NCBI GenBank assembly: GCA_017456055.1
Contig: JAFTKC010000019.1
Span: forward strand, 1 to 64,000
DNA from: Clostridia bacterium
GTDB lineage: Bacteria; Bacillota; Clostridia; Christensenellales; Borkfalkiaceae
Direction of reading: 5' to 3'
Length of the DNA: 64,000 nucleotides
The translations under genes were made by a program, and so were the position numbers. The notes beneath the pieces are model-generated. The model was not told the DNA's origin. It was given only the letters and a program-made list of their open reading frames with translations, and made no database searches. This document shows positions 1-64,000 of this stretch, piece after piece. Every line of letters starts with the position of its first letter. The stretch's first letter is position 1.

Positions 1-10
1 CGGATATAAA

Positions 11-2602
11 ATGTTTGAAATGCCTTATGATAAAAAGACTGTTTTAAGGCAAGAAATAAAGACGTTTTTTGAAAAGCTTTTAGATATAGAGATAAATAAA
101 CATTCTTTTATCTATGTTGATAAGCATAAGGCAGATGAACGTTTCCCTAAGTTTCATAAAATTCAAGATTTTGTCTGCAGTGCGGATAAAACTGAAAAAT
201 TTTTAGAGAGATTAAACACGTCGATAGACAAAATAAAAACGCATTTACATACTCCTTTTCAAGCAGAATATAATATAGAATATCAACCTTTAACCAAAAA
301 AGTTGATACTTTTAATACTGTCTTAAATAAAGCATTGCCACTTGTAAATATTGAAATTAAACAACCGCCGAAGGGTTTTTATGCCCCTTCGGCAACTTTG
401 TTATATAAGGAAATTCCGGACGAAAAATTGTTGTCTATTGTTGATGAGTTGATAGACAAATTGCTTTTATTAGTAGAGAAAATAAAGAATTTTATAAAAA
501 AGAATAATGCATTTGGTTCACCTAATCGCCAAAAGCCCAATAAACTTTATAAAATTCCTGATAAATTTAATGAAATTGATGAGCTGCAAAAACGGTTAGA
601 AGACGTTGAAAAAATCCTTGATAAGAAATACGTTGTAGATATTTTTAGTGATGGGGATATTGAGCTTAAAGAAATGCAGTTGTCGCTTTGGAATGCACTT
701 TATGTATTGATGCAAGTGAATGTTCTAAAAAGCGAATATTTCTTTAAGGTAGAAGAACAGTCTTTTAACGGAGAGGATAGTTTTTTTTCACAAATTAAAC
801 AGATTGTAGATGAGAATTATCTTGAAATAAAAACTGCTGTCAATGCAACCTCTTTTTTATGTGATATTGCTGAAGAGTCGCTTTTTGAAATTTACAATAA
901 TATTATTAATTTAGATGAATTTAACTTTTTAGGATTGGCAGGAGCAAATCTTATTCAAATAGGCGAAAGCGAAAAGAAATTAAATGAATTAATTGGACTT
1001 GCCAATATAAAAGATAGTATAAAAAAGATTAAAGCTTATGCATTGGCAAATAAAGATGCCTATGTCTTAAATCTTCATATGTGTTTTTACGGTAATCCGG
1101 GAACGGGTAAAACTGAGGTTGCTCGTATTATTGCGGGGATATTATATGAAAATAAAATTCTGCCTACAAAAAATGTGGTGGAAGTTGATAGGAGTGGCTT
1201 GGTTAGTCAATATTTAGGAGAAACGCCTATCAAAACAATGCAAGCAATCGAAGAAGCAATGGGTGGAGTTTTGTTTATTGATGAGGCATATTCTTTGGTC
1301 CCAAAGGATGCAGGTTTTGATTATGGGAATGAAGCCGTTGCAACGCTGATTAAAGCGATGGAGGATTATAGGGGAAAGTTCTGTGTAATTCTTGCTGGTT
1401 ATAAAAATCAAATGGAAAATATGATAGCAACGAATCCCGGCTTTGAATCGCGTATTCAATTTAAATTGGACTTCCCCAATTATAGCCGTCCTGAACTTAA
1501 GGAAATAACACAATTAATGATAAATAAACGTCAATATACCATTAGTGATACTGCGTTAGAAAAGATTTTAGATATAACAGATGTAAAAAGGAAAGAACCA
1601 AATTTTGCTAATGCTAGAGAGATACGAAACATATTGGACCAAGTTATAATGTGTCAAAATGTTCGTGTGGCTGGACACCAAGATACAGAGATAGGTTTAA
1701 TTGACGTTCATAAGTATATTGAAGATGCGAAAATTGTTTTACCGACAAGTGGAGAGGGCTTAGCTTTAAAAATTTTAACAGCAGAAGAAGAACTGGACAA
1801 TCTAATAGGGTTGCAAGGTATAAAACGTACTGTTAAGAAAATTAAGGCTTATGCTAAACGGAATAAGGATGACTATAATTTTAACTTGCATATGTGTTTT
1901 TATGGTAATCCGGGAACGGGTAAAACAGAGGTTGCAAGGATTATATCTCGCATTCTTTATGAGGCGGGGATTTTGAGTGAGGCAAAGCTCATTGAAACGG
2001 ATGCACACGGCTTAATCGGTAAATATGTTGGTGAAACAGCTCCAAAGACAGAGGCAAAGATTCAAGAAGCATTAGGTGGTGTTTTATTCATTGATGAGGC
2101 TTATGCGTTAGCGGATACACGAGGTGCAAATGGAACATCTGTTGGTTATGGTGAAGAGGCTATTTCCGCATTATTAAAGAAGATGGAAGATTTGAGAGGT
2201 AAATTTGTTGTAGTTTTTGCAGGTTATTATAATGAAATGAAAGAAATGCTTGCATACAACCCCGGAATGGAATCAAGAATACAATTTTCTTTAGAATTTC
2301 CTGATTATACAAGAGATGAACTTTGTGAGATAACGAAATTGTTTGCTCAAAAAAGAAAATATAGTTTAACCGAAGATGCAATGATAAGGTTTTTAGACGT
2401 TGTAGAATATTATCGGAATGAACCTAATTTTGCAAACGCTAGAACTGTTAGAAATGTCCTCGATCAGGTAATAATGAATCAAAATTTACGTACAGAAGAT
2501 GATTTGAGCGAAATTATTATTTTACAAGACGTTGAGGATTACATTGCAGATGAAAAAATCGACTTTAGCCATAATTCTTTAAAGAAGAAAATAGGTTTTT
2601 AG
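11..2602 (+). CDS. Tandem AAA+ ATPase of the CbxX/CfxQ (SpoVK-like) type
   Basis: An 863-residue protein with two AAA+ modules in its second half. Walker A motifs (GNPGTGKT) lie near residues 361 and 632. Walker B motifs (GGVLFIDEAY) lie near 419 and 690. Each is followed by a conserved ESRIQF segment and a helical lid (EPNFANAR). The first 320 residues are mostly helical and match nothing I recognise. Proteins with this duplicated CbxX/CfxQ fold form hexameric remodelling ATPases, as in Rubisco activase, SpoVK and EccA; the client here is unknown. The start is uncertain: no in-frame stop separates the ATG from the window edge, so the gene may begin outside the window. A run of gene remnants follows directly. 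The family call is firm; the role is open. Confidence 0.85.
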   Translation: MFEMPYDKKTVLRQEIKTFFEKLLDIEINKHSFIYVDKHKADERFPKFHKIQDFVCSADKTEKFLERLNTSIDKIKTHLHTPFQAEYNIEYQPLTKKVDTFNTVLNKALPLVNIEIKQPPKGFYAPSATLLYKEIPDEKLLSIVDELIDKLLLLVEKIKNFIKKNNAFGSPNRQKPNKLYKIPDKFNEIDELQKRLEDVEKILDKKYVVDIFSDGDIELKEMQLSLWNALYVLMQVNVLKSEYFFKVEEQSFNGEDSFFSQIKQIVDENYLEIKTAVNATSFLCDIAEESLFEIYNNIINLDEFNFLGLAGANLIQIGESEKKLNELIGLANIKDSIKKIKAYALANKDAYVLNLHMCFYGNPGTGKTEVARIIAGILYENKILPTKNVVEVDRSGLVSQYLGETPIKTMQAIEEAMGGVLFIDEAYSLVPKDAGFDYGNEAVATLIKAMEDYRGKFCVILAGYKNQMENMIATNPGFESRIQFKLDFPNYSRPELKEITQLMINKRQYTISDTALEKILDITDVKRKEPNFANAREIRNILDQVIMCQNVRVAGHQDTEIGLIDVHKYIEDAKIVLPTSGEGLALKILTAEEELDNLIGLQGIKRTVKKIKAYAKRNKDDYNFNLHMCFYGNPGTGKTEVARIISRILYEAGILSEAKLIETDAHGLIGKYVGETAPKTEAKIQEALGGVLFIDEAYALADTRGANGTSVGYGEEAISALLKKMEDLRGKFVVVFAGYYNEMKEMLAYNPGMESRIQFSLEFPDYTRDELCEITKLFAQKRKYSLTEDAMIRFLDVVEYYRNEPNFANARTVRNVLDQVIMNQNLRTEDDLSEIIILQDVEDYIADEKIDFSHNSLKKKIGF

Positions 2603-2619
2603 GGGAAAAGGAGTTGCAA

Positions 2620-2811
2620 ATGAAAAATCTGGAAATAGTATTGGCTCAACAACCCGGTGTGGTTACTTTTTCAAACTTCGAAGAAGTAAAATCTGCACTC
2701 AATAAAAAATTATCCATAGAGTATTCAACAGTAACGAGAGGGGTATCAGGTTGGTCTTTTGTTCGTATAAAAAATATAAGGGATTTTTCATCTACAACCT
2801 TTTGGTCATAA
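2620..2811 (+). pseudogene. Truncated DUF1351-like phage protein, N-terminal fragment
   Basis: A good ribosome site (AAAAGGAG) precedes the ATG 18 bases after the AAA+ gene. The first 30 or so residues (QQPGVVTFSNFEEVKSAL) resemble the N-terminus of phage DUF1351 proteins. From about base 2710 the reading frame runs over the antisense of a PcfJ-like fragment and loses any family character. I read it as the 5' stub of a phage gene cut off by recombination. The family match is from memory and moderate. Confidence 0.45.
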
Positions 2812-2876
2812 CCCATATTTCCAACGCAGTGATGAAGGATAGAACCCTCGTTTATAAGTTCGGAAGGGGATTTAGC
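2709..2876 (-). pseudogene. PcfJ-like protein fragment
   Basis: On the minus strand this stretch encodes about 56 residues with the core of the PcfJ family: INEGSILHHCVG, then a run of charged residues, then FFIRTKDQPDTPLVTVEY. The LHHCVG and FIR motifs are characteristic. PcfJ proteins are found on conjugative plasmids and phages, with unclear function. The frame is open from 3023 to 2646, but both flanks read as antisense of other remnants (a leucine-rich repeat at the 5' side, a DUF1351-like stub at the 3' side). Only this middle part is likely to be PcfJ-derived. It has no start of its own. Confidence 0.55.
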
Positions 2877-3055
2877 AATTATGCAGTTCATTAACAAATA
2901 TAGTAATTCCTGATAGTGTGACAAGTATAGGTTGTTATGCGTTCCTTGAATGCAGTAAATTAACAATCTACTGCGAGGCAGAAAGCGAGCCTGGTGGTTG
3001 GAACGGTGCTTGGAACTCTTCAAATCGCCCAGTAGTTTGGGGGTATAAAGGATAG
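2876..3055 (+). pseudogene. C-terminal fragment of a BspA-type leucine-rich repeat protein
   Basis: Translated from 2876 to the TAG at 3053-3055, the frame reads CSSLTNIVIPDSVTSIG, CYAFLECSKLT, then a Trp/Gly-rich tail ending VVWGYKG. That is the typical last LRR_5 unit and C-cap of BspA-like surface proteins. A stop at 2873-2875 and the lack of any start codon show that only the last 59 codons remain. The remnant begins exactly where the antisense PcfJ fragment ends, so a recombination joint lies near 2876. A strong hairpin terminator follows within 10 bases. Confidence 0.6.
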
Positions 3056-3061
3056 TAAAGT

Positions 3062-3092
3062 AAAAAGAGCGAGATTTAATCTCGCTCTTTTT
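3062..3092. terminator. Bidirectional intrinsic terminator
   Basis: A near-perfect 15-bp stem around one loop base, with five A at the left end and five T at the right. It can terminate transcription in either direction and follows the LRR remnant. Confidence 0.8.
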
Positions 3093-3100
3093 AGTTATAT

Positions 3101-3192
3101 TTTCACTTGGTGAAAGTTTTATTTTTCTCTACGGGAAAAGTAATATTTTATCCTTTGGATAAAGTGATATTTTTTACTGCGTAAAAAGTTGT
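3101..3192. repeat. Tandem array of four short hairpins with a common spacer
   Basis: Four consecutive small stem-loops occur: TTTCAC/GTGAAA, TTTC/GAAA, TTTATCC/GGATAAA and TTTTTAC/GTAAAAA. The spacers are similar (AAAGTTTTATTTT, AAAAGTAATATTTT, AAAGTGATATTTTT). The period is roughly 26 bases. The stems differ in sequence but keep pairing, so structure seems conserved. No coding frame explains it. I recall similar AGTGATATT hairpin arrays in clostridial intergenic DNA but cannot name a function. Confidence 0.5.
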
Positions 3193-3210
3193 GGAATAAA
3201 TTTAGTACTT

Positions 3211-3442
3211 TCTTTTTCTAGGCTAGAAAAAGAAACAAAAAGACGTGGGGAGTTGCGATTCTCCCCACACCCCTACAAACGCTTTCTAATATGTATAAAT
3301 TTTAACATAAAACTTCCCCTTAAAAAGTAAGGGGAAAGAAAGGGGTTTTGAGGAGTTTGTGAAGGGGATTGTTAAGGGACGACTGCTCCTCCGTGTACAC
3401 TACGGAGTCCTTACGGACGGAAAAGAGTTTCCCCTTAACGTA
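3211..3442. other. Hairpin-rich non-coding region
   Basis: No gene is visible here. It holds an 11-bp palindrome (TCTTTTTCTAG arms, 3211-3233), a stem GTGGGGAG/CTCCCCAC (3244-3267), one copy of the CCCCTT/AAGGGG hairpin (3314-3336), and a larger fold at about 3369-3441. In the larger fold, GTTAAGGG and CCCCTTAAC enclose a CTCCGT/ACGGAG stem. It could be a degenerate non-autonomous element or a structured RNA; I cannot decide which. Confidence 0.35.
3314..3336. repeat. CCCCTT/AAGGGG hairpin repeat, copy 1
   Basis: The palindrome has arms TTCCCCTTA and TAAGGGGAA around a short A-rich loop. A copy differing in only a couple of loop bases lies at 3521-3543. The pair suggests a dispersed intergenic repeat. 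Confidence 0.5.
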
Positions 3443-3513
3443 TAAAAAATTTATTTATAGGTTGGGTTGTTTTTGTTGTTTTAGATTTTAATTTACGTTT
3501 AATCACATTTTAT

Positions 3514-3543
3514 AAAAAAATTCCCCTTAAAGAGTAAGGGGAA
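3514..3543 (-). terminator. deoR-type gene terminator (hairpin repeat copy 2)
   Basis: Read on the minus strand this is a CCCCTTA/TAAGGGG stem followed by seven T, 19 bases after the stop of the DeoR-family gene, so it is a good intrinsic terminator for it. The stem is the second copy of the hairpin repeat at 3314-3336. Confidence 0.7.
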
Positions 3544-3561
3544 AGGTAATGGTTTATAATT

Positions 3562-4338
3562 TTAATAATCGGTGTTTTCGGGACAGATGAGTTTACAATT
3601 TGTCTTTTCGATTATATCTAAAAACTTTTTTGGTGGGAGTTTATCGGTCACCAAATAATCAATTTCATTAAAACTAAAATCACTACACATAAAGGTCTTA
3701 TCAAACTTTGTTGAGTCGCAAAGCATAATTAGTTTTTTAGAATTTAATCTCATTTGCCTTTTGAGTTTAGTTTGCTCGATATCCGCGTCGGTAAAACCTG
3801 CCGTAATATCTACGCCCGAGCAAGAAACTAAAGCCACGTCGGCGTGAAATCTCGATATAAAGTCAATGGTGTCAGAGCCCTTAATAGAGTTAGAGTGGTT
3901 TTGAATTTGTCCACCGGCGATATAAATTTTAATATTATTAGTTTGTGATAAAAGTAGCGCGTTTTTAAGCCCAATAGTCGTCACGGATAAAAACTTTAGG
4001 TTGTTCATAAGGGGAATAAGGTATCCCGTAGTGGAACTTGAATCCATAAAAATTGAGTTGCCACTCTTAATAAGTTTAATGGCTAGAGATGCTATCGACT
4101 TTTTTGCCGAAACGTTTTCTTGCTCTCTTATAGCAAGAGCCGATTCTTCGGTGCTAGAGTTAAAAGCAATAGCCCCACCGTGTGAGCGTTTTAGTAGTCC
4201 CTTTTCTTCCATTTGTCTTAAATCTCGCCTAATAGTAGCCCCCGAAACGAATAGTTCGCTTGCAAGTTCTTCCACCGTTGCAGACTTATTTTTATTTAAA
4301 ATTTCAAGTATTTCTTCTTGCCTTTCTAAAGTTAACAT
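3562..4338 (-). CDS. DeoR-family transcriptional repressor
   Basis: A 258-residue protein with the DeoR layout. The N-terminal winged helix-turn-helix begins MLTLERQEEILEI and contains ELFVSGATIRRDLRQMEEKG. The C-terminal DeoRC sensor domain carries SGNSIFMDSSSTTGYLIP and later DSTKFDK. Family members bind phosphorylated sugars. I chose the ATG at 4338 because a GGTG ribosome site sits just upstream and family members start at ML..ER; an ATG seven codons earlier has none. It is divergent from the dehydrogenase operon, and tandem repeats lie between them. It is therefore the probable local regulator, with a sugar phosphate as likely inducer. Confidence 0.88.
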   Translation of the reverse strand: MLTLERQEEILEILNKNKSATVEELASELFVSGATIRRDLRQMEEKGLLKRSHGGAIAFNSSTEESALAIREQENVSAKKSIASLAIKLIKSGNSIFMDSSSTTGYLIPLMNNLKFLSVTTIGLKNALLLSQTNNIKIYIAGGQIQNHSNSIKGSDTIDFISRFHADVALVSCSGVDITAGFTDADIEQTKLKRQMRLNSKKLIMLCDSTKFDKTFMCSDFSFNEIDYLVTDKLPPKKFLDIIEKTNCKLICPENTDY

Positions 4339-4387
4339 AAAATTTTCACCTTTTTTCAATACTTTTCATTGTTTTTCAGTTTAAGTT

Positions 4388-4407
4388 GTTCATTTGTGTT
4401 CATTTGT
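4388..4407. promoter_or_regulatory. Candidate DeoR operator (tandem direct repeats)
   Basis: GTTCATTTGT occurs twice back to back, a 10-bp period or one helical turn. It sits in the gap between the repressor gene and the operon it faces, with a looser TTTCATTG copy nearby. DeoR-family proteins commonly bind such direct repeats. The assignment rests on position and repetition only. Confidence 0.45.
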
Positions 4408-4479
4408 GCTTATATTTTATCACAAAAAAATTTATTTTGCAACTTAATTTTTAATATAAACAAAAATGAAAATATATGG

Positions 4480-4485
4480 TATAAT
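4480..4485 (+). promoter_or_regulatory. Probable -10 element of the dehydrogenase operon
   Basis: A perfect TATAAT lies 34 bases before the ATG at 4520. The -35 region is weak, as expected for a regulated promoter. A GGAGG ribosome site follows. Confidence 0.5.
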
Positions 4486-4519
4486 ATATTCTAGAAAAGT
4501 ATGGAGGTAAATATACGAT

Positions 4520-5791
4520 ATGAAAACCAAAGCAGTAAGACTTTACGGCAAAGAAGATTTAAGATTAGAGGAATTTGAACTTCCCGAAATAAAGGACGAC
4601 GAAATACTTGCAAGAGTAGTATCTGATAGTATTTGTATGTCTAGTTTTAAGGCGGCAGAGCAAGGGGCAGATCACAAGAGAGTTCCAAACGACGTTGCTG
4701 AAAACCCTATTATCATTGGTCACGAATTTTGTGGCGATATCGTAAAGGTAGGCGCAAAGTGGCAAGGCAAATTCAAAGAGGGGGAAAAGTTTGGTATTCA
4801 ACCTGCAATCGACTATAAGCCTGTTATGAACGGTCTTGGCGCGCCGGGTTATTCTTATAAATATATCGGTGGAGACGCAACTTACGTAATTATTCCAAAC
4901 GAAGTAATGGAAAAAGATTGTTTAATTCCATACTACGGCGAAAGTTATTTCAAAGCGTCGCTTGCTGAACCAATGTCTTGCATTATTGCAGGATATCACG
5001 AAAACTATCACTCAGTATACGAAAACCACTCGCACGAAATGGGTATTAAAGAGGGTGGCGCAGTAGCAATTCTAGCAGGCGTAGGCCCTATGGGATTAGG
5101 CGCAATCGACTATGGTATTCACTGCGATAGAAAGCCATCGCTTATGGTTGTCACCGATATCGACCAAGCGAGATTAGATAGAGCGGCATCGCTTTTAACC
5201 GTTGAAGAGGCTGCTAAAAACGGCGTAAAACTCGTTTACGTTAACACTACGGCTATTGAAAACCCCGTTGAATATATGAAGGAGTTAAACGGTGGCAAAG
5301 GATATGACGACGTGTTCGTATACGCGCCCGTTGCTGCGCTCGTTGAACAAGGCGACGCGTTGCTCGGCGAATATGGTTGCTTAAACTTCTTTGCAGGTCC
5401 ACTTAAGAGCGACTTCTCTGCTAAATTCAACTTCTACGACGTTCACTATGCTTTCCATAGAATTACCGGAACTTCAGGTGGAAACAAGAGCGACTTAAGA
5501 GAAGCAGTTCAATTAGCAAGTGAAGGCAAAATCAACCCTGCAATTATGATTTCACACGTAGGTGGATTAGACTCAGTAGTAGAAACCACCTTGAACTTAC
5601 CAAACATCAAGGGCGCAAAGAAATTAGTATATACTCAAATTTCAATGCCAATGACTGCAATTGCAGACTTTAGAAAACTCGGTGAAACCGATCCGTTCTT
5701 CAAAGATTTAGCAGACATCTGCGACAAGAACAACGGAATTTGGTCGGACGAAGCCGAAAAGTATCTACTTAACAACGCAAAAAAAATATAA
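4520..5791 (+). CDS. Zinc-type medium-chain dehydrogenase, sorbose-1-phosphate reductase-like
   Basis: A 423-residue medium-chain dehydrogenase/reductase. The N-terminal GroES-like catalytic domain has the zinc-site region IIIGHEFCGDIVKVG. The Rossmann domain has a nucleotide-binding loop at VAILAGVGPMGLGAIDYG followed by a TDID acidic end. Overall wording (CMSSFKAAEQGADHKRVPNDVAENP) matches proteins annotated as L-sorbose 1-phosphate reductase or sugar-phosphate dehydrogenase in Firmicutes. The exact substrate cannot be read from sequence. It is the first gene of a DeoR-controlled operon and is followed by a 2-oxo acid dehydrogenase complex. No PTS or kinase gene is nearby. Confidence 0.75.
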   Translation: MKTKAVRLYGKEDLRLEEFELPEIKDDEILARVVSDSICMSSFKAAEQGADHKRVPNDVAENPIIIGHEFCGDIVKVGAKWQGKFKEGEKFGIQPAIDYKPVMNGLGAPGYSYKYIGGDATYVIIPNEVMEKDCLIPYYGESYFKASLAEPMSCIIAGYHENYHSVYENHSHEMGIKEGGAVAILAGVGPMGLGAIDYGIHCDRKPSLMVVTDIDQARLDRAASLLTVEEAAKNGVKLVYVNTTAIENPVEYMKELNGGKGYDDVFVYAPVAALVEQGDALLGEYGCLNFFAGPLKSDFSAKFNFYDVHYAFHRITGTSGGNKSDLREAVQLASEGKINPAIMISHVGGLDSVVETTLNLPNIKGAKKLVYTQISMPMTAIADFRKLGETDPFFKDLADICDKNNGIWSDEAEKYLLNNAKKI

Positions 5792-5815
5792 TTTGAATAA
5801 ATCAAGGAGATAGAA

Positions 5816-7450
5816 ATGGCAAATGCTGTATTTATGCCAAAACAAGGCATAACGGTTGAGAGTTGTATTCTCACCAAATGGAACGTAAAGGTAGGAGACA
5901 AGGTAAAGAAAGGCGACGTGCTTTTCTCATACGAAACGGACAAGTCTTCTTTCGACTACGAAAGTGAAGTTGACGGCGAAGTTTTAGCACTATTCTGCGA
6001 AGAAGGTGACGAAGTTCCCGTACTCACCAACGTTTGCGTAGTTGGAGCAAAGGGTGAAGACGTTTCTTCTTTCGCACCAGCAGGGGCAAGCGCGCCTGTT
6101 GCAGAAGAAGTTAAGGCAGAGCCCGTAGAACCAGCGCCTAAAAAGGAAAAAGGCGCAAAGCCTGAAACTTCTTTCGGCGTAATGATGCCAAAACAAGGAA
6201 TCACCGTTGAAAGTTGTATTCTAACCGCTTGGAAAGTTAAGGTTGGAGATCAAGTTAAGAAAGGCGACGTACTTTTCTCATACGAAACTGATAAATCTGC
6301 TTTCGACCAAGAAAGTGAATTTGACGGCGAAGTTTTAGCGCTATTCTGTGAAGAAGGTGACGAAGTACCCGTACTTACTAACGTTTGCGTAGTAGGTAAG
6401 AAGGGAGACGACGTTTCTTTCTTTGCCCCAGAAGGCGCAAGCGCACCCGTTGCAGAAGAAGTAAAGGTTGAAACACCAAAGGTAGAAGCGAAAGTTGAAA
6501 CTCCTGTTGCAACTGCTCCTGCTAATACCGACGGAAAGATTTTCGTATCGCCAAGAGCAAAGAATTTAGCAAATAAGTTAGGCGTTGACTTAAAGACGGT
6601 CACTGCAACCGGTCCTAAGGGCAGAATTATTGAAAAGGACGTAAGAGAAGCATCAGTTAATCCAAAGGCTGTTGTTGAGACTACTGTTCCAGCACAAGAA
6701 GTTAAACAAGATAAACTTGCTAGCGTTGACGTTAAAGCGTTCAAGGACGAAAAGATGTCAAGCATAAGAAAGGTTATTGCAAAGAATATGGTATTGAGTT
6801 TATCTACTATGGCTCAATTAACTCACACTTTGTCTTTTGATTGCACCAACGTAATGGCGTTTAGAAAATATCTAAAAGACAATGCGGAAACCTTAAAACT
6901 TCCACCAATCACTATAAACAATATTATCGTATTCGCAGTTTCAAGAGTAATTAAAAATCACAGAGATTTGAACGCTAACTTAATTAACGGCGACACGATG
7001 AGATATTTTGAACACGTAAATATCGGTATTGCAACCGATACGCCAAAAGGACTTTTAGTTCCAACTCTATTCGGCGCAGACTTAATGAGTTTATCTGAAA
7101 TTGCCGCAAAATCAAAGGCGCTTTCTAGCGACGCTATTAACGGCAAACTTTCTCCAGACTTATTGACTGGTGGAAGCTTTACCATAAGCAACGTTGGTAC
7201 TATGGGAATTGAAAGTTTCACCCCAGTAGTAAATCCACCACAAACGGGAATTTTAGGCGTAAACACTTTAGAAACTAGAGTTAAACTCGGCAAGAACGGA
7301 GAAATTATTCCATATACTGCAATGAGTTTATCGCTTTCATACGATCACAGAGCGTTAGACGGCGCTCCTGCATCTAGATTCTTAAAAGATTTAAAAGATT
7401 ATCTAGAAAACTTCAGTTTCAATCTTTTGGCTGATAGCAAGTGCATTTAA
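5816..7450 (+). CDS. 2-oxo acid dehydrogenase E2 (dihydrolipoyl acyltransferase) with two lipoyl domains
   Basis: A 544-residue E2. Two lipoyl domains (about 1-78 and 120-196) each carry the ETDKS lipoylation site, at Lys43 and Lys160. Pro/Ala/Lys-rich linkers follow. The E3-binding domain (about 240-280) reads VSPRAKNLANKLGVDL. The C-terminal acyltransferase domain has the active-site motif DHRALDG near residue 510. It transfers the acyl group from E1 to CoA. The two lipoyl domains are nearly identical over about 75 residues, with a 117-residue offset, indicating recent duplication. An AAGGAG site precedes the ATG. Whether the complex uses pyruvate, acetoin or a branched-chain acid is not decidable here. 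Confidence 0.9.
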   Translation: MANAVFMPKQGITVESCILTKWNVKVGDKVKKGDVLFSYETDKSSFDYESEVDGEVLALFCEEGDEVPVLTNVCVVGAKGEDVSSFAPAGASAPVAEEVKAEPVEPAPKKEKGAKPETSFGVMMPKQGITVESCILTAWKVKVGDQVKKGDVLFSYETDKSAFDQESEFDGEVLALFCEEGDEVPVLTNVCVVGKKGDDVSFFAPEGASAPVAEEVKVETPKVEAKVETPVATAPANTDGKIFVSPRAKNLANKLGVDLKTVTATGPKGRIIEKDVREASVNPKAVVETTVPAQEVKQDKLASVDVKAFKDEKMSSIRKVIAKNMVLSLSTMAQLTHTLSFDCTNVMAFRKYLKDNAETLKLPPITINNIIVFAVSRVIKNHRDLNANLINGDTMRYFEHVNIGIATDTPKGLLVPTLFGADLMSLSEIAAKSKALSSDAINGKLSPDLLTGGSFTISNVGTMGIESFTPVVNPPQTGILGVNTLETRVKLGKNGEIIPYTAMSLSLSYDHRALDGAPASRFLKDLKDYLENFSFNLLADSKCI

Positions 7451-7464
7451 TAAGGAGAAAAAAT

Positions 7465-8835
7465 ATGGAAACTTTTGATTTAGTAGTAATCGGTGGTGGC
7501 CCTGCAGGATATCTTGCAGCAGAAAGAGCCGGCCACGCAGGGTTAAAAACGCTCGTTATCGAAAAGAGAGAATTCGGTGGCGTATGTTTAAACGAAGGTT
7601 GCGTTCCAAGTAAAACCTTCTTAAACTCGGCAAAGGTAGTAGACTACGCTAATCACGCTGCAAATTATGGCGTAAACGTAGAAGGCAAGGCTACCGTTGA
7701 CCAAAAGAAAGTTGTTGAAAGAAAGAACGGCGTTGTAAAAATGCTAGTTTCTGGTATTAAAGCGCAACTCAAGAAAAACAAAGTGACTATGAAATCTGCC
7801 GAAGCGTATATCGAAGGCAAAGATGCCGACGGCTACGTAGTAAAAGCAGGTGAAGAAAAATATTTAGCAAAGAGATTGCTTATTGCAACCGGTTCAATGC
7901 CTGTAGTTCCACCAATCACGGGACTAAAGGAAGGAATTGCTTCAGGCTTAGTTTTAACTAATAGAGAAATTCTTGATTTAGACAAAATTCCTGAAACTTT
8001 AGTAGTAATCGGCGGTGGTGTAATCGGCTTAGAAATGGCAAGTTATTTCTCTTCAGTAGGTAGCAAAGTTATCGTAGTAGAAATGCTCGATAAGATTGCA
8101 GGACCAACTGAAAAGGAAATATCTTCAATTTTACAAAAATCTTTAGAAAAGAAAGGTATTATCTTCAACCTAGGTTGCAAGGTGACTGAAATTGCTAAAG
8201 ACGGCGTAGTATTTGAAAGAAACGGCAAAGCAGAAAAGGTAAACGCAGATAAGATTTTACTTTCAATCGGTAGAAGAGCAGTGACTGCTAATATCGGTTT
8301 AGAGAATATCGGCGTTAATATGGAAAGAGGCGCAATCGTCACCGACGATAAGATGAGAACCAACGTTGCAAACGTATACGCAGCAGGCGACGTAAACGGA
8401 AAGATTATGCTTGCACACACTGCGTATAGAGAAGCAGAAGTTGCAATCAACAATATGACTGGTAAAAAGGACGTTATGAGATATAACGTAATTCCGTCGG
8501 TAATCTACACCAATCCTGAAATTGGAACGGTAGGTGAAACGGAAGAAAGCGCTAAAGCAAAGGGCTACGACGTAAAAGTGGTTTCAATTCCAATGACTTA
8601 TTCTGGTAGATACGTTGCAGAAAACACTGCACTAGACGGAATATGCAAACTTATCATCAACAATAAGACCAACACCTTAATCGGTGCGCATATCATCGGC
8701 TCGTACGCAGGCGAATTTATCGTGACCGTATCTGCTATGATAGACTTAGAAGTGGATATCGAAAACATCAAAAAACTCGTATTCCCACACCCAACCGTAT
8801 GCGAAATCGTTAGAGAAGCGATTTTCCAAATATAA
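7465..8835 (+). CDS. lpdA: Dihydrolipoyl dehydrogenase (E3)
   Basis: A 456-residue flavoprotein disulfide reductase. It shows the FAD-binding start VVIGGGPAGYLAAERA, the redox pair in GGVCLNEGCVPSK, the NAD-binding VVIGGGVIGLEMA, the second FAD motif TNVANVYAAGDV and the C-terminal HPTVCEIVREA with its catalytic His and Glu. It reoxidises the dihydrolipoyl arm of E2 and passes electrons to NAD. The start at 7465 follows an AAGGAG site. An in-frame GTG at 7441 overlaps the E2 stop region and lacks a ribosome site. It sits between E2 and E1, so it is the dedicated E3 of this complex. Confidence 0.95.
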   Translation: METFDLVVIGGGPAGYLAAERAGHAGLKTLVIEKREFGGVCLNEGCVPSKTFLNSAKVVDYANHAANYGVNVEGKATVDQKKVVERKNGVVKMLVSGIKAQLKKNKVTMKSAEAYIEGKDADGYVVKAGEEKYLAKRLLIATGSMPVVPPITGLKEGIASGLVLTNREILDLDKIPETLVVIGGGVIGLEMASYFSSVGSKVIVVEMLDKIAGPTEKEISSILQKSLEKKGIIFNLGCKVTEIAKDGVVFERNGKAEKVNADKILLSIGRRAVTANIGLENIGVNMERGAIVTDDKMRTNVANVYAAGDVNGKIMLAHTAYREAEVAINNMTGKKDVMRYNVIPSVIYTNPEIGTVGETEESAKAKGYDVKVVSIPMTYSGRYVAENTALDGICKLIINNKTNTLIGAHIIGSYAGEFIVTVSAMIDLEVDIENIKKLVFPHPTVCEIVREAIFQI

Positions 8836-8867
8836 TTTAGATAAAAAATTTAAGGAGATAGAATAAT

Positions 8868-11351
8868 ATGTCAAAACAGTTATTTGTAGACCCAAAAGAA
8901 TTAAGGGCATCGGGAGCAATTCACTTTGAAGATATTCCCGTAAACCAATATAACAAAACTATTTTAGACGAAAAGAAAGCAAAGAATTTCACTAACGACG
9001 ATTTCGTAAGAATATTCAACGATATCGCAGTTTTAAGAGAATTCGAAAGCATGATTATGGATATCAAGGTTAAGCAAGAATATCAAGGCTTCAAGACCAA
9101 CTATCCAGGTCCTGCGCACCTTTCAATTGGTCAAGAAGCGGCTGCAGTAGGTCAAGCGTATATTCTTGATTTAGACGATATGACTTTCGGCTCACACAGA
9201 AGCCACAGCGAAGTTTTAGCAAGAGGACTTGCTTCAATTCATAAACTTCCAGATGATAAGTTATATCAAATTATGAAAGACTTTATGGGTGGCGAAACTC
9301 TTGCTCCCGTAGAAAAATTAAACAAGACTGGCGACGTTAAAGATTTAGCAGTTGACTTCTTGCTATACGGCTTTATGAGTGAAATTTTTGCTCGTAGAAC
9401 TGGTTTCCACAGAGGTATGGGTGGCTCAATGCACGTATTCTTCTTGCCGTTTGGTATTTATCCAAACAACGCAATCGTTGGTGGTGCAGCACCAGTAGCA
9501 CTCGGCGCAGCACTTTATAAAAAGCTAAACGACAAGCCGGGTATCGTTATCTCTAACGTAGGTGACGGCTCAGTTGGTTGTGGTGTTGTTTATGAATCAA
9601 TGAACTTTGCCGCTATGGATCAATATAGAACTCTTTGGGAGAAGAAGGGTGGACTTCCAATTCTATTTAACTTCTTCAACAACAGTTATGGTATGGGTGG
9701 ACAAACTCGTGGTGAAACTATGGCTTACGACTTCTTAGCAAGACTAGGCGCAGGCGTATCTCCATCACAATTACACGTAGAAAGAGTAGACGGATTCAAT
9801 CCATTAGCAGTTATCGACGCAATGAAGAGAAAGAAAGAATTACTCTTAAAGGGCGAAGGTCCTGCAATGATGGACGTTGTCACTTATCGTTATGGTGGAC
9901 ACTCACCATCAGACTCAATGAGTTATCGTACTCCTGAAGAAGTTGCCGCTTGGAAAGAATACGATCCAATCGTCACTTATAGAAAAGCGCTCGTTGACGC
10001 TAAGATTGAAAAAGATTCTAAGTTTGATGAAATTCTCGGTTCAATTTCAGAAAGAATGCTCAAACTTTGCAAACTTGCATCTGATCCTGTTGAATCTCCA
10101 TATCACGACTTCAAGAAAGATCCATACTACGTAGAAGACTTAATGTTCTCTAACGGCGCAGTAGAAAGTATGAGTGATAGAAAGGTAGAAATCGGCAGAG
10201 ACGTAAATCACGCAATGGAAGAAAACCCAAGAGTTAAGCAAATCGCAGGCAAAACTCGTTATGCTTTCGACGAAAAGGGACAACCTGTATCTAACTTAAA
10301 GAGATACAATATTCGTGACGGATTATTTGAAGCAATTATCGATAGATATTATAAAGATACTACGCTCACTTCTTACGGTGAAGACGTTCGTGACTGGGGC
10401 GGTGCTTTCGCAGTTTATAAAGGACTTACCGAAGCGCTTCCATATCACAGACTCTTCAACTCTCCAATTTCGGAAGCAGCAATCGTATCTTCAGCAGTAG
10501 GCTACGGCTTATGCGGTGGTAGAGTTATCGTAGAACTTATGTACGCAGACTTCATGGGTAGAGCGGGAGACGAAATCTTTAACCAATTAGCAAAATGGCA
10601 AGCAATGAGTTCAGGTATTCTAAAGATGCCTGTAGTGCTCCGTGTATCAGTAGGTTCAAAATACGGCGCGCAACACTCACAAGACTGGGTAGCACTTCCT
10701 GCGCACGTTCCAGGCTTAAAAGTATGTTTCCCTGTGACTCCATACGACGCTAAGGGTTTAATGAATGCAGCGCTCAACGGAACTGACCCTGTAATCTTCT
10801 TTGAAAGCCAAAGAATTTACGACAAGGGTGAAGAATTCCATAAGGAAGGCGTACCTGCAGGATATTATGAAATCCCACTCGGCGAACCAGACGTTAAGAG
10901 AGTAGGTAGCGACGTGACCATTTTAACTATCGGCGCAACCTTATATAGAGCAATGGACGCTGCTAAGATTTTATCTGAAAAATACGGCGTAGAAGCAGAA
11001 ATTATCGACGCTAGAAGTATTGTTCCATTTAACTACGAAAAGGTTGTTGAATCAGTTAAGAAGACGGGCAAGATTATCCTTGCATCAGACGCTTGCGCAA
11101 GAGGATCAATACTCAACGACTTCGCAAGAAACATCACCGAACTCTGCTTCGATTATCTCGACGCTCCTCCTGTTGTATGTGGCGCTCAAAACTGGATTAC
11201 TCCTCCATACGAATTTGACGGAGAATTCTTCCCACAAGCACAATGGATTATCGATTATATCAACGATAAGATTATGCCACTTAAGGGACACGTAAGCACC
11301 ATCAACACTTCAGATGCTGAACAAATGAGAAAAGCAAAGAAAGGTGTTTAA
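8868..11351 (+). CDS. 2-oxo acid dehydrogenase E1, fused alpha and beta subunits
   Basis: An 827-residue thiamine diphosphate enzyme. The alpha half (about 1-420) has the ThDP motif GDGSVGCGVVYESMNFA ending in NN and a glycine-rich HRGMGGSMH segment. The beta half (about 470-810) has GEDVRDWGG, the conserved PISEAAI containing the catalytic Glu, and GAQHSQDW. Usually alpha and beta are separate proteins; here one chain carries both. It decarboxylates a 2-oxo acid and acylates the lipoyl arm of E2. The alpha ThDP loop contains a longer than usual insert (YRTLWEKKGG). It closes the complex genes and is followed by a hairpin terminator. Confidence 0.9.
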   Translation: MSKQLFVDPKELRASGAIHFEDIPVNQYNKTILDEKKAKNFTNDDFVRIFNDIAVLREFESMIMDIKVKQEYQGFKTNYPGPAHLSIGQEAAAVGQAYILDLDDMTFGSHRSHSEVLARGLASIHKLPDDKLYQIMKDFMGGETLAPVEKLNKTGDVKDLAVDFLLYGFMSEIFARRTGFHRGMGGSMHVFFLPFGIYPNNAIVGGAAPVALGAALYKKLNDKPGIVISNVGDGSVGCGVVYESMNFAAMDQYRTLWEKKGGLPILFNFFNNSYGMGGQTRGETMAYDFLARLGAGVSPSQLHVERVDGFNPLAVIDAMKRKKELLLKGEGPAMMDVVTYRYGGHSPSDSMSYRTPEEVAAWKEYDPIVTYRKALVDAKIEKDSKFDEILGSISERMLKLCKLASDPVESPYHDFKKDPYYVEDLMFSNGAVESMSDRKVEIGRDVNHAMEENPRVKQIAGKTRYAFDEKGQPVSNLKRYNIRDGLFEAIIDRYYKDTTLTSYGEDVRDWGGAFAVYKGLTEALPYHRLFNSPISEAAIVSSAVGYGLCGGRVIVELMYADFMGRAGDEIFNQLAKWQAMSSGILKMPVVLRVSVGSKYGAQHSQDWVALPAHVPGLKVCFPVTPYDAKGLMNAALNGTDPVIFFESQRIYDKGEEFHKEGVPAGYYEIPLGEPDVKRVGSDVTILTIGATLYRAMDAAKILSEKYGVEAEIIDARSIVPFNYEKVVESVKKTGKIILASDACARGSILNDFARNITELCFDYLDAPPVVCGAQNWITPPYEFDGEFFPQAQWIIDYINDKIMPLKGHVSTINTSDAEQMRKAKKGV

Positions 11352-11363
11352 TAACTAAACTTA

Positions 11364-11397
11364 TTTTCGGGGAGCGAAAGTTCCCCGAAAAATTTTT
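11364..11397 (+). terminator. Hairpin between E1 and the lipoate ligase
   Basis: A 10-bp stem (TTTTCGGGGA with TCCCCGAAAA) is followed by ATTTTTATT. It ends three bases before the ATG of the ligase and fills the place where a ribosome site would be, so it may both terminate and limit downstream expression. Confidence 0.7.
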
Positions 11398-11400
11398 ATT

Positions 11401-12375
11401 ATGGAAAAATACTATTTTTTAACTCACGAAAAGACTGATCCTTATTTTAACTTGGCGAGCGAAGAATATCTTCTAACAAAAAAGGACGAGTACTTTATAT
11501 ATATTTGGCAAAACGATAACAGCGTAATACTAGGGGTAAATCAAGACGCGGTAAAGGAAGTTAACCTAGAATACACCGAAAAAAACGGTGTAAAAGTGGC
11601 GAGAAGACTTACCGGTGGCGGAGCAGTTTACCACGATTTAAATAACGTTTGTTATACTATAATTGCGCCCTTTAACGAAGAAGAAAATAATTATGTAAAG
11701 TTTACCAAGCCCGTTATAGAATATTTAAAAGAATTAGGTGTAAACGCCGAGTTTTCTGGAAGAAACGATATAACGATAGATGGTAAAAAGATTTCAGGCA
11801 ATGCCCAAAAGATATATAAAGATAGAATATTGCATCACGGCACTTTGCTTTTTGATAGCAATATGAACGCCTTAACTAAAGCGCTAAAAGAAAACAAGTT
11901 AAAAATCGAGAGTAAGGGAATAAAGTCAATTAGGGCTAGAGTGACCAATATTAAAGAGCATTTAAAAGAGCCTATAACAATAGGCGAGTTTATATCGGGG
12001 CTAAAAGACTACCTAAAAAAAGACCTAGAAGAGTATAAATTTACCGAGATTGACTTAAGGGAAATAAATAAACTTAAAGAGCAAAAATACTCAACTTTCG
12101 AGTGGAACGTGGGTAGTTCTCCAAAAGGGAAAATCACCTTTATAGAAAAGTTTGATTTCGGCATATTGTCGCTTAATTTTGACCTTACTAAAGGAAGAAT
12201 TGAAAACGCTAAAATTAACGGAGATTTTTTTACGGTAAAAGATATAGAAGAGTTTGAAAAAAGCCTTAACGGAGTAGAGTTAAAAAGGGAGAATTTATTA
12301 GAAGCGTTTAGCCAAATAGTAGAATATATTCCTAATGCAAACCCTATTGAAATAGTAGAAAAATTGTTAAAATAA
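11401..12375 (+). CDS. lplA: Lipoate-protein ligase A
   Basis: A 324-residue ligase with the family signature RRLTGGGAVYHDLNNVCYT near residue 71. It also shows SGRNDITIDGKKISGNAQK and a C-terminal accessory domain ending NPIEIVEKLL. It activates free lipoate with ATP and attaches it to the lipoyl lysines of E2, so it is functionally tied to the upstream complex with its two lipoyl domains. No ribosome-binding site is visible because a terminator-like hairpin ends just before the start. The N-terminus (YYFLTHEKTDPYFNLASEE) is intact, which supports this ATG. Confidence 0.92.
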   Translation: MEKYYFLTHEKTDPYFNLASEEYLLTKKDEYFIYIWQNDNSVILGVNQDAVKEVNLEYTEKNGVKVARRLTGGGAVYHDLNNVCYTIIAPFNEEENNYVKFTKPVIEYLKELGVNAEFSGRNDITIDGKKISGNAQKIYKDRILHHGTLLFDSNMNALTKALKENKLKIESKGIKSIRARVTNIKEHLKEPITIGEFISGLKDYLKKDLEEYKFTEIDLREINKLKEQKYSTFEWNVGSSPKGKITFIEKFDFGILSLNFDLTKGRIENAKINGDFFTVKDIEEFEKSLNGVELKRENLLEAFSQIVEYIPNANPIEIVEKLLK

Positions 12376-12426
12376 CTAATAAAGAGCAAAAAAAATAAAA
12401 ATCTTTTGTAAATTGTAAAAAATTGA

Positions 12427-12455
12427 TTGACAAAGCAAGAAAATAAGACTAAAAT
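12427..12455 (+). promoter_or_regulatory. Promoter of the aromatic amino acid operon
   Basis: TTGACA (12427-12432), a 17-base spacer and TAAAAT (12450-12455). It places the transcript start just before the leader peptide gene at 12475 and about 160 bases ahead of aroF. Confidence 0.75.
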
Positions 12456-12474
12456 TTTATTGTAGGTGCAAAAA

Positions 12475-12531
12475 ATGAAAAATAATAATTTTGTCTTTTA
12501 TTTTGGATATTTTTATTTTAGACCATATTGA
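12475..12531 (+). CDS. Phe/Tyr-rich leader peptide of the aromatic operon
   Basis: An 18-residue reading frame, MKNNNFVFYFGYFYFRPY, is preceded at six bases by AGGTG and ends in TGA. Nine of 18 codons are Phe (5) or Tyr (4), the two products of the operon that follows. The stop codon abuts an RNA segment that can pair as antiterminator, and a Rho-independent terminator lies 49 bases downstream. This is the classic layout of ribosome-mediated attenuation as known for pheA and trp leaders. No Trp codon is present. I infer that stalling at Phe or Tyr codons leaves the antiterminator arm free. Confidence 0.8.
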   Translation: MKNNNFVFYFGYFYFRPY

Positions 12532-12613
12532 TTTAATAGCGGTTATTTTTTGCGTTGAAAAAATTATTTTTATGTATTTAATGACCGATTGAATTTAATC
12601 GGTCATTTTTTTT
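12531..12613 (+). promoter_or_regulatory. Transcription attenuator: antiterminator and terminator of the aromatic operon
   Basis: Terminator: AATGACCGATT (12580-12590) pairs with AATCGGTCATT (12597-12607), then eight T to 12613. Antiterminator: CGGTTATT (12540-12547) pairs with AATGACCG (12580-12587) with one G-U, and ATTTAAT (12531-12537) pairs with ATTGAAT (12588-12594) across a two-base bulge. The two structures share the same arm and exclude each other. A ribosome at the leader stop codon (12529-12531) would cover the antiterminator arm and favour termination. One stalled earlier would not. The aroF ribosome site follows the T-run at once. Confidence 0.75.
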
Positions 12614-12624
12614 GAGGTGAAGAG

Positions 12625-13638
12625 ATGATTATAATAGTAAAGCAAAATCACGAGCAAAAACAACTTGACAATCTCATTAAGTGGATAAAGGGGCAAGGCT
12701 TGGGCGTTGACCTTTCTGTTGGCGAAAATTCAACTATTCTAGGATTAGTTGGCGATACTACGGTTATTGACATAGACCTAGTTCGTTCTCTCGATATTGT
12801 AGAGAACGTAAAGAGAATAGGCGAGCCGTATAAACTAGCGAACAGAAAATTCCATCCAGAAGACACTATAGTTGAAATTGCTGGTAGAAAAATTGGTGGA
12901 GATAACTTTAGCATTATTGCAGGGCCTTGCTCAATCGAGAGCGAAAAGCAAATTATTGCTATTGCAGAAGAAGTTAAGGCGTACGGCGGTGGATTTTTAC
13001 GTGGAGGCGCGTATAAACCAAGAACTTCACCATACGCTTTCCAAGGTTTAAGGGAGAACGGATTAAAACTACTTCTAAAGGCAAAGGAAGAAACTGGTAT
13101 GCCAATCGTCACCGAAATTATGAGCGCATCTCATATAGACCTTTTCCGTGACGTAGATTTAATTCAAATAGGTGCAAGAAACATGCAAAACTTTGAACTT
13201 CTAAAAGAAGTAGGTAAAACGGGTAAGCCTGTTTTATTAAAGAGAGGTCTTGCAAACACCATAGAAGAGTGGCTTATGAGTGCCGAATACATTATGAGTG
13301 AAGGCAACCACAACGTAATTTTGTGTGAAAGGGGAATAAGAACTTTCGAGTCGTACACGAGAAATACGCTTGACCTTTCGGCAATTCCACTATTAAAGGA
13401 ATTAACTCACCTTCCAGTTATCGTAGATCCGTCGCACGCATCGGGGCTAGCGAGATTAGTTAAACCTTTATCACTAGCGTCAGTGGGAGCAGGAGCACAC
13501 GGACTTATGATAGAAGTGCATAACGATCCAATACACGCATTGTGTGACGGCAAGCAATCAATAAAGCCTATAGAATTCAAGGAAATAGTGGATAGCATAG
13601 ACGTTATGCTACCGTTAGTAGACAAAAAGAGGAACTAA
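12625..13638 (+). CDS. aroF: DAHP synthase, type I-beta with N-terminal ferredoxin-like domain
   Basis: A 337-residue 3-deoxy-7-phosphoheptulonate synthase. The first 70 or so residues form the ferredoxin-like regulatory domain found in Thermotoga-type enzymes. The catalytic barrel shows FSIIAGPCSIES, FLRGGAYKPRTSPYAFQG, IQIGARNMQNF, LLKRG and VIVDPSHASG. It condenses PEP with erythrose 4-phosphate, the first step of the shikimate pathway. In relatives the N-terminal domain binds Tyr or Phe for feedback control; that is inferred here. The start follows GAGGTGAAGAG. It is the first structural gene after the Phe/Tyr attenuator. Confidence 0.95.
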   Translation: MIIIVKQNHEQKQLDNLIKWIKGQGLGVDLSVGENSTILGLVGDTTVIDIDLVRSLDIVENVKRIGEPYKLANRKFHPEDTIVEIAGRKIGGDNFSIIAGPCSIESEKQIIAIAEEVKAYGGGFLRGGAYKPRTSPYAFQGLRENGLKLLLKAKEETGMPIVTEIMSASHIDLFRDVDLIQIGARNMQNFELLKEVGKTGKPVLLKRGLANTIEEWLMSAEYIMSEGNHNVILCERGIRTFESYTRNTLDLSAIPLLKELTHLPVIVDPSHASGLARLVKPLSLASVGAGAHGLMIEVHNDPIHALCDGKQSIKPIEFKEIVDSIDVMLPLVDKKRN

Positions 13639-13644
13639 AATTTT

Positions 13645-14499
13645 ATGAATATTGGAATAATCGGCTTAGGCTTAATGGGTGGTTCTTTTGGAAGAACTTT
13701 AGTTAAGCAAGGCAAACACAAGGTATACGCCTTTGATATAAATCCATCGGTAATGCTTAAAGGTGAAATGATAAAAGCGTACCACGAAAAACTCACAAAA
13801 GAAAATGCAAAAGAGATAGATATGCTAGTTTGTGCGCTCTATCCAAAATATTTTGAAAGTGCCGTTAGTGAATTTCTTCCCTTTTTAAAAGATGGAGCAA
13901 TCGTCAGTGATTTTTGTGGAATAAAGAGAAAGGTAGAAAAGCAAATGCGCTCTCTACTAGAAAAACACGAAAACCTAATTTTTATAGGTGGACATCCGAT
14001 GGCAGGAAGAGAGTTTTCGGGTATAGAAAAATCAACGACTACGCTCTTTGATAAAGCGTCGATGATTTTAATCAACGTAAACGCCGATATATTCACAATG
14101 GAAAAGGTAAAAAAGTTTTACCTAGAAGTAGGATTTTCGCAAGTCGTTATAACGACTTCTAGTAATCACGATAGTATGATAGCCTACACTTCGCAATTAT
14201 GCCATATAGTAAGCAATGCGTTTATAAAGAATAAGCAAGCGCAAAGCCACAACGGATACTCTGCAGGTAGTTATAAAGATTTAACTAGGGTTGCAAGACT
14301 TGAGCCGACTATGTGGACGGAACTTATTATGGAAAATAGAGAAATGGTTAAGTGTGAACTAGACGAGTTTATTTTAAACTTAACCGAGTATAAGAAAGCA
14401 ATTGATAGTGAAGATAACGAAAGATTATATCAATTACTTAAAGAGGGAAACGAGAGAAAACTTTCTATCGACACGAAGGGTTTTAAGGAGCAAAAATGA
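13645..14499 (+). CDS. tyrA: Prephenate dehydrogenase
   Basis: A 284-residue NAD-dependent enzyme with the Rossmann start IGIIGLGLMGGSFGRTL and the conserved GGHPMAGREFSGI and HDSMIAYTSQLCHIVSNA segments of the TyrA family. It oxidatively decarboxylates prephenate to 4-hydroxyphenylpyruvate, the Tyr branch. No ACT or chorismate mutase domain is attached; the mutase is on PheA further down. It starts six bases after aroF with AGAGGA upstream and overlaps aroB by four bases, so translation is probably coupled. Confidence 0.92.
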   Translation: MNIGIIGLGLMGGSFGRTLVKQGKHKVYAFDINPSVMLKGEMIKAYHEKLTKENAKEIDMLVCALYPKYFESAVSEFLPFLKDGAIVSDFCGIKRKVEKQMRSLLEKHENLIFIGGHPMAGREFSGIEKSTTTLFDKASMILINVNADIFTMEKVKKFYLEVGFSQVVITTSSNHDSMIAYTSQLCHIVSNAFIKNKQAQSHNGYSAGSYKDLTRVARLEPTMWTELIMENREMVKCELDEFILNLTEYKKAIDSEDNERLYQLLKEGNERKLSIDTKGFKEQK

Positions 14500-15515
14500 C
14501 CAAGATAACGGTTGGAACTAATAAAAACTACGATATAATAATTCAAAGGGGATTAAGTGGCTTAAAGGAGTTTATATTTTCGCTAATTAAAGGTGAAAAA
14601 ATTGCCGTTATTTGCGACGACGTTGTAGATAAACTCTATGCAAGCGAAATAATTTCTCTTTTAGAAGAAAAAAACGTAGTAAAGATAGTTTTTCCACACG
14701 GCGAACAAAATAAAAACGCCGAAAATTATATAAAAATAATAAACACTCTTGCCGAGAACAAATTTACTAGACACGATACGGTAATTTCACTTGGTGGTGG
14801 AGTAGTAGGAGATATGGGAGCGTTAGTTGCTTCAACCTATATGCGTGGAATTAGGCTTATCGCTATTCCAACCACTATTTTGTCAATGGTAGATTCATCG
14901 GTTGGTGGTAAGACGGCGATAGATTTACCTGCGGGGAAAAATTTGCTCGGCACTTTTTATCAACCTGACGGAGTATTCATAAATCTAGATTTTATAAAAT
15001 CCTTGCCCGAGCGAGAAATAAAAAGTGGATACGGCGAGATTATTAAATACGCATATTTAGAAGGCGAAATCGAGCCGAAAGATTTAGAGAGTGAAATTAG
15101 CGAAGAACTTGTTTATAAATGCTTAAAAATAAAGCAAAAAATCGTTGAAGAAGACGAAAAAGAAAGTTCTATTAGAAAACTATTGAATTTAGGGCATACA
15201 GTAGGGCATGCAATAGAAAGTTTGGCTAATTATAAAATATCTCACGGCGAATGTGTGTTAATGGGCATAGAATATGCGATTAACGTTTCTAAAAAATACT
15301 TTTTGTTGTCAAATGAAAAAGTAGAAAAAATGCAAAAAATATTGTATTCACGTGGAGAATTTACTAAGGAAAGTTTTGATAGTGAAAAAATAATAGAAAA
15401 AATTAAAAACGATAAAAAAAGTAGTTTTGACGGAGTAGATTTCGTACTCTTAAAAGACGTAAAGAAACCAAAAATAGTAAAATTAACGTTTAAGGAATTA
15501 AAAGAGTTAATATAA
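14496..15515 (+). CDS. aroB: 3-dehydroquinate synthase
   Basis: A 339-residue enzyme that converts DAHP to 3-dehydroquinate. Visible motifs are VISLGGGVVGDMGALVASTYMRG (NAD and metal region), PTTILSMVDSSVGGKTAID, KNLLGTFYQP, and the metal ligands in GYGEIIKYA and LNLGHTVGHAIE. The start overlaps the tyrA stop as ATGA, and its own stop overlaps the aroA start (TAATG). Length and motifs are normal. Confidence 0.95.
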   Translation: MTKITVGTNKNYDIIIQRGLSGLKEFIFSLIKGEKIAVICDDVVDKLYASEIISLLEEKNVVKIVFPHGEQNKNAENYIKIINTLAENKFTRHDTVISLGGGVVGDMGALVASTYMRGIRLIAIPTTILSMVDSSVGGKTAIDLPAGKNLLGTFYQPDGVFINLDFIKSLPEREIKSGYGEIIKYAYLEGEIEPKDLESEISEELVYKCLKIKQKIVEEDEKESSIRKLLNLGHTVGHAIESLANYKISHGECVLMGIEYAINVSKKYFLLSNEKVEKMQKILYSRGEFTKESFDSEKIIEKIKNDKKSSFDGVDFVLLKDVKKPKIVKLTFKELKELI

Positions 15516-16756
15516 TGAACGTAAGAATAAACCCATCACAATTAAGCGGAAAAATAAAAGCGCCCGCTTCTAAATCATTTGCCCATAGAATAATAATATC
15601 CGCCTTTTTGTCGGGAAAAAAGTGCGTAATCGACGGAGTGGGAAATTCTAAAGACGTATTAGCAACACTTTCTGCATTAAGGGATATGGGTGCAAATTCT
15701 AGTCTAAGTGACGGCGTTTGCGAGATAGAAAGGGTAAATAGAAAAAACAGCGAAAAAATAAATTGTATTGAGAGTGGCTCAACGCTTAGATTTTTAATTC
15801 CCGTAGCATGCGCACTAGGACTAGAGTGTGAGTTTACAGGACAAGGCAGACTGCTTGAAAGACCAATTAAAGAATTGACCGACGTATTAAATGAAAACGG
15901 CGGAAAAATCTTAGGGCATAAAATTGCGGGGAAATTAAAGCCAGGTGAATATAAAATTAACGCGACTATAAGTTCGCAGTTTATATCAGGGCTTATGTTT
16001 GCATTGCCGATTTTAGATGGGGATAGCAAGATAATTTTGTTAGGCAACGCTGTAAGTAAAGGGTATTTAGATATAACTATCGAAGTTTTATCAAAGTTTA
16101 ATATAGAAATAGAAAAAACCGATTACGGCTACTTTATAAAGGGCAATCAAAAGTACGTGTTGCCAAGTGAAATAAAGGTAGAAGGTGATTTTTCGGGTGC
16201 AGCGTTCTTGCTCTCTTCGGGCGCTATTAGAAATAGCATTACCGTAAGTGGATTAAACGAAAAATCTACGCAAGGTGACGCAAAGATTTTAGACGTTTTA
16301 ACTAAATTCGGTGCAAAAATCACTTGTGAAAATGATGAAATTACGGTCACTGCCAACGGCTTAAAAGGGATAGAATACGATTGTGAAGATATTCCTGATT
16401 TAGTGCAAATCATATCGGTAGTAGCAAGTTTTGCCGAGGGTAAAACGGCGCTAAAAAACGTGGAGAGATTAAAGTTAAAAGAAAGCGATAGAATAAAGGC
16501 AATAATTGATATGCTAACTATCGCAGGGATAAGAGTAGAATTAGAAAACAGCAATTTAATTATTTATGGTGGACTAGCAAAAGGCGGAGAATTTGACGGT
16601 GGAAACGATCATAGAACGGTTATGTCGAGCGCAATACTTTCGTCCTATGCAATTGGCGAGTCTAAAATAATTGGAGCACAAGTAGTTGATAAATCATATC
16701 CCGATTTCTTTAGAGACCTTATTACGTTAGGGGGTAAAGTAGATGTCGATATTTAA
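15515..16756 (+). CDS. aroA: EPSP synthase (3-phosphoshikimate 1-carboxyvinyltransferase)
   Basis: A 413-residue enzyme joining PEP to shikimate 3-phosphate. It shows KAPASKSFAHRIIISA, ESGSTLRFLIPVA, the GQGRLLERPIKEL segment, SSQFISGLMFALP, GDFSGAAFLLS, LKESDRIKAI and DHRTVMSSAI. The segment around residue 90 (SGSTLRFL) lacks the NAGTATRPL pattern of class I (glyphosate-sensitive) enzymes, so I cannot predict inhibitor response with confidence. It overlaps aroB by one base and aroC by 14. Confidence 0.94.
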   Translation: MNVRINPSQLSGKIKAPASKSFAHRIIISAFLSGKKCVIDGVGNSKDVLATLSALRDMGANSSLSDGVCEIERVNRKNSEKINCIESGSTLRFLIPVACALGLECEFTGQGRLLERPIKELTDVLNENGGKILGHKIAGKLKPGEYKINATISSQFISGLMFALPILDGDSKIILLGNAVSKGYLDITIEVLSKFNIEIEKTDYGYFIKGNQKYVLPSEIKVEGDFSGAAFLLSSGAIRNSITVSGLNEKSTQGDAKILDVLTKFGAKITCENDEITVTANGLKGIEYDCEDIPDLVQIISVVASFAEGKTALKNVERLKLKESDRIKAIIDMLTIAGIRVELENSNLIIYGGLAKGGEFDGGNDHRTVMSSAILSSYAIGESKIIGAQVVDKSYPDFFRDLITLGGKVDVDI

Positions 16757-17798
16757 CGGCAAAAAAATAGCCTTAGAAATTTACGGCGAATCGCACGCAG
16801 AGAAAATAGGCGTAAAGATTAAAGGCTATCCAAAAATGCAAATAAATATGGAAAATCTTGCTGAGTTTTTAAAAAGAAGACAGGCAAAAAAAGCCGTGTA
16901 TTCAACTAGTAGAATTGAGAGCGATTTGCCAATATTTTTAGGGCTTAATCAAGATAAAATAGACGGCGATTTTACGGCCGAGATTATAAACTCAAACAAG
17001 CGTTCAAACGACTATAATTCGCTATACGGAAAGCCCCGTCCATCACATGCCGATTACGCGTGGAGCGTAAAGGACGGAGTGCTAGATTTTTCCGGTGGTG
17101 GAAGATTTTCGGGTAGACTTACAGCCCCATTTTGTATAGCAGGTGGAATTGCCAAGCAATACCTAGAAAGTTTAGGAATTAAAATCGAAGCGTACGTTTC
17201 TAAGGTGGGAAAAGTTCAAGCAAAATCGTATAAAAGCGCCAAAATCACCGTAGAAGACGTTTTAAGAGAAAGGGTAGGGGATTTCCCATCACTTGATAAA
17301 AAGCAAGAAATAATCGAAGAAATTACCAATGCAAAAGTTCAAGGCGACTCGGTAGGTGGAAAGGTTGAATGCGTGGTAAACGGCTTAAAAGCAGGGCTCG
17401 GCGACAACTTGTTTTCGGGGCTTGAAGGAAAGATTTCCTATTTATGCTATGCAATACCAGCCGTTAAGAGCGTAGAGTTTGGACTTGGCGAAGAATTTAG
17501 CGAAAGTTTAGGCTCAATGGTTAACGACTCGTTATATTTTGAAGACCAAGTGGTAAAAACCAAAACCAACAATTCAGGTGGAATAAACGGTGGAATAAGT
17601 AATGGCAACGACATAACCCTTGCCGTGACGTTTAGACCAACTCCATCTATATCCAAAGAGCAAGACTCGGTGGATTTAGTTAATAAGACGAACGTAAAAA
17701 TACAAATACAAGGTAGGCACGATAGTTGTATCGTTCCAAGAGCCGTACCGGTAGTAGAAAGTGCAGTAGCAATAGCGTTATTAGATGAAATTTTATAA
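16743..17798 (+). CDS. aroC: Chorismate synthase
   Basis: A 351-residue FMN-dependent enzyme that forms chorismate from EPSP. Visible segments are YGESHAEKIGVKIKGYP, KRRQAKKAVYSTSR, RPSHADYAWSVK, FSGGGRFSGRLTAPFCIAGG, GDSVGGKVECVVNGL and GRHDSCIVPRAVPV. The signature RPGHAD is RPSHAD here. The start lies inside the end of aroA, with GGGGG as ribosome site, so the two are probably translationally coupled. Confidence 0.94.
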   Translation: MSIFNGKKIALEIYGESHAEKIGVKIKGYPKMQINMENLAEFLKRRQAKKAVYSTSRIESDLPIFLGLNQDKIDGDFTAEIINSNKRSNDYNSLYGKPRPSHADYAWSVKDGVLDFSGGGRFSGRLTAPFCIAGGIAKQYLESLGIKIEAYVSKVGKVQAKSYKSAKITVEDVLRERVGDFPSLDKKQEIIEEITNAKVQGDSVGGKVECVVNGLKAGLGDNLFSGLEGKISYLCYAIPAVKSVEFGLGEEFSESLGSMVNDSLYFEDQVVKTKTNNSGGINGGISNGNDITLAVTFRPTPSISKEQDSVDLVNKTNVKIQIQGRHDSCIVPRAVPVVESAVAIALLDEIL

Positions 17799-17808
17799 AG
17801 GTGAAAAA

Positions 17809-18951
17809 ATGAAAGACTTATCACAAATTAGAGTAGAAATCGACCAAGTAGACGATCAAATTAAAGAACTATATTTAAAGAGAATGGGACTTGCCGAAGA
17901 AGTTGCAAATCAAAAAAAGCAAACGGGCAAGGGCGTGACGGATATTGAAAGGGAAAACGCAGTAGTTTATAGACTAGCAAAAGATTTGCCCGACAATATG
18001 AAACTTTACCTAAAGGAATTGTATTCAACAATATTTAATACGGGTAAAGCGTATCAAAGTACCATAATTGGTAAAAGCAGTCAAACCATAAACAAGTTGG
18101 AAGAAATATTGAAAGGTGACTTAGAAAACTTCCCAATAACTGCGTCAGTTGCTTGTCAAGGGATAAAGGGCGCAAATAGTGGCGTGGCAACGCATAAACT
18201 TTTCCCCGTAAGCGACATTATATATTTTAGAGATTTCGACGGAGTATTTAACGCCGTAGAAAAGGGATTTTGCGAATACGGAGTGTTGCCGATAGAAAAT
18301 AGTACGGCAGGTTCTGTTTCGGAAGTTTACGATTTAATGAAAAAGCATAATTTCTATATCGTTAGGTCAATTAGAGTGAGAATAGACCATTGTTTATGCG
18401 CAAAAGAGGGCGCGGATATTAAGAATATCAAAAAGGTAATTTCACACTCACAAGCCCTTTCACAATGCCAAGACTATCTAAAGAATCTAAAGGTGGAAAC
18501 CGAGTCTTGTGAAAATACTGCAGTAGCAGGCAAAAAGGTTGCCGACGGCGACGATTTGACCGTTGCTGCTATCTGTTCGTACGATTGTGCCGAAGCGTAT
18601 GGGCTTAAGGTGTTAGATAAGAGCGTACAAGATAATTTAAATAACTTCACTAGATTTATTTGCATTTCAAAAGAACTTAAAATCTTTAGTGGGGCAGATA
18701 GAATTAGCGTAATGACTTCGCTTTCGCATAAACCAGGAAGTTTAAACGCAATACTCGCAAGATTTTCAGCGTTAGGACTAAACTTAACCAAGATAGAATC
18801 AAGACCAATAGCAAACTCGGAGTTTGAGTTTATGTTCTACTTTGATTTTGAAGGAAACGTTAAGGATATAGAAGTTAAAAACGTTATCTCGGAATTGGAA
18901 AACGGCTCGGATAAATTCGTATTCTTAGGAAGTTATAAAGAGATTTTATAG
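17809..18951 (+). CDS. pheA: Bifunctional chorismate mutase / prephenate dehydratase
   Basis: A 380-residue fusion. An AroQ-type chorismate mutase occupies about residues 1-85 (LSQIRVEIDQVDDQIKELY, KRMGLAEEVANQK). The prephenate dehydratase domain follows (about 105-285, with SVACQGIKGANS, YGVLPIENSTAGSVSEVYDL and NNFTRFICIS). An ACT domain closes it (about 295-375, containing SHKPGSLNAILARFSALGLNLTKIESRP). It makes phenylpyruvate. The ACT domain normally binds Phe for feedback inhibition. The start at 17809 has GGTG upstream; an ATG 24 bases earlier lies inside aroC. Confidence 0.94.
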   Translation: MKDLSQIRVEIDQVDDQIKELYLKRMGLAEEVANQKKQTGKGVTDIERENAVVYRLAKDLPDNMKLYLKELYSTIFNTGKAYQSTIIGKSSQTINKLEEILKGDLENFPITASVACQGIKGANSGVATHKLFPVSDIIYFRDFDGVFNAVEKGFCEYGVLPIENSTAGSVSEVYDLMKKHNFYIVRSIRVRIDHCLCAKEGADIKNIKKVISHSQALSQCQDYLKNLKVETESCENTAVAGKKVADGDDLTVAAICSYDCAEAYGLKVLDKSVQDNLNNFTRFICISKELKIFSGADRISVMTSLSHKPGSLNAILARFSALGLNLTKIESRPIANSEFEFMFYFDFEGNVKDIEVKNVISELENGSDKFVFLGSYKEIL

Positions 18952-18959
18952 GAATAAAA

Positions 18960-20195
18960 ATGAAATACGCATTGATAGGCGAAAAACTAGGTCATAGTTT
19001 TTCTAAAATAATCCACAACTTGTGCGGGCTTGAGTACGATTTAATTGAACTAGATAAAGACCAAGTGGAAAACTTCGTTAAGAGTTCTACGTACGACGGC
19101 TTTAACGTGACTATACCGTACAAGAAACAAGTGATGGAATATCTAGACGAGATTTCCCCGTTAGCAAGGCTAGTGGGCAGTGTAAACACGGTCAAAAGAG
19201 AGGGAAATAAACTCGTCGGCTACAATACGGACGTAAGTGGGTTAGAGTATCAAATTGAATGCGCAGGCGCAAGCGTAAAGGATAAAAATGTGCTAATTTT
19301 AGGTTCTGGAGGAGCGAGTTTAACGGCAATCGCCCTATGTAAAAAGAACGGCGCAAAAACTTATAAAATTGTATCTAGAAGTGGCGAAGTAAACTACGAA
19401 AATTGCTATAATTATAAGGAAACTGAAGTAATAATCAACACCACGCCCGTAGGAATGTATCCAAATGTAGAAGGCGTTCCAATAGATATAGAAAGGTTTA
19501 GTAAACTAACGGCAGTTTTTGATTTAATATATAATCCAATTAGAACAAAACTTATCTTAAAAGCTGAAAAGATGGGGCTAAAATGCTCGGGCGGACTTAA
19601 AATGCTTATAATGCAAGGGGTAAAAAGTCAAGAGATTTGGCTTGGCGAAAAAAAAGACCCCGAGATTATAGAAAAACTTTTCGTGGAACTAACCAAAACC
19701 AAAAACAACCTAGTTCTTTCGGGAATGGCAGGCTCTGGTAAAACAACTATTGGAAAAGAGTGTGCTAAGATATTAAATCTTCCTTTTTATGACGTAGATA
19801 AAGGGATAGAGTTAAAATATGGAAAGTCGCCAAGCGAAATTATTTTAAGCGAAGGGGAAGAAACGTTTAGAAATATAGAAACTGAAGTGGTGCTAGAATT
19901 ATCAAAGACAGGTGGCAAGGTAATAAGTCTAGGTGGTGGCAGTATTTTAAGAGAGCAAAACGTAAATGCCCTAAAGCAAAACGGAATAATAGTTTATATT
20001 GAAAGAGATGTAGAAAAATTAGTAGATAAAGATAGGCCGTTGTCTCAAAAGTTCGGTATAAAAGAACTTTTTAAAAAGAGAAAAGATATATACGAAAGCA
20101 CCTTTGATAGAAAGGTAGAGAATAATAAAGATTTAGAAACGGCAGTAAAAGGAGTGATAGAAGAGTATGAAATTGCTTGTTATCAACGGAGTTAA
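18960..20195 (+). CDS. aroEK: Fused shikimate dehydrogenase and shikimate kinase
   Basis: A 411-residue fusion. AroE, about residues 1-245, has the substrate motif GHSFSKIIHN, catalytic Lys in FNVTIPYKKQ, Asp in GYNTDVSG, a nucleotide loop LGSGGAS and the C-terminal MQGVKSQEIW. AroK, about 248-411, has Walker A GMAGSGKTT, substrate Asp in YDVDKGIE, VISLGGGS and an RPL lid. The two steps flank EPSP synthase in the pathway: dehydroshikimate to shikimate, then shikimate 3-phosphate. The chain replaces two usual genes. It overlaps aroQ by 29 bases. Confidence 0.93.
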   Translation: MKYALIGEKLGHSFSKIIHNLCGLEYDLIELDKDQVENFVKSSTYDGFNVTIPYKKQVMEYLDEISPLARLVGSVNTVKREGNKLVGYNTDVSGLEYQIECAGASVKDKNVLILGSGGASLTAIALCKKNGAKTYKIVSRSGEVNYENCYNYKETEVIINTTPVGMYPNVEGVPIDIERFSKLTAVFDLIYNPIRTKLILKAEKMGLKCSGGLKMLIMQGVKSQEIWLGEKKDPEIIEKLFVELTKTKNNLVLSGMAGSGKTTIGKECAKILNLPFYDVDKGIELKYGKSPSEIILSEGEETFRNIETEVVLELSKTGGKVISLGGGSILREQNVNALKQNGIIVYIERDVEKLVDKDRPLSQKFGIKELFKKRKDIYESTFDRKVENNKDLETAVKGVIEEYEIACYQRS

Positions 20196-20589
20196 TCTCA
20201 ATATGCTCGGCATACGCGAGCCTGAACTTTACGGAAAACAAGATTATAAAGCGCTAGTAAAGTACGTAAAAGAAAGCGCCAAAGAACTCGGCGTAAAGGT
20301 GGATTGTTATCAATCAAATTACGAAGGGGATATCGTGACGAAAATTCAAAAAGCGATAGGTAAGTACGATGGAATTGTCATAAATCCAGGTGCTTTTACC
20401 CACACTAGCGTAGCAATACTAGACGCGCTAAAAGCCACGTCTATAAAAACGGCAGAAGTTCACCTAACCGATATTAAGAGTAGAGAAGAGTTTAGAAATT
20501 TCTCGTATATTTCACTCTACGCCGAAAAGGTAATAGTCGGCAAAGGCTTTTTAGGCTACAAGGAAGCAATAGAATATTTTATAAAATAA
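20167..20589 (+). CDS. aroQ: 3-dehydroquinate dehydratase, type II
   Basis: A 140-residue dodecameric-type dehydroquinase, normal length. It has LLVINGVNLNMLGIREPELYG (Asn and catalytic Tyr region), NPGAFTHTSVAILDAL and the catalytic His in EVHLTDI. It dehydrates 3-dehydroquinate. With this gene the operon covers all seven shikimate steps. The start lies within the 3' end of the aroE-aroK gene. A strong terminator follows 17 bases after the stop. Confidence 0.94.
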   Translation: MKLLVINGVNLNMLGIREPELYGKQDYKALVKYVKESAKELGVKVDCYQSNYEGDIVTKIQKAIGKYDGIVINPGAFTHTSVAILDALKATSIKTAEVHLTDIKSREEFRNFSYISLYAEKVIVGKGFLGYKEAIEYFIK

Positions 20590-20605
20590 ATAAAAGATAA
20601 AAAAA

Positions 20606-20636
20606 GAACACCCTATGTAAACCATAGGGTGTTTTA
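20606..20636. terminator. Terminator of the aromatic operon
   Basis: ACACCCTATG and CATAGGGTGT arms around a five-base loop, then TTTT. It lies between convergent aroQ and the LysR gene and may serve both. Confidence 0.82.
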
Positions 20637-20665
20637 TAATGCCTTTTTTGTAGCGATGTATCTTA

Positions 20666-21523
20666 TTATATTTGCTTTAATAAATAATTGTAAAAATCTT
20701 CTGCGTATTTTGAAGTTGGTAGTCTATCGTGTAGTTCAAAAATTAAATCTCTTTGGCAAATAGGTGAAGAGATTGGAAGTAGAACTATGTTTTTATTCTT
20801 CATTTTTCCCCAAGAATATTCAGGCCAAAAAGAAACGCCTGCGCCCATACCTATTATATTTTGAACGGCAGATGGAGAGTCTGATTCAAATAAAATTTTG
20901 GGAGAAAAACCGGCTATGGAGCAAAATTTATTACAAATAACTCCAAAAAGCCTTGAGTTTGAAAGCATAATGAAATTTTCATCTTTAACTTCGCTTAACG
21001 ATATAGAATTTTTTTGTGCGTAAGATGATTGTTTAGGTACTGCAAGATAAATATGTTCTTCTTTTATACAGCGTTTTAAGTAGTGTTTTTGAGTTTTAGA
21101 ATTTATTCCGTTCGTAGTAATAAGGATATCGCAATCGCTTGTTAAATCATTTTGCTCGAAATCGAAAATAACGTCTGGATTTATTTTTTTATATTTCATA
21201 ATGGTGTTTACGACAAAAGTAGAAGCGGCGAGAATATTTAATTTAATCGTTTTATTTACAACGTTTTTTATTTGGTTTATTTCTGTCGGTAAATTATCAA
21301 ATTCTGGTAGTAAAACTTCTAAACGCTGTTTTAAAAATACACCAAACTCGGTTAAAACAACTCCTCTACCTTGCTTTCTAAACAGGGGAACGCCAAGTTC
21401 TCTTTCTAAAAGGTGCATTGCTTGCGTTAAAGATGGTTGAGAAATGTGTATTTCTTCAGCGGCACGAGTGACGTGTTCAAGTTTGGCAATTGTATAAAAA
21501 TATTTTAACTTTTGAATATCCAT
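20666..21523 (-). CDS. LysR-family transcriptional regulator
   Basis: A 285-residue LysR protein. The N-terminal helix-turn-helix reads LKYFYTIAKLEHVTRAAEEIHISQPSLTQAM. The C-terminal periplasmic-binding-like effector domain starts near residue 90 and contains the family-typical GAGVSFWPEYSWG. An AAGGA site precedes the ATG. It is divergent from a small membrane protein gene, and a T-N11-A palindrome sits just before its start. The target and effector are unknown. Convergence with the aromatic operon does not imply control of it. Confidence 0.9.
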   Translation of the reverse strand: MDIQKLKYFYTIAKLEHVTRAAEEIHISQPSLTQAMHLLERELGVPLFRKQGRGVVLTEFGVFLKQRLEVLLPEFDNLPTEINQIKNVVNKTIKLNILAASTFVVNTIMKYKKINPDVIFDFEQNDLTSDCDILITTNGINSKTQKHYLKRCIKEEHIYLAVPKQSSYAQKNSISLSEVKDENFIMLSNSRLFGVICNKFCSIAGFSPKILFESDSPSAVQNIIGMGAGVSFWPEYSWGKMKNKNIVLLPISSPICQRDLIFELHDRLPTSKYAEDFYNYLLKQI

Positions 21524-21540
21524 AATAAAATCCTTAAATC

Positions 21541-21555
21541 ATAGGCTAAACCTAT
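21541..21555. promoter_or_regulatory. Candidate LysR-type binding site
   Basis: ATAGG-CTAAA-CCTAT is a perfect five-base inverted repeat containing T-N11-A, the usual LysR-family box. It lies 18 bases before the regulator start, where an autoregulatory site would be expected. Confidence 0.5.
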
Positions 21556-21629
21556 TAATATCATAAAAATTATATATTTTACTTTTGTTTTTGTCAAGCG
21601 TATAATAAAGGAAAACAAAGGAGATTTGT

Positions 21630-21902
21630 ATGAAAGTGTTTGAAATTCTTATGCTAGTGTGTTTTGGACTATCTTGGCCAATATCCGTTTATAAAAGTGT
21701 GAAGTCTAAAACAACGAAAGGGAAGAGTGTATTTTTTATATATGCAATAATAGTAGGCTATATTTCTGGAATTATAGGGAAAATAGTAAATCACGAAGCG
21801 AGCTACGTATTAATATTTTATTGTTTTAATCTAGTAGTGGTATCTTTAGATTTAATACTGTTTTACGTTAATAAGCATAGAGAAAAATTGATAAACAAAT
21901 AG
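21630..21902 (+). CDS. Small membrane protein, PQ-loop/SemiSWEET-like
   Basis: A 90-residue protein with three predicted membrane helices (about 3-18, 36-52 and 58-80). It contains SWPISVYKSVKSKTTKGKS near the first helix, which resembles the PQ-loop motif of SemiSWEET-type half-transporters. GKSVFFIYAIIVGYISGIIGK is typical of an uncharacterised Firmicutes family. The ribosome site AAAGGAG is strong. It is divergent from the LysR regulator, which could control it, and is followed 18 bases later by an SGNH-like gene. Function is not established. Confidence 0.6.
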   Translation: MKVFEILMLVCFGLSWPISVYKSVKSKTTKGKSVFFIYAIIVGYISGIIGKIVNHEASYVLIFYCFNLVVVSLDLILFYVNKHREKLINK

Positions 21903-21920
21903 GATCAAGGAGAAGTATAT

Positions 21921-22469
21921 ATGAGAGAAGAGATCAAAAACTTAGTAAAGGAAATAAGTGAAATAAACGATATAACGTTAAAAAATGAAATTGTAGTACT
22001 TGGCTCTACGTATATGAAAAACTTTCCATTTTACGAATTAGTTAATAAATGCAGACTTGAACACGCCGTTTACAATCGTAGTATGGAGGGCTTAACTTTA
22101 GATGAAGTTGGAGAAGTATTACAACCTGTTGTTTTAGATATAAAGCCAAGCAAAGTATTTTTGTGTTTTGGAGAAAATGAAACGGATATAGAAAAAGCGC
22201 AGGCAAAATATAAGGAAATTATACATAAAATACGCAAAGAATTGCCTAACGTTGAAATTTACGTCGTTCAATTACCAGATAAGAGTTTGTTAAAGTTTAA
22301 CGAAAAAGCAGAAGAGTTGTGTGACAATAAAGAGGTAATAGGTATAAAACTTTTGGATAAGGGCGACAGTAGAGTGGAAAGGTATAAACAACAATTCAAG
22401 CAATTATCTCGCTATTTTCGAGATAAAAAAATAACTTTAACAGATATATACGCAGTGGTTAATTTATAA
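21921..22469 (+). CDS. SGNH/GDSL-hydrolase-like protein, probably degenerate
   Basis: A 182-residue soluble protein. The pattern of IVVLGSTYM at the N-terminus, KVFLCFGENETD in the middle and IYVVQLP after it follows the alpha/beta layout of SGNH hydrolases (blocks I, III and the following strand). However the GDS nucleophile block reads GST, the GxND block reads GENE, and no clear DxxH is present at the C-terminus. So it may be inactive or only structurally related. It follows the small membrane protein gene with AAGGAG and ends in a strong terminator. Confidence 0.45.
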   Translation: MREEIKNLVKEISEINDITLKNEIVVLGSTYMKNFPFYELVNKCRLEHAVYNRSMEGLTLDEVGEVLQPVVLDIKPSKVFLCFGENETDIEKAQAKYKEIIHKIRKELPNVEIYVVQLPDKSLLKFNEKAEELCDNKEVIGIKLLDKGDSRVERYKQQFKQLSRYFRDKKITLTDIYAVVNL

Positions 22470-22497
22470 AAAAGCACGGAAATTCCGTGCTTTTTTT
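22468..22497 (+). terminator. Intrinsic terminator
   Basis: AAAAGCACGGAA and TTCCGTGCTTTT arms with a seven-T tail, overlapping the stop of the SGNH-like gene. Confidence 0.85.
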
Positions 22498-22660
22498 GTA
22501 AGAAAGGATAGAAAAGCCCATTTTCTTTGACAAGAAGAACTGTAAAGATAAAACTTCTTATAAAAGCGAAAAAATTAGAGTCAAATCCTTAAAACGTAAA
22601 AACAAAGAAGCAAAAAAAGAAGATAAGTTCAAGCGCAAGTGTTATTGGCAAGCAGTCAAA

Positions 22661-25600
22661 TTGAAACTTACCGAATTATATCCTAACGACCTAACAAGTG
22701 AAGGTGGCAAAAAAGACGACCCAAACAATCTTGGTCCTACTATAAACGACTATATGACGGTTGACTCAATCAAGACTTGGATTAGAAAGTCTGGCGTGGG
22801 ACTTAATTTGGCTATTATAAAAACAAATAAGTATGCAAACGCTTTTATAGAAGGCAATACTATGTATGTAAGTGAAGAACATCTGGCTGACGGAACTTGG
22901 GTGAAACAAGTTGCGCACGAAGTTTCTCACTTTACAGAAAACACAAGAGAATTTGAGCATTTCGCAGAGTTTATAACAGAAGACGTTGAAGCAGTAAATA
23001 GGGCTGTTGCAAAAATTGTAAAGGCTACCGATTATGGTTTTACCGAAGCCGATATTCGTTCTGCTTTGAATAAAATCAAACAAGGCTTAAAACTCACTGC
23101 AAAAGAATTGTCGGGCTATCAAGAGTTAGTGGCCCACGTCACAGAAGAATTGCTTGGCAATGAAAAAAGTATTGAAAGATTGTCACGCAACAATACTGGG
23201 CTTGCAAGAAAAATCTATAACAAAATTAGAGATATACTCACTGCTATTAAGGGAACTAATGCAGAAAAAGCAACAGTTGAAAGACTTAAAAAGGCAGAGA
23301 AACTTTTCGCACGCTCTTTAACTGCTATCGGTTCGGAACTTGGTGAATTTAGAACGCAAGCAGGCAGAACGCTTGAAAAGTATAAAAAGGATAAAGAAGA
23401 ATACCTTGCACTTCCAGAAGCCGAAAGAGAAAACTGGCTTAAAGATAAAGGTTATAAAGCAGAAGATTTTGCTGACGACGTTCTTGACGACGGCAATGAA
23501 CTTGACAATTCTGGCGAAATAAGGTATTCTTATAAAGCAAGAGACCCTAAAACAGTGACTGAAAAAGAATTTAAGCATCACTATTGGGCTGTTGCAAATA
23601 ATCTTCTCTCAAAAGAAGAACTTGGCGTGTTAAATTCTGCAATCGGAAACATAAGCAGGGGCGAAGTTTACGAAAAAAATGCTGACGGATTATATATGAT
23701 ACCCGTTGGCAAAAATCAAGTTTATAACAAAGTTGTTTTCACGAACGGCAAGCAGTCAAGTTATTCAGTTGATTACATTGTAGAAATTCATTGCAAAAAA
23801 GAAAGTAATTTAGATAATGCACTGGGGTTATTGTATGAACAAGAAAAAAACGGTATTCCAACAAAAACTACAAACTTATTCAAAATCCACTATTCAAAAG
23901 ATTTCAGATTTAGCGACTTCCGAGCAAGCCTTGGAAAAAGTAGTGAAAATAGTGGAAGAAAGCAAGACGGAGCAAGAAGTAATAGAGAAGTTAAATTCTC
24001 TCTAAAAGATTCTGCAGGGACTTCGCTTTCACTCTCTCAAAGAGAGTTTTTTAAGGATAGTAAAATTCTTGACGAGAATGGCAATCTTCTTGTGATGTAT
24101 CACGGAACTGGCGAAAACTTTACTATCTTCGATTTAGAAAAAACTGGTTCAAGCAATGATAGAACATCACATCTTGGTTTTTGGTTTACGCCTAAAAAAT
24201 CCACAGCAGAATATTTTGCAGAGTTTAACTCAAATGAATATCTTGGAAAGAAAGGCAGAGTTAGAAAGGTTTATTTAAATATTACTAACCCTAAAATTTA
24301 TGAGCCAGCAGATAATTCTTCAAAAATCAAAGCACTTGAAGATAAGAACGAAGACATTAAAAAGGAAAATGCTGGCTATCGTAAAAGAATGAGTGAAATT
24401 GTTGATAGATTTTACTATTCTATGTATTTTGACGACGGTTATAGTCTTTTTAATAATGCAGAACACGATTTGGGGTATAGAGTTGGCGAAGAATACTACG
24501 TCAAAATGTTCAAAATGACGGAAGAACAAGCCAAGGAAGTGTATTCATTAACAAGAAAGGTTCTTGAAAATAAAAAGATTATAGAAAAGAACAATACCGA
24601 AATCGGCAGGCTTGAAGACGGCGATTCTTTTATGCAAATGGCTGACGACCTTGACGAATTTATGGAATGGATAAATCCGTCCCACAATCACGAAAGGGGC
24701 TATGGTAGAGAAAACTACGTATCTACAAATGCAAGGGAAGCGGCTGAAAAGTTTAGAAATAAACTTATCAAACAAGGTTATGACGGAATATGGGTTAAGA
24801 ATACCAGAATGGACGAAAGTGGCGACCAAATTGTCGCTTTCTACCCAGAGCAAATTAAATTAACAACAAACAAAAAACCGACCGAAAATCCCGACATTCG
24901 CTTCTCTCTCAAAGATAGTCAAGATAGAACCTTGACAGAAGCACAAATTGAATACTTTAAGGATTCAAAGGTTAGGGACGAGCAAGGCAGACTGCAAGTT
25001 GTTTACCACGCTACAAATGCAGTATTTAATAAGATAGACTTTAAGAAAAATGCGCAAGGTGTATTTTGGTTTGCTTCAAGCAAAGAAGATTTATTATCTG
25101 GAAATGTGTCAACGCCCGGCATAAGAAATCGTAATTCTATAAATATTATGGAACTTTATGCAAACATAAAGAAACCTGCGACTTGGGAAGAATACGATAA
25201 ATATGGTATTCAACAACTGAAAGACCTTGGGTATGATGGTGCTATTCTTGAAGAAAATGGTGAGTTTGTAGGTTTTGTATTTAATAGTTCTAATCAAGTC
25301 AAATTAACCACAAACACAAATCCGACAACAAGTTCTGATATCCGTTTTTCACTAAAAGGTGATGCAACTTATACTTTAAGTGACGGACAAGTTAAAAAGA
25401 AAGTTGCCAACTTTACAAAGTTAAAGGTTTATTCAAAAGTAGAAGCCGAAAGCATTATAAACAGTATTCTTGAAACTAATTTTAATCTTGAAGATTATTC
25501 GGTTAGAATTTCTGGCAAAACAAAAGCAGAAGCGATTGACGTTCTTTGGAAGACATTGAATACTGCAGATGTTGGAAAGAGAACTGGAATCTCATTAAAG

Positions 25601-28600
25601 ATTGCAGACTATATTATTGACAACACAATAATTGAAAGCATTTATCTTGAAGAAGAAAACCAAATTTATACCGAAACGATATCGTTCTTAAAGCCCTATT
25701 TGCACAGCGTTGACTTAAAGGCGTTAAAGGGCGAAATAAAATACCGCTACGATACCGATAATAGCGTTTATCTTCTTTGGGGTAAGAGAAAGGGCGAAGA
25801 CGGACAAACTGCTGACCAAATCGCAATGGAACTTGCAGAAAATGGTTTCTTTATAGATGCTGAAAACGAAGCAGATATTTTCTTTGAAATGGACCGTGCT
25901 TATCGTGAAGCAGTTAGGGCGTTAAAAAAGAAAAGCGATAAATTCCTTGCAGATACACTTGGTAAAGAAGAAAGAAATAAACTTCGTCAAGATATTGCAA
26001 AAGATATTCTTCGTGCGTTTGATAGTAATGGTAAAAAATCAAAACTTGCAGAAATTATCGAACAGCAAAAAGAAAGGGCGAAAGTCTGGAAAGACCTTTA
26101 CTACGAAGAAAAACAACGTAATAGCGCTATCAATAATCTTCTTTATGAAGTGGGCAAAATTCGTGATATTCACTTTGGGGACTTCCAGAACTCTACGCAA
26201 TCACACAACTTATTATTCCGTGGTTCAATAGAAAAACTATCGGCAATTAAACACCGTGGCGATCTTAACAAATCTGGAACGAGAAGCATAGTTGCTGGGT
26301 TAAATGAATGGTATAGTAAAGATAATCCTGTCGTTGGCGATAGGTTTATTGAAGATATATCATACATATTAAATAAAATATCTTCTGGAACTGGCAAACT
26401 TACGGCAGAAGAAATTAAAGGGCTTGCTACTGCGGTGGCATATTTTAGGCACTTTATTGAAACCAACAACAAGATTTTCCGTGCTGGTAAGTATGTTTAT
26501 GCGAAGCCGATTGTAGAAGACTATATTAAGAAGATTGCTGATACTCAAAGCCTTAAAGTTAGTTGGGCTGGTAAAGTGTTTGACAAATTGTTTAACAATT
26601 CCAAACTTAACTATATGCAAACATTTAATGACCCAATGACTGTTGCAAGGTATATGGATAAGTATGGCGACGGCTTCTTTACCCAAACACTTGAATCGTT
26701 TAGAGAAGGCGCAGTTAACTCTGCTATTCTTGAAATGGAATTAAACGCAAGTGTTGAAGAATTTTACGACAAGCACAAAAAGTTCTTAAAGAACTTGAAG
26801 GCTAAAACGGTTAAGTATAATAACGTCGAAATCCCTGCTAACAAGGCTTTATATTTGTACATGGCTCTTAATAGGGAACAGGCTTTAATGGGGCTTGCAA
26901 GGTCTGGTTTTAGTTATAGAGACGACAAAGGAAAGACTGTTCGTGTTTCTGGTTTTGAAACTAATGAAGACTTAACCTTGGACGATATAAAAATTATTGC
27001 AAGCGAAGTTCAGACGGAACTTGAAAAGCAATTTACCGAAGCAGAACTTGAATATATCAAGATTGCTGAAAAACTTTTCAACGAAGACTGTAAAAAGTTG
27101 AAGTCTGAAAGAGATAAAACAAGACTTGGTTATTCAAACGTTGTTGACGATTATTATATTCCTATTCGTAGGGCATATATACCACAAAGTGTTGACGTTG
27201 ACAGTTTGCAATTTGAAATGGACCGTGTAAGTAATTTGTCGTTTAATAAGTCTGCTGTAAAAGGTGCAAAGAACGAATTATTTATTGAGTCGCTTGACCT
27301 TGTTCTTTCAAGGCATTTAAGGGGAATTGCGCAGTATTACCATTTATCCACTGTTATTGATAATTTTAATATTATATATAATATGGATATAGGTGGTAAT
27401 GCTAACCGTGTAAAAAGCATTGCTTCCGAAAGCGTAAATGTTTGGGAGAAAGGCAAGACCTATTTGCAAGATTTAATATCGGATATTCAAGGCGTTAAAA
27501 GGGGTGAAGGTAGTCGTGCGTTTGGGTTTATACGTGGTAGTTATGCAAAATACCAACTTGGCGCAAATCCCAAGGTTTGGTTTACTCAATTATCTTCTTT
27601 CTTTGCTTCAACGAGTATTCTTGATTATGGTTCGGTTATAAAAGGTTTGGCTATAAAAACAAATGACGTTGATAAATATTGTTCGCTTGCAAAATTACGT
27701 AATAATGACAATACTGCAGCGCTTGCGCAAGGCGTTCTTGACAAGGTTGACAAGGTTAGCAATGTTTTAATGAAGCCTATCGGTATGACTGACAGACTTG
27801 TGGTAAAGAAATTGTTTGGTGCTTGCCAAGTTCAAGTTCAAAAGAACACTGGGCTAAAAATCGGCACAGAAGAAAACAAGGTTAAGGCTGGCGAACTTTT
27901 ACAAAAAGTTATTCTTGAAACGCAACAAAACACAATGGCAACAGAACGTTCACAAGCAATGCGTTCGTACAGCGAACTCATGAAGACATTAACAATGTTT
28001 ACGTCTGACTCAATGAAAGTTGTCGGTAGAGTTATAGACTCTTATGGTGAATTATCAATCTTAAAAGCAAGAAGAAAAGCAACCACAAATATAAACGAAA
28101 AAATGCTTTTTGACAAGAAAATTAATACCGCAAGAAAAAAAGCAGCGAAAACAACTTCTGCACTCGTGGCTTCAGCAATGTTTATGGCTTTAATTGCACA
28201 AGCTTTTAGAACACTTTACAACAAAGACGACGAAGAAGATAATATTGTGGAGAATATGGTTGTTGATGCAATCGGTAATCTTTTCGGTGGTTTACCTGTA
28301 TTCAAAGATATTTATAATAAAATTGTAGAAGGCTACGATTTTGACGGATATCAGTATTCCGCAATAAATGACTTGCTTGATTCTGTTTCAGATGTAATAA
28401 ACTTAACTGGGAATATTTTCTCTGGCAACGCAGATTCAAGAGATATGGCATTAAACATCAAAAAAATGTCCTATGCTATCGGTCAATTATTTGGTATTCC
28501 AGTTAGAAATGTTTATAATATATTCTATGGTTTAACCAAAAGAGTTAGCCCAGAAACTGCCTATAAGATTGACGACGTGTTCTATAAACAAAGTTATAAT

Positions 28601-29260
28601 TCTGACTTGAAGAAAGCAATTAAGAATAACGATGAAGCAATGATTGCTACTATTGCTGGTCTAATTATGGACGAAAATGTAGGCGACTTTGAAAACGGTT
28701 CAACGAGAAGTGAAGTAAATAGACTTCTTTCTGCCGGGTTTGATGTTCTTCCACAATCCGTTCCAAGCAGTGTGACTATAAACGAAGTTCAGCATTCACT
28801 AACTGGCCCACAACAAGAAAAGTTTAGAAAAGCATATAGTGGAGCAATTACTACCGTTGATAAACTTGTTTCAAGCAATGGTTATAAAATCGCAACTGAC
28901 GAAGCAAAGGCAAAGGCTATAAAATATGTTTATCGCTATTATTACTACGAAGCACAACATCAAGCCTTAAATGTTGATTTAGATAGTAAGTTGTATTTGT
29001 TTGGTCAAATAGTTCCGATTGAGAAAATGGCTCTTGCACTTGCAGAAGTTCCTTTACTGGTCGAGAACTCAACAAACAAGAAAACAGCCGTGCAAAGATA
29101 CTTGCAAGCCAGCAAATTAACATCTGCGCAAAAATATATGCTTATGGGCTACTTTGGGTATAAGAACACCAAAGGCGAAGGCGTTGTTAAAAGCGCAATA
29201 AATAAAACATCACTAACAAAAGAACAGAAAAAACTTCTTTTAGAAAAGTGTGGCTATTAA
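22661..29260 (+). CDS. Giant phage-type polyvalent protein: zincin, two ADP-ribosyltransferase-like domains, membrane-active C-terminus
   Basis: About 2,200 residues. An N-terminal metallopeptidase-like domain has HEVSH at 86-90. An unassigned module follows (about 290-440). Then come two ART-PolyVal-like domains, the first from residue 450 (FFKDSKILDENGNLLVMYHGT) and the second from 750 (YFKDSKVRDEQGRLQVVYHAT). The long C-terminal part resembles large polyvalent-protein domains (LPD38-like), with a hydrophobic helix near 1832-1855. A junction motif DIRFSLK recurs at 286, 443, 745 and 893. Such proteins are ejected with phage DNA to act early in the host. The start is a weak TTG without ribosome site. 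The frame stays open back to 22502, so the gene is probably 5'-truncated. No capsid or terminase genes are near. Confidence 0.72.
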   Translation: MKLTELYPNDLTSEGGKKDDPNNLGPTINDYMTVDSIKTWIRKSGVGLNLAIIKTNKYANAFIEGNTMYVSEEHLADGTWVKQVAHEVSHFTENTREFEHFAEFITEDVEAVNRAVAKIVKATDYGFTEADIRSALNKIKQGLKLTAKELSGYQELVAHVTEELLGNEKSIERLSRNNTGLARKIYNKIRDILTAIKGTNAEKATVERLKKAEKLFARSLTAIGSELGEFRTQAGRTLEKYKKDKEEYLALPEAERENWLKDKGYKAEDFADDVLDDGNELDNSGEIRYSYKARDPKTVTEKEFKHHYWAVANNLLSKEELGVLNSAIGNISRGEVYEKNADGLYMIPVGKNQVYNKVVFTNGKQSSYSVDYIVEIHCKKESNLDNALGLLYEQEKNGIPTKTTNLFKIHYSKDFRFSDFRASLGKSSENSGRKQDGARSNREVKFSLKDSAGTSLSLSQREFFKDSKILDENGNLLVMYHGTGENFTIFDLEKTGSSNDRTSHLGFWFTPKKSTAEYFAEFNSNEYLGKKGRVRKVYLNITNPKIYEPADNSSKIKALEDKNEDIKKENAGYRKRMSEIVDRFYYSMYFDDGYSLFNNAEHDLGYRVGEEYYVKMFKMTEEQAKEVYSLTRKVLENKKIIEKNNTEIGRLEDGDSFMQMADDLDEFMEWINPSHNHERGYGRENYVSTNAREAAEKFRNKLIKQGYDGIWVKNTRMDESGDQIVAFYPEQIKLTTNKKPTENPDIRFSLKDSQDRTLTEAQIEYFKDSKVRDEQGRLQVVYHATNAVFNKIDFKKNAQGVFWFASSKEDLLSGNVSTPGIRNRNSINIMELYANIKKPATWEEYDKYGIQQLKDLGYDGAILEENGEFVGFVFNSSNQVKLTTNTNPTTSSDIRFSLKGDATYTLSDGQVKKKVANFTKLKVYSKVEAESIINSILETNFNLEDYSVRISGKTKAEAIDVLWKTLNTADVGKRTGISLKIADYIIDNTIIESIYLEEENQIYTETISFLKPYLHSVDLKALKGEIKYRYDTDNSVYLLWGKRKGEDGQTADQIAMELAENGFFIDAENEADIFFEMDRAYREAVRALKKKSDKFLADTLGKEERNKLRQDIAKDILRAFDSNGKKSKLAEIIEQQKERAKVWKDLYYEEKQRNSAINNLLYEVGKIRDIHFGDFQNSTQSHNLLFRGSIEKLSAIKHRGDLNKSGTRSIVAGLNEWYSKDNPVVGDRFIEDISYILNKISSGTGKLTAEEIKGLATAVAYFRHFIETNNKIFRAGKYVYAKPIVEDYIKKIADTQSLKVSWAGKVFDKLFNNSKLNYMQTFNDPMTVARYMDKYGDGFFTQTLESFREGAVNSAILEMELNASVEEFYDKHKKFLKNLKAKTVKYNNVEIPANKALYLYMALNREQALMGLARSGFSYRDDKGKTVRVSGFETNEDLTLDDIKIIASEVQTELEKQFTEAELEYIKIAEKLFNEDCKKLKSERDKTRLGYSNVVDDYYIPIRRAYIPQSVDVDSLQFEMDRVSNLSFNKSAVKGAKNELFIESLDLVLSRHLRGIAQYYHLSTVIDNFNIIYNMDIGGNANRVKSIASESVNVWEKGKTYLQDLISDIQGVKRGEGSRAFGFIRGSYAKYQLGANPKVWFTQLSSFFASTSILDYGSVIKGLAIKTNDVDKYCSLAKLRNNDNTAALAQGVLDKVDKVSNVLMKPIGMTDRLVVKKLFGACQVQVQKNTGLKIGTEENKVKAGELLQKVILETQQNTMATERSQAMRSYSELMKTLTMFTSDSMKVVGRVIDSYGELSILKARRKATTNINEKMLFDKKINTARKKAAKTTSALVASAMFMALIAQAFRTLYNKDDEEDNIVENMVVDAIGNLFGGLPVFKDIYNKIVEGYDFDGYQYSAINDLLDSVSDVINLTGNIFSGNADSRDMALNIKKMSYAIGQLFGIPVRNVYNIFYGLTKRVSPETAYKIDDVFYKQSYNSDLKKAIKNNDEAMIATIAGLIMDENVGDFENGSTRSEVNRLLSAGFDVLPQSVPSSVTINEVQHSLTGPQQEKFRKAYSGAITTVDKLVSSNGYKIATDEAKAKAIKYVYRYYYYEAQHQALNVDLDSKLYLFGQIVPIEKMALALAEVPLLVENSTNKKTAVQRYLQASKLTSAQKYMLMGYFGYKNTKGEGVVKSAINKTSLTKEQKKLLLEKCGY

Positions 29261-29265
29261 TAATT

Positions 29266-29296
29266 AAAAAGCGAGCAGAAAATTTGTTCGCTTTTT
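29266..29296 (+). terminator. Intrinsic terminator after the polyvalent protein
   Basis: AAAAAGCGAGCA pairs with TGTTCGCTTTTT, one G-U pair, six bases after the stop. Confidence 0.78.
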
Positions 29297-29398
29297 AAAA
29301 TTTAATTAAATGATAAGTTTTATTGGTTCGTTTAATTATAATTTAGACAAATAAATCTAAAATTTTACAAAATTTTATATAGTAGGATTGCTAAAATA

Positions 29399-29426
29399 TT
29401 GACATTGAAGCAAAAAATGGTATAAT
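29399..29426 (+). promoter_or_regulatory. Promoter of the ImmA/IrrE-membrane protein pair
   Basis: TTGACA (29399-29404), 16-base spacer, TATAAT (29421-29426), 42 bases before the chosen ATG. A near-consensus, probably strong promoter. Confidence 0.75.
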
Positions 29427-29467
29427 ATTGGTAGAAAAAGAAATTGATAAAAGGTAGATATAATTTA

Positions 29468-30064
29468 ATGAGGTTGCCACAAAAGAGAAGAAAAGAGTTA
29501 GATGAAATTGTCCATAATTTTTGTCGTGGAACAGGTTTTAATACAAAAGAAGATTTATTTAAGGAATTAAATAAAATTGGGTTTGATGTGTATAGCGCGC
29601 AGTTTAAAAGACAACTAGCTGGCATGATTTTGGTTAATGAAAATGTTGAAAAACTTGATAAGTTTGATAGTAATAAAGTTATAATTTATAACAAAAAATA
29701 CAATTACTATGAGATTCGCTTTATACTTCTACATGAGTTGGCCCATTACATAAGTAGAAAATTTGTAGAAAACGATGCTAAGTTGCTTTTTGCAGTTAGA
29801 GACCATAATGAAGAATATCATGATGATGTTGAGGAGCAGGAAATGGACTATATGGCAGCGGCAATGCTTGTTCCTACTGATGAGATTATTAACGATATTA
29901 AAGAATATAAACATGATTTAAAATTAGATAATCAACATAATTTTGCTGATATATTAAAGCAAGATGAGTATTTTGTTCAACGACTACAAAGAAAATACAA
30001 GATTGAAAAAATTTTAGCAATGCGCAGAATTGACGAGGTTTTAGAAGGTACGGAAGTTGGCTAA
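29468..30064 (+). CDS. ImmA/IrrE-family metallo-endopeptidase
   Basis: A 198-residue protein with the zinc motif HELAHYI near residue 90 and a downstream EEQEMDYMAAAMLVP segment, both typical of ImmA/IrrE (COG2856) peptidases. Relatives cleave a repressor, such as ImmR on ICEBs1 or DdrO in Deinococcus. No helix-turn-helix repressor is encoded next to it. The ATG at 29468 has AAGGTAG upstream; an in-frame TTG at 29444 is unlikely. Its stop overlaps the start of a membrane protein, so they are co-translated. It lies in an accessory island next to a phage protein. Confidence 0.82.
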   Translation: MRLPQKRRKELDEIVHNFCRGTGFNTKEDLFKELNKIGFDVYSAQFKRQLAGMILVNENVEKLDKFDSNKVIIYNKKYNYYEIRFILLHELAHYISRKFVENDAKLLFAVRDHNEEYHDDVEEQEMDYMAAAMLVPTDEIINDIKEYKHDLKLDNQHNFADILKQDEYFVQRLQRKYKIEKILAMRRIDEVLEGTEVG

Positions 30065-30507
30065 TGGATAATTTTAATTTAAATGACGAAATAGAAGATG
30101 TTGCGCAGGTCAAAAGTGAAGAAGATGCTAAATTGAGCACTTTGGACAAGAGGGACGAAAGTTATACAAAATTAATTAATGCATATAAAGACTATTATAT
30201 TGATAAGTCAAAAGTAAATATTATTTTAAGAAAGTGTTTTTTGTGGTTAAGCTTTGGGCTATTATTTGCTTTAATTATTGGATGTATATTAATTAGTGTT
30301 TTCGGCTGTATATATCTCAACGGAGTATTTGGAGCATTAGTATCTGTAATATCTAGTATAGCAAGTATTACTACATCAACATTAGTTTTACCTAGGATTA
30401 TTGCAAGTTATTTGTTCCCAAATAACGAAGATAAAGAGATTAAAGAATTGATTCTTTTCTTTAAAGACTCGGATGATTCAATAAGATTAAATAAAAAAGA
30501 AAAATAA
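30064..30507 (+). CDS. Two-helix membrane protein coupled to the ImmA/IrrE peptidase
   Basis: A 147-residue protein. An acidic N-terminus (about 1-50) is followed by two hydrophobic helices (about 59-83 and 88-108), then a C-terminal tail rich in Asp, Glu and Lys. I do not recognise the family. It starts on the last base of the peptidase stop codon (TAATG), so the pair is translationally coupled. A peptidase plus membrane partner could be a two-component toxin, exclusion or stress module, with the membrane protein as substrate or effector. That is inference from context only. Confidence 0.6.
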   Translation: MDNFNLNDEIEDVAQVKSEEDAKLSTLDKRDESYTKLINAYKDYYIDKSKVNIILRKCFLWLSFGLLFALIIGCILISVFGCIYLNGVFGALVSVISSIASITTSTLVLPRIIASYLFPNNEDKEIKELILFFKDSDDSIRLNKKEK

Positions 30508-30530
30508 ACCTTGTTTATAATTTTTTAAAT

Positions 30531-30558
30531 GGGACTGGATTGATTTCCGTCCCTTTTT
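30531..30558 (+). terminator. Intrinsic terminator
   Basis: GGGAC-GGA arms with TCC-GTCCC and a TTTTT tail, 24 bases after the membrane protein stop. Confidence 0.72.
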
Positions 30559-30724
30559 ATTTGATTTTTTTAGAAAAAAAGATTATAATATAAGTGTTGA
30601 AAATTTCGTGTCACAAAAAAATGTCACAAAATAGAATAAAGCATAATAAAATACAGTAAAACAAATAATAAAAAAGTGCTCATTTTTAATAAAATTAATT
30701 AAAAACAGGCACTCTTTCTTTATT

Positions 30725-30812
30725 TGGCGGAGAAGAGAGGATTCGAACCTCCGATACCTTGCGGTATACACGCTTTCCAAGCGTGCACATTAGACCACTC
30801 TGACACCTCTCC
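30725..30812 (-). tRNA. tRNA-Ser (GGA anticodon)
   Basis: On the minus strand an 88-base class II tRNA begins GGAGAGGTGTCAGAGTGG. It has an anticodon stem-loop ACGCTTGGAAAGCGT with anticodon GGA, a long variable arm (ATACC/GGTAT), the T-loop GGTTCGAATCC and an encoded CCA end. Its 3' end faces the accessory island at 22.5-30.6 kb. Confidence 0.96.
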
Positions 30813-30924
30813 AAGCAATATTATCTTTTAGCCGAAAACTATTATAGCAAAAAAATTTTTCGTTGTCTATTAAATTTTTGTAAATTTCTCAAAAGGTAGC
30901 ATACTTCTACTAAACATAAAATAC

Positions 30925-30953
30925 TTGACAATTTAAATAAAAGTTATTAATAT
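30925..30953 (+). promoter_or_regulatory. trkA promoter, probably giving a leaderless transcript
   Basis: TTGACA (30925-30930), a 17-base spacer, TAATAT (30948-30953). The -10 element ends seven bases before the ATG at 30961, so the expected transcript start falls on or next to the start codon. Confidence 0.62.
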
Positions 30954-30960
30954 GTATTAT

Positions 30961-32307
30961 ATGAAAATCATTATTATAGGCGCAGGTAAAGTAGGCGCAA
31001 CTTTAATTAAAAATTTTATAAATGAGGGGCACGACGTAGTTATATTAGATATTGATGCCGATGCTGTAGCCGATAGAGTTAATAGGTTTGATATAAACGG
31101 CGTAATCGGTGGAGGAGCAGAGAGGGTTGCTCTTTTAGAAGCAGGCGTTGAGGAGGCTGACTTTTTGATTGCCTGCACTTCGCAAGACGAAGTAAATATT
31201 CTAAGTTGTGTTATAGCAAAAAAACTAGGCGCAAAGCACACGATAGCCAGAGTTAGAGACCCACAATATTTTAGCGAAATGGATAGCGTTAGAGATATTA
31301 TAGGCCTAGATTTAGCATTTAACCCAGAGCGTCAAACGGCAATCGAAATTGAAAGGCTAATAAAATTTCCATCTGCAAAAAGTATAGAAAGTTTTGCAAC
31401 GGGCAAGGCCTTAATGGTTGAATTTGACGTGTTAGAGGGAAACCCCATAATAGGTAAAACCATTATGGAAATTGGCAAAGAATATAAAAACAACGTCCTT
31501 TTTGGCATAATTAAGCGTGATGGGAGCGCAATAATTCCTAAGGGCGACACTAAGGTAAACAAGGGCGACGTAATTTATATAATCGGCGCGGAGTTAGACA
31601 TAATTAATTTTAGTAAAAAACTTAAAATTTTTAAGCCGAGATCAAAATCGTGCTTTATAATAGGTGGGGGAAAGGTTGCGTATTATTTGGCTAAAGCCCT
31701 AATTAGAGACGGAATAGACGTAAAGATTTTAGAAAACGACCAAGAGAGAGCAACTTTCTTAAGCGAAGAATTGCCTAAAGCCACCATTTTACTTGGCGAC
31801 GGCACGGACCATAGCGTTCTAGAAGAAGAGGGGCTAAAGAACGCCGACGCTTGCGTGACTTTAATGGGTGTGGACGAGCAAAACGTTATCGTTTCACTAT
31901 TTGCAAAAATGAAAGGCGTATCCAAAGTTGTTACCAACGTAGATAGAAGTATAATATCATCAATGGTCACGCAATTTGGACTAGACACGGTAATTTCACC
32001 GAGAAAAGTAATAGCCAGCCACATAGTAAAACACGTTAGAGCCACCGAAGTTAAAGACGGCATAAATAACTTATATATGTTAACTAAAGACGTAGAGGCG
32101 GTAGAATTTACGGTAAAATCTAGTTTTGAGAAAATGGGAATTCCACTTAAGAGCCTAAACGTAAAGAAAAATTTCCTTATTGGTGGAATAGTAAGAGAGG
32201 AAGAATTCGTATTGCCAACAGGTGATACCGACCTAAGAGAAAACGATAGAGTAATTGTCGTTTCAAAGGGTGAACAAATCAACGAATTGAGGGACATTTT
32301 AGACTAG
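30961..32307 (+). CDS. trkA: Trk potassium uptake regulator TrkA
   Basis: A 448-residue cytosolic protein with two repeats of RCK-N plus TrkA-C. The first nucleotide loop is IIIGAGKVGATLIKNF at the N-terminus. The second is IIGGGKVAYYLAKALI near residue 240. It binds NAD(H) or ATP and gates TrkH. I chose the ATG at 30961: the ATG three codons earlier overlaps the -10 hexamer, and the family starts MKIIIIGAG. No ribosome site is visible, consistent with leaderless translation. The stop is two bases from trkH. Confidence 0.92.
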   Translation: MKIIIIGAGKVGATLIKNFINEGHDVVILDIDADAVADRVNRFDINGVIGGGAERVALLEAGVEEADFLIACTSQDEVNILSCVIAKKLGAKHTIARVRDPQYFSEMDSVRDIIGLDLAFNPERQTAIEIERLIKFPSAKSIESFATGKALMVEFDVLEGNPIIGKTIMEIGKEYKNNVLFGIIKRDGSAIIPKGDTKVNKGDVIYIIGAELDIINFSKKLKIFKPRSKSCFIIGGGKVAYYLAKALIRDGIDVKILENDQERATFLSEELPKATILLGDGTDHSVLEEEGLKNADACVTLMGVDEQNVIVSLFAKMKGVSKVVTNVDRSIISSMVTQFGLDTVISPRKVIASHIVKHVRATEVKDGINNLYMLTKDVEAVEFTVKSSFEKMGIPLKSLNVKKNFLIGGIVREEEFVLPTGDTDLRENDRVIVVSKGEQINELRDILD

Positions 32308-32309
32308 TA

Positions 32310-33767
32310 ATGAATAAGAGAATCGTTATTAACCTAGTCGGCAAAGCGATGGTGTTAGAAGGCATATTTATGCTACTTCCAATGCTTGTCGGGGTTATAT
32401 ACAAAGAGAATACTTATTTAAGTTTTTTGTTGCCAACGACGGCATTATTATTGATAGGAATACCTTTATCAATGATAAAATCTAAAGATAGGCAATTTTA
32501 CACTAAAGAAGGGTTAGTGACCGTATCTTTGGTGTGGATAGTTATGTCCTTATTTGGAGCGTTGCCGTTCGTAATAGATGGCGTAATTCCAAACTATATC
32601 GACGCTCTTTTTGAAACGGTTTCAGGGTTTACCACCACGGGCGCAAGCATAATGCAAAACGTGGAAATAATGAGTAAATCTCATATGTTTTGGCGTGTAT
32701 TCACTCACTTCATAGGTGGTATGGGCGTAATAGTATTCGTACTAGCAGTGTTGCCGAGTGATACGGGCGCAATGCATATTTTTAGAGCCGAAGCGCCAGG
32801 ACCAGAAGCAACCAAGCTCGTTAGTAAAATTAGATATACTGCGAGAATTTTATATTTAATTTACGTGGTGCTAACCATAGTAGAAATCATACTTTTACTC
32901 TTTAGTGGTATGGGATTTTACGATGCCGTATTAAATTCGTTTTCCACGGCGGGAACGGGTGGCTTTAGTAGATATAATAATAGTATTGCCCACTACAATA
33001 GTGTTTACGTAGAAATGGTAATAGCCGTGTTTATGTTCTTGTTTGGCATAAACTTTAATATTTTCTACCTAATTTTAATAGGCAATTTCTCAAAAGCCTT
33101 TAGGAGCGAAGAGTTAAGAGCCTACTTTATAATCGTGATTTCAGCAGTTATTTTGATAGCGTTAAATATTTTAAGTACTTGTGAAAACTTTTGGCAAGCG
33201 TTAAGATATTCTTTCTTTCAAACGACGTCAATCATTTCAACTACGGGCGCAATGTCAACGGATTTTGACGCGTGGCCAACTTTCTCTAAAGTGATACTAT
33301 TATTCTTGATGGTATGTGGTGGTTGTGGTGGTTCAACTGGTGGTGGGCTTAAAATTTCAAGAATAGTTATGCTCGTTAAAGGTGTTTTTTGTGACGTAAA
33401 GAGAATATTTTACCCTAGAGCAATTGTCACCCCTAGATTTGAGGGAAAACCTTTAATAAAAGAGCAAGAAAACTCCGTAAAAGCGTATTTTTTGATTTGG
33501 GCAATAATATTAGTTTTATCTACACTCTTGCTTTCACTTGACGGGTTTGTAAGCGGACAAAATGGTATGATATCTTGTATATCTACAACTATCTCTTGTA
33601 TAGGCAACGTAGGGCCTGGCTTTGATTTAGTAGGTCCAACGTTAAACTATTCGGGCTATGCACCATACTCAAAAATATTGCTATCGCTAGTAATGCTAGT
33701 TGGAAGATTAGAGATTTTCCCAATGTTAATTTTATTCTCGCCAAAAACGTGGAAAAAGGCTTGTTAA
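32310..33767 (+). CDS. trkH: Trk potassium uptake channel TrkH
   Basis: A 485-residue membrane protein of the TrkH/KtrB family. It has about ten helices and four pore loops: VSGFTTTGASIM, FSTAGTGGF, QTTSIISTTGAM and ISCIGNVGPGF. A glycine-rich GGCGGSTGGGLK segment follows the third loop, as usual. It imports potassium under control of TrkA, whose gene precedes it by two bases. Length is normal. Confidence 0.94.
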   Translation: MNKRIVINLVGKAMVLEGIFMLLPMLVGVIYKENTYLSFLLPTTALLLIGIPLSMIKSKDRQFYTKEGLVTVSLVWIVMSLFGALPFVIDGVIPNYIDALFETVSGFTTTGASIMQNVEIMSKSHMFWRVFTHFIGGMGVIVFVLAVLPSDTGAMHIFRAEAPGPEATKLVSKIRYTARILYLIYVVLTIVEIILLLFSGMGFYDAVLNSFSTAGTGGFSRYNNSIAHYNSVYVEMVIAVFMFLFGINFNIFYLILIGNFSKAFRSEELRAYFIIVISAVILIALNILSTCENFWQALRYSFFQTTSIISTTGAMSTDFDAWPTFSKVILLFLMVCGGCGGSTGGGLKISRIVMLVKGVFCDVKRIFYPRAIVTPRFEGKPLIKEQENSVKAYFLIWAIILVLSTLLLSLDGFVSGQNGMISCISTTISCIGNVGPGFDLVGPTLNYSGYAPYSKILLSLVMLVGRLEIFPMLILFSPKTWKKAC

Positions 33768-33768
33768 T

Positions 33769-34650
33769 ATGAAAGGAATTATAATAATAAACCCATATAA
33801 ATATCCCGAAAATAGCGTTAAGCAAGCAGAAAGGCTAAAAAAAGAATTCTTAAATCTAGGCGTCAGCGTAGATATAATAGAAAACGCATTTTTAAAGACC
33901 ATTTTAAGTGGAGATAAACTTTATTCGTCGCTAGAAGACGTAGATTTTATCGTGTTTTTAGATAAAGATAAATACTTGTCGCAAGAGTTAACTCTTTTAG
34001 GCGCAAAACTTTTTAATAAACACGATGCAATAAGAGTTTGCGACGATAAGGGAGAAACCTGCTTGGCGCTTATTAATGGTGGTGTAAACATGCCAAAAAC
34101 CATGTTTGCCCCCTTGTGTTTTAGAGCGCAGAACCAAATATCGACAGAGTATGTTGACGAGATTATAGAAAAAATTTCTCTTCCTATAATAGTAAAAGAA
34201 AGTTATGGGTCAATGGGCTACGGCGTTCACAAGGCAGACACTAAACAAGAGTTTATCGAGATAGAGAAAAAACTAAAACTTCGCCCTAGAATATATCAAG
34301 AATATATTGGCTATAAAAAAGGTACGGACATAAGAGTAATAGTCGTAGGCAAGAAAGCAGTTTGTTCAATGCTTAGAGAAAACCCTAGCGATTTCCGTTC
34401 AAACGTTGGACACGGAGGAAAGGGAAAGAGAATAGAACTTTCCAAAGAGTTTAAAAAAACTGCGGAAAAGTGCGCGGAAATTCTAGATTTAGATTATTGT
34501 GGGGTGGATTTACTTATTGATAAAGACGGCTCGCCGGTAGTTTGCGAAGTAAATTCCAACGCCTTTTTTGAAGAAATTGAAAAAGTGACCGAAGTAAACG
34601 TTGCAAAAATTTACGCCGAACACGTAATAAAAGAGATAAAAAAGGGGTAA
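33769..34650 (+). CDS. RimK-like ATP-grasp ligase
   Basis: A 293-residue ATP-grasp protein. The N-terminal domain is followed by the ATP-binding fold: IIVKESYGSMGYGVHKA (about residue 140-156), IYQEYIGYKKGTDIRVIVVG, and the metal-binding CGVDLLIDKDGSPVVCEVNSNAFF near the end. RimK-type ligases add glutamate or similar residues to protein tails, peptides or cofactors; the substrate here is not evident. It begins one base after trkH and is probably cotranscribed with trkAH. Confidence 0.82.
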   Translation: MKGIIIINPYKYPENSVKQAERLKKEFLNLGVSVDIIENAFLKTILSGDKLYSSLEDVDFIVFLDKDKYLSQELTLLGAKLFNKHDAIRVCDDKGETCLALINGGVNMPKTMFAPLCFRAQNQISTEYVDEIIEKISLPIIVKESYGSMGYGVHKADTKQEFIEIEKKLKLRPRIYQEYIGYKKGTDIRVIVVGKKAVCSMLRENPSDFRSNVGHGGKGKRIELSKEFKKTAEKCAEILDLDYCGVDLLIDKDGSPVVCEVNSNAFFEEIEKVTEVNVAKIYAEHVIKEIKKG

Positions 34651-34675
34651 AATACTAGCGCCCTTGCAAAAATAC

Positions 34676-34704
34676 TTGACAAAAAGTATAAAAAAACATA
34701 AAAT
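34676..34704 (+). promoter_or_regulatory. Promoter of the aspS-gat operon
   Basis: TTGACA (34676-34681), 17-base spacer, TAAAAT (34699-34704), just ahead of the T-box leader. Confidence 0.75.
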
Positions 34705-34710
34705 GTAATT

Positions 34711-34926
34711 AGGTAAGACCCTTAGGTCAAAACGATAATCTTTTCAGGGAATATATGCCGTGGACTGAAAGCATATTAAGATTAAAGATTTAAGGCAACA
34801 CTTATCGGTATAAATTAGCGTGAATATTCAAGTGGACGGAAAAAAATTTCGTCAATTCGGGTGGCACCACGGGTAAAGTAAACTCGTCCCGAGAATTCAA
34901 GTAGAATTCTCGGGACTTATTTTTTA
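34711..34926 (+). promoter_or_regulatory. T-box leader of the aspS-gatCAB operon
   Basis: The T-box core CGGGTGGCACCACGGG lies near 34858-34873. A terminator stem GTCCCGAGAATTC/GAATTCTCGGGAC (34886-34916) with a T tail follows. An upstream AATTCGGG can pair with the terminator 5' arm to form the antiterminator. The bulge UGGC would pair with a GCCA tRNA end, fitting the G discriminator of tRNA-Asp or tRNA-Asn. A stem-loop between AATCTT and AAGATT holds a GAC triplet (34763-34765), a possible Asp specifier. Uncharged tRNA is thus expected to turn the operon on. The specifier call is tentative; the T-box is firm. Confidence 0.88.
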
Positions 34927-34958
34927 ATTAAAGATAAAAAGGTACAAGGAGAAAAGAT

Positions 34959-36689
34959 ATGTACAGAACTCATAGTTGTAATGAACTAAACGAAAGCAAC
35001 ATTGGAAGCGTTGTAGAACTTGCAGGCTGGGTGGACTCAATTAGAGACCACGGCGGTGTAATTTTTATGCACTTAAGAGATGAAAAGGGCGTGACTCAAA
35101 TCGTAGTTAACGACGAAAGTCTAATGGCAGGCGTAAATAGAGAAACGGTAATCTCTGTTAAGGGCGTAGTAAATAGAAGAGACGAAGATACCGTAAACGA
35201 AAAAATCGCAACGGGAAAAATCGAACTAGTTGTTCAAAGCCTAGAAGTTTTAGGACCTTGTAAAAACATGCTTCCGTTTGACGTTGAAGATAGCAAGGCA
35301 ACCAGAGAAGACGTTAGATTAAAATATAGATATTTAGACTTAAGAAATCCGTCTATTCATAACAATATCGTTCTTCGTTCAAAGGTAATTTCTCACATGA
35401 GAAAACTTATGGAAGAAAGAGACTTTTTAGAAATTCAAACTCCTATTTTAACGGCATCGTCACCTGAGGGAGCAAGAGACTTTTTAGTTCCAAGTAGAAA
35501 ACATAAAGGAAAGTTTTACGCTCTTCCACAAGCGCCACAACAATTCAAGCAATTATTGATGGTTTCTGGCTTTAATAAATACTTCCAAATTGCGCCTTGC
35601 TTTAGAGATGAAGACGCGCGTCAAGATAGATCTCCTGGTGAATTTTATCAATTAGACTTTGAAATGGCTTTCTCTACTCAAGAAGAAGTTATGAACGTTT
35701 GTGAAGAAGTAGTTTACGACGTGTTTAAGACCTTCTCTGATAAAAAGATAAGCGATAAGCCGTTTAGAAAGATAACCTATAAAGAGGCTATGACTAAGTA
35801 CGGCACGGATAAGCCAGACCTTAGAAACCCACTTTCTATTATCGATTTAACCGAATTCTTTAGCAAGGTTGAATTCCCACTATTTAAGGGAAAACTAGTT
35901 AGAGGAATAGTTGCAAATTGCTCGGGTAAATCAAAGAAATTCTTTGAAGAATCACTTCAATTTGCAATGAGTATAGGTATGAAAGGTCTAGGATATTTAA
36001 CTCTTAATGGGGACGCGTTCAAAGGTCCAATCGACAAGTTCTTAACTGACGAACAAAGAAAAGAAATAAAAGAAATTTCAGGCATTAAAGAGGGCGAAAC
36101 TTTATTCTTCATTTGCGATAAGTTAAGCGTAATCAATCGTGAAGCAGGTCAAATTAGAACTTGGCTTGGCGAAAAACTCGATTTAATTAAAGACGATTGC
36201 TTTGAGTTCTGCTTTATCGTAGACTTCCCAATGTACGAACTAGACGAAAGCACGGATAAAATTATCTTTACGCACAATCCATTCTCAATGCCACAAGGGG
36301 GAATGGACGCGCTACTAAACAAAGAGCCAACCGAAATTTTGGCATATCAATACGATCTAGTGTTAAACGGCGTAGAACTAGCGTCTGGTGCAGTTAGAAA
36401 CCACAATCCAGAAATTATGAAAAAGGCGTTTGCAATTGCAGGATATACTGAAGAAGAACTTGCTAAAAGATTCGGCGCAATGTATACTGCGTTCCACTAC
36501 GGCGCTCCACCACACGCAGGTATGGCACCTGGCGTAGATAGAATTATAATGTTCTTGGCTGGTGAAGAAACTATTAGAGACGTAATAGCCTTCCCACTTA
36601 ACGGAAACGCGCAAGACTTAATGCTCGGCGCTCCAAGTGAAGTGACCGAACAACAACTTCTCGAAGCAAACGTTGCAGTAAGAGAATAG
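34959..36689 (+). CDS. aspS: Aspartyl-tRNA synthetase
   Basis: A 576-residue class II synthetase of bacterial type. The N-terminal OB-fold (about 1-100) precedes the catalytic core, with class II motifs in FLEIQTPILTASSPEGARDF, PQQFKQLLMVSGF, FRDEDARQDRSPGEF and GMAPGVDRIIMFL. A GAD insertion sits between. The anticodon domain reads RDHGG near residue 29, where nondiscriminating AspRS enzymes carry His. With gatCAB in the same operon, the enzyme probably also charges tRNA-Asn with Asp. It follows a T-box leader and an AAGGAG site. Confidence 0.95.
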   Translation: MYRTHSCNELNESNIGSVVELAGWVDSIRDHGGVIFMHLRDEKGVTQIVVNDESLMAGVNRETVISVKGVVNRRDEDTVNEKIATGKIELVVQSLEVLGPCKNMLPFDVEDSKATREDVRLKYRYLDLRNPSIHNNIVLRSKVISHMRKLMEERDFLEIQTPILTASSPEGARDFLVPSRKHKGKFYALPQAPQQFKQLLMVSGFNKYFQIAPCFRDEDARQDRSPGEFYQLDFEMAFSTQEEVMNVCEEVVYDVFKTFSDKKISDKPFRKITYKEAMTKYGTDKPDLRNPLSIIDLTEFFSKVEFPLFKGKLVRGIVANCSGKSKKFFEESLQFAMSIGMKGLGYLTLNGDAFKGPIDKFLTDEQRKEIKEISGIKEGETLFFICDKLSVINREAGQIRTWLGEKLDLIKDDCFEFCFIVDFPMYELDESTDKIIFTHNPFSMPQGGMDALLNKEPTEILAYQYDLVLNGVELASGAVRNHNPEIMKKAFAIAGYTEEELAKRFGAMYTAFHYGAPPHAGMAPGVDRIIMFLAGEETIRDVIAFPLNGNAQDLMLGAPSEVTEQQLLEANVAVRE

Positions 36690-36700
36690 AGGATAAATAG

Positions 36701-36982
36701 ATGGAAATAACTGAATTAAAAGGTTTAGAAGAAGTAAATCAACTTAAATTTAATAGTGAAGAAAGCGAAAAAGTGTTAAACGTTTTTGCCGAAATGGAAA
36801 AGAGAGAGCAAAAATTAAGTAAAATCGATACTCAAAATCAAGAATCGGTAGTATACGTAATGCCGATATATAACGTTTTGAGAGAAGACGAAAGGGTGCA
36901 AGATTTTTCTAGAGAAGATTTGCTAAAGAACGCACCGCAAGCGAGCGAAGATAGTTGGCAAGTGCCAAGACTCGTAAAGTAG
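36701..36982 (+). CDS. gatC: Asp-tRNA(Asn)/Glu-tRNA(Gln) amidotransferase subunit C
   Basis: A 93-residue protein. The N-terminal half is helical. The conserved C-terminal belt reads LREDERVQDFSREDLLKNAP then WQVPRLVK, the GatC signature that wraps around GatA and GatB. It is 12 bases after aspS and nine before gatA. GatC stabilises the GatCAB complex; its presence here supports assigning the next gene as the GatA position of this complex. Confidence 0.85.
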   Translation: MEITELKGLEEVNQLKFNSEESEKVLNVFAEMEKREQKLSKIDTQNQESVVYVMPIYNVLREDERVQDFSREDLLKNAPQASEDSWQVPRLVK

Positions 36983-36990
36983 GTGGAAAT

Positions 36991-38142
36991 ATGGAATATA
37001 TAACTAAAATCAACCAAAACGGACAAATAGCCGTAGACGACACCTTGCTTGTAAAAGGGGAATTGTGTACGGCAGGCTCAAAAATGCTATATAACTTCAA
37101 GCCTTTGTTTTCTGCCGAATGCGTAAGTCGTTTAGAAGAAAAAGGATATTCAATTTCGGGCAAAACTAACGTTGGAGAGTTTGGCTTAGGTTTTTTAAGC
37201 GAAAACTCATATTTTGGGGCTACTAAATCTAACGAAAAACTAGTTAGTGCTAGTGCGGAACTAGTTGCTAGGGGAGAAGTTAAAGGGGCTCTAGGCGTTG
37301 ACCTTAACGGCGCTACTAGAAGGGGCGCCTGTATTTCTGGAGTAAAGAATATTAAGGCAACCTACGGCGTTATTTCAAGATACGGCGTTATCGCTTGCGC
37401 ATGCTCAGGGGAAACAGTTTCAATTACGGCAAAAGATACCGATAGTATGATAGAAATTTTATCTAGCGTTGCTGGATACGATAAAAAAGACGGAACTAGT
37501 TTAAATAAAGAGTACGATTTTAAGGCTGAGGGTGAAGTTAAAAAGGTTGCCGTAATTAGCGAATTAAAAAACGAAAGTTTAGATAAAACTATCGAAAAAC
37601 TTTCTAAAATGGGCGTAGTAGTAGAAGAAGTTTCCATAAAAGAAATTGAAGAAATTGCCACTGCTTGGCAAATTTTAATGAGTGCCGAAACTTGTAATAA
37701 CCTATCTAGATACGACGGAGTTAAGTACGGATATAGAACGGAAAACTATACTGATATAGACGATCTTTACGTTAACACTAGAACGGAAGGTTTAGGGCTT
37801 TTAACTAAGGAAAATATCGTATACGGCTCTTACGTTTTATCAAAGAGCAAGTATTTAGATTGCTATGATAAATCGCTAAAAATTCGTGGAATAGCAAAGA
37901 AAATTGCTAAAGAAATCTTTGACAAATACGATTTAATATTAACTCCCGTTTATTCAGGAAAAGAGTATACGGAAGAAGATTTTAAGGAAAACCACTTTGA
38001 AAAGGTGTTTAGCGAAAGCAAGTATACGGCTTTAGCAAGCATAACGGGGCTACCTGCATTAGTTAGCGACGGTGTTCAGTTTATAGGCGATTACTTTGAT
38101 GAAAACGCATTGCTTAGCGTATCCAAATTATTAGAAAAATAG
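36991..38142 (+). CDS. gatA: GatA-like amidotransferase subunit with degenerate catalytic triad
   Basis: A 383-residue protein, about 100 shorter than usual GatA. It aligns with GatA through CTAGSKMLYNFKP, GKTNVGEFGLGFLSENSYFG, the amidase core and the C-terminal YDLILTPVYSG. The usual glycine-serine loop (GSSGGS) is VSASA. The nucleophile block SDTGGSIRQPA is VDLNGATRRGA, so Ser becomes Ala108. The triad Lys appears kept (Lys22). Glutamine hydrolysis is therefore doubtful. It may act as a structural subunit, use another ammonia source, or be decaying. AGGTGG precedes the ATG at 36991. It sits between gatC and gatB. Confidence 0.75.
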   Translation: MEYITKINQNGQIAVDDTLLVKGELCTAGSKMLYNFKPLFSAECVSRLEEKGYSISGKTNVGEFGLGFLSENSYFGATKSNEKLVSASAELVARGEVKGALGVDLNGATRRGACISGVKNIKATYGVISRYGVIACACSGETVSITAKDTDSMIEILSSVAGYDKKDGTSLNKEYDFKAEGEVKKVAVISELKNESLDKTIEKLSKMGVVVEEVSIKEIEEIATAWQILMSAETCNNLSRYDGVKYGYRTENYTDIDDLYVNTRTEGLGLLTKENIVYGSYVLSKSKYLDCYDKSLKIRGIAKKIAKEIFDKYDLILTPVYSGKEYTEEDFKENHFEKVFSESKYTALASITGLPALVSDGVQFIGDYFDENALLSVSKLLEK

Positions 38143-38151
38143 GTATTAACG

Positions 38152-39579
38152 ATGAAATACGAAGTTGTAATAGGGTTAGAAACCCACGTAGAATTAGATA
38201 CAAAATCAAAAATATTTTGTTCATGTGGTGGACACTCCGAACACGTAGAGCCAAACGATTGCGTTTGCCCTGCTTGTTGTGGTATGCCGGGAATGCTTCC
38301 CGTCACCAATAAAAAAGCAGTGGAAAAGGCAATAATGGCAGGCTTAATGCTCAATTGCAAAATAAACGAATACGTGACGTTTGATAAAAAGAGTTATTAT
38401 TATCCCGATTTGCCAGGCGCATACCAAATTACCCAATGGTTTCACCCAATATGCGTAGAAGGTAGCGTAGAGGTGACCACTAAAGACGGAACGAGAACCA
38501 TTGGAATAAAGCAAATTCACATGGAAGAAGACGCAGGTAAACTAGTGCACGACGAGTGGTCGGATACGACTCTCGTCGACTACAATAGAACTAGCGTTCC
38601 ACTAATAGAAATCGTCACCAAGCCTGACTTTAGAAGTTCGGCGGAAGTTTTAGCCTATCTAGAAACTTTAAAGGCAAACTTTAGATTTGCAGGCATTTCC
38701 GAGTGCGAAGAAGGGGCAATGAGATGCGACGTAAATATTTCAGTTCGTCCACAAGGCTCAACCGAGTTAGGCGTTAGAACGGAAATAAAAAATATGAGTT
38801 CTTTTGCGGCAATTGAAAAGGCAATCGAATTTGAAATTGCCCGTCATATCGACGCAAACGAAAGGCAAACGGAAGTATTGGTGCAAGGCACGAGACGTTG
38901 GGACGACGATAAAAAGAGAACTTTCCCAATGCGTAATAAAGAGACTGCCGCAGACTATAGATACTTCCCAGATCCCAACTTAATGCCCATAATTATAGAC
39001 GAAAAGTGGGTGGAATCAGTTAGAGCGTCGATGTATATGACACCGCAAGAGAAAAAGCAAGAATATCTAGAAAAAGGATTGCTTGAGAGTGAAGCGGATA
39101 CTCTTATCGTTGAGAGAAAGGTTTGCGACCTACTAGATAAACTAGTTGAAAACGGAATCGACTTAAAAGAGGGGGCAACTTGGATTTTAACCGACTGCAT
39201 GAGTGTTTTAAGAAGACTTGGTAAAACCCTAGCAGACCTTAAGATTTCGGCTGAAAAACTAATAACGATAATAAATTTAGTTAAGGAAAATACGGTAAAT
39301 AGGTCGGCAGGAAAGAAGATACTTTCAGCAGTAATTGAAAAGGACGTTGATCCAATTGCTTACTATAAAGAGCAAGGTCTTGATTCGCAAGGAGATACGG
39401 GACTAATCGAGCAAATAGTAAGGAAAGTAATAGACAACAATCCTAACGCCGTAAAAGATTATAAAGAGGGTAAAACTAAAGCAGTTGGCTTCTTGTTTGG
39501 TATGATAATGCGTGAACTTCGTGGAAACGGCGATCCACAAGTTATCAATCAAATTTTAACCAAATATCTCAATCAATAA
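38152..39579 (+). CDS. gatB: Asp-tRNA(Asn)/Glu-tRNA(Gln) amidotransferase subunit B
   Basis: A 475-residue subunit of normal length. It starts YEVVIGLETHVELDTKSKIFC, with paired cysteines in FCSC and CPACCGMPG for zinc. It continues with KSYYYPDLPGAYQITQW, HMEEDAGKLVHD, DYNRTSVPLIEIVTKPD and RCDVNISVRP. The C-terminal helical YqeY/GatB domain is complete. It phosphorylates and amidates Asp or Glu on mischarged tRNA. Unlike its GatA partner it shows no loss of key segments, which suggests the complex still has a function. Confidence 0.95.
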   Translation: MKYEVVIGLETHVELDTKSKIFCSCGGHSEHVEPNDCVCPACCGMPGMLPVTNKKAVEKAIMAGLMLNCKINEYVTFDKKSYYYPDLPGAYQITQWFHPICVEGSVEVTTKDGTRTIGIKQIHMEEDAGKLVHDEWSDTTLVDYNRTSVPLIEIVTKPDFRSSAEVLAYLETLKANFRFAGISECEEGAMRCDVNISVRPQGSTELGVRTEIKNMSSFAAIEKAIEFEIARHIDANERQTEVLVQGTRRWDDDKKRTFPMRNKETAADYRYFPDPNLMPIIIDEKWVESVRASMYMTPQEKKQEYLEKGLLESEADTLIVERKVCDLLDKLVENGIDLKEGATWILTDCMSVLRRLGKTLADLKISAEKLITIINLVKENTVNRSAGKKILSAVIEKDVDPIAYYKEQGLDSQGDTGLIEQIVRKVIDNNPNAVKDYKEGKTKAVGFLFGMIMRELRGNGDPQVINQILTKYLNQ

Positions 39580-39589
39580 AGGAATAAAA

Positions 39590-40732
39590 ATGACCGAAAG
39601 ATTATTTTTAGAAGATGCTTATTTAGTAGAATTTAGCGCAAAAGTTATAGAGAGTCAGTTTGACGGAAAATATTTTAACGTGGTTTTGGACAAAACCGCG
39701 TTTTTTCCCGAGGGTGGCGGACAAAAGGCAGACGGTGGTTTTATAGAAGATTTAGCCGTAGTCGACGTGGTTGAAAAAGAAGATAAGATTTTTCATAAAC
39801 TCTTAGGAGATTTGCCAATAGGAAAGGTTGTAAATTGCGCGATAGATTTTGAAAAGAGATTTTCTTATATGCAAAACCATACGGGTGAGCATATTCTTTC
39901 GGGAATTATAAAAAGTAATTTTGGCTTTAACAACGTGGGCTTTCACTTGGGCGAAGAGTTGGTCACCTTAGACGTGGACGGCGTTTTAAGTGAAGAGCAA
40001 ATAATTATCGCAGAAAAACTTGCAAACGAAATAGTTTATAAAAACAAGGAAATAATTGCCTACTATCCAACTCTCGAAGAGCAAGAAAACCTTGATTTTA
40101 GAAGTAAAATTGCTATTAAAGAGGGCTTAAGGCTAGTAGAGATAAAAGACTGCGACTTATGCGCTTGTTGCGCTCCACACGTCAAATCTACCGCCGAAGT
40201 AGGAAATATTAAAATCTTGAACTTTGCTTCACATAGAGGAGGCACGAGAATAACTTTAGTTTGTGGGGAATACTTAGTAAATTACTTGCAAAAAACCGAT
40301 AGCGTTTTAAATGGAGTAATGAAGATTTTTTCGGCAAATAAAGAAAGTATTTTTGATAAAATCGCTCTTTTAAGGGAAGAAAATCAAAAGTTAAAGGGTG
40401 AAATTCAAGACTTAAAAAATCAAATGGTTTTAAGCGCCTTGCAAATAAGCGAGAGCGAAAATCTAATTTTTGCAAAGACCAAAGACGCCGATTTTGACCA
40501 AATAAGATTTGCCTTAAACACCTTGCAAGAAAAGGGAAAAGCCGTTTTAATAGTGGCTGAAAATTCAGGAACTATTTTATATATTTTATCTTCATTAGAT
40601 AATAGAGCCGAAAGCATTTTTAGTGAAATGAGAAAGAGTTTAATAGTAAAAGGTGGCTTTAGAAACAATTTCTCGCAAGGCAAAATTGATAACGCGATTG
40701 CCGAAATAGAAAGCGTGGTGGGTAAATTATAA
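39590..40732 (+). CDS. AlaX-type alanyl-tRNA editing protein with DHHA1 domain
   Basis: A 380-residue homologue of the AlaRS editing region. It has an OB-like start, FFPEGGGQKADGG, the editing zinc motif in NHTGEHILSG and CACCAPHVKSTAEVG, then a C-terminal coiled and DHHA1 portion with RGGTRITLVCG and GGFRNNFSQGK. It removes Ser or Gly misattached to tRNA-Ala. Nothing suggests it is a synthetase fragment. It follows gatB by ten bases and its stop overlaps the next gene start, so it belongs to the translation-quality operon. Confidence 0.88.
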   Translation: MTERLFLEDAYLVEFSAKVIESQFDGKYFNVVLDKTAFFPEGGGQKADGGFIEDLAVVDVVEKEDKIFHKLLGDLPIGKVVNCAIDFEKRFSYMQNHTGEHILSGIIKSNFGFNNVGFHLGEELVTLDVDGVLSEEQIIIAEKLANEIVYKNKEIIAYYPTLEEQENLDFRSKIAIKEGLRLVEIKDCDLCACCAPHVKSTAEVGNIKILNFASHRGGTRITLVCGEYLVNYLQKTDSVLNGVMKIFSANKESIFDKIALLREENQKLKGEIQDLKNQMVLSALQISESENLIFAKTKDADFDQIRFALNTLQEKGKAVLIVAENSGTILYILSSLDNRAESIFSEMRKSLIVKGGFRNNFSQGKIDNAIAEIESVVGKL

Positions 40733-41574
40733 TGGAACTATGTGATTTACACACCCACTCAATATACTCTGACGGAGCAGACACTCCAACCGAACTTGTA
40801 GGTAAAGCGAGTAAAAGTGGGCTAAAAGCCGTTGCGTTAACCGACCACAACACTATAGCGGGACTTTTAGAATTTAGTAGTGCTGGGCAAGAAATTGGCT
40901 TAGAAACGATAAACGGAGTAGAATTTTCCACCGATTATAATGGGAAGGAAGTTCACGTCGTATCGCTATTTATAAAGGAAAAGTATTTTAGCGAACTCAC
41001 TTCTATTTTGGCTAAGCATGACGAGTATAAAGAAAAAAGCAATATAGTGCTCGTGGACGGGCTAAGCAAACTCGGCTACGATATAGACTACGAAAAGATT
41101 AAAAAATCAACTCCAAGAAACAACGTAAATCGCGTGCAAATTGCAAACGCCCTTATGGAAAAAGGGTACGTTAAGTCTATAAAGCAAGCGTTCGACGGGG
41201 TTTTATCTAAAGAATATGGCTTATACGTAGAGCCACAAAGACTTGAAGCAAAAGAAATTATAAGTTATATAAGAGATATAGGGGCAGTAAGCGTTTTAGC
41301 CCACCCTTTCTTAAATTTGGAAGGGCAAATGTTATTAGATTTTATTGAGGAAATGAAAAAGCAAGGTTTAAATGCTTTAGAAACTAATTATTCTACTTTC
41401 TCTATAGGCGAAACCTTAAAAGCAAAAGAGTTGGCCGACAAATATTTTCTTTTATATAGTGGTGGGAGCGATTATCACGGCAAAAATAAGCCCGATATAA
41501 AACTAGGCGTAGGTAAGGGCGACCTTGTAGTTCCTTACGAATATTTAGAAAAACTAAAAGGTAAAATAAGATAA
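40732..41574 (+). CDS. PHP-domain phosphoesterase
   Basis: A 280-residue PHP protein. The first metal motif is DLHTHSIYSDG, then LTDHNT and NGVEFS, later LAHPF and GGSDYHGK. These residues bind two or three metals. Members include nucleotidases and 3',5'-bisphosphate or RNA-end phosphatases (TrpH-like); the substrate is unknown here. It overlaps the AlaX stop as TAATG and ends the aspS operon. Confidence 0.88.
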   Translation: MELCDLHTHSIYSDGADTPTELVGKASKSGLKAVALTDHNTIAGLLEFSSAGQEIGLETINGVEFSTDYNGKEVHVVSLFIKEKYFSELTSILAKHDEYKEKSNIVLVDGLSKLGYDIDYEKIKKSTPRNNVNRVQIANALMEKGYVKSIKQAFDGVLSKEYGLYVEPQRLEAKEIISYIRDIGAVSVLAHPFLNLEGQMLLDFIEEMKKQGLNALETNYSTFSIGETLKAKELADKYFLLYSGGSDYHGKNKPDIKLGVGKGDLVVPYEYLEKLKGKIR

Positions 41575-41580
41575 GAAATC

Positions 41581-41610
41581 AAAAAGGCGAAAAAAATTTT
41601 TCGCCTTTTT
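41581..41610 (+). terminator. Terminator of the aspS operon
   Basis: Symmetrical AAAAAGGCGAAAAA/TTTTTCGCCTTTTT stem, six bases after the PHP gene stop. Confidence 0.85.
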
Positions 41611-41722
41611 ATTTTTTATTATGTTAAGTAAAAACCTTAATTTTACTTTAATTACCATCTTTTTTGCATAAAAATTGGCAAAATTCGGCAAAAATTGAAT
41701 AAAAGGGCAAAATATTCAAAAA

Positions 41723-41738
41723 ACACAATATCTTGTGG
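41723..41738. promoter_or_regulatory. Candidate NrdR box upstream of nrdD
   Basis: ACACAATATCTTGTGG is close to the NrdR palindrome (ACAC-AT-rich-GTGT). A weaker ACAAAATATTGGAT starts 33 bases further on, a spacing near three helical turns as is common for paired NrdR boxes. Both precede the nrdD promoter. Confidence 0.55.
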
Positions 41739-41776
41739 TTTGTTGAAAAAATTTTACAAAATATTGGATAAAAGCA

Positions 41777-41805
41777 TTGACAAAGAGCACCTAAAATGGT
41801 AATAT
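41777..41805 (+). promoter_or_regulatory. nrdD promoter
   Basis: TTGACA (41777-41782), 17-base spacer, TAATAT (41800-41805), 36 bases before the start codon. Confidence 0.72.
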
Positions 41806-41840
41806 AGTATCACTACGAAAAAAAGAGGAAGGGAATAGTT

Positions 41841-44210
41841 ATGTTTCAGGTAAAAAAGAGAGATGGTAAGATTGTAGAATTTGATATGTCTAAGATTACT
41901 ACGGCATTATCAAAGGCTTTCAATGCAAACCAAGTGGACTACACGGCGGATATTTTGAATATGTTAACGCTTCGTGTAGCGGCAAATTTTTCAGAAAAAA
42001 TTCAAAATAATTTAATATCTGTAGAAGATATTCAAGACAGCGTGGAAGTAGTGCTTATACAAGCAGGCTACGTAAACGTTGCAAAGAGTTATATTTTATA
42101 TCGTAAACAAAGAGAAAAAGTTAGAAATATTTCTAACACCATCGTTGACTACAAAAAGGTTGTAGACGACTATCTCAAGGTTGCTGACTGGCGTGTTAAG
42201 GAAAACTCAACCGTCACTTATTCAGTAGGCGGTCTTATTTTGTCTAACTCAGGTGCAGTCACTGCTAACTATTGGCTATCTGAAGTTTACGACGAAGAGA
42301 TTGCAGAAGCACATAGAAACGCAGATATTCATATTCACGACCTTTCTATGCTAACCGGCTATTGTGCAGGTTGGTCGCTTAGACAACTTATTAAAGAAGG
42401 TTTAGGTGGTGTTCCAGGTAAAATCACTTCTTCACCTGCAGGTCACTTATCAACCCTATGCAATCAAATGGTAAACTTCCTAGGAATTATGCAAAACGAA
42501 TGGGCGGGAGCACAAGCGTTCTCTTCTTTCGATACCTATCTTGCGCCTTTCGTTAAGGTTGATAACCTTACCTATAAAGAAGTTAAGCAATGTATTCAAT
42601 CGTTTATTTACGGCGTAAACACTCCAAGTAGATGGGGTACTCAATCACCGTTTACCAATATCACTTTAGACTGGGTTGTTCCAAACGACCTTGCTGAAAT
42701 GAACGCTATCGTTGGCGGAAAAGAAATGGACTTCAAGTATAAAGACTGCGTTGAAGAAATGAGAATGATTAACAAAGCCTTTATTGAAATAATGATTGAG
42801 GGTGACGCTAACGGCAGAGGCTTCCAATATCCTATTCCTACTTATTCTATAACCAGAGATTTCGACTGGTCTGAAACGGAAAACAATAAACTTTTATTTG
42901 AAATGACCGCTAAATACGGCACTCCATATTTCTCTAACTATATCAACAGTGATATGGAACCAAGTGACGTTCGTTCAATGTGCTGTAGATTAAGACTTGA
43001 CCTAAGAGAACTCCGTAAAAAATCGGGTGGTTTCTTTGGTTCGGGTGAAAGTACGGGTTCTGTGGGTGTAGTGACAATCAATATGCCTAGAATTGCATAC
43101 CTATCAAAGACTGAAGAGGAATTTTACGATAGATTAAAGAGATTGATGGACATCTCTGCAAGATCACTCAAAGTAAAGAGAGATACTATCGGCAAACTTA
43201 TGGAAGCAGGCTTATATCCATACACCAAGAGATATTTAGGCACTTTCAACAACCACTTCTCGACTATCGGCTTAGTAGGTATGAACGAGGCTTGCTTAAA
43301 CGCAAACTGGATAAAGAAAGATTTAACCGAAAAAGAAGCGCAAAACTTCACTAAAAATGTTCTCAACTTTATGAGAAACAAACTCTCTGACTATCAAGAA
43401 CTATACGGCGACTTATACAACTTAGAAGCAACTCCAGCAGAGTCAACTTCTTTCCGTCTAGCAAAACACGATAGAAAGAGATATCCTGATATTATTTGTG
43501 CAACCGATAACGAAAACACTCCATACTACACCAATAGTTCACACTTGCCTGTAGGATTTACCGAAGATATTTTCTCGGCGCTTGATATTCAAGACGAATT
43601 ACAAACCTTATATACTTCAGGAACGGTATTCCACGCCTTCTTAGGACAAAAACTTCCTGATTGGAAGGCTGCTGCAACCTTAGTTAGAAAGATTGCTGAA
43701 AACTACAAGTTGCCATATTACACTATGAGCCCAACTTACTCTGTATGTGCCGACCACGGCTACATTTCAGGCGAAGTTTACGAGTGCCCAATTTGTGGAA
43801 AGACTACCGAAGTTTATAGCCGTATTACCGGCTACTATCGTCCTGTACAAAACTGGAACGACGGTAAGAGAGCAGAATTCAACAATAGAAAAGTTTACGA
43901 CATTGATAATTCTAAGTTCACAGCAAAAGCAAAAGCCGTTTGTGATTGCAAGCAAGAAGCAAAGGCAGAGCAAGAATTGGTAGGACCTGTACTCTTCACG
44001 AGAAACGGTTGTCCAAACTGCAAAACAAGTAAGATGATGCTTGATAAAGCAGGCATAAAGTACGACGTAATCAACGCAGAAGAAGATAAGGAAACCACCT
44101 TAAAATACGGCGTAAAGAAAGCGCCTACTCTTTTAGTTCCTGTTGAGGGAAAGATTTTTGCTTACGACAACGCGAGTGAAATTAGAAAATATATTGAGAG
44201 CGTAAAATAA
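41841..44210 (+). CDS. nrdD: Anaerobic ribonucleoside-triphosphate reductase fused to a C-terminal redoxin
   Basis: A 789-residue class III reductase. An N-terminal ATP-cone (KKRDGKIVEFDMSKITTAL) is followed by the catalytic barrel, with cysteines in RSMCCRLRLD. A zinc cluster lies around YECPICGKT, and the glycyl-radical motif RITGYYRP has Gly664. The last 80 or so residues are a glutaredoxin/NrdH-like domain with CPNC at 724-727. It makes dNTPs without oxygen using a radical installed by NrdG. The fused redoxin and the overlapping trxB suggest a thiol-based rather than formate-based reductant; this is inference. Confidence 0.93.
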   Translation: MFQVKKRDGKIVEFDMSKITTALSKAFNANQVDYTADILNMLTLRVAANFSEKIQNNLISVEDIQDSVEVVLIQAGYVNVAKSYILYRKQREKVRNISNTIVDYKKVVDDYLKVADWRVKENSTVTYSVGGLILSNSGAVTANYWLSEVYDEEIAEAHRNADIHIHDLSMLTGYCAGWSLRQLIKEGLGGVPGKITSSPAGHLSTLCNQMVNFLGIMQNEWAGAQAFSSFDTYLAPFVKVDNLTYKEVKQCIQSFIYGVNTPSRWGTQSPFTNITLDWVVPNDLAEMNAIVGGKEMDFKYKDCVEEMRMINKAFIEIMIEGDANGRGFQYPIPTYSITRDFDWSETENNKLLFEMTAKYGTPYFSNYINSDMEPSDVRSMCCRLRLDLRELRKKSGGFFGSGESTGSVGVVTINMPRIAYLSKTEEEFYDRLKRLMDISARSLKVKRDTIGKLMEAGLYPYTKRYLGTFNNHFSTIGLVGMNEACLNANWIKKDLTEKEAQNFTKNVLNFMRNKLSDYQELYGDLYNLEATPAESTSFRLAKHDRKRYPDIICATDNENTPYYTNSSHLPVGFTEDIFSALDIQDELQTLYTSGTVFHAFLGQKLPDWKAAATLVRKIAENYKLPYYTMSPTYSVCADHGYISGEVYECPICGKTTEVYSRITGYYRPVQNWNDGKRAEFNNRKVYDIDNSKFTAKAKAVCDCKQEAKAEQELVGPVLFTRNGCPNCKTSKMMLDKAGIKYDVINAEEDKETTLKYGVKKAPTLLVPVEGKIFAYDNASEIRKYIESVK

Positions 44211-45127
44211 TGTACGATATAATTGTAATAGGCGGTGGCGCAGCGGGAATGACCTCTGCGCTCTACGCTTTAAGAAATAGTAAAAAAGTATTGGTTTTAG
44301 AGAGTGAGAGTTTAGGTGGACAAATAGCCAATTCACCAAGACTTGAAAACTATCCGTCAATCAAAGAAATCAGTGGAGAGCAATTTGCAGATAACTTATT
44401 TAATCAAATAATAGATCACGGCGCAGACTTCGAGATTGAAAAGGTAGTTGAGATAAACAAGCAAGAAGATAAAACTTTTATCGTTAAAACCGAGTATAAC
44501 GAATACCAAGCAAAATCGGTAATAATTGCAGCGGGAGTAAAGCATAGACATCTTCGCACTAAATCGGATAGCGAAAGATTGGTGGGAAAAGGCGTTTACT
44601 ATTGTGCAATCTGCGATGGTGCGTTCTATAAGGGAAGAGAAGTTATCGTTATAGGAGACGCAAATACTGCGCTACAATACTCACTACTACTTGCAAGTTA
44701 TTGTAAAAAGGTTTATATTTACACCTTATTTGATAAATTCTTTGGGGATAAGAGTCTAGTTAAGGCAGTCACTTCAAAGGAAAATATCGAATGGAGACCA
44801 AATACTTCGGTATGCGATTTTATAGGTGAAGATGAACTCGCTGCAATAGAATATAAGGATAAAGACGGAAATATCTTAACGCACGAAATTCCAGCCGTAT
44901 TCGTTGCAATTGGTCAAGTTCCAGATAACAAAGCGTTTGCAAACTTAGTAGATATAGATAAAGATGGCTACATAATTGCAGATGAAAGTTGCAAAACTAA
45001 AACTGAGGGCTTATACGTTGCGGGTGATTGCAGAACTAAAGCAGTTAGACAAGTGGTGACTGCGGTTGCAGACGGCGGAATTGCGGCAACCAACGCTTGT
45101 TTATATTTAGAAAGTCTAGAAAATTAA
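44210..45127 (+). CDS. trxB: Thioredoxin reductase
   Basis: A 305-residue FAD/NADPH enzyme. It has the FAD loop [17 protein letters not shown], the redox centre [10 protein letters not shown] with CAIC, an NADPH loop [12 protein letters not shown] that differs from the usual GGGDSA, and the C-terminal [23 protein letters not shown]. Its start overlaps the nrdD stop. It would reduce the redoxin fused to NrdD. The changed NADPH loop leaves open another electron donor. Confidence 0.88.
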
Positions 45128-45141
45128 AAGGAGATATAATT

Positions 45142-45294
45142 ATGAAATTTACATGTCCATGTGGCTACGTTTATGATGAAGTAATGGGTGATGAGGAAAA
45201 CGGAATTGCTCCAGGAACTAAATTTAGTGATCTTCCAGAAGATTGGACTTGTCCAATTTGTGGATTAGGAAAAGACGCTTTTGAGCAAGAATAA
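45142..45294 (+). CDS. Rubredoxin with a shortened first iron loop
   Basis: A 50-residue iron protein. The second knuckle, [13 protein letters not shown], is typical. The first reads [10 protein letters not shown], so its two cysteines are one residue apart (CxC) instead of two (CxxC). The rest ([20 protein letters not shown]) is ordinary. It carries single electrons in anaerobes, often for oxygen or peroxide defence. AAGGAG fixes the start at 45142. It follows trxB by 14 bases. Confidence 0.88.
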
Positions 45295-45298
45295 AAAG

Positions 45299-45329
45299 AA
45301 ATAGTCTACGCTTTTTGCGTGGACTATTT
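45299..45329 (+). terminator. Intrinsic terminator after rubredoxin
   Basis: A 13-bp stem (AAATAGTCTACGC with GCGTGGACTATTT, one G-U pair) four bases after the stop, with a modest T-rich tail. Confidence 0.65.
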
Positions 45330-45369
45330 GTATTTTTCAATAATTTTTATAGACTTAGGGGATAATAAA

Positions 45370-46761
45370 ATGGAAGAAAAATTTAGAATAGAAAGTGATT
45401 CAATAGGTTCTTTAGAAGTTCCAATCGACGCATATTACGGAGTTCAAACGTTGAGGGGTTATCAAAACTTTAGAATTACTGGGCAAACGATGGATAAAAC
45501 CTTTATAAAGAACATAGTTTTAATTAAAAAAGCGTGTGCAAAAACCAATCTATATGCAAAAAATATAGACGAGAAGATGGAAAGCGCCATAGTTAAAGCG
45601 TGTGATGAAGCGTTAGACGGAAAGTTTGATAATGATTTTATAACTGATGCGATACAAGGTGGTGCAGGTACAACCGTTAATATGAACGTCAACGAAGTAA
45701 TTGCAAATAGAGCAACTGAGATTTTAGGTGGAAAAAAGGGCGAGTATATTTGCCACCCAAACGACCACGTAAATTGTTCGCAATCTACTAACGACGTAAT
45801 TCCGTCTGCTGGAAAATTAACGATAATTGATTTATTTTATAAACTTAAAAGTAGCGTAATCGAGTTGACGAAATCCTTAGATAAAAAGGCGATTGAGTTT
45901 AAGGATATAATAAAAATGGGTAGAACTCAACTAGAGGATGCAGTTCCAATTAGATTGGGGCAAGAGTTTTCTGCATACTCATCGGGCATAAAAAGATGTT
46001 TGACATTTTTAGAGAGAGCCGTAGAGCAAATGTATTATCTCAACATGGGCGGAACGGCAATCGGCACGACGATTAATGCAAATAAAGTGTACGTTAATAA
46101 TATTACCGAAAACTTGTCGAAGGTGACGGGATACGACCTAAAGCAAGCCGAAGATTTAATAGACGCAACGCAAAATTTAGACGGGTTTGTTTTAGTTTCA
46201 GGAGCATTAAAAACTTTAGCAGTAAACTTATCAAAAATGTGCAACGATTTAAGGCTTATGTCTAGTGGACCAAAGACAGGATTTGAAGAAATCGTGCTTC
46301 CCGCAATGCAAAACGGCTCTTCCATAATGCCGGGAAAAGTTAATCCTGTAATACCGGAAGTTGTTTCTCAAGTAGCGTTTGCCGTTATAGGAAACGATAT
46401 GAGTATAGCCATGGCGGTAGAAGCAGGTCAACTAGAACTAAACGCCTTCGAGCCGGTGATTTTCTATAAGATGTTTGAATCGCTAAAGTGTCTTGACGGA
46501 GCGGTAAAAACCTTAAAAGAAAATTGTATTGACGGAATAATAGCAAATAAAGAGCATTGCGAAGAGTTGCTATATGATAGCGTAGGTATTATTACTGCGT
46601 TATGTCCGTATATTGGCTATAAAAAGTCGGCAGAAATTGCTAAGAGAGCATTGAAGGAAAATAGACGAGTAAAAGATTTAATATTAGAAGAAAAAATTAT
46701 GAACAAAGAAACGCTAGATAAAGTGTTAGATCCATACGCAATGACTAGCGTAGAAGAATAA
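45370..46761 (+). CDS. aspA: Aspartate ammonia-lyase (aspartase)
   Basis: A 463-residue member of the fumarase/aspartase superfamily. It begins with RIESDSIGSLEVPIDAYYGVQT and shows NDVIPSA, KMGRTQLEDAVPIRLGQEF and the signature GSSIMPGKVNPVIPEV. Wording is closer to aspartase than fumarase. It interconverts aspartate and fumarate plus ammonia. The ATG at 45370 has AGGGG upstream; a GTG 51 bases earlier falls in the preceding terminator. Free ammonia from this enzyme is a conceivable link to the degenerate GatA, but only speculation. Confidence 0.88.
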   Translation: MEEKFRIESDSIGSLEVPIDAYYGVQTLRGYQNFRITGQTMDKTFIKNIVLIKKACAKTNLYAKNIDEKMESAIVKACDEALDGKFDNDFITDAIQGGAGTTVNMNVNEVIANRATEILGGKKGEYICHPNDHVNCSQSTNDVIPSAGKLTIIDLFYKLKSSVIELTKSLDKKAIEFKDIIKMGRTQLEDAVPIRLGQEFSAYSSGIKRCLTFLERAVEQMYYLNMGGTAIGTTINANKVYVNNITENLSKVTGYDLKQAEDLIDATQNLDGFVLVSGALKTLAVNLSKMCNDLRLMSSGPKTGFEEIVLPAMQNGSSIMPGKVNPVIPEVVSQVAFAVIGNDMSIAMAVEAGQLELNAFEPVIFYKMFESLKCLDGAVKTLKENCIDGIIANKEHCEELLYDSVGIITALCPYIGYKKSAEIAKRALKENRRVKDLILEEKIMNKETLDKVLDPYAMTSVEE

Positions 46762-46774
46762 TAGTTGATAAAAT

Positions 46775-46812
46775 AACAAAGGGGCGCAACCAAGAGGTTG
46801 CGACCCTTTGTT
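46775..46812. terminator. Bidirectional terminator between convergent genes
   Basis: AACAAAGGGGCGCAACC pairs with GGTTGCGACCCTTTGTT (one mismatch) around AAGA, between aspA and the decarboxylase gene. Confidence 0.8.
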
Positions 46813-46830
46813 CTAATAGGGGACGTTAAG

Positions 46831-48165
46831 TTATTCACATAAAACGTCACAATATTCAATTCCGTAATATAGTAAGCGTTCGATTGCGTTTTGGTCTACT
46901 TTTTCTCCACACACTAAAATTGGTACGGCAGGTGGGCAGTTTAGAGAAAGAGCCCCTAAAATTTTTCCGTCACAAAGGCGAGTTTCAAGTTTTTCGGTAG
47001 GTGATAGTAAAGCCTTTCTTATAGAGCAAACTTTTTCGCTACGTATAACGCTTGGTGGTAGAAGAATAATTTTTTCTTTCTTTTCTATAGCTAAAAGCAC
47101 GCTCGTTAGGTGAGATAAATCGCTTTTGCTTAGTTCTGGGGTTAGCATTAAAACGACGTAATCTTTGTCGTAAAATTCTACTACTATATTGTTATTGTTT
47201 AATATTTTACTTAGTTGCTCGCCAAAATATCCGTAAGATTTTGCGTCGAGAGTAATTTTTAAGGGCTCGTTTCCAATTAAGGAATAACCATTTAAGATAA
47301 GTTTTTCTTTTAGGTTATTAACTTCAAAAATAAAATCATTTAACTTCTTTTTATATCCGTCAAACAGATATGCGTTTATATTGTCAAGTGATTGTAAAAT
47401 TAGATACGATGGACTTGTCGAAGCAAAAAGAGATAAAGCGTTTTGCGCTTGCTCTACAAATTTAGATGGTAAGTTTTTAGATAAATGTAAGTATGAAGCC
47501 CCCGTAAGAGCAGGAAGAGTTTTATGCGCTGAATCGCAACACATATCTGCACCTAAATCGATGGGGTGTAAACTTTGTTCTAAAAATTTTAGATAACTAC
47601 CGTGAGCGTTGTCAACGAGTAGTATCACGCCGTATTTCTTGCAAATGCTTGATAGTGCCTTAACGTCTAGCATATTACCTAAGTAATCGGGTGTGGTAAT
47701 ATATACGGCAATAGGCAAAGTCGTTCGATTATTTAATGCTTTTTCAAGGTTAGATGGGGAAATATTGCAAGATAAATAATTATTATCTTCGGGATAAAGC
47801 CACTCCACGTTTAATCCTAAAAGACCTACTGCAGAAATAAAAGATTTATGTGCGTTTCTCCCTGCAAGAATATATGGATTATCATCAGTTTTGCTGTTTT
47901 TAAGCGCAAGATAAACCATCGCTCTTATAGAAAGAGAGGAGCCTTCCGTAGAATAAAAGGTGTTAGCGTTAAAAATATTACTTGCGTTAAGTTGACTTGA
48001 TTTGATAATGCCACTAGCATTATATAGACAGTCTGCGCCGTCAATTTCGGTAAGGTCAAACGCTTCTATACCGGTAAAATCCTTGCCTTTATGACCGGGC
48101 ACGTGTAAACGCAATTTATTTTCTTTTGCGTAGTTGTTAGTGAAATCCTTTATTGGTGTATCCAT
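46831..48165 (-). CDS. Orn/Lys/Arg decarboxylase-family PLP enzyme
   Basis: A 444-residue fold-type I PLP protein. The start RLHVPGHKG is the decarboxylase-family hallmark. LLVDNAHGSYL supplies the PLP-contacting Asp, and SAHKTLPALTGASYLHL carries the PLP lysine. It is short, lacking the N-terminal wing and long C-terminus of inducible decarboxylases, like the biosynthetic YaaO/SpeA group. The product (cadaverine, putrescine or agmatine) is undetermined. Its start overlaps the SCIFF maturase stop by one base, so they are cotranslated. Confidence 0.85.
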   Translation of the reverse strand: MDTPIKDFTNNYAKENKLRLHVPGHKGKDFTGIEAFDLTEIDGADCLYNASGIIKSSQLNASNIFNANTFYSTEGSSLSIRAMVYLALKNSKTDDNPYILAGRNAHKSFISAVGLLGLNVEWLYPEDNNYLSCNISPSNLEKALNNRTTLPIAVYITTPDYLGNMLDVKALSSICKKYGVILLVDNAHGSYLKFLEQSLHPIDLGADMCCDSAHKTLPALTGASYLHLSKNLPSKFVEQAQNALSLFASTSPSYLILQSLDNINAYLFDGYKKKLNDFIFEVNNLKEKLILNGYSLIGNEPLKITLDAKSYGYFGEQLSKILNNNNIVVEFYDKDYVVLMLTPELSKSDLSHLTSVLLAIEKKEKIILLPPSVIRSEKVCSIRKALLSPTEKLETRLCDGKILGALSLNCPPAVPILVCGEKVDQNAIERLLYYGIEYCDVLCE

Positions 48166-49550
48166 TATTTTTTTCCATTAAGAGCACGGGTTATAGCAAC
48201 CATTATTGCGCACTCCATTCTCTTTTTAAATAATACGCAACCTTTTTCATACACGCCACGAACAGAGCCTGTTGCGTGATATGCGTTAGCGGCGCAACCA
48301 CCCGAGCAATACAGTTTTGCCCAGCAGTCCCTACACTCGCTACGAGAATAAACGTTGCAAGTTAAAAATTCCTGTTGAACGTCAAAATTATTTACGCCGT
48401 TAAACACGTCGCCAAGTTTATATTTGTCGTCGCCTACGAATTGGTGACAGGGGTATAGGTCGCCCCAAGGGGTGACTGCCATATATTCAGTGCCCGAGCC
48501 ACAGCCCGAAATACGCTTATAAATACAAGGGCCACCAGTTAAGTCTATCATATAATGGTAGAAGGTAAAAGGGTTTCCTTCTTTATCTTTTTCAAGCATT
48601 AAGTTAGCAAGTTGTTCGTATTGCGAACAAACTACTTTAATATCTTCGTCAGTTAGTTCGGATGGGTCTCCGTTAGCACAAACTACGGGTTCCATTGAAA
48701 GTTCGTTAAACCCTAAATCGAGCATAACTTTTATATCTTCTAAAAAATCGGAGTTAGCGTGCGTAAACGTACCACGCATATAATAATTTTTACCATTACG
48801 CGCTTTAACTAGTTTTTGGAATTTAGGCACGATTTTTTCCCAACTGCCGTTGCCTGCGTAATCAACACGAAAACGGTCGTGAACGTCTTTTCTGCCGTCA
48901 AGACTTAAAACCACGTTGCTCATTTCTTTATTGGCAAATTCAATTACGTCGTCGTCGATAAGAACGCCGTTAGTCGTAAGGGTAAAGCGGAAATTCTTTC
49001 CTTTTTCTTTTTCTATACTTCTTGCATATTTAACGAGGTCTTTAACAACGTCAAAATTCATTAGAGGCTCGCCACCGAAGAAATCGACTTCTAAATTACG
49101 GCGAGTTCCGGAGTTTTCAACGAGAAAATCTAACGCTCTTTTGCCCACTTCAAAAGACATAAGAGCGCGTTCGCCGTGATATTTTCCTTGACTTGCAAAA
49201 CAATACGAGCAGTTAAGATTGCAAGTGTGGGCAATATGTAAGCACAAAGCCTTGATAACGCCTGCAGTTTTCTTTTTTAGGGTATCAGCCATAGGCATAA
49301 ACGAGTCTTTAGTAAAAAGTTTGCCCTTTTCTTTTAAGTATTCAACTTGCTCAAAGCACTCGCAAAGTTCTCCAGTAGAAAAACCTTCAACGTCCTTATA
49401 TTTAGCCGAAAGTTTGTCTATTATCTCTTGTCTTTTACACTTTTCGTAGAGTTCTATTACGTCGTAAGCAACGTCGTCAACGACGTGAACTGAGCCGGAA
49501 CAAACGTCAATAACGATATTTTTTCCACCTAATTTATATTGATGAATCAT
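48165..49550 (-). CDS. scfB: SCIFF peptide thioether maturase (radical SAM/SPASM)
   Basis: A 461-residue radical SAM protein. An N-terminal peptide-recognition region (about 1-95) precedes the SAM cluster motif CNLNCSYC, then FFGGEPL. A C-terminal SPASM domain with many cysteines ends in ECRDCWAKLYCSGGCAANAY. Family members install thioether crosslinks in the SCIFF peptide, whose gene lies just upstream. An AGGAG site precedes the ATG. A terminator-like hairpin between the two genes would make the peptide more abundant than the enzyme. Confidence 0.94.
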   Translation of the reverse strand: MIHQYKLGGKNIVIDVCSGSVHVVDDVAYDVIELYEKCKRQEIIDKLSAKYKDVEGFSTGELCECFEQVEYLKEKGKLFTKDSFMPMADTLKKKTAGVIKALCLHIAHTCNLNCSYCFASQGKYHGERALMSFEVGKRALDFLVENSGTRRNLEVDFFGGEPLMNFDVVKDLVKYARSIEKEKGKNFRFTLTTNGVLIDDDVIEFANKEMSNVVLSLDGRKDVHDRFRVDYAGNGSWEKIVPKFQKLVKARNGKNYYMRGTFTHANSDFLEDIKVMLDLGFNELSMEPVVCANGDPSELTDEDIKVVCSQYEQLANLMLEKDKEGNPFTFYHYMIDLTGGPCIYKRISGCGSGTEYMAVTPWGDLYPCHQFVGDDKYKLGDVFNGVNNFDVQQEFLTCNVYSRSECRDCWAKLYCSGGCAANAYHATGSVRGVYEKGCVLFKKRMECAIMVAITRALNGKK

Positions 49551-49594
49551 ATTTCTCCTAATAGTAAGCCTAAAATAAAAAAAATAATAAAAAT

Positions 49595-49612
49595 ACCGCC
49601 TAAAAAGGCGGC
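49595..49612 (-). terminator. Hairpin between scfA and scfB
   Basis: On the minus strand GCCGCC and GGCGGT arms around a T/A loop are followed by TTTTTATTATTTTTTTT. It is expected to stop part of the transcripts after the SCIFF peptide gene. Confidence 0.7.
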
Positions 49613-49629
49613 ATCAGTTTTTTGCCGAA

Positions 49630-49782
49630 TTAGTCTTCTTTTTCAGCATTTTCGCATTGTTGGTTAGCAATACCACAACTTGTTTTGCAAGCTGATTGGC
49701 AAGAAGTTTGGCATTCGCCGCAACCGCCGTTTTTTGCGCTTTCACAAAGATTACGAGTTTCGATGGTTTCAATATGTTTCAT
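49630..49782 (-). CDS. scfA: SCIFF ribosomal peptide precursor (six Cys in forty-five)
   Basis: A 50-residue peptide starting MKHIETIETRNLCESAKNGG and continuing CGECQTSCQSACKTSC. Cysteines lie at 13, 21, 24, 28, 32 and 36, with a seventh at 43. This matches the SCIFF family found in nearly all Clostridia, modified by the radical SAM enzyme encoded next. GGAGG sits before the ATG. Its biological role is not settled in the family. Confidence 0.95.
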   Translation of the reverse strand: MKHIETIETRNLCESAKNGGCGECQTSCQSACKTSCGIANQQCENAEKED

Positions 49783-49816
49783 GATGTGCCTCCACATTTA
49801 TTATTTACTTATTTAA

Positions 49817-49845
49817 ACTATATCATAAAACGGGCTTAAAGTCAA
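49817..49845 (-). promoter_or_regulatory. scfA promoter
   Basis: On the minus strand TTGACT, 17-base spacer, TATAGT, 35 bases before the scfA start. Confidence 0.7.
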
Positions 49846-49862
49846 TGCAATTAAATAGATTT

Positions 49863-50561
49863 CTACAAATCATATCCACGCAATTTAACCTTTTGAACGT
49901 ATTTTTTAGCAATATCACTAAACTCTATTGCAGTTTTTTCGTCAATAGGGGTTAAACCTGCGCTTATACAATTTTCTCCATCTTTAAATTTTTGCATAAA
50001 ATACGCCCTTGCACCTTTTATCCATTGACCTATTTTTTCAATATTTTCGGCAGTATGGTATTCCTTAATTAAAGTCGTTCTAAACTCGTAAGGAAAAGTG
50101 TTAGAAAGTAAAAAATCTACCGAATTTTTAACTTTTTCGGTATTGTAGTTTTTAATACCTATAATATCGCCGTAGCTTTCTAAGTCGTTTTTAATATCCA
50201 TAGCGATATAATCGATAAGCCCATGTTCTATAAGCGTTTTAACCATAGGTAAATTAGTTCCGTTTGTATCCAATTTAACCTTGTATCCAATTTCCTTTAC
50301 TTTTTCGCAAAATTCAGGCAAATCTCTTGAAAGGGTAGGTTCTCCACCCGTGATGCAAAGCCCCTCTAGAATACCTTTTCTTTTTTTAAGGTAGGATAGA
50401 ACTTCATCTTCTGGCAAAGTTTGTAAGTTATTATAGTCTAAAACTAGGGGAGAGTTATGACAAAAACCACATCTAAAGTTGCAACTGCCGGTAAAAACGG
50501 TAGCCGAAACGTACCCGTCGTAATCGACGAGAGATAGTTTTTCCATGCCGAAAATTTCCAT
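49863..50561 (-). CDS. nrdG: Anaerobic ribonucleotide reductase activating protein
   Basis: A 232-residue radical SAM enzyme. The cluster motif is CNFRCGFCHN near residue 27, followed by ITGGEPTLS and later KLDTNGTN and YIAMDIKN. This is the NrdG2-type activase, which installs the glycyl radical on NrdD. AGGAGAG lies right before the first ATG. It is about 5.6 kb from nrdD and on the other strand, so it is separately transcribed from a promoter that abuts that of dtd. Confidence 0.9.
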   Translation of the reverse strand: MEIFGMEKLSLVDYDGYVSATVFTGSCNFRCGFCHNSPLVLDYNNLQTLPEDEVLSYLKKRKGILEGLCITGGEPTLSRDLPEFCEKVKEIGYKVKLDTNGTNLPMVKTLIEHGLIDYIAMDIKNDLESYGDIIGIKNYNTEKVKNSVDFLLSNTFPYEFRTTLIKEYHTAENIEKIGQWIKGARAYFMQKFKDGENCISAGLTPIDEKTAIEFSDIAKKYVQKVKLRGYDL

Positions 50562-50587
50562 ATAAACTCTCCTTTTTTAGTAATTAT

Positions 50588-50639
50588 ATTATACTTTAAT
50601 CTACCAGTGCTTGTCAACCTCGTGAGTTTAGTGTATAAT
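50588..50639. promoter_or_regulatory. Divergent promoters of nrdG and dtd with a shared -35
   Basis: Rightward: TTGTCA (50611-50616), 17 bases, TATAAT (50634-50639). Leftward: TTGACA (complement of 50612-50617), 18 bases, TATAAT (complement of 50588-50593). The two -35 boxes occupy the same seven bases, so polymerase binding at one should exclude the other. Confidence 0.68.
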
Positions 50640-50670
50640 TATATAGATAAAAAATTTTAAGGATAATACT

Positions 50671-51108
50671 ATGAAAGCGATAGTTCAAAGGGTGCTAAGC
50701 GCCAACTTAAAAGTAGATGGTGAATTGATATCAAAAATTGAAAAAGGATACGTGGTTTTTTTAGGTGTAAAGAAAGGTGATACTAAATTAGATGCCGACT
50801 ATTATATTAAAAAAATTCCAACTCTTAGAATTTTTAAAGATGAAAATGGAAAGATAAATAAATCTATTCTAGACGTAGGTGGAGAGATTTTATTAGTTTC
50901 TCAGTTTACTTTATACGCAGATTCTTCGCACGGCAATCGCCCAAGTTTTATAGAAGCAGAAGTTCCCGAAAAGGCTAACGAACTTTACGAATATGTGAAA
51001 GAAGGGCTTATAAAACAAGGACTAACGGTAAAGACGGGCGTGTTTGGGGCAGATATGAAGATATCGCAAATTAACGACGGACCTTTTACCATAATATTAG
51101 AAAAATAA
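50671..51108 (+). CDS. dtd: D-aminoacyl-tRNA deacylase
   Basis: A 145-residue enzyme that hydrolyses D-amino acids, and Gly on tRNA-Ala, from tRNA. It has the family motifs MKAIVQRVLSANLKVDG, LLVSQFTLYAD and the C-terminal NDGPFTIILE. Length is standard. An AAGGATAA sequence lies before the ATG. It is a single-gene unit with its own promoter and terminator. Confidence 0.95.
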   Translation: MKAIVQRVLSANLKVDGELISKIEKGYVVFLGVKKGDTKLDADYYIKKIPTLRIFKDENGKINKSILDVGGEILLVSQFTLYADSSHGNRPSFIEAEVPEKANELYEYVKEGLIKQGLTVKTGVFGADMKISQINDGPFTIILEK

Positions 51109-51112
51109 AAAG

Positions 51113-51136
51113 ACGGCTTTACAAAAAGCCGTTTTT
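51113..51136. terminator. Terminator between dtd and the thioesterase gene
   Basis: ACGGCTTT and AAAGCCGT arms with TTTTT tail; the convergent genes likely share it. Confidence 0.78.
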
Positions 51137-51147
51137 ATTTTAGATTT

Positions 51148-51870
51148 TTATTTTAGTTTAACGTTTATAAAAGTGCATAATTTTTGCTCTTTTAGTATTC
51201 CTACCGTAAAGCCATTTTCCTTTTCTATAAATCTAATAGACAAGTCGTCGCCCTCAAAGCACTGAGAAACGTAGTGAATTTCAATCTCAAAAATATCTAA
51301 AGATTCAAGTTCTTTAGTGGATAGACAAGAGAGCATAGCCCTTAGATATGCTAAATTGTTCATATGGTGGCTTAAATCAATGTCGGTAGATTTAACCTTA
51401 TATGAAAACTCACGGTTAAAAGTGGAAAAATCGTCGGTTATCTTTAGCCAAGGCTCGTCTAAAATCGTCTCTTCGCTGTGAATTAAATAGTCGGGATACG
51501 CAACCGAGTGTTTTGCAACCCTAAAAGATGATTTATCAAGCATAACCCACTCGGATTTAGCAAAGGCAAAATCGCCGTCATTATCGAAGAGTTTACAAAA
51601 CCTATTAGAACGGACAAGTTGTGGTTTAATGGGCCAAGTGGATAGGGTAAAGTCTTCTAGAAGATTAGGTCTTCTATAAAAACGGAATTTATTTTTTGTT
51701 ATTACCCAAAAGAGATTGTGTTTTGCTAAATCTGGAGCAGCGACTTTCATTAACTTTCCGTGCTCGGTAGCGCAATCTAGAAAGGCGGTAAACATACTAA
51801 GTTCAGTTAGTTTTGCGCTAAAATCACAATCGCTCATTTTTACTGTAAAATTTTTATTATATATTTCCAT
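51148..51870 (-). CDS. Acyl-ACP thioesterase
   Basis: A 240-residue protein with two hot-dog folds in tandem. The second carries STDIDLSHHMNNLAYLRAM, with the Asp/His/Asn arrangement of FatA/FatB-like bacterial thioesterases. The first has NLFWVITKNKFRFYRRP. It releases fatty acids from acyl-carrier protein. AGGTGA precedes the ATG at 51870. It stands alone on the minus strand. Confidence 0.85.
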   Translation of the reverse strand: MEIYNKNFTVKMSDCDFSAKLTELSMFTAFLDCATEHGKLMKVAAPDLAKHNLFWVITKNKFRFYRRPNLLEDFTLSTWPIKPQLVRSNRFCKLFDNDGDFAFAKSEWVMLDKSSFRVAKHSVAYPDYLIHSEETILDEPWLKITDDFSTFNREFSYKVKSTDIDLSHHMNNLAYLRAMLSCLSTKELESLDIFEIEIHYVSQCFEGDDLSIRFIEKENGFTVGILKEQKLCTFINVKLK

Positions 51871-51972
51871 AATTCACCTAATAAAATTATATCATAAATT
51901 GTTAAAAAAGCAAGCGAAAAGATAGATAGGCGACTTAAATTTTAAATTGTGAAAATATGTAGATATTTTCAT

Positions 51973-52001
51973 TTGACAACCATAATTTAAAGTGCTAAAC
52001 T
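51973..52001 (+). promoter_or_regulatory. Antiporter gene promoter
   Basis: TTGACA (51973-51978), 17-base spacer, TAAACT (51996-52001), 33 bases before the start codon. Confidence 0.68.
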
Positions 52002-52033
52002 ATCAGTCGAAAATAAATAAGAAGGAAATAGTT

Positions 52034-53341
52034 ATGTCAAATACGGCAACAATATTACTTAGTCTATCCATCGCTTTATTAGCAGGCTTACTTTTAACTA
52101 GATTAGCGAGCAAATTAAAACTTCCCGCAGTCACGGCGTATCTAGTTGCTGGTATTTTAGTCGGTCCGTTTTGTTTAGGAGCGTTAAATCTTCCAGGGAT
52201 TGGGCTAAGTAGCGAACAAGTAAAAAGCTTTACAATTTTATCGGATATTGCACTAGGCTTTATAGCCTTTTCAATGGGCAATGAATTTAGATTGGCTCAA
52301 CTCAAAGCCATCGGTAAACAAGCGACCATAATCGGTATAGTTCAAGGCTTAGTTGCAGCGCTTTTGGTTGATATCGTGCTCATAGGTTTACACTTTATAA
52401 TTCCCGACAAACTATCACTAGGTGCGGCAATCGTATTGGGCGCAGCAGCAACTGCAACAGCACCTGCTGCAACTTTAATGGTGGTTAAGCAATATAAAGC
52501 AAAGGGAAAATTAACGGATATTTTACTTCCCGTAGTTGCTATTGACGATGCAGTGGGTTTAGTAGTATTTGCAATATCTTTCGGTGTGGCAAAATCACTA
52601 AGTGCTGGACCGGTGCAACTTTTAAACGTTATTTTAGAGCCTTTGCTTGAAGTAGTTTTATCACTTGGTTTAGGCTTTATAATGGGCATAATCTTTAACT
52701 TTGTAGAAAGATTTTTCCATTCAAGGTCAAAGCGTATGGCGGTGACCGTGACCTTCGTGCTTATGACCGTTGCGATTTCTAGCATAAAATTTGAAGTCGG
52801 TGGAATACATATTGGATTTTCATCTCTTTTATCGTGTATGATGTTAGGTTCGGTGTTCTGCAACCTATGTGACGTTAGCGAAGAGTTAATGAATAGAGCG
52901 GATAGATGGACGGCTCCTATTTTAATTTTATTTTTCGTGTTAAGTGGTGCGGAACTAGAATTGTCAGTATTTACCGATTTTGTAGTAGTGCTTATTGGTG
53001 TTGCGTATATAATTTCAAGGTCTTTGGGAAAATATTTGGGCGCAGGAATGACTGCAAAACTTACTAAGTGTGACGATAGTATAGTAAAATATCTCGGCAT
53101 AACCTTATTGCCGCAAGCGGGAGTTGCTTTAGGAATGGCGTTAAAGGCGACTGAACTAGGTCCTGACGGGGCAGTAGTTAGAAACATAGTTTTATTCGCA
53201 GTATTGATTTACGAACTAATTGGTCCATATCTTACCAAAATTGCGCTTACTAAGGCGGGCGACATTAAGCCTGAAGGCAAGATTAGTGCGAGAGGCGAAA
53301 AAATTAAAAGCAGTATACATCGTGAGGAAACTCATCAATAA
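52034..53341 (+). CDS. Cation/proton antiporter (CPA2-like)
   Basis: A 435-residue protein with 12 or so hydrophobic helices. The start LLAGLLLTRLASKLKLPAVTAYLVAGILVGP and the core GAAATATAPAATLMVVKQYKAKGKLTDILLPVVAIDDAVGL are typical of the Kef/NapA branch. The latter has Asp-Asp in the ion-binding region. A C-terminal RCK domain is absent. It exchanges Na+ or K+ for protons; the ion is not determined. AAGGA fixes the start at 52034. It is transcribed alone. Confidence 0.85.
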   Translation: MSNTATILLSLSIALLAGLLLTRLASKLKLPAVTAYLVAGILVGPFCLGALNLPGIGLSSEQVKSFTILSDIALGFIAFSMGNEFRLAQLKAIGKQATIIGIVQGLVAALLVDIVLIGLHFIIPDKLSLGAAIVLGAAATATAPAATLMVVKQYKAKGKLTDILLPVVAIDDAVGLVVFAISFGVAKSLSAGPVQLLNVILEPLLEVVLSLGLGFIMGIIFNFVERFFHSRSKRMAVTVTFVLMTVAISSIKFEVGGIHIGFSSLLSCMMLGSVFCNLCDVSEELMNRADRWTAPILILFFVLSGAELELSVFTDFVVVLIGVAYIISRSLGKYLGAGMTAKLTKCDDSIVKYLGITLLPQAGVALGMALKATELGPDGAVVRNIVLFAVLIYELIGPYLTKIALTKAGDIKPEGKISARGEKIKSSIHREETHQ

Positions 53342-53345
53342 AAAC

Positions 53346-53383
53346 AAAAAAGTTCCGTTTTCAGCAAGAAGACGGAATTTTTT
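53346..53383 (+). terminator. Intrinsic terminator after the antiporter
   Basis: TTCCGT and ACGGAA core stem flanked by A and T runs, shortly after the stop. Confidence 0.68.
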
Positions 53384-53392
53384 AATTTGCTA

Positions 53393-53421
53393 TTGACAAA
53401 CTAATATAGGTAAATTATAAT
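53393..53421 (+). promoter_or_regulatory. Promoter of the small membrane protein
   Basis: TTGACA (53393-53398), 17-base spacer, perfect TATAAT (53416-53421), 20 bases before the ATG. One of the strongest promoter matches in the window. Confidence 0.78.
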
Positions 53422-53440
53422 AAGAAAAAAGGGGAGTTTT

Positions 53441-53824
53441 ATGAAAAATTCTAAGGGATTAAATATTTTCCTATTGGTTTTAGAAATATTAGTGGGAATA
53501 ATTCTAGTTGGCACGCTTGCTTTTTGTATCGCAGCGACTATTCAAGTTAAAAACGATATAGATGAAAACGGCTGGGCTGCTTTGGGGTTGGTAATAGTAA
53601 TACTTTACGGGCTTATTGGCAACGGCGCAGGTTTTATACTTTCTCTTGTAGGTTTAATAACTTCTTGTGTGTCGAGAAGTAATTTATCAAAGGGTGAGCC
53701 AAGCGAACAAGTTGCATATTTAAAGAAAAAAAGAAAAACAGATATAACGCTATTTATAGTATTTATGGTTTTAGCAGTCATATTTTCAATAGCAGAAATA
53801 CTATTTATGAACGTAATAAATTAA
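53441..53824 (+). CDS. Small membrane protein of unknown function
   Basis: A 127-residue protein with three hydrophobic helices (about 8-32, 45-75 and 102-123) and a basic segment before the last one (YLKKKRKTD). I do not recognise a family. It has a near-consensus promoter, a GGGG-type ribosome site and its own terminator, so it is probably well expressed as a single gene. Confidence 0.7.
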   Translation: MKNSKGLNIFLLVLEILVGIILVGTLAFCIAATIQVKNDIDENGWAALGLVIVILYGLIGNGAGFILSLVGLITSCVSRSNLSKGEPSEQVAYLKKKRKTDITLFIVFMVLAVIFSIAEILFMNVIN

Positions 53825-53840
53825 AGAAGTTAAAAAATAT

Positions 53841-53869
53841 AGCCAAGCGAAAAATTCGCTTGGCTTTTT
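53841..53869. terminator. Terminator between convergent genes
   Basis: AGCCAAGCGAA and TTCGCTTGGCT arms with TTTTT, between the membrane protein and sepF. Confidence 0.8.
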
Positions 53870-53883
53870 ACTTTTAAATTAAA

Positions 53884-54228
53884 TTATTGATTAACTTCAA
53901 TGCCTTGTGGGGAGAACATAAAGATATTTTTTTCCATTTCGTAAACGCCACCACCGATAGCGTAGATAGCACCGGAAAGCATATCTAAAATTCTAATAGA
54001 AGTTTCAGTTTTGAGTTCGGTTAAATGAACTATAGCCGTCTTATTGCTTTTAAGTGCGTCTATGATTTTTTCCACGTCTTTATAGGAAGTAGGACTAAAA
54101 ATGGCAACGGGGCCTTTAGTTCCTTCCGTTTGAGTTATAGGCTCTCTTTCGGTAGAAAAAAGTCTTTCTTCTCTTTTACTTGCTTGATTGGATCTTGGTT
54201 CTCTTCCAAACAAATCAAAAACACCCAT
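53884..54228 (-). CDS. sepF: Cell division protein SepF
   Basis: A 114-residue protein. An N-terminal region with little sequence character begins MGVFDLFGREP and is shorter than in most SepF. The C-terminal SepF core has SYKDVEKIIDALKSNKTAIVHL, ILDMLSGAIYAIGG and IFMFSPQGIEV. It links FtsZ to the membrane. The start overlaps the yggS stop by one base. yggS next to sepF is the usual arrangement in Gram-positive division clusters, but here both sit at the end of a dap operon. Confidence 0.92.
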   Translation of the reverse strand: MGVFDLFGREPRSNQASKREERLFSTEREPITQTEGTKGPVAIFSPTSYKDVEKIIDALKSNKTAIVHLTELKTETSIRILDMLSGAIYAIGGGVYEMEKNIFMFSPQGIEVNQ

Positions 54229-54899
54229 TATTTCACCTCGTAATTTCTTTTTCCAAATAGGATAGAGCCGAGTCTTATCATATTACTGCCGTTAGAGATG
54301 GCAATTTCATAATCTCCACTCATACCCATAGAAAGAAATTTTATATTTTCATTTATTAGTTTAAGCCTATCTAGTAGACTTCTCATTTTAATAGTTAACT
54401 TTGCTAAATACTCTTTGTCGTCACTCTTAGGGAGCATAGCCATAAGTCCAACTAAATTAACGTTGTTTAGGCTTAGTATCTCCTTAGCAGTTTCTATAGC
54501 GTTATCGGGGTTAATGCCACTTTTAGATAATTCTCCACCGATATTAACTTCCATCAAAACGTCTTGAACGGCGTTTATTTTTTTTGCTTGCTTGTCTATT
54601 TCAATCGCTAAGTGAAAACTATCAACCGAGTGAATTAAATCGACTTTGCCAACTAGATATTTAACTTTGTTAGTTTGTAAGTGCCCGATAAAGTGTTGTC
54701 TGGCGCTTTTATCTATAAATTCCGTTTTTTCTCTAAACTCTTGAACTCTATTTTCGGCAACGACTTCAAGCCCAAGTTTAACGGCCTCGTTAATAATTTC
54801 TACGGGAACGGTTTTAGTTGCGCCAACTAGTGTTATTTTCTCGCCTAAATTATTGCCTTTACTAATTTTTGTTAGAATATCAAGAAGATTATTTTGCAT
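54228..54899 (-). CDS. yggS: YggS-family PLP homeostasis protein
   Basis: A 223-residue single-domain PLP-binding barrel. It has LVGATKTVPVEII with the PLP lysine, VVAENRVQEF, HFIGHLQTNKVK, LMEVNIGGELSKSG, LVGLMAMLP, LSMGMSGDYEIAI and NMIRLGSILFG. It buffers free PLP and affects amino acid metabolism. It overlaps dapB by 11 bases and sepF by one, so all three are translationally linked. Confidence 0.94.
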   Translation of the reverse strand: MQNNLLDILTKISKGNNLGEKITLVGATKTVPVEIINEAVKLGLEVVAENRVQEFREKTEFIDKSARQHFIGHLQTNKVKYLVGKVDLIHSVDSFHLAIEIDKQAKKINAVQDVLMEVNIGGELSKSGINPDNAIETAKEILSLNNVNLVGLMAMLPKSDDKEYLAKLTIKMRSLLDRLKLINENIKFLSMGMSGDYEIAISNGSNMIRLGSILFGKRNYEVK

Positions 54900-55650
54900 T
54901 TGCTTTTAGAACGTCGTCCATATTGAATAGACCGCAGGTTTTACCTTTCATAAATATTGCAGCCCTAACTGCGCCGTTTGCAAAAACCGAACGGTCGGTA
55001 GCCGTGTGAGAAATGGTGACGGTCTCGTTATTTCCTGCAAAAATAACGTCGTGCTCACCAACAATTGAGCCCCCACGAACTGCGTGAATACCAATTTCAT
55101 TAGCATCTCTCTTGCCAACCATACCTTCTCTGCCATAAACGTAGAATTTTTCAGGACAAACTTCCTTTACGCCGTCGGCGAGCATTAAAGCCGTTCCACT
55201 AGGTGCATCGACTTTATTGTGATGATGTTTTTCTATAATTTCAACGTCAAATCCGTAAAGTTTTTTAGCGATAGTTTTAACTGCATCTAAAATAGCGTTA
55301 ACACCAATCGACATGTTTGCCGAACGGAAGATAGCAACGCTTTTACTTGCCTCGTTAATTTTTTCAATTTGCTCTTCGGTATAACCGGTAGGGCAGAGTA
55401 CGACTGGAGTTTTAGTTTTTATAGCGTATTCTAAAAGGGCGTCTAGCGAATTAGCAGAAGAAAAGTCTATTATAACGTCCACGTTGCCGTTGATATAATT
55501 AAAACTTTGGTAGATAGGGAAGTTAGCGTCTGAAAAATCGTTGTTCAAGTCGATTCCACAAACGGCTTGTACGTTATCTAACTCTAAGCAAGCCTCTCTA
55601 ACTTTTTTGCCCATACGCCCACTTGCGCCAACGATAGCAATTTTAGTCAT
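54889..55650 (-). CDS. dapB: 4-hydroxy-tetrahydrodipicolinate reductase
   Basis: A 253-residue NAD(P)H enzyme. It begins with IAIVGASGRMGKKV and has the catalytic region EIIEKHHHNKVDAPSGTA and VRGGSIVGEHDVIFAG. It reduces the DapA product on the way to diaminopimelate and lysine. It starts four bases after dapA. Confidence 0.95.
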   Translation of the reverse strand: MTKIAIVGASGRMGKKVREACLELDNVQAVCGIDLNNDFSDANFPIYQSFNYINGNVDVIIDFSSANSLDALLEYAIKTKTPVVLCPTGYTEEQIEKINEASKSVAIFRSANMSIGVNAILDAVKTIAKKLYGFDVEIIEKHHHNKVDAPSGTALMLADGVKEVCPEKFYVYGREGMVGKRDANEIGIHAVRGGSIVGEHDVIFAGNNETVTISHTATDRSVFANGAVRAAIFMKGKTCGLFNMDDVLKANAK

Positions 55651-55654
55651 AATT

Positions 55655-56548
55655 TTACCCCTTTATTTGCAAACCGAAGTTTGTTAAAATCTTTTTCATT
55701 TCATTAACTTGATAAGGTTCAAGTTCAGTTAAAGGCGCACGAAGAATACCCTTGCCAAGACCAATGAGTTCACTTGCTTTTTTAACGGGAATAGGGTTAA
55801 CTTCGCAAAACATAATGTCGATTAAAGGAAGTAGTCTTTCTTGTAAAAGGTTAGCCTCCATATTTCTGCCTGCGGAGAATAATCTATAAACGTCGCCAAC
55901 TTCCTTTGGTGCGATATTACTTGCAACCGAAATTAGCCCCTCAGAGCCGATAGATAGCATTGCTAGGTTAAGGTTGTCGTCGCCAGAATAGAGAGCGGTT
56001 TTTCCACGAATTAAACGGGCAGTTTCACCGATTTGCTCCATATTACCACACGCTTCTTTAATGCCGCCAATATTTTTGTGTTCAGCGATTTCTGCCATTG
56101 TTTTTGGCAAGATGTTGACGCCCGTTCTCGCGGGAACGTTATAGCACAAAACGGGAATATCAACGCTATCGCAAATATCGTTATAATATTTAACTAAACC
56201 CTTTTGCGTGCATTTATTGTAGTAGGGGGTGACAACCAAAAGACCGTCAGCCCCAATTTTTTGCGCTAATTGGCTCTTTTCGATAGCCTTTTTAGTGCAG
56301 TTAGAACCAGAGCCTAAGATGAACTTAACTCTACCTGCAATTTTTTCGTAAGAGAACTTAGCAACGGCTTCGTATTCGTCGTCGGTAATAGTAGGCGCTT
56401 CGCCCGTAGTACCTAGAATACATAGTGCGTCGATTTGATTTTCAATTTGAAAGTCAATTTGTTTGCCTAAAGCCTCAAAGTCTATTCCGTCTTCAGTAAA
56501 AGGTGTGATGGCTGCGGTACAAGTTCCGCTAAAAATAGTTTTATTCAT
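55655..56548 (-). CDS. dapA: 4-hydroxy-tetrahydrodipicolinate synthase
   Basis: A 297-residue aldolase-type enzyme. It has GTTGEAPTIT, TPYYNKCTQKGL with the catalytic Tyr, YNVPARTGVNI, and the Schiff-base lysine in GGIKEACGN. It condenses pyruvate with aspartate semialdehyde. It lies nine bases after asd. Length is normal. Confidence 0.95.
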   Translation of the reverse strand: MNKTIFSGTCTAAITPFTEDGIDFEALGKQIDFQIENQIDALCILGTTGEAPTITDDEYEAVAKFSYEKIAGRVKFILGSGSNCTKKAIEKSQLAQKIGADGLLVVTPYYNKCTQKGLVKYYNDICDSVDIPVLCYNVPARTGVNILPKTMAEIAEHKNIGGIKEACGNMEQIGETARLIRGKTALYSGDDNLNLAMLSIGSEGLISVASNIAPKEVGDVYRLFSAGRNMEANLLQERLLPLIDIMFCEVNPIPVKKASELIGLGKGILRAPLTELEPYQVNEMKKILTNFGLQIKG

Positions 56549-56557
56549 TAAAAACTC

Positions 56558-57571
56558 CTAGATTTTTTTACCTAAAGCACCAAGTTCGATGGCTTTTTCG
56601 GCAATTTGAACGGCGTTAGTAGCAGCGCCCTTTCTAATGTTATCTGCAACAACCCAAAGGTTAACGCCACTTTCAACGGTGTCGTCAAGTCTAATTCTGC
56701 CGATGAAAACATCGTTTTTGTTTTCAGCGGTCAAAGGCATAGGGTACAAGAGTTTATCTGGCTCGTCTTGAATAACTATGCCCTCAGCCTTAGAAAGAAC
56801 TTCTTTTACGCCCTCTAAAGTACATGGTTTGTTAAACTCAATGTTTATAGATTCGCTATGACCGAAGTATACGGGCACGCGAACGCAGGTAGCGGTGACT
56901 TTAATATCTTCATCACCGAGAATTTTCTTAGTTTCAAAAATCATTTTATCTTCTTCTTTGGTGTAGCCGTTATCCATAAAAACGTCGATATGAGGTAAGC
57001 AGTTGCCAAAGATAGGGTAAGGGAATTTTTGAGGCGCTTCGCCACAAATTCCACCCTTAAGGTCGTTAAAGCCCTTAGCGCCTGCGCCCGAAACTGCTTG
57101 GTAGGTAGAGTAAATAACTCTCTTTATGCCGAAAGCCTCGTGTAAAGGCTTTAAGGCTACTACTGCTTGAATAGTAGAGCAGTTAGGGTTTGCTATAATA
57201 TTATTATGCCAAAGGATATCATTTGCATTACACTCAGGAACAACTAGAGGAACGCGTTCGTCTCTACGCCAGCAACTAGAGTTGTCTATAACGAGAGTGC
57301 CCTTTTTAGCAAAGATTGGAGCAAAATTTTTACTAGTTTCGCCACCTGCAGAAAAGAGAGCAATATCAACTGGATATTTATCGATATTTTCTTCCGTCAA
57401 CTCAATAACGGTGTGTGGTTTACCCATAAAGTCTATAACTTTACCCGCAGACTTGCTAGATGCGAATAAAAAATAATTTTCAACCGGAAGGTTTTTTTCT
57501 GCTAAAACTTCTAAAAATTTGTTGCCTACCATACCGGTAGCGCCAACGACAGCAACGTTGTACTTTTTCAT
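56558..57571 (-). CDS. asd: Aspartate-semialdehyde dehydrogenase
   Basis: A 337-residue enzyme. The NADP loop is VAVVGATGMVGNKFLEVL. The catalytic Cys lies in NPNCSTIQAVVAL. SGAGAKGFNDL and TCVRVPVYFGHSESINIEF are also conserved. It reduces aspartyl phosphate to the semialdehyde that feeds DapA, and Thr and Met synthesis. It is the first gene of the operon. Confidence 0.95.
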   Translation of the reverse strand: MKKYNVAVVGATGMVGNKFLEVLAEKNLPVENYFLFASSKSAGKVIDFMGKPHTVIELTEENIDKYPVDIALFSAGGETSKNFAPIFAKKGTLVIDNSSCWRRDERVPLVVPECNANDILWHNNIIANPNCSTIQAVVALKPLHEAFGIKRVIYSTYQAVSGAGAKGFNDLKGGICGEAPQKFPYPIFGNCLPHIDVFMDNGYTKEEDKMIFETKKILGDEDIKVTATCVRVPVYFGHSESINIEFNKPCTLEGVKEVLSKAEGIVIQDEPDKLLYPMPLTAENKNDVFIGRIRLDDTVESGVNLWVVADNIRKGAATNAVQIAEKAIELGALGKKI

Positions 57572-57614
57572 AAGATGTCTTCCTTTTTATATGTAATATA
57601 ATATTATTTAATTT

Positions 57615-57643
57615 AGTCTAACAAAAATAAGTTTAAAAGTCAA
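57615..57643 (-). promoter_or_regulatory. Promoter of the asd-dap operon
   Basis: On the minus strand TTGACT, 17-base spacer, TAGACT. The leader is about 35 bases, too short for a lysine riboswitch. Confidence 0.62.
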
Positions 57644-57682
57644 AGAAAAGTTAAACTTTTTTCATTATGTGTTAAAAAATGT

Positions 57683-57711
57683 TTGAAAAATTTCGAGATT
57701 TAGTATACACT
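57683..57711 (+). promoter_or_regulatory. Promoter of the multi-helix membrane protein gene
   Basis: TTGAAA (57683-57688), 17-base spacer, TACACT (57706-57711). Divergent from the asd promoter. Confidence 0.5.
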
Positions 57712-57754
57712 ATATTGTGAGTAATGATGATTACTTCTAAAGGAGAACTAGTAA

Positions 57755-59026
57755 GTGGGTAAAAGGACTGAAAGATTAGTCAATAGATTATTGATGGGAA
57801 AGGAAAAGAGCGAAGATTTTGCAAGAGCCTCTCTTCCGTCGAATAGATGGGAATTGTTTTGGGATATTTTTAAGGGCAGTTTTTGGAAACTAGTGCTCGT
57901 AAACTTGCTTATTTTACTCTTCTGCTTGCCACTTGTTTTATTGGTGTATTATCGCGACGTAGTTGGGAAAAATTACGCAAATATTTACCCCTTTGCTCAG
58001 GGTTTTGGCGTGGGGTATCAAGCGCCGTATACCATGCAGGGATTTGCCGAAAGTATTGCTTATAACGCAAATATGGTGGTTTATCTTGCCTTGCCGATTG
58101 TAATGTTTATAGCCGCAGTTGGTATATCGGGTGGTGCGTACACCATAAGAAATATGGTTTGGACTGAAGGTGTTTTCGTCTCAAACGATTTTTGGAAAGG
58201 TATCAAGCAAAACTATAGACAAATACTTTTAATTTCACTAATATTCTCTTTAGTTTTTTACTTGACGATATTGTCTTCGTCACTCGCAAGATATAATATA
58301 GCAAGTGGTGCTCCAAACGTTTGGGTATATTACGTTTTAGAGATTTTATCATACGTTATCTTGGTTTACTACTCGTTGATGACTCTTCACATGATAACGC
58401 TATCAGTCACTTACGAATTAACGACGTGGCAAGTAATTAGAAACTCTTTTTACGTGACTTTAGCCTTTTTTCCACTAAGTTTATTCTTTGGAATAGTTGC
58501 GCTAATTCCGTTTGGATTCTTGCTTGTTTCAGAGCAAATTCCACTACTCACATTTATCTTGGTAGTAGTGTTATTGTTGATGGGCTTTTCTTTCGCTCTT
58601 TTGGTGTGGACAAACTACTCTCAATGGACGTTTGATAAGTTTATAAACGATATGGTTCCTGGTGCTAAAAAGAATCGTGGTATTTACGAAAAATATAAAG
58701 CGCCTTCAACAGAAAAGACTTTAAGTCAATATAAGGCAATTAGTAGAAATAGCCTAAATTCAAGACCTATTAAGCCTATAACTGACGAAGAGATTACTCT
58801 AGTAGAACTCCCACAATCGTTCAGTAGAGAAGACTTGGAGAGATTAAAGGCAAGTAAGACCGCTATGTACGAAGACAATAAAAAGTATATAGAAGAACAT
58901 AAAAACGACGAGAAATATCAACCTACCGAAGAAGAGTTAAAGGCTCAAAAGGAATCAAGGGCAAGGGCAAAGAAAGTAGAGCAAGCGAAGAAGATATTAA
59001 AACGTCACGAAAAATATAAAAAATAA
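57755..59026 (+). CDS. Multi-helix membrane protein, possibly DUF624/YesL-like
   Basis: A 423-residue protein with about six hydrophobic helices between residues 45 and 290, then a charged, probably coiled-coil cytoplasmic tail (about 310-423) very rich in Lys and Glu. The helical part loosely resembles the YesL/DUF624 family (LVNLLILLFCLPLVLL). No enzyme motif is visible. The start is GTG with AAGGAG at good distance. The gene stands alone before a hairpin terminator. Confidence 0.65.
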   Translation: MGKRTERLVNRLLMGKEKSEDFARASLPSNRWELFWDIFKGSFWKLVLVNLLILLFCLPLVLLVYYRDVVGKNYANIYPFAQGFGVGYQAPYTMQGFAESIAYNANMVVYLALPIVMFIAAVGISGGAYTIRNMVWTEGVFVSNDFWKGIKQNYRQILLISLIFSLVFYLTILSSSLARYNIASGAPNVWVYYVLEILSYVILVYYSLMTLHMITLSVTYELTTWQVIRNSFYVTLAFFPLSLFFGIVALIPFGFLLVSEQIPLLTFILVVVLLLMGFSFALLVWTNYSQWTFDKFINDMVPGAKKNRGIYEKYKAPSTEKTLSQYKAISRNSLNSRPIKPITDEEITLVELPQSFSREDLERLKASKTAMYEDNKKYIEEHKNDEKYQPTEEELKAQKESRARAKKVEQAKKILKRHEKYKK

Positions 59027-59031
59027 AGAGA

Positions 59032-59058
59032 AAAACGCCGTGTAAATCACGGCGTTTT
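59032..59058 (+). terminator. Hairpin between the membrane protein and hslO
   Basis: AAAACGCCGTG and CACGGCGTTTT arms. The 3' arm runs directly into AAGGAT, the probable ribosome site of hslO, so the hairpin may also affect that gene. Confidence 0.68.
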
Positions 59059-59070
59059 AAGGATAAAAAA

Positions 59071-59937
59071 TTGAAGAATAAACTAGTAAAAACCTTAGTA
59101 TTTGAAAACCAATTTTCACTATCAATATTAGACACTACCGAAATGGTAAATAGGGCTATAGAAATACATGACCTAAGCCCCGTTGCTAGCGCAGCGCTTG
59201 GTAGAACTATGACAGTTTGTACGTATATGAGTAGTGGGCTAAAAAGCCAAAAAGACAAACTTTACGTGACCGTTGCCGGCGACGGACCTTTAGGGAAGAT
59301 TACCGTTTGTGGAAACGGAGAACTTCAAATGAGAGGTGCTGTCGATAATCCTTACGTGGATATTCCGTTAAAGCCAAACGGCAAATTGGACGTAGGTGGC
59401 GCAGTTGGTAAAGGTAGACTAACCGTTGTTAAAAGTATGGGGCTAAAAGAGCCGTACTCTGGAAGTAGCGAACTAGTTAACGGCGAGATAGCAGAAGACT
59501 TTACTAAGTATTATTTTTATAGTGAGCAACAGCCTATAGCCGTAGCATTAGGCGTTAAAATTGGAGTGGACGGCAAGTGTGTAGGCGCAGGTGGCGTAAT
59601 CTTAGCGGCACTACCTTTTGCTACGGAAAAAAATATCGTAAAAGTGGAAAATATTATGAAAGAGTTTACTGACGTTTCCACAAAAATTCAAACACTCGGT
59701 GTTGACGGAATAATAGAAAAATATTTTAAGGAAGAAATCACCGACGAGATAGTAGAATATTCACCTGAATATAAGTGTTTGTGTTCAAAAGATTACGTTA
59801 AGGGAATTTTAATTTCGCTAGGTAAAAAGGAACTAGATGATATAATAGAAAAAGAAGGGCAAGTAAAAGTAGACTGTCAATTTTGTGAAAAGAAGTATAT
59901 CTTTTCCAAGGAAGACGTGGAAGAGCTTTACAAGTAG
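59071..59937 (+). CDS. hslO: Redox-regulated chaperone Hsp33
   Basis: A 288-residue holdase. The N-terminal domain has VVKSMGLKEPYSG and GGVILAALP. The C-terminal zinc switch shows CLC and CQFC pairs (CxC near 243, CxxC near 276). Oxidation releases zinc and activates binding of unfolding proteins. The start is TTG, supported by the AAGGAT site and by homology from the first residues. It is three bases from the TPR gene. Confidence 0.92.
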   Translation: MKNKLVKTLVFENQFSLSILDTTEMVNRAIEIHDLSPVASAALGRTMTVCTYMSSGLKSQKDKLYVTVAGDGPLGKITVCGNGELQMRGAVDNPYVDIPLKPNGKLDVGGAVGKGRLTVVKSMGLKEPYSGSSELVNGEIAEDFTKYYFYSEQQPIAVALGVKIGVDGKCVGAGGVILAALPFATEKNIVKVENIMKEFTDVSTKIQTLGVDGIIEKYFKEEITDEIVEYSPEYKCLCSKDYVKGILISLGKKELDDIIEKEGQVKVDCQFCEKKYIFSKEDVEELYK

Positions 59938-59940
59938 AAG

Positions 59941-61631
59941 ATGAGCGATAAGGTTTTACAATTTGAGAAAAATTCAAAAACGCATATAGAAATTGCCGAC
60001 AAACTGATTAAAAAGGAAGATTACGAGGGGGCGTTAGTCCACTTATTTCGGCGCTTTCTATGGCAAAAGAAGTCGAAGATTTATATAATCTATATGGAGA
60101 TATCGCTATGGCTTATAGCGAAATTTCTCTTTTTGAAAAATCAACGGAGTATTGGTTTAAGTTTTTAAATTGCGCTCCAGAAGATGAAAAGTCGGAGGCG
60201 TACGAAGCCCTTGCAATGAACTATTTTTATCAAGATAAAATGTTTGAGGCAGGGTATTATCTTCACAAAAAAATTCTCAAGGACGGGTATATTTCGCGAG
60301 AGGGAGTTGGTGAAGAAATAGCCGAATTTTTAAGCGCCGATTTAGATAAAAAAGAGTGCTATCATATAGCCTATCCTTTTGATAGAGCCGATTACTCATA
60401 TCAAAAAAGTTTAGGTAAAAAAGCATTTGAGCAAGGCGATTATTATACGGCAAAAGAGATATATTCTAAAATTCCAAAAGAGTGCATGGATGAAGAAAGT
60501 TTTGGGGATATGGCAGTCTCTAGTTTTTTTGAAGGAGACGACGAGGCAACCATAAACGCTTGCAGAGAATCAATTGAACTAACCGGCGAGAATATAACGG
60601 CGTACTGCACGCTATCTACCTACTATCATAACAAAGAAAATCACGATAAAAGCGCGTACTATTATAAAAAAGCCCTATCTCTTTTTGATAGGGGAACGAG
60701 TCAGTCTTATCAAATGGCGTCTTGTGCAATAGAACAAAACGATCACTTTACCGTGAATTATTGTCTAAGTAATATTCTACAGGAAAGAAAGTACGATATT
60801 ACCATGCGTGTTTATTACGCTATTTCCTTTATAAATACCGGCGATTATGAAAGTGCGTTGAGAGAGTTTTCTTTTGCTTTAAGATTAAATCCACTAGATA
60901 GAGTCGTTAAGTATTATTGTGAATTATCGTCGCTTTTAGCGAGTGGAAACGAAAGGGCGGGAAGGGTACTTCCCTTAAAGTATAACAAGAATTATCCTGA
61001 GAAAATTACTGAAGAATACAAAAAGTTGATAGGACTATTGATATCTGAGAAAAAAGACCTTAAGATATTAAAAAACCCAAAAAATTTAGACGCTTTGTAT
61101 TGGGGAATAAACTCTAACGACGAGCAAATAAATAAAGAGTGCGCAATTCTACTATGGTTTGCAAAAAACGTGAACGGCAGAAAGATTTTAACCGATTTGC
61201 TAATGGATATGGAAATTCGTTCAGGAGTTAAAAGAGTTATAATTTACACCCTAATGATATTTAACTACACAAAAGAATTTGGCGTTATAGCGGGCAATAG
61301 ATTTACCAAAATTAAAAGGGCAAAACTATGTTTTGAAGATTGTCCAGAAAGCGAGAGGTTTTTATATGCGTACGCAACGGTGATGGCAAGAACGGCTTTT
61401 TGGGAAATAGACGATAATAAAAAGTTTGCTAAAAGCATTAATAATCTTTATAAAAAATATAAAGACCTAATAATTGATTTGGAACTTGACGTTGAAGAGT
61501 TATCGGTAGTGACAATTTGTTTATCGGGCATTGACGGACTCGGTGACGCAAAGGAAATGTCGGCGCTTTTCGGCGTGAAGTATTCAAGAATTAAAAATTT
61601 AGTGGAATTAGTTAGACTTGAGCAAAAATAA
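59941..61631 (+). CDS. TPR-repeat protein interrupted by a single-base frameshift
   Basis: The start at 59941 encodes EIADKLIKKEDYEGALVHLF, a TPR helix pair. At about 60046-60049 the family-like reading moves to the frame containing SALSMAKEVEDLYNLYGDIAMAYSE, which runs to 61631. Inserting one T in the run TTT restores one protein of about 563 residues. At least six TPR-like units are visible (GDIAMAYSEISLFEKSTEYW, ALAMNYFYQDKMFEAGYYL, YYAISFINTGDYESALREFSFALRLNP). It could be a real mutation or a consensus error. If the shift is real, an ATG at 60060 might still give a shorter protein. Partner interactions are unknown. Confidence 0.75.
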
Positions 61632-61643
61632 AGGGAGATAAAA

Positions 61644-62474
61644 ATGGTTAAAATAATTGACATAGACGCGCTTTTTGACAAGTATATAAGCGATTACGTT
61701 TACAAAAATATAGGAAAAGTAAAGCCTGAAGAAATTGAAAATAATATTCCAAAATTATATGAAAAATTTGGCAAGGAAAAACTAGATGAACTAGGTGGAT
61801 TAACCCCCGAAACTTATTATATTGAATACTCGGCGAAAGAACTTTTAGAGTGCTTAAAAGAGCATATAGAAAAAGGCGTAGCCGTTTCGGACTTTTTGTG
61901 CGAAGCGTTAATGACCAAAAAAGATAGCGAAAAGGACTTTTTAATTTCCTTAGATACGGCTAAAAGCGACGAGTTTATCGTGTACGTTATGAATGTTTTA
62001 TCGAGTATGGATATAATTCCCGCCTCGAGATATTTTGAATATATAGTGCTTAACTATCCCGAAGATATATCAGAACTTGCCACCGAACTTTTATCTAAGA
62101 GGGCCGACCAAGTAAAAGACTTAATTTTAAGTCAATTTGCCGACTTAGACGATATTAAAAAAGAAAGATTTTGCGAAGTTTTATCATACGCAAGTAAAGA
62201 CGATAAAGTATTCGATTTATTGGTGTTAGAATTTGCAAGAAACAAAAAGAAAGCGTATATTTACGCAGGGTATTTGGCAAGATACGGCGACGAAAGAGCA
62301 TTGCCTTTCTTACTTAAAGCAATAGAAGATGAAAAGATTACCTATTCTGATTTTGAAGAGATAAGATTTGCTATCGAGGCTTTGGGTGGAGAATATACAA
62401 AAGAACGAGATTTTACTAAGGATTTAAGTTATAAAAAGATAAAGGGTGAAGAAAAATCTGTTAAAGAGAGTTAA
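61644..62474 (+). CDS. Helical-repeat (HEAT-like) protein, unknown function
   Basis: A 276-residue acidic, all-helical protein. The C-terminal part (KKAYIYAGYLARYGDERALPFLLKAIED) looks like a HEAT repeat. The rest is helical without clear motif. GGGAG precedes the ATG 12 bases after the TPR gene, so they are cotranscribed and may form a complex. No catalytic residues are evident. Confidence 0.65.
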   Translation: MVKIIDIDALFDKYISDYVYKNIGKVKPEEIENNIPKLYEKFGKEKLDELGGLTPETYYIEYSAKELLECLKEHIEKGVAVSDFLCEALMTKKDSEKDFLISLDTAKSDEFIVYVMNVLSSMDIIPASRYFEYIVLNYPEDISELATELLSKRADQVKDLILSQFADLDDIKKERFCEVLSYASKDDKVFDLLVLEFARNKKKAYIYAGYLARYGDERALPFLLKAIEDEKITYSDFEEIRFAIEALGGEYTKERDFTKDLSYKKIKGEEKSVKES

Positions 62475-62532
62475 AACTGAATAAAAAAAGAGAAAAGGGC
62501 AAAATTAAGAGTATAATAAAAAGGAGAAAATT

Positions 62533-62655
62533 ATGTCTAAGACGAAAAAATCCAAAATAAAAAAACTCACGGAAGAAGAATATAATCAATATTTAATGGC
62601 CCTAAAAGACGAAGTTCCCCCTGAAATAATAAGGGAAACTGAGGGAAAAGAATAG
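62533..62655 (+). CDS. Small basic-then-acidic protein (40 residues)
   Basis: An AAGGAG site lies seven bases before the ATG. The peptide starts MSKTKKSKIKKLTEEEYNQY and ends EVPPEIIRETEGKE. The Lys-rich start and Pro-Pro tail resemble short uncharacterised Firmicutes proteins. The ribosome site and independent terminator support it being real. Confidence 0.5.
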   Translation: MSKTKKSKIKKLTEEEYNQYLMALKDEVPPEIIRETEGKE

Positions 62656-62676
62656 AATATAATCTATAAAAAATAA

Positions 62677-62717
62677 AAGAGCAAAAAAGTTTAGAAAAAA
62701 TTTTTTTGCTTTTTTTA
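62677..62717 (+). terminator. Terminator
   Basis: GCAAAAAA and TTTTTTGC arms, then seven T, after the 40-residue protein gene. Confidence 0.65.
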
Positions 62718-62789
62718 TTGCAATAGAGCGGTAAAAGTTGTATAATGGGAAAGTGTTATTTTTCACTTTTAGGAAAAAGGAGATTATTG

Positions 62790-63926
62790 ATGATTGAAAT
62801 AAAAGAGGTAAAGAGTGCAAAGGATATAAAAGCGTTTGCCACTTTTCCAGTTAAATTATATAAGGATTGCCCGTATTACGTTCCGTCTATTCGTTCAGAC
62901 GAAATGACGACTTTTGATAAAGAGAAAAACACGGGTTTAATTGGCAATGAGATAAAAGGCTTTTTGGCATATAAAGATGGAAAACTCGTAGGAAGAATTG
63001 CAGGAATCTTAAACGAGAACGAAAATAAAAACGCTACCGAAAAGATGGTTAGGTTTTCTAGAATTGAGTGTATCGACGATATAGAAGTTTTTAAGGCGCT
63101 TTTAGGTGCAGTAGAAAGATACGGCAAGGAAAACGGCGCGGAAATTATTCACGGACCTTGGGGCTTTAACGACCAAGATAGAGAGGGTATGCTTACTTGG
63201 GGCTTTGATAAGAGAAGCACCTACGCAACCAATTACTATTACGAATATTTTCATAAGCGTTTAGAAGAACTTGGTTTTGAAGACGAGTCTAAATGGGTAG
63301 AGAGAAGTTTTACTATACCTAAAGAGCCGTATGAGAGAATAGAGCGTTTTGCCGAAAGAGTGAAAAAGAAATATCAATTGGTAGACGTGGCGGACACCAT
63401 GAAAGTTAAAGAAATAATAAAGCGTTATGGTGTTAAACTTTTCGATACGGTAAATGAGGCGTACGGTCATTTGGACGGCTACGTTCCAGTAGAAGGAAGG
63501 ATGAGAGACGGCGTTTTAGAACAGTTTGGAACTATTGTAAACCCAAGATACATAAGTATTTTAGTAGATAAAAACGACGAGGTTGCAGCGCTAGGCGTGT
63601 GTTTGCCGTCTATTTGCGATGCGTTAATTAAGAGTAGGGGTAAACTCTTCCCGTTCGGGTTTATAGGAGTGCTTAAATCAGTAAGCAAACCTAAAGAACT
63701 TGAAATGGCGCTTATCGGCGTAAAGAAGGAATATAAAAATTTAGGTCTAAACGCCTTAGTTATTGCAAGAATTCAAAAAAATATAGTAGAGGACGGCGTT
63801 GAAGGTATAGAATCTAACCCAATGTTAGAATCAAATTTTGATATTCAACAACAATGGAAATTCGCTGAAAACGAAATTATTAAGAAAAGACAAACCTACA
63901 AGAAAAAGATTGGAAGTTTACTATAA
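62790..63926 (+). CDS. GNAT-like acyltransferase family protein
   Basis: A 378-residue protein. It begins IEIKEVKSAKDIKAFATFPVKLYKDCPYYVP, with LAYKDGKLVGRIAGILN (GNAT strand region), HGPWGFNDQDREGML and a C-terminal GVKKEYKNLGLNALVI that resembles the acetyl-CoA loop. It matches a widespread uncharacterised family seen in Firmicutes and Bacteroidetes. The substrate is unknown. The ATG at 62790 has AAAGGAG; an ATG 45 bases earlier lacks a site. It has its own terminator. Confidence 0.75.
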   Translation: MIEIKEVKSAKDIKAFATFPVKLYKDCPYYVPSIRSDEMTTFDKEKNTGLIGNEIKGFLAYKDGKLVGRIAGILNENENKNATEKMVRFSRIECIDDIEVFKALLGAVERYGKENGAEIIHGPWGFNDQDREGMLTWGFDKRSTYATNYYYEYFHKRLEELGFEDESKWVERSFTIPKEPYERIERFAERVKKKYQLVDVADTMKVKEIIKRYGVKLFDTVNEAYGHLDGYVPVEGRMRDGVLEQFGTIVNPRYISILVDKNDEVAALGVCLPSICDALIKSRGKLFPFGFIGVLKSVSKPKELEMALIGVKKEYKNLGLNALVIARIQKNIVEDGVEGIESNPMLESNFDIQQQWKFAENEIIKKRQTYKKKIGSLL

Positions 63927-63934
63927 AAACACGA

Positions 63935-63968
63935 AAGAACTCTTTAAGTTAAAAGAGTTCTTTTTTTT
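63935..63968 (+). terminator. Intrinsic terminator
   Basis: AAGAACTCTTT and AAAGAGTTCTT arms with a long T tail, just after the GNAT-like gene. Confidence 0.85.
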
Positions 63969-64000
63969 GTTAAAATTATTAAAATTTCTTGTAATAATAA

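Follow-up and report, generated by a model that had tools for sequence, protein, structure and literature searches.

Putative leader-peptide attenuator with a Phe/Tyr-rich frame ahead of a shikimate operon in Clostridia

The window, i.e., the whole 64,000-nucleotide stretch of DNA analyzed here, contains an eight-gene operon (12625–20589, plus strand) that, as judged by Pfam, runs from DAHP synthase through to the Phe and Tyr branches. The first gene, aroF (12625–13638, plus strand), encodes a DAHP synthase with a ferredoxin-like domain (PF00793 and PF18152; NF006421). The remaining genes (13645–20589, plus strand), also assigned by Pfam, are tyrA (prephenate dehydrogenase), aroB, aroA, aroC, the chorismate mutase–prephenate dehydratase gene (CM-PDT, pheA), an aroE-aroK fusion, and aroQ. 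The eight-gene operon with the common shikimate steps that was proposed in the first-pass annotation is thereby confirmed, and relatives show a similar gene order across it. An AT-rich region (12427–12625) separates the operon from its 5′ neighbor, a lipoate-ligase gene that ends at 12375. On the other side, a gene for a LysR-type regulator (20666–21523, minus strand) is convergent with the 3′ end of the operon. Farther downstream lies a 2,199-codon frame with a TTG start (22661–29260, plus strand), which has no NCBIfam match at E ≤ 0.001; from its reading, it perhaps encodes a mobile-element protein.

The region upstream of aroF begins with a promoter-like site, TTGACA-17-TAAAAT (12427–12455, plus strand), that agrees with the consensus at 11 of 12 positions. 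Sites with at least 9 of 12 consensus positions occur three times in 12300–12700 versus 2.5 expected; taken alone, the match would be poor evidence for a promoter. It is followed by a ribosome site, AGGTG (12464–12468) and then GCAAAAAA (together 12464–12474, plus strand), and by an 18-codon frame, MKNNNFVFYFGYFYFRPY plus stop (12475–12531, plus strand; ATG at 12475, TGA at 12529–12531), with five Phe and four Tyr codons. The promoter, the ribosome site, and the composition of the frame are all as first annotated. To estimate how often such a frame arises by chance, the 250-base region upstream of aroF was shuffled 5,000 times, with a frame required to have an ATG and a ribosome site. The observed density of eight Phe or Tyr per 10 codons was never matched, and a density of seven was found in 4 shuffles.

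An intrinsic terminator (12580–12613, plus strand), detected by a stem-loop scan and by covariation, lies between the frame and aroF. Its stem at 12580–12607, with a run of eight T at 12606–12613, is the only terminator-like stem in 12300–12700, where 0.1 is expected from shuffles. Folding and covariation also point to an antiterminator, in which 12530–12537 pairs with 12588–12595 and 12540–12547 with 12580–12587. Its 5′ arm (12530–12547, plus strand) starts within the leader stop codon TGA. Its 3′ arm (segment 3; 12580–12595, plus strand) begins with bases that double as the 5′ arm of the terminator. The two stems are mutually exclusive and share an arm, the second one has an eight-T tail, and the leader stop codon touches the antiterminator arm, all in line with the first-pass annotation.

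Covariation was assessed in an alignment of 18 sequences (group 1: the window and 17 relatives), using shuffle and permutation controls that ignore relatedness among the genomes. For the terminator, 15 cells were changed on both sides of a pair, and for the antiterminator, 8; neither value was reached in any of 500 shuffles, and both signals were lost on a shift of one base. The number of antiterminator pairs with a two-sided change, four, was equaled in 17 of 500 shuffles. In a second alignment (group 2), made of 13 leaders of the YFYFYF type, the terminator also covaries; the antiterminator is 96.1% paired, and its covariation is not significant in these 13 sequences. The complementarity to the terminator arm of the sequence at and 3′ of the stop codon exceeded that of shuffles (p ≤ 0.05) in 15/18 group-1 leaders, 2/10 group-2 leaders (three were excluded), and 52/99 further leaders; five leaders in this test had no detectable terminator.

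The claim that no protector stem is needed may be too strong. A candidate protector or pause stem can form between segment 1 (12521–12528, plus strand), which comprises the Arg-Pro-Tyr codons, and a part of segment 2 (12536–12544, plus strand), both identified in the 18-sequence alignment, where 84.7% of cells are paired. On the other hand, covariation of this 1:2 stem is not significant among the 18 sequences, and the stem is absent (P = 0.00) when the untranslated leader is folded before the 3′ arm of the terminator is made. In the full leader, its folding probability is 0.73.

We estimated how often such a frame precedes aroF in other genomes. A relative of the DAHP synthase protein was found in 51 of the 61 genomes near the window. 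After removal of loci with fewer than 240 bases upstream or with an identical upstream stretch, 136 loci yielded 131 regions, in which near-duplicates persist (for example, L065 and L067). The rule applied called for an ATG, a ribosome-site pattern, a stretch with aromatic residues at 6 of 10 codons, and a limited distance. A Phe/Tyr-rich frame was found in 82 of the 131 regions compared with 2 of 6,550 shuffles, and 79 of the 82 frames contain at least two Phe and at least two Tyr; the count missed L021, which lies 602 bases upstream, and leaders such as L012 and L019 that failed the ribosome-site pattern. In an even sample of the class of the window, which the names of its relatives indicate to be Clostridia, DAHP synthase was present in 118 of 157 genomes, of which 8 were omitted, leaving 110 upstream regions, 2 of them with fewer than 150 bases (L151 and L215). 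A leader precedes aroF in 58 of these 110 genomes, with at least two Phe and at least two Tyr in 53 of the 58, by a rule that counted Trp together with Phe and Tyr and without a shuffle control; by the same rule, the other 52 genomes have no such leader. A DAHP synthase profile search gave 80 loci, the best of 594 candidates, and a strict rule found the leader in 48 of the 80. Species in which it occurs are, among others, Clostridium magnum, C. ganghwense, Oscillibacter valericigenes, and Angelakisella massiliensis. Where at least 8 kb of downstream sequence was available, 26 of 34 strict-rule leader loci had at least five further shikimate or Phe/Tyr genes on the same strand.

Judged from sequence, the leader attenuator is thus a widespread family in the class Clostridia and common among relatives of the window. 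The outcome that the first-pass annotation had named as contrary to its reading, i.e., relatives that lack the small frame or its Phe and Tyr codons, did not occur (82/131 and 58/110). Its view of the arrangement as unusual has to be dropped, given 58 of 110 class genomes with a leader and 7 of 110 with a T-box core. A model of the element matched a single place in the window's own genome, the present one, among 114 scored out of 2,584 candidates. The idea of further operons under the same element was rejected: This was the one match in the genome, and of the weak matches in genomes G018, G019, and G048, those in G018 and G048 are apparently ordinary terminators that separate unrelated genes.

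Alternatively, the stem-loop might simply be the terminator of the lipoate-ligase gene and the frame a product of chance in AT-rich DNA. The end of that gene at 12375 and the base composition of the region are compatible with such an origin; however, a near-consensus promoter intervenes, the frame recurs far above chance, and the antiterminator covaries, which makes this the least probable of the explanations considered, close to negligible. What is found at the locus is a frame rich in product codons with its own ribosome site, a terminator before the first gene, and an antiterminator sharing an arm with it. We therefore interpret the region as a ribosome-mediated (leader-peptide) transcription attenuator that governs the shikimate operon, with a probability of about 0.88. 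The recurrence of the frame and the covariation of both stems support the leader-peptide attenuator originally placed at the head of the operon. Control of the stem-loop by a protein or a trans-acting RNA, with the leader only tuning the response, is improbable, if somewhat less so than the chance frame. The LysR-type gene (20666–21523) just past the operon, on the opposite strand, could supply such a regulator, but the feature found repeatedly in the class is the Phe/Tyr frame.

The sequence of events that we infer for the leader-peptide attenuator is the following. Transcription would start near 12462, judging by the position of the promoter-like site, and a ribosome would load at once on the 18-codon leader. 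A shortage of charged tRNA-Phe or tRNA-Tyr would make the ribosome stall in the Phe/Tyr run, most likely at codons 13 to 15. These presumed control codons, Phe13-Tyr14-Phe15 (12511–12519, plus strand), follow from the geometry of a stalled ribosome, whose footprint edge was assumed to lie 13 bases from the A-site codon, and from folding of the remaining RNA. The stalled ribosome would cover segment 1 and leave 12530–12547 free to pair with 12580–12595 before the terminator 3′ arm exists, so that polymerase would enter the operon. With both tRNAs charged, the ribosome would reach the stop codon, where it would cover the first bases of the antiterminator arm; formation of the terminator would then end transcription near 12613.

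The predicted RNA structure was compared with this scheme. The 12460–12625 leader folds with a z score of −2.68, and 2 of 200 shuffles were as stable. Of the two states proposed for this RNA in the first-pass annotation, the antiterminator does win as long as the 3′ arm of the terminator has not been made, but the full leader at equilibrium is mostly in the terminator state. With a ribosome at codons 13 to 15, the RNA lacking the 3′ arm forms the antiterminator with a probability of 0.99 (−16.3 to −16.7 kcal/mol), compared with 0.73 (−7.5 kcal/mol) when the ribosome is at the stop codon and 0.99 in the untranslated leader. The contrast between the stop state and the stalled state is thus smaller than desirable. 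In the full leader with a ribosome at codons 13 to 15, the terminator has a probability of 0.89 to 0.94 at equilibrium. It wins in six of seven states, and a stall at Tyr12 alone keeps the antiterminator (P = 0.97). Of the 26 leaders listed, 18 had no listed stall that lowered the terminator probability below 0.5. As a test of the mechanism, equilibrium folding by itself fails to predict readthrough, which counts against the model. Since the full leader at equilibrium favors the terminator, the model requires the choice between the stems to be made kinetically, and a polymerase pause would serve such a choice.

In a pattern search, bases 12541–12552 (plus strand) agreed with the consensus for RNA polymerase pausing, G-10 Y-1 G+1 (GG-N8-T-G). 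This consensus has been reported at the hisL and leuL pauses (PMC9291695). A pause at this position would probably hold polymerase for the ribosome to catch up. Close to the window, the match occurs in 13 of 18 leaders (1.9 expected) and in 9 of 12 (1.5 expected). As a class-wide feature it was rejected, with matches in 4 of 61 other leaders versus 6.2 expected; it is confined to the two near groups. The T run in this pause match (12546–12553) is complementary to 12464–12474, where the leader has its ribosome site. This duplex was stronger for a leader's own partner than for permuted partners (p = 0.013 for 18 sequences and p = 0.010 for 13 sequences), but in 11 of the 31 sequences its stability fell short of −6 kcal/mol. 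Pairing of TTTTTTGC with the leader ribosome site may block later ribosomes.

The products of the pathway bear on which amino acids are sensed. No match to PF00425 (Chorismate_bind; TrpE/PabB/MenF) was detected in the window's own genome, which is 93.7% complete, whereas 14 of 14 controls were positive. A search of 36 relatives from the same genus, several with incomplete genomes, was likewise negative; matches were found in 7 of 61 genomes of the order sample. The own genome thus shows no branch of the PF00425 type toward Trp, folate, or menaquinone. In the absence of a TrpE/PabB/MenF-type enzyme, Phe and Tyr appear to be the sole amino acid products. We also considered whether Trp in the leader tracks the Trp branch. 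Within the order sample, Trp occurs inside the aromatic run only in leaders L046 and L054, from the TrpE-positive genomes G057 and G049; contrary to the Trp-branch pattern, L017, from the TrpE-negative genome G029, has Trp as its last residue. In the class sample, Trp was found in 11 of 29 leaders from TrpE-positive genomes versus 6 of 29 from TrpE-negative ones (Fisher p = 0.25), and the idea was rejected.

The same attenuator might sense Phe alone, with the Tyr codons as passengers, as reported for the actinobacterium Corynebacterium glutamicum. There, the aroF operon is reported to answer Phe limitation and to be indifferent to Tyr availability (PMC11802643). Unless constrained by the RNA, unsensed codons should drift, and this can be examined in the leaders. 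Both residues are present in 143 of 144 distinct leaders, which in total contain 748 Phe and 628 Tyr. Twelve leaders were aligned by their common ending, (R/K/T)-P-(Y/C). In six core positions, picked by eye, 71 of 72 cells are Phe or Tyr; there are 12 Phe/Tyr swaps. Tyr positions change to Phe and a single time to another residue. Ten columns dominated by Phe or Tyr (120 cells) contain 37 departures, 18 of them Phe/Tyr swaps and 19 to other residues. The conservation of the core positions in the 12 leaders, a pattern read from the alignment, leans toward sensing of both Phe and Tyr, and the response would then depend on both amino acids. Sensing of Phe alone nevertheless retains a substantial, if minority, share of the probability. 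Alternation of the two residues was rejected as proof of dual sensing. Although 480 of 750 neighbor pairs alternate (~379 expected), the excess reflects only depletion of Phe-Phe pairs (117 versus 213 expected; Tyr-Tyr, 153 versus 158), which is also seen in 85 less similar leaders and for which avoidance of T runs could account.

The conserved ending also allows for an arrest peptide. TnaC is a nascent-chain arrest peptide, and a TnaC-like leader sensing free Phe or Tyr could stall the ribosome at Pro-Tyr-stop, over the antiterminator arm, which would lead to repression by the amino acid. Such an arrest would account for the (R/K/T)-P-(Y/C)-stop ending of 12 of the 18 group-1 leaders. The other six and the group-2 leaders lack this ending and keep the Phe/Tyr run, and the bases of the ending can pair with segment 2, which could explain its constancy at the RNA level. 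We consider an arrest peptide very unlikely, more so than a trans-acting regulator, and favor stalling of the ribosome at Phe and Tyr codons.

T-boxes, the usual assumed tRNA-charging sensors of Firmicutes, bind tRNA directly and involve no leader peptide, unlike the attenuator in the window. Like it, the T-box riboswitch (RF00230) senses tRNA charging and controls termination, and it is present in the own genome, with 11 matches at E ≤ 0.1, 6 of them above the curated score. Within the window, the T-box annotated before aspS (34959–36689, plus strand), the aspartate-tRNA ligase gene, is recovered as a match at 34729–34894 (plus strand), albeit at 51.7 bits versus a curated score of 93. The pheS gene is also located behind a T-box-like element (L137; G000:C4:6842-7073; 81.8 bits, below the curated score). 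Upstream of the own aroF, in 12400–12625, no T-box was found even at E ≤ 5. Phe charging in this organism therefore appears to be served by two kinds of sensor: pheS would be under a T-box, and Phe/Tyr synthesis under a leader peptide. When the 4,227 models of Rfam release 15 were searched against the window and 13 related loci, only tRNAs scored above the gathering threshold. In the class sample, a T-box core precedes aroF in 7 of 110 genomes, all without the leader, and 5 of the 7 pass the Rfam T-box threshold. In loci L207, L211, L214, L229, and L254, a T-box stands before aroF where other class members have the Phe/Tyr leader. Occurrence of a T-box or a leader at aroF would represent replacement of one sensor by another at a single gene.

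Several described attenuators resemble the window leader. The Escherichia coli pheA and pheST leaders share with it an aromatic-codon run and a terminator and antiterminator with a common arm, but they contain Phe codons only and control a single gene or a synthetase operon. The thr and ilv leaders read several amino acids, and the statement that classic attenuators read one amino acid was therefore too narrow. The C. glutamicum aroR leader, with its Phe-Tyr-Phe codons, also goes beyond that statement (PMC11802643). It resembles the window leader in preceding a DAHP synthase operon and acting by ribosome-stalling attenuation (PMC11802643 and PMC4046766), and differs in having Phe-Tyr-Phe instead of nine aromatic codons and in being reported as Phe-only, a comparison of logic alone. 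The E. coli pheA (pheL) and pheST attenuators are named in PMC11802643. The uORFC-13-1 motif upstream of Acholeplasma aroF is likewise a short reading frame, in which a U run encodes one or more Phe residues, and the gene is preceded by what may be a promoter, a ribosome site, and a terminator. Compared by description only, it differs in that its 24 representatives come from Acholeplasma and from environmental sequences that are unassigned; the section that describes the motif makes no mention of Tyr codons, and its function was inferred there (PMC8632094). The His leaders of Firmicutes are also leader-peptide attenuators that take the place of T-boxes in Gram-positive bacteria, five Eubacteriales species among them, but concern histidine genes and few species (PMC2965389 and PMC9413887). 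T-boxes were surveyed in PMC2494555, and actinobacterial attenuators are treated in PMC1262725. No earlier description of a Phe/Tyr leader in Clostridia was found in the literature searched, most subscription papers lying outside it. The attenuator in the window very likely operates as the first-pass annotation proposed, perhaps aided by a protector stem and a pause. It belongs to a widespread and apparently new family in its class, of a mechanism that is already known.

Thus, 58 of 110 class genomes have a predicted leader-peptide attenuator ahead of the aromatic entry gene, and in the own genome, pheS and aspS both follow a T-box-like element. A broader reading is that an ancient, Clostridia-wide joint sensor of tRNA-Phe and tRNA-Tyr sets the whole shikimate flux, was replaced by T-boxes in some lineages, and, in the lineage of the window, carries one-shot closure of the ribosome site by TTTTTTGC after the first ribosome; we put this forward tentatively, as possible rather than probable. 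If confirmed, the family would allow the control of aromatic amino acids to be predicted by a simple rule in many uncultured bacteria. It would also offer a natural test of whether two amino acids can be integrated by a single leader, and a well-sampled example of sensors that replace each other at the same gene.

The distance between the leader and aroF varies among loci. In L016, L018, L021 to L025, L027, and L029, long stretches that look repeat-like by eye separate the terminator from aroF, and upstream of them the leader and terminator are intact. In L040, a Phe/Tyr leader with a terminator lies at least 485 bases 5′ of aroF, with a gene that reads as aroQ-like in between; this leader may be the head of an operon that begins with aroQ.
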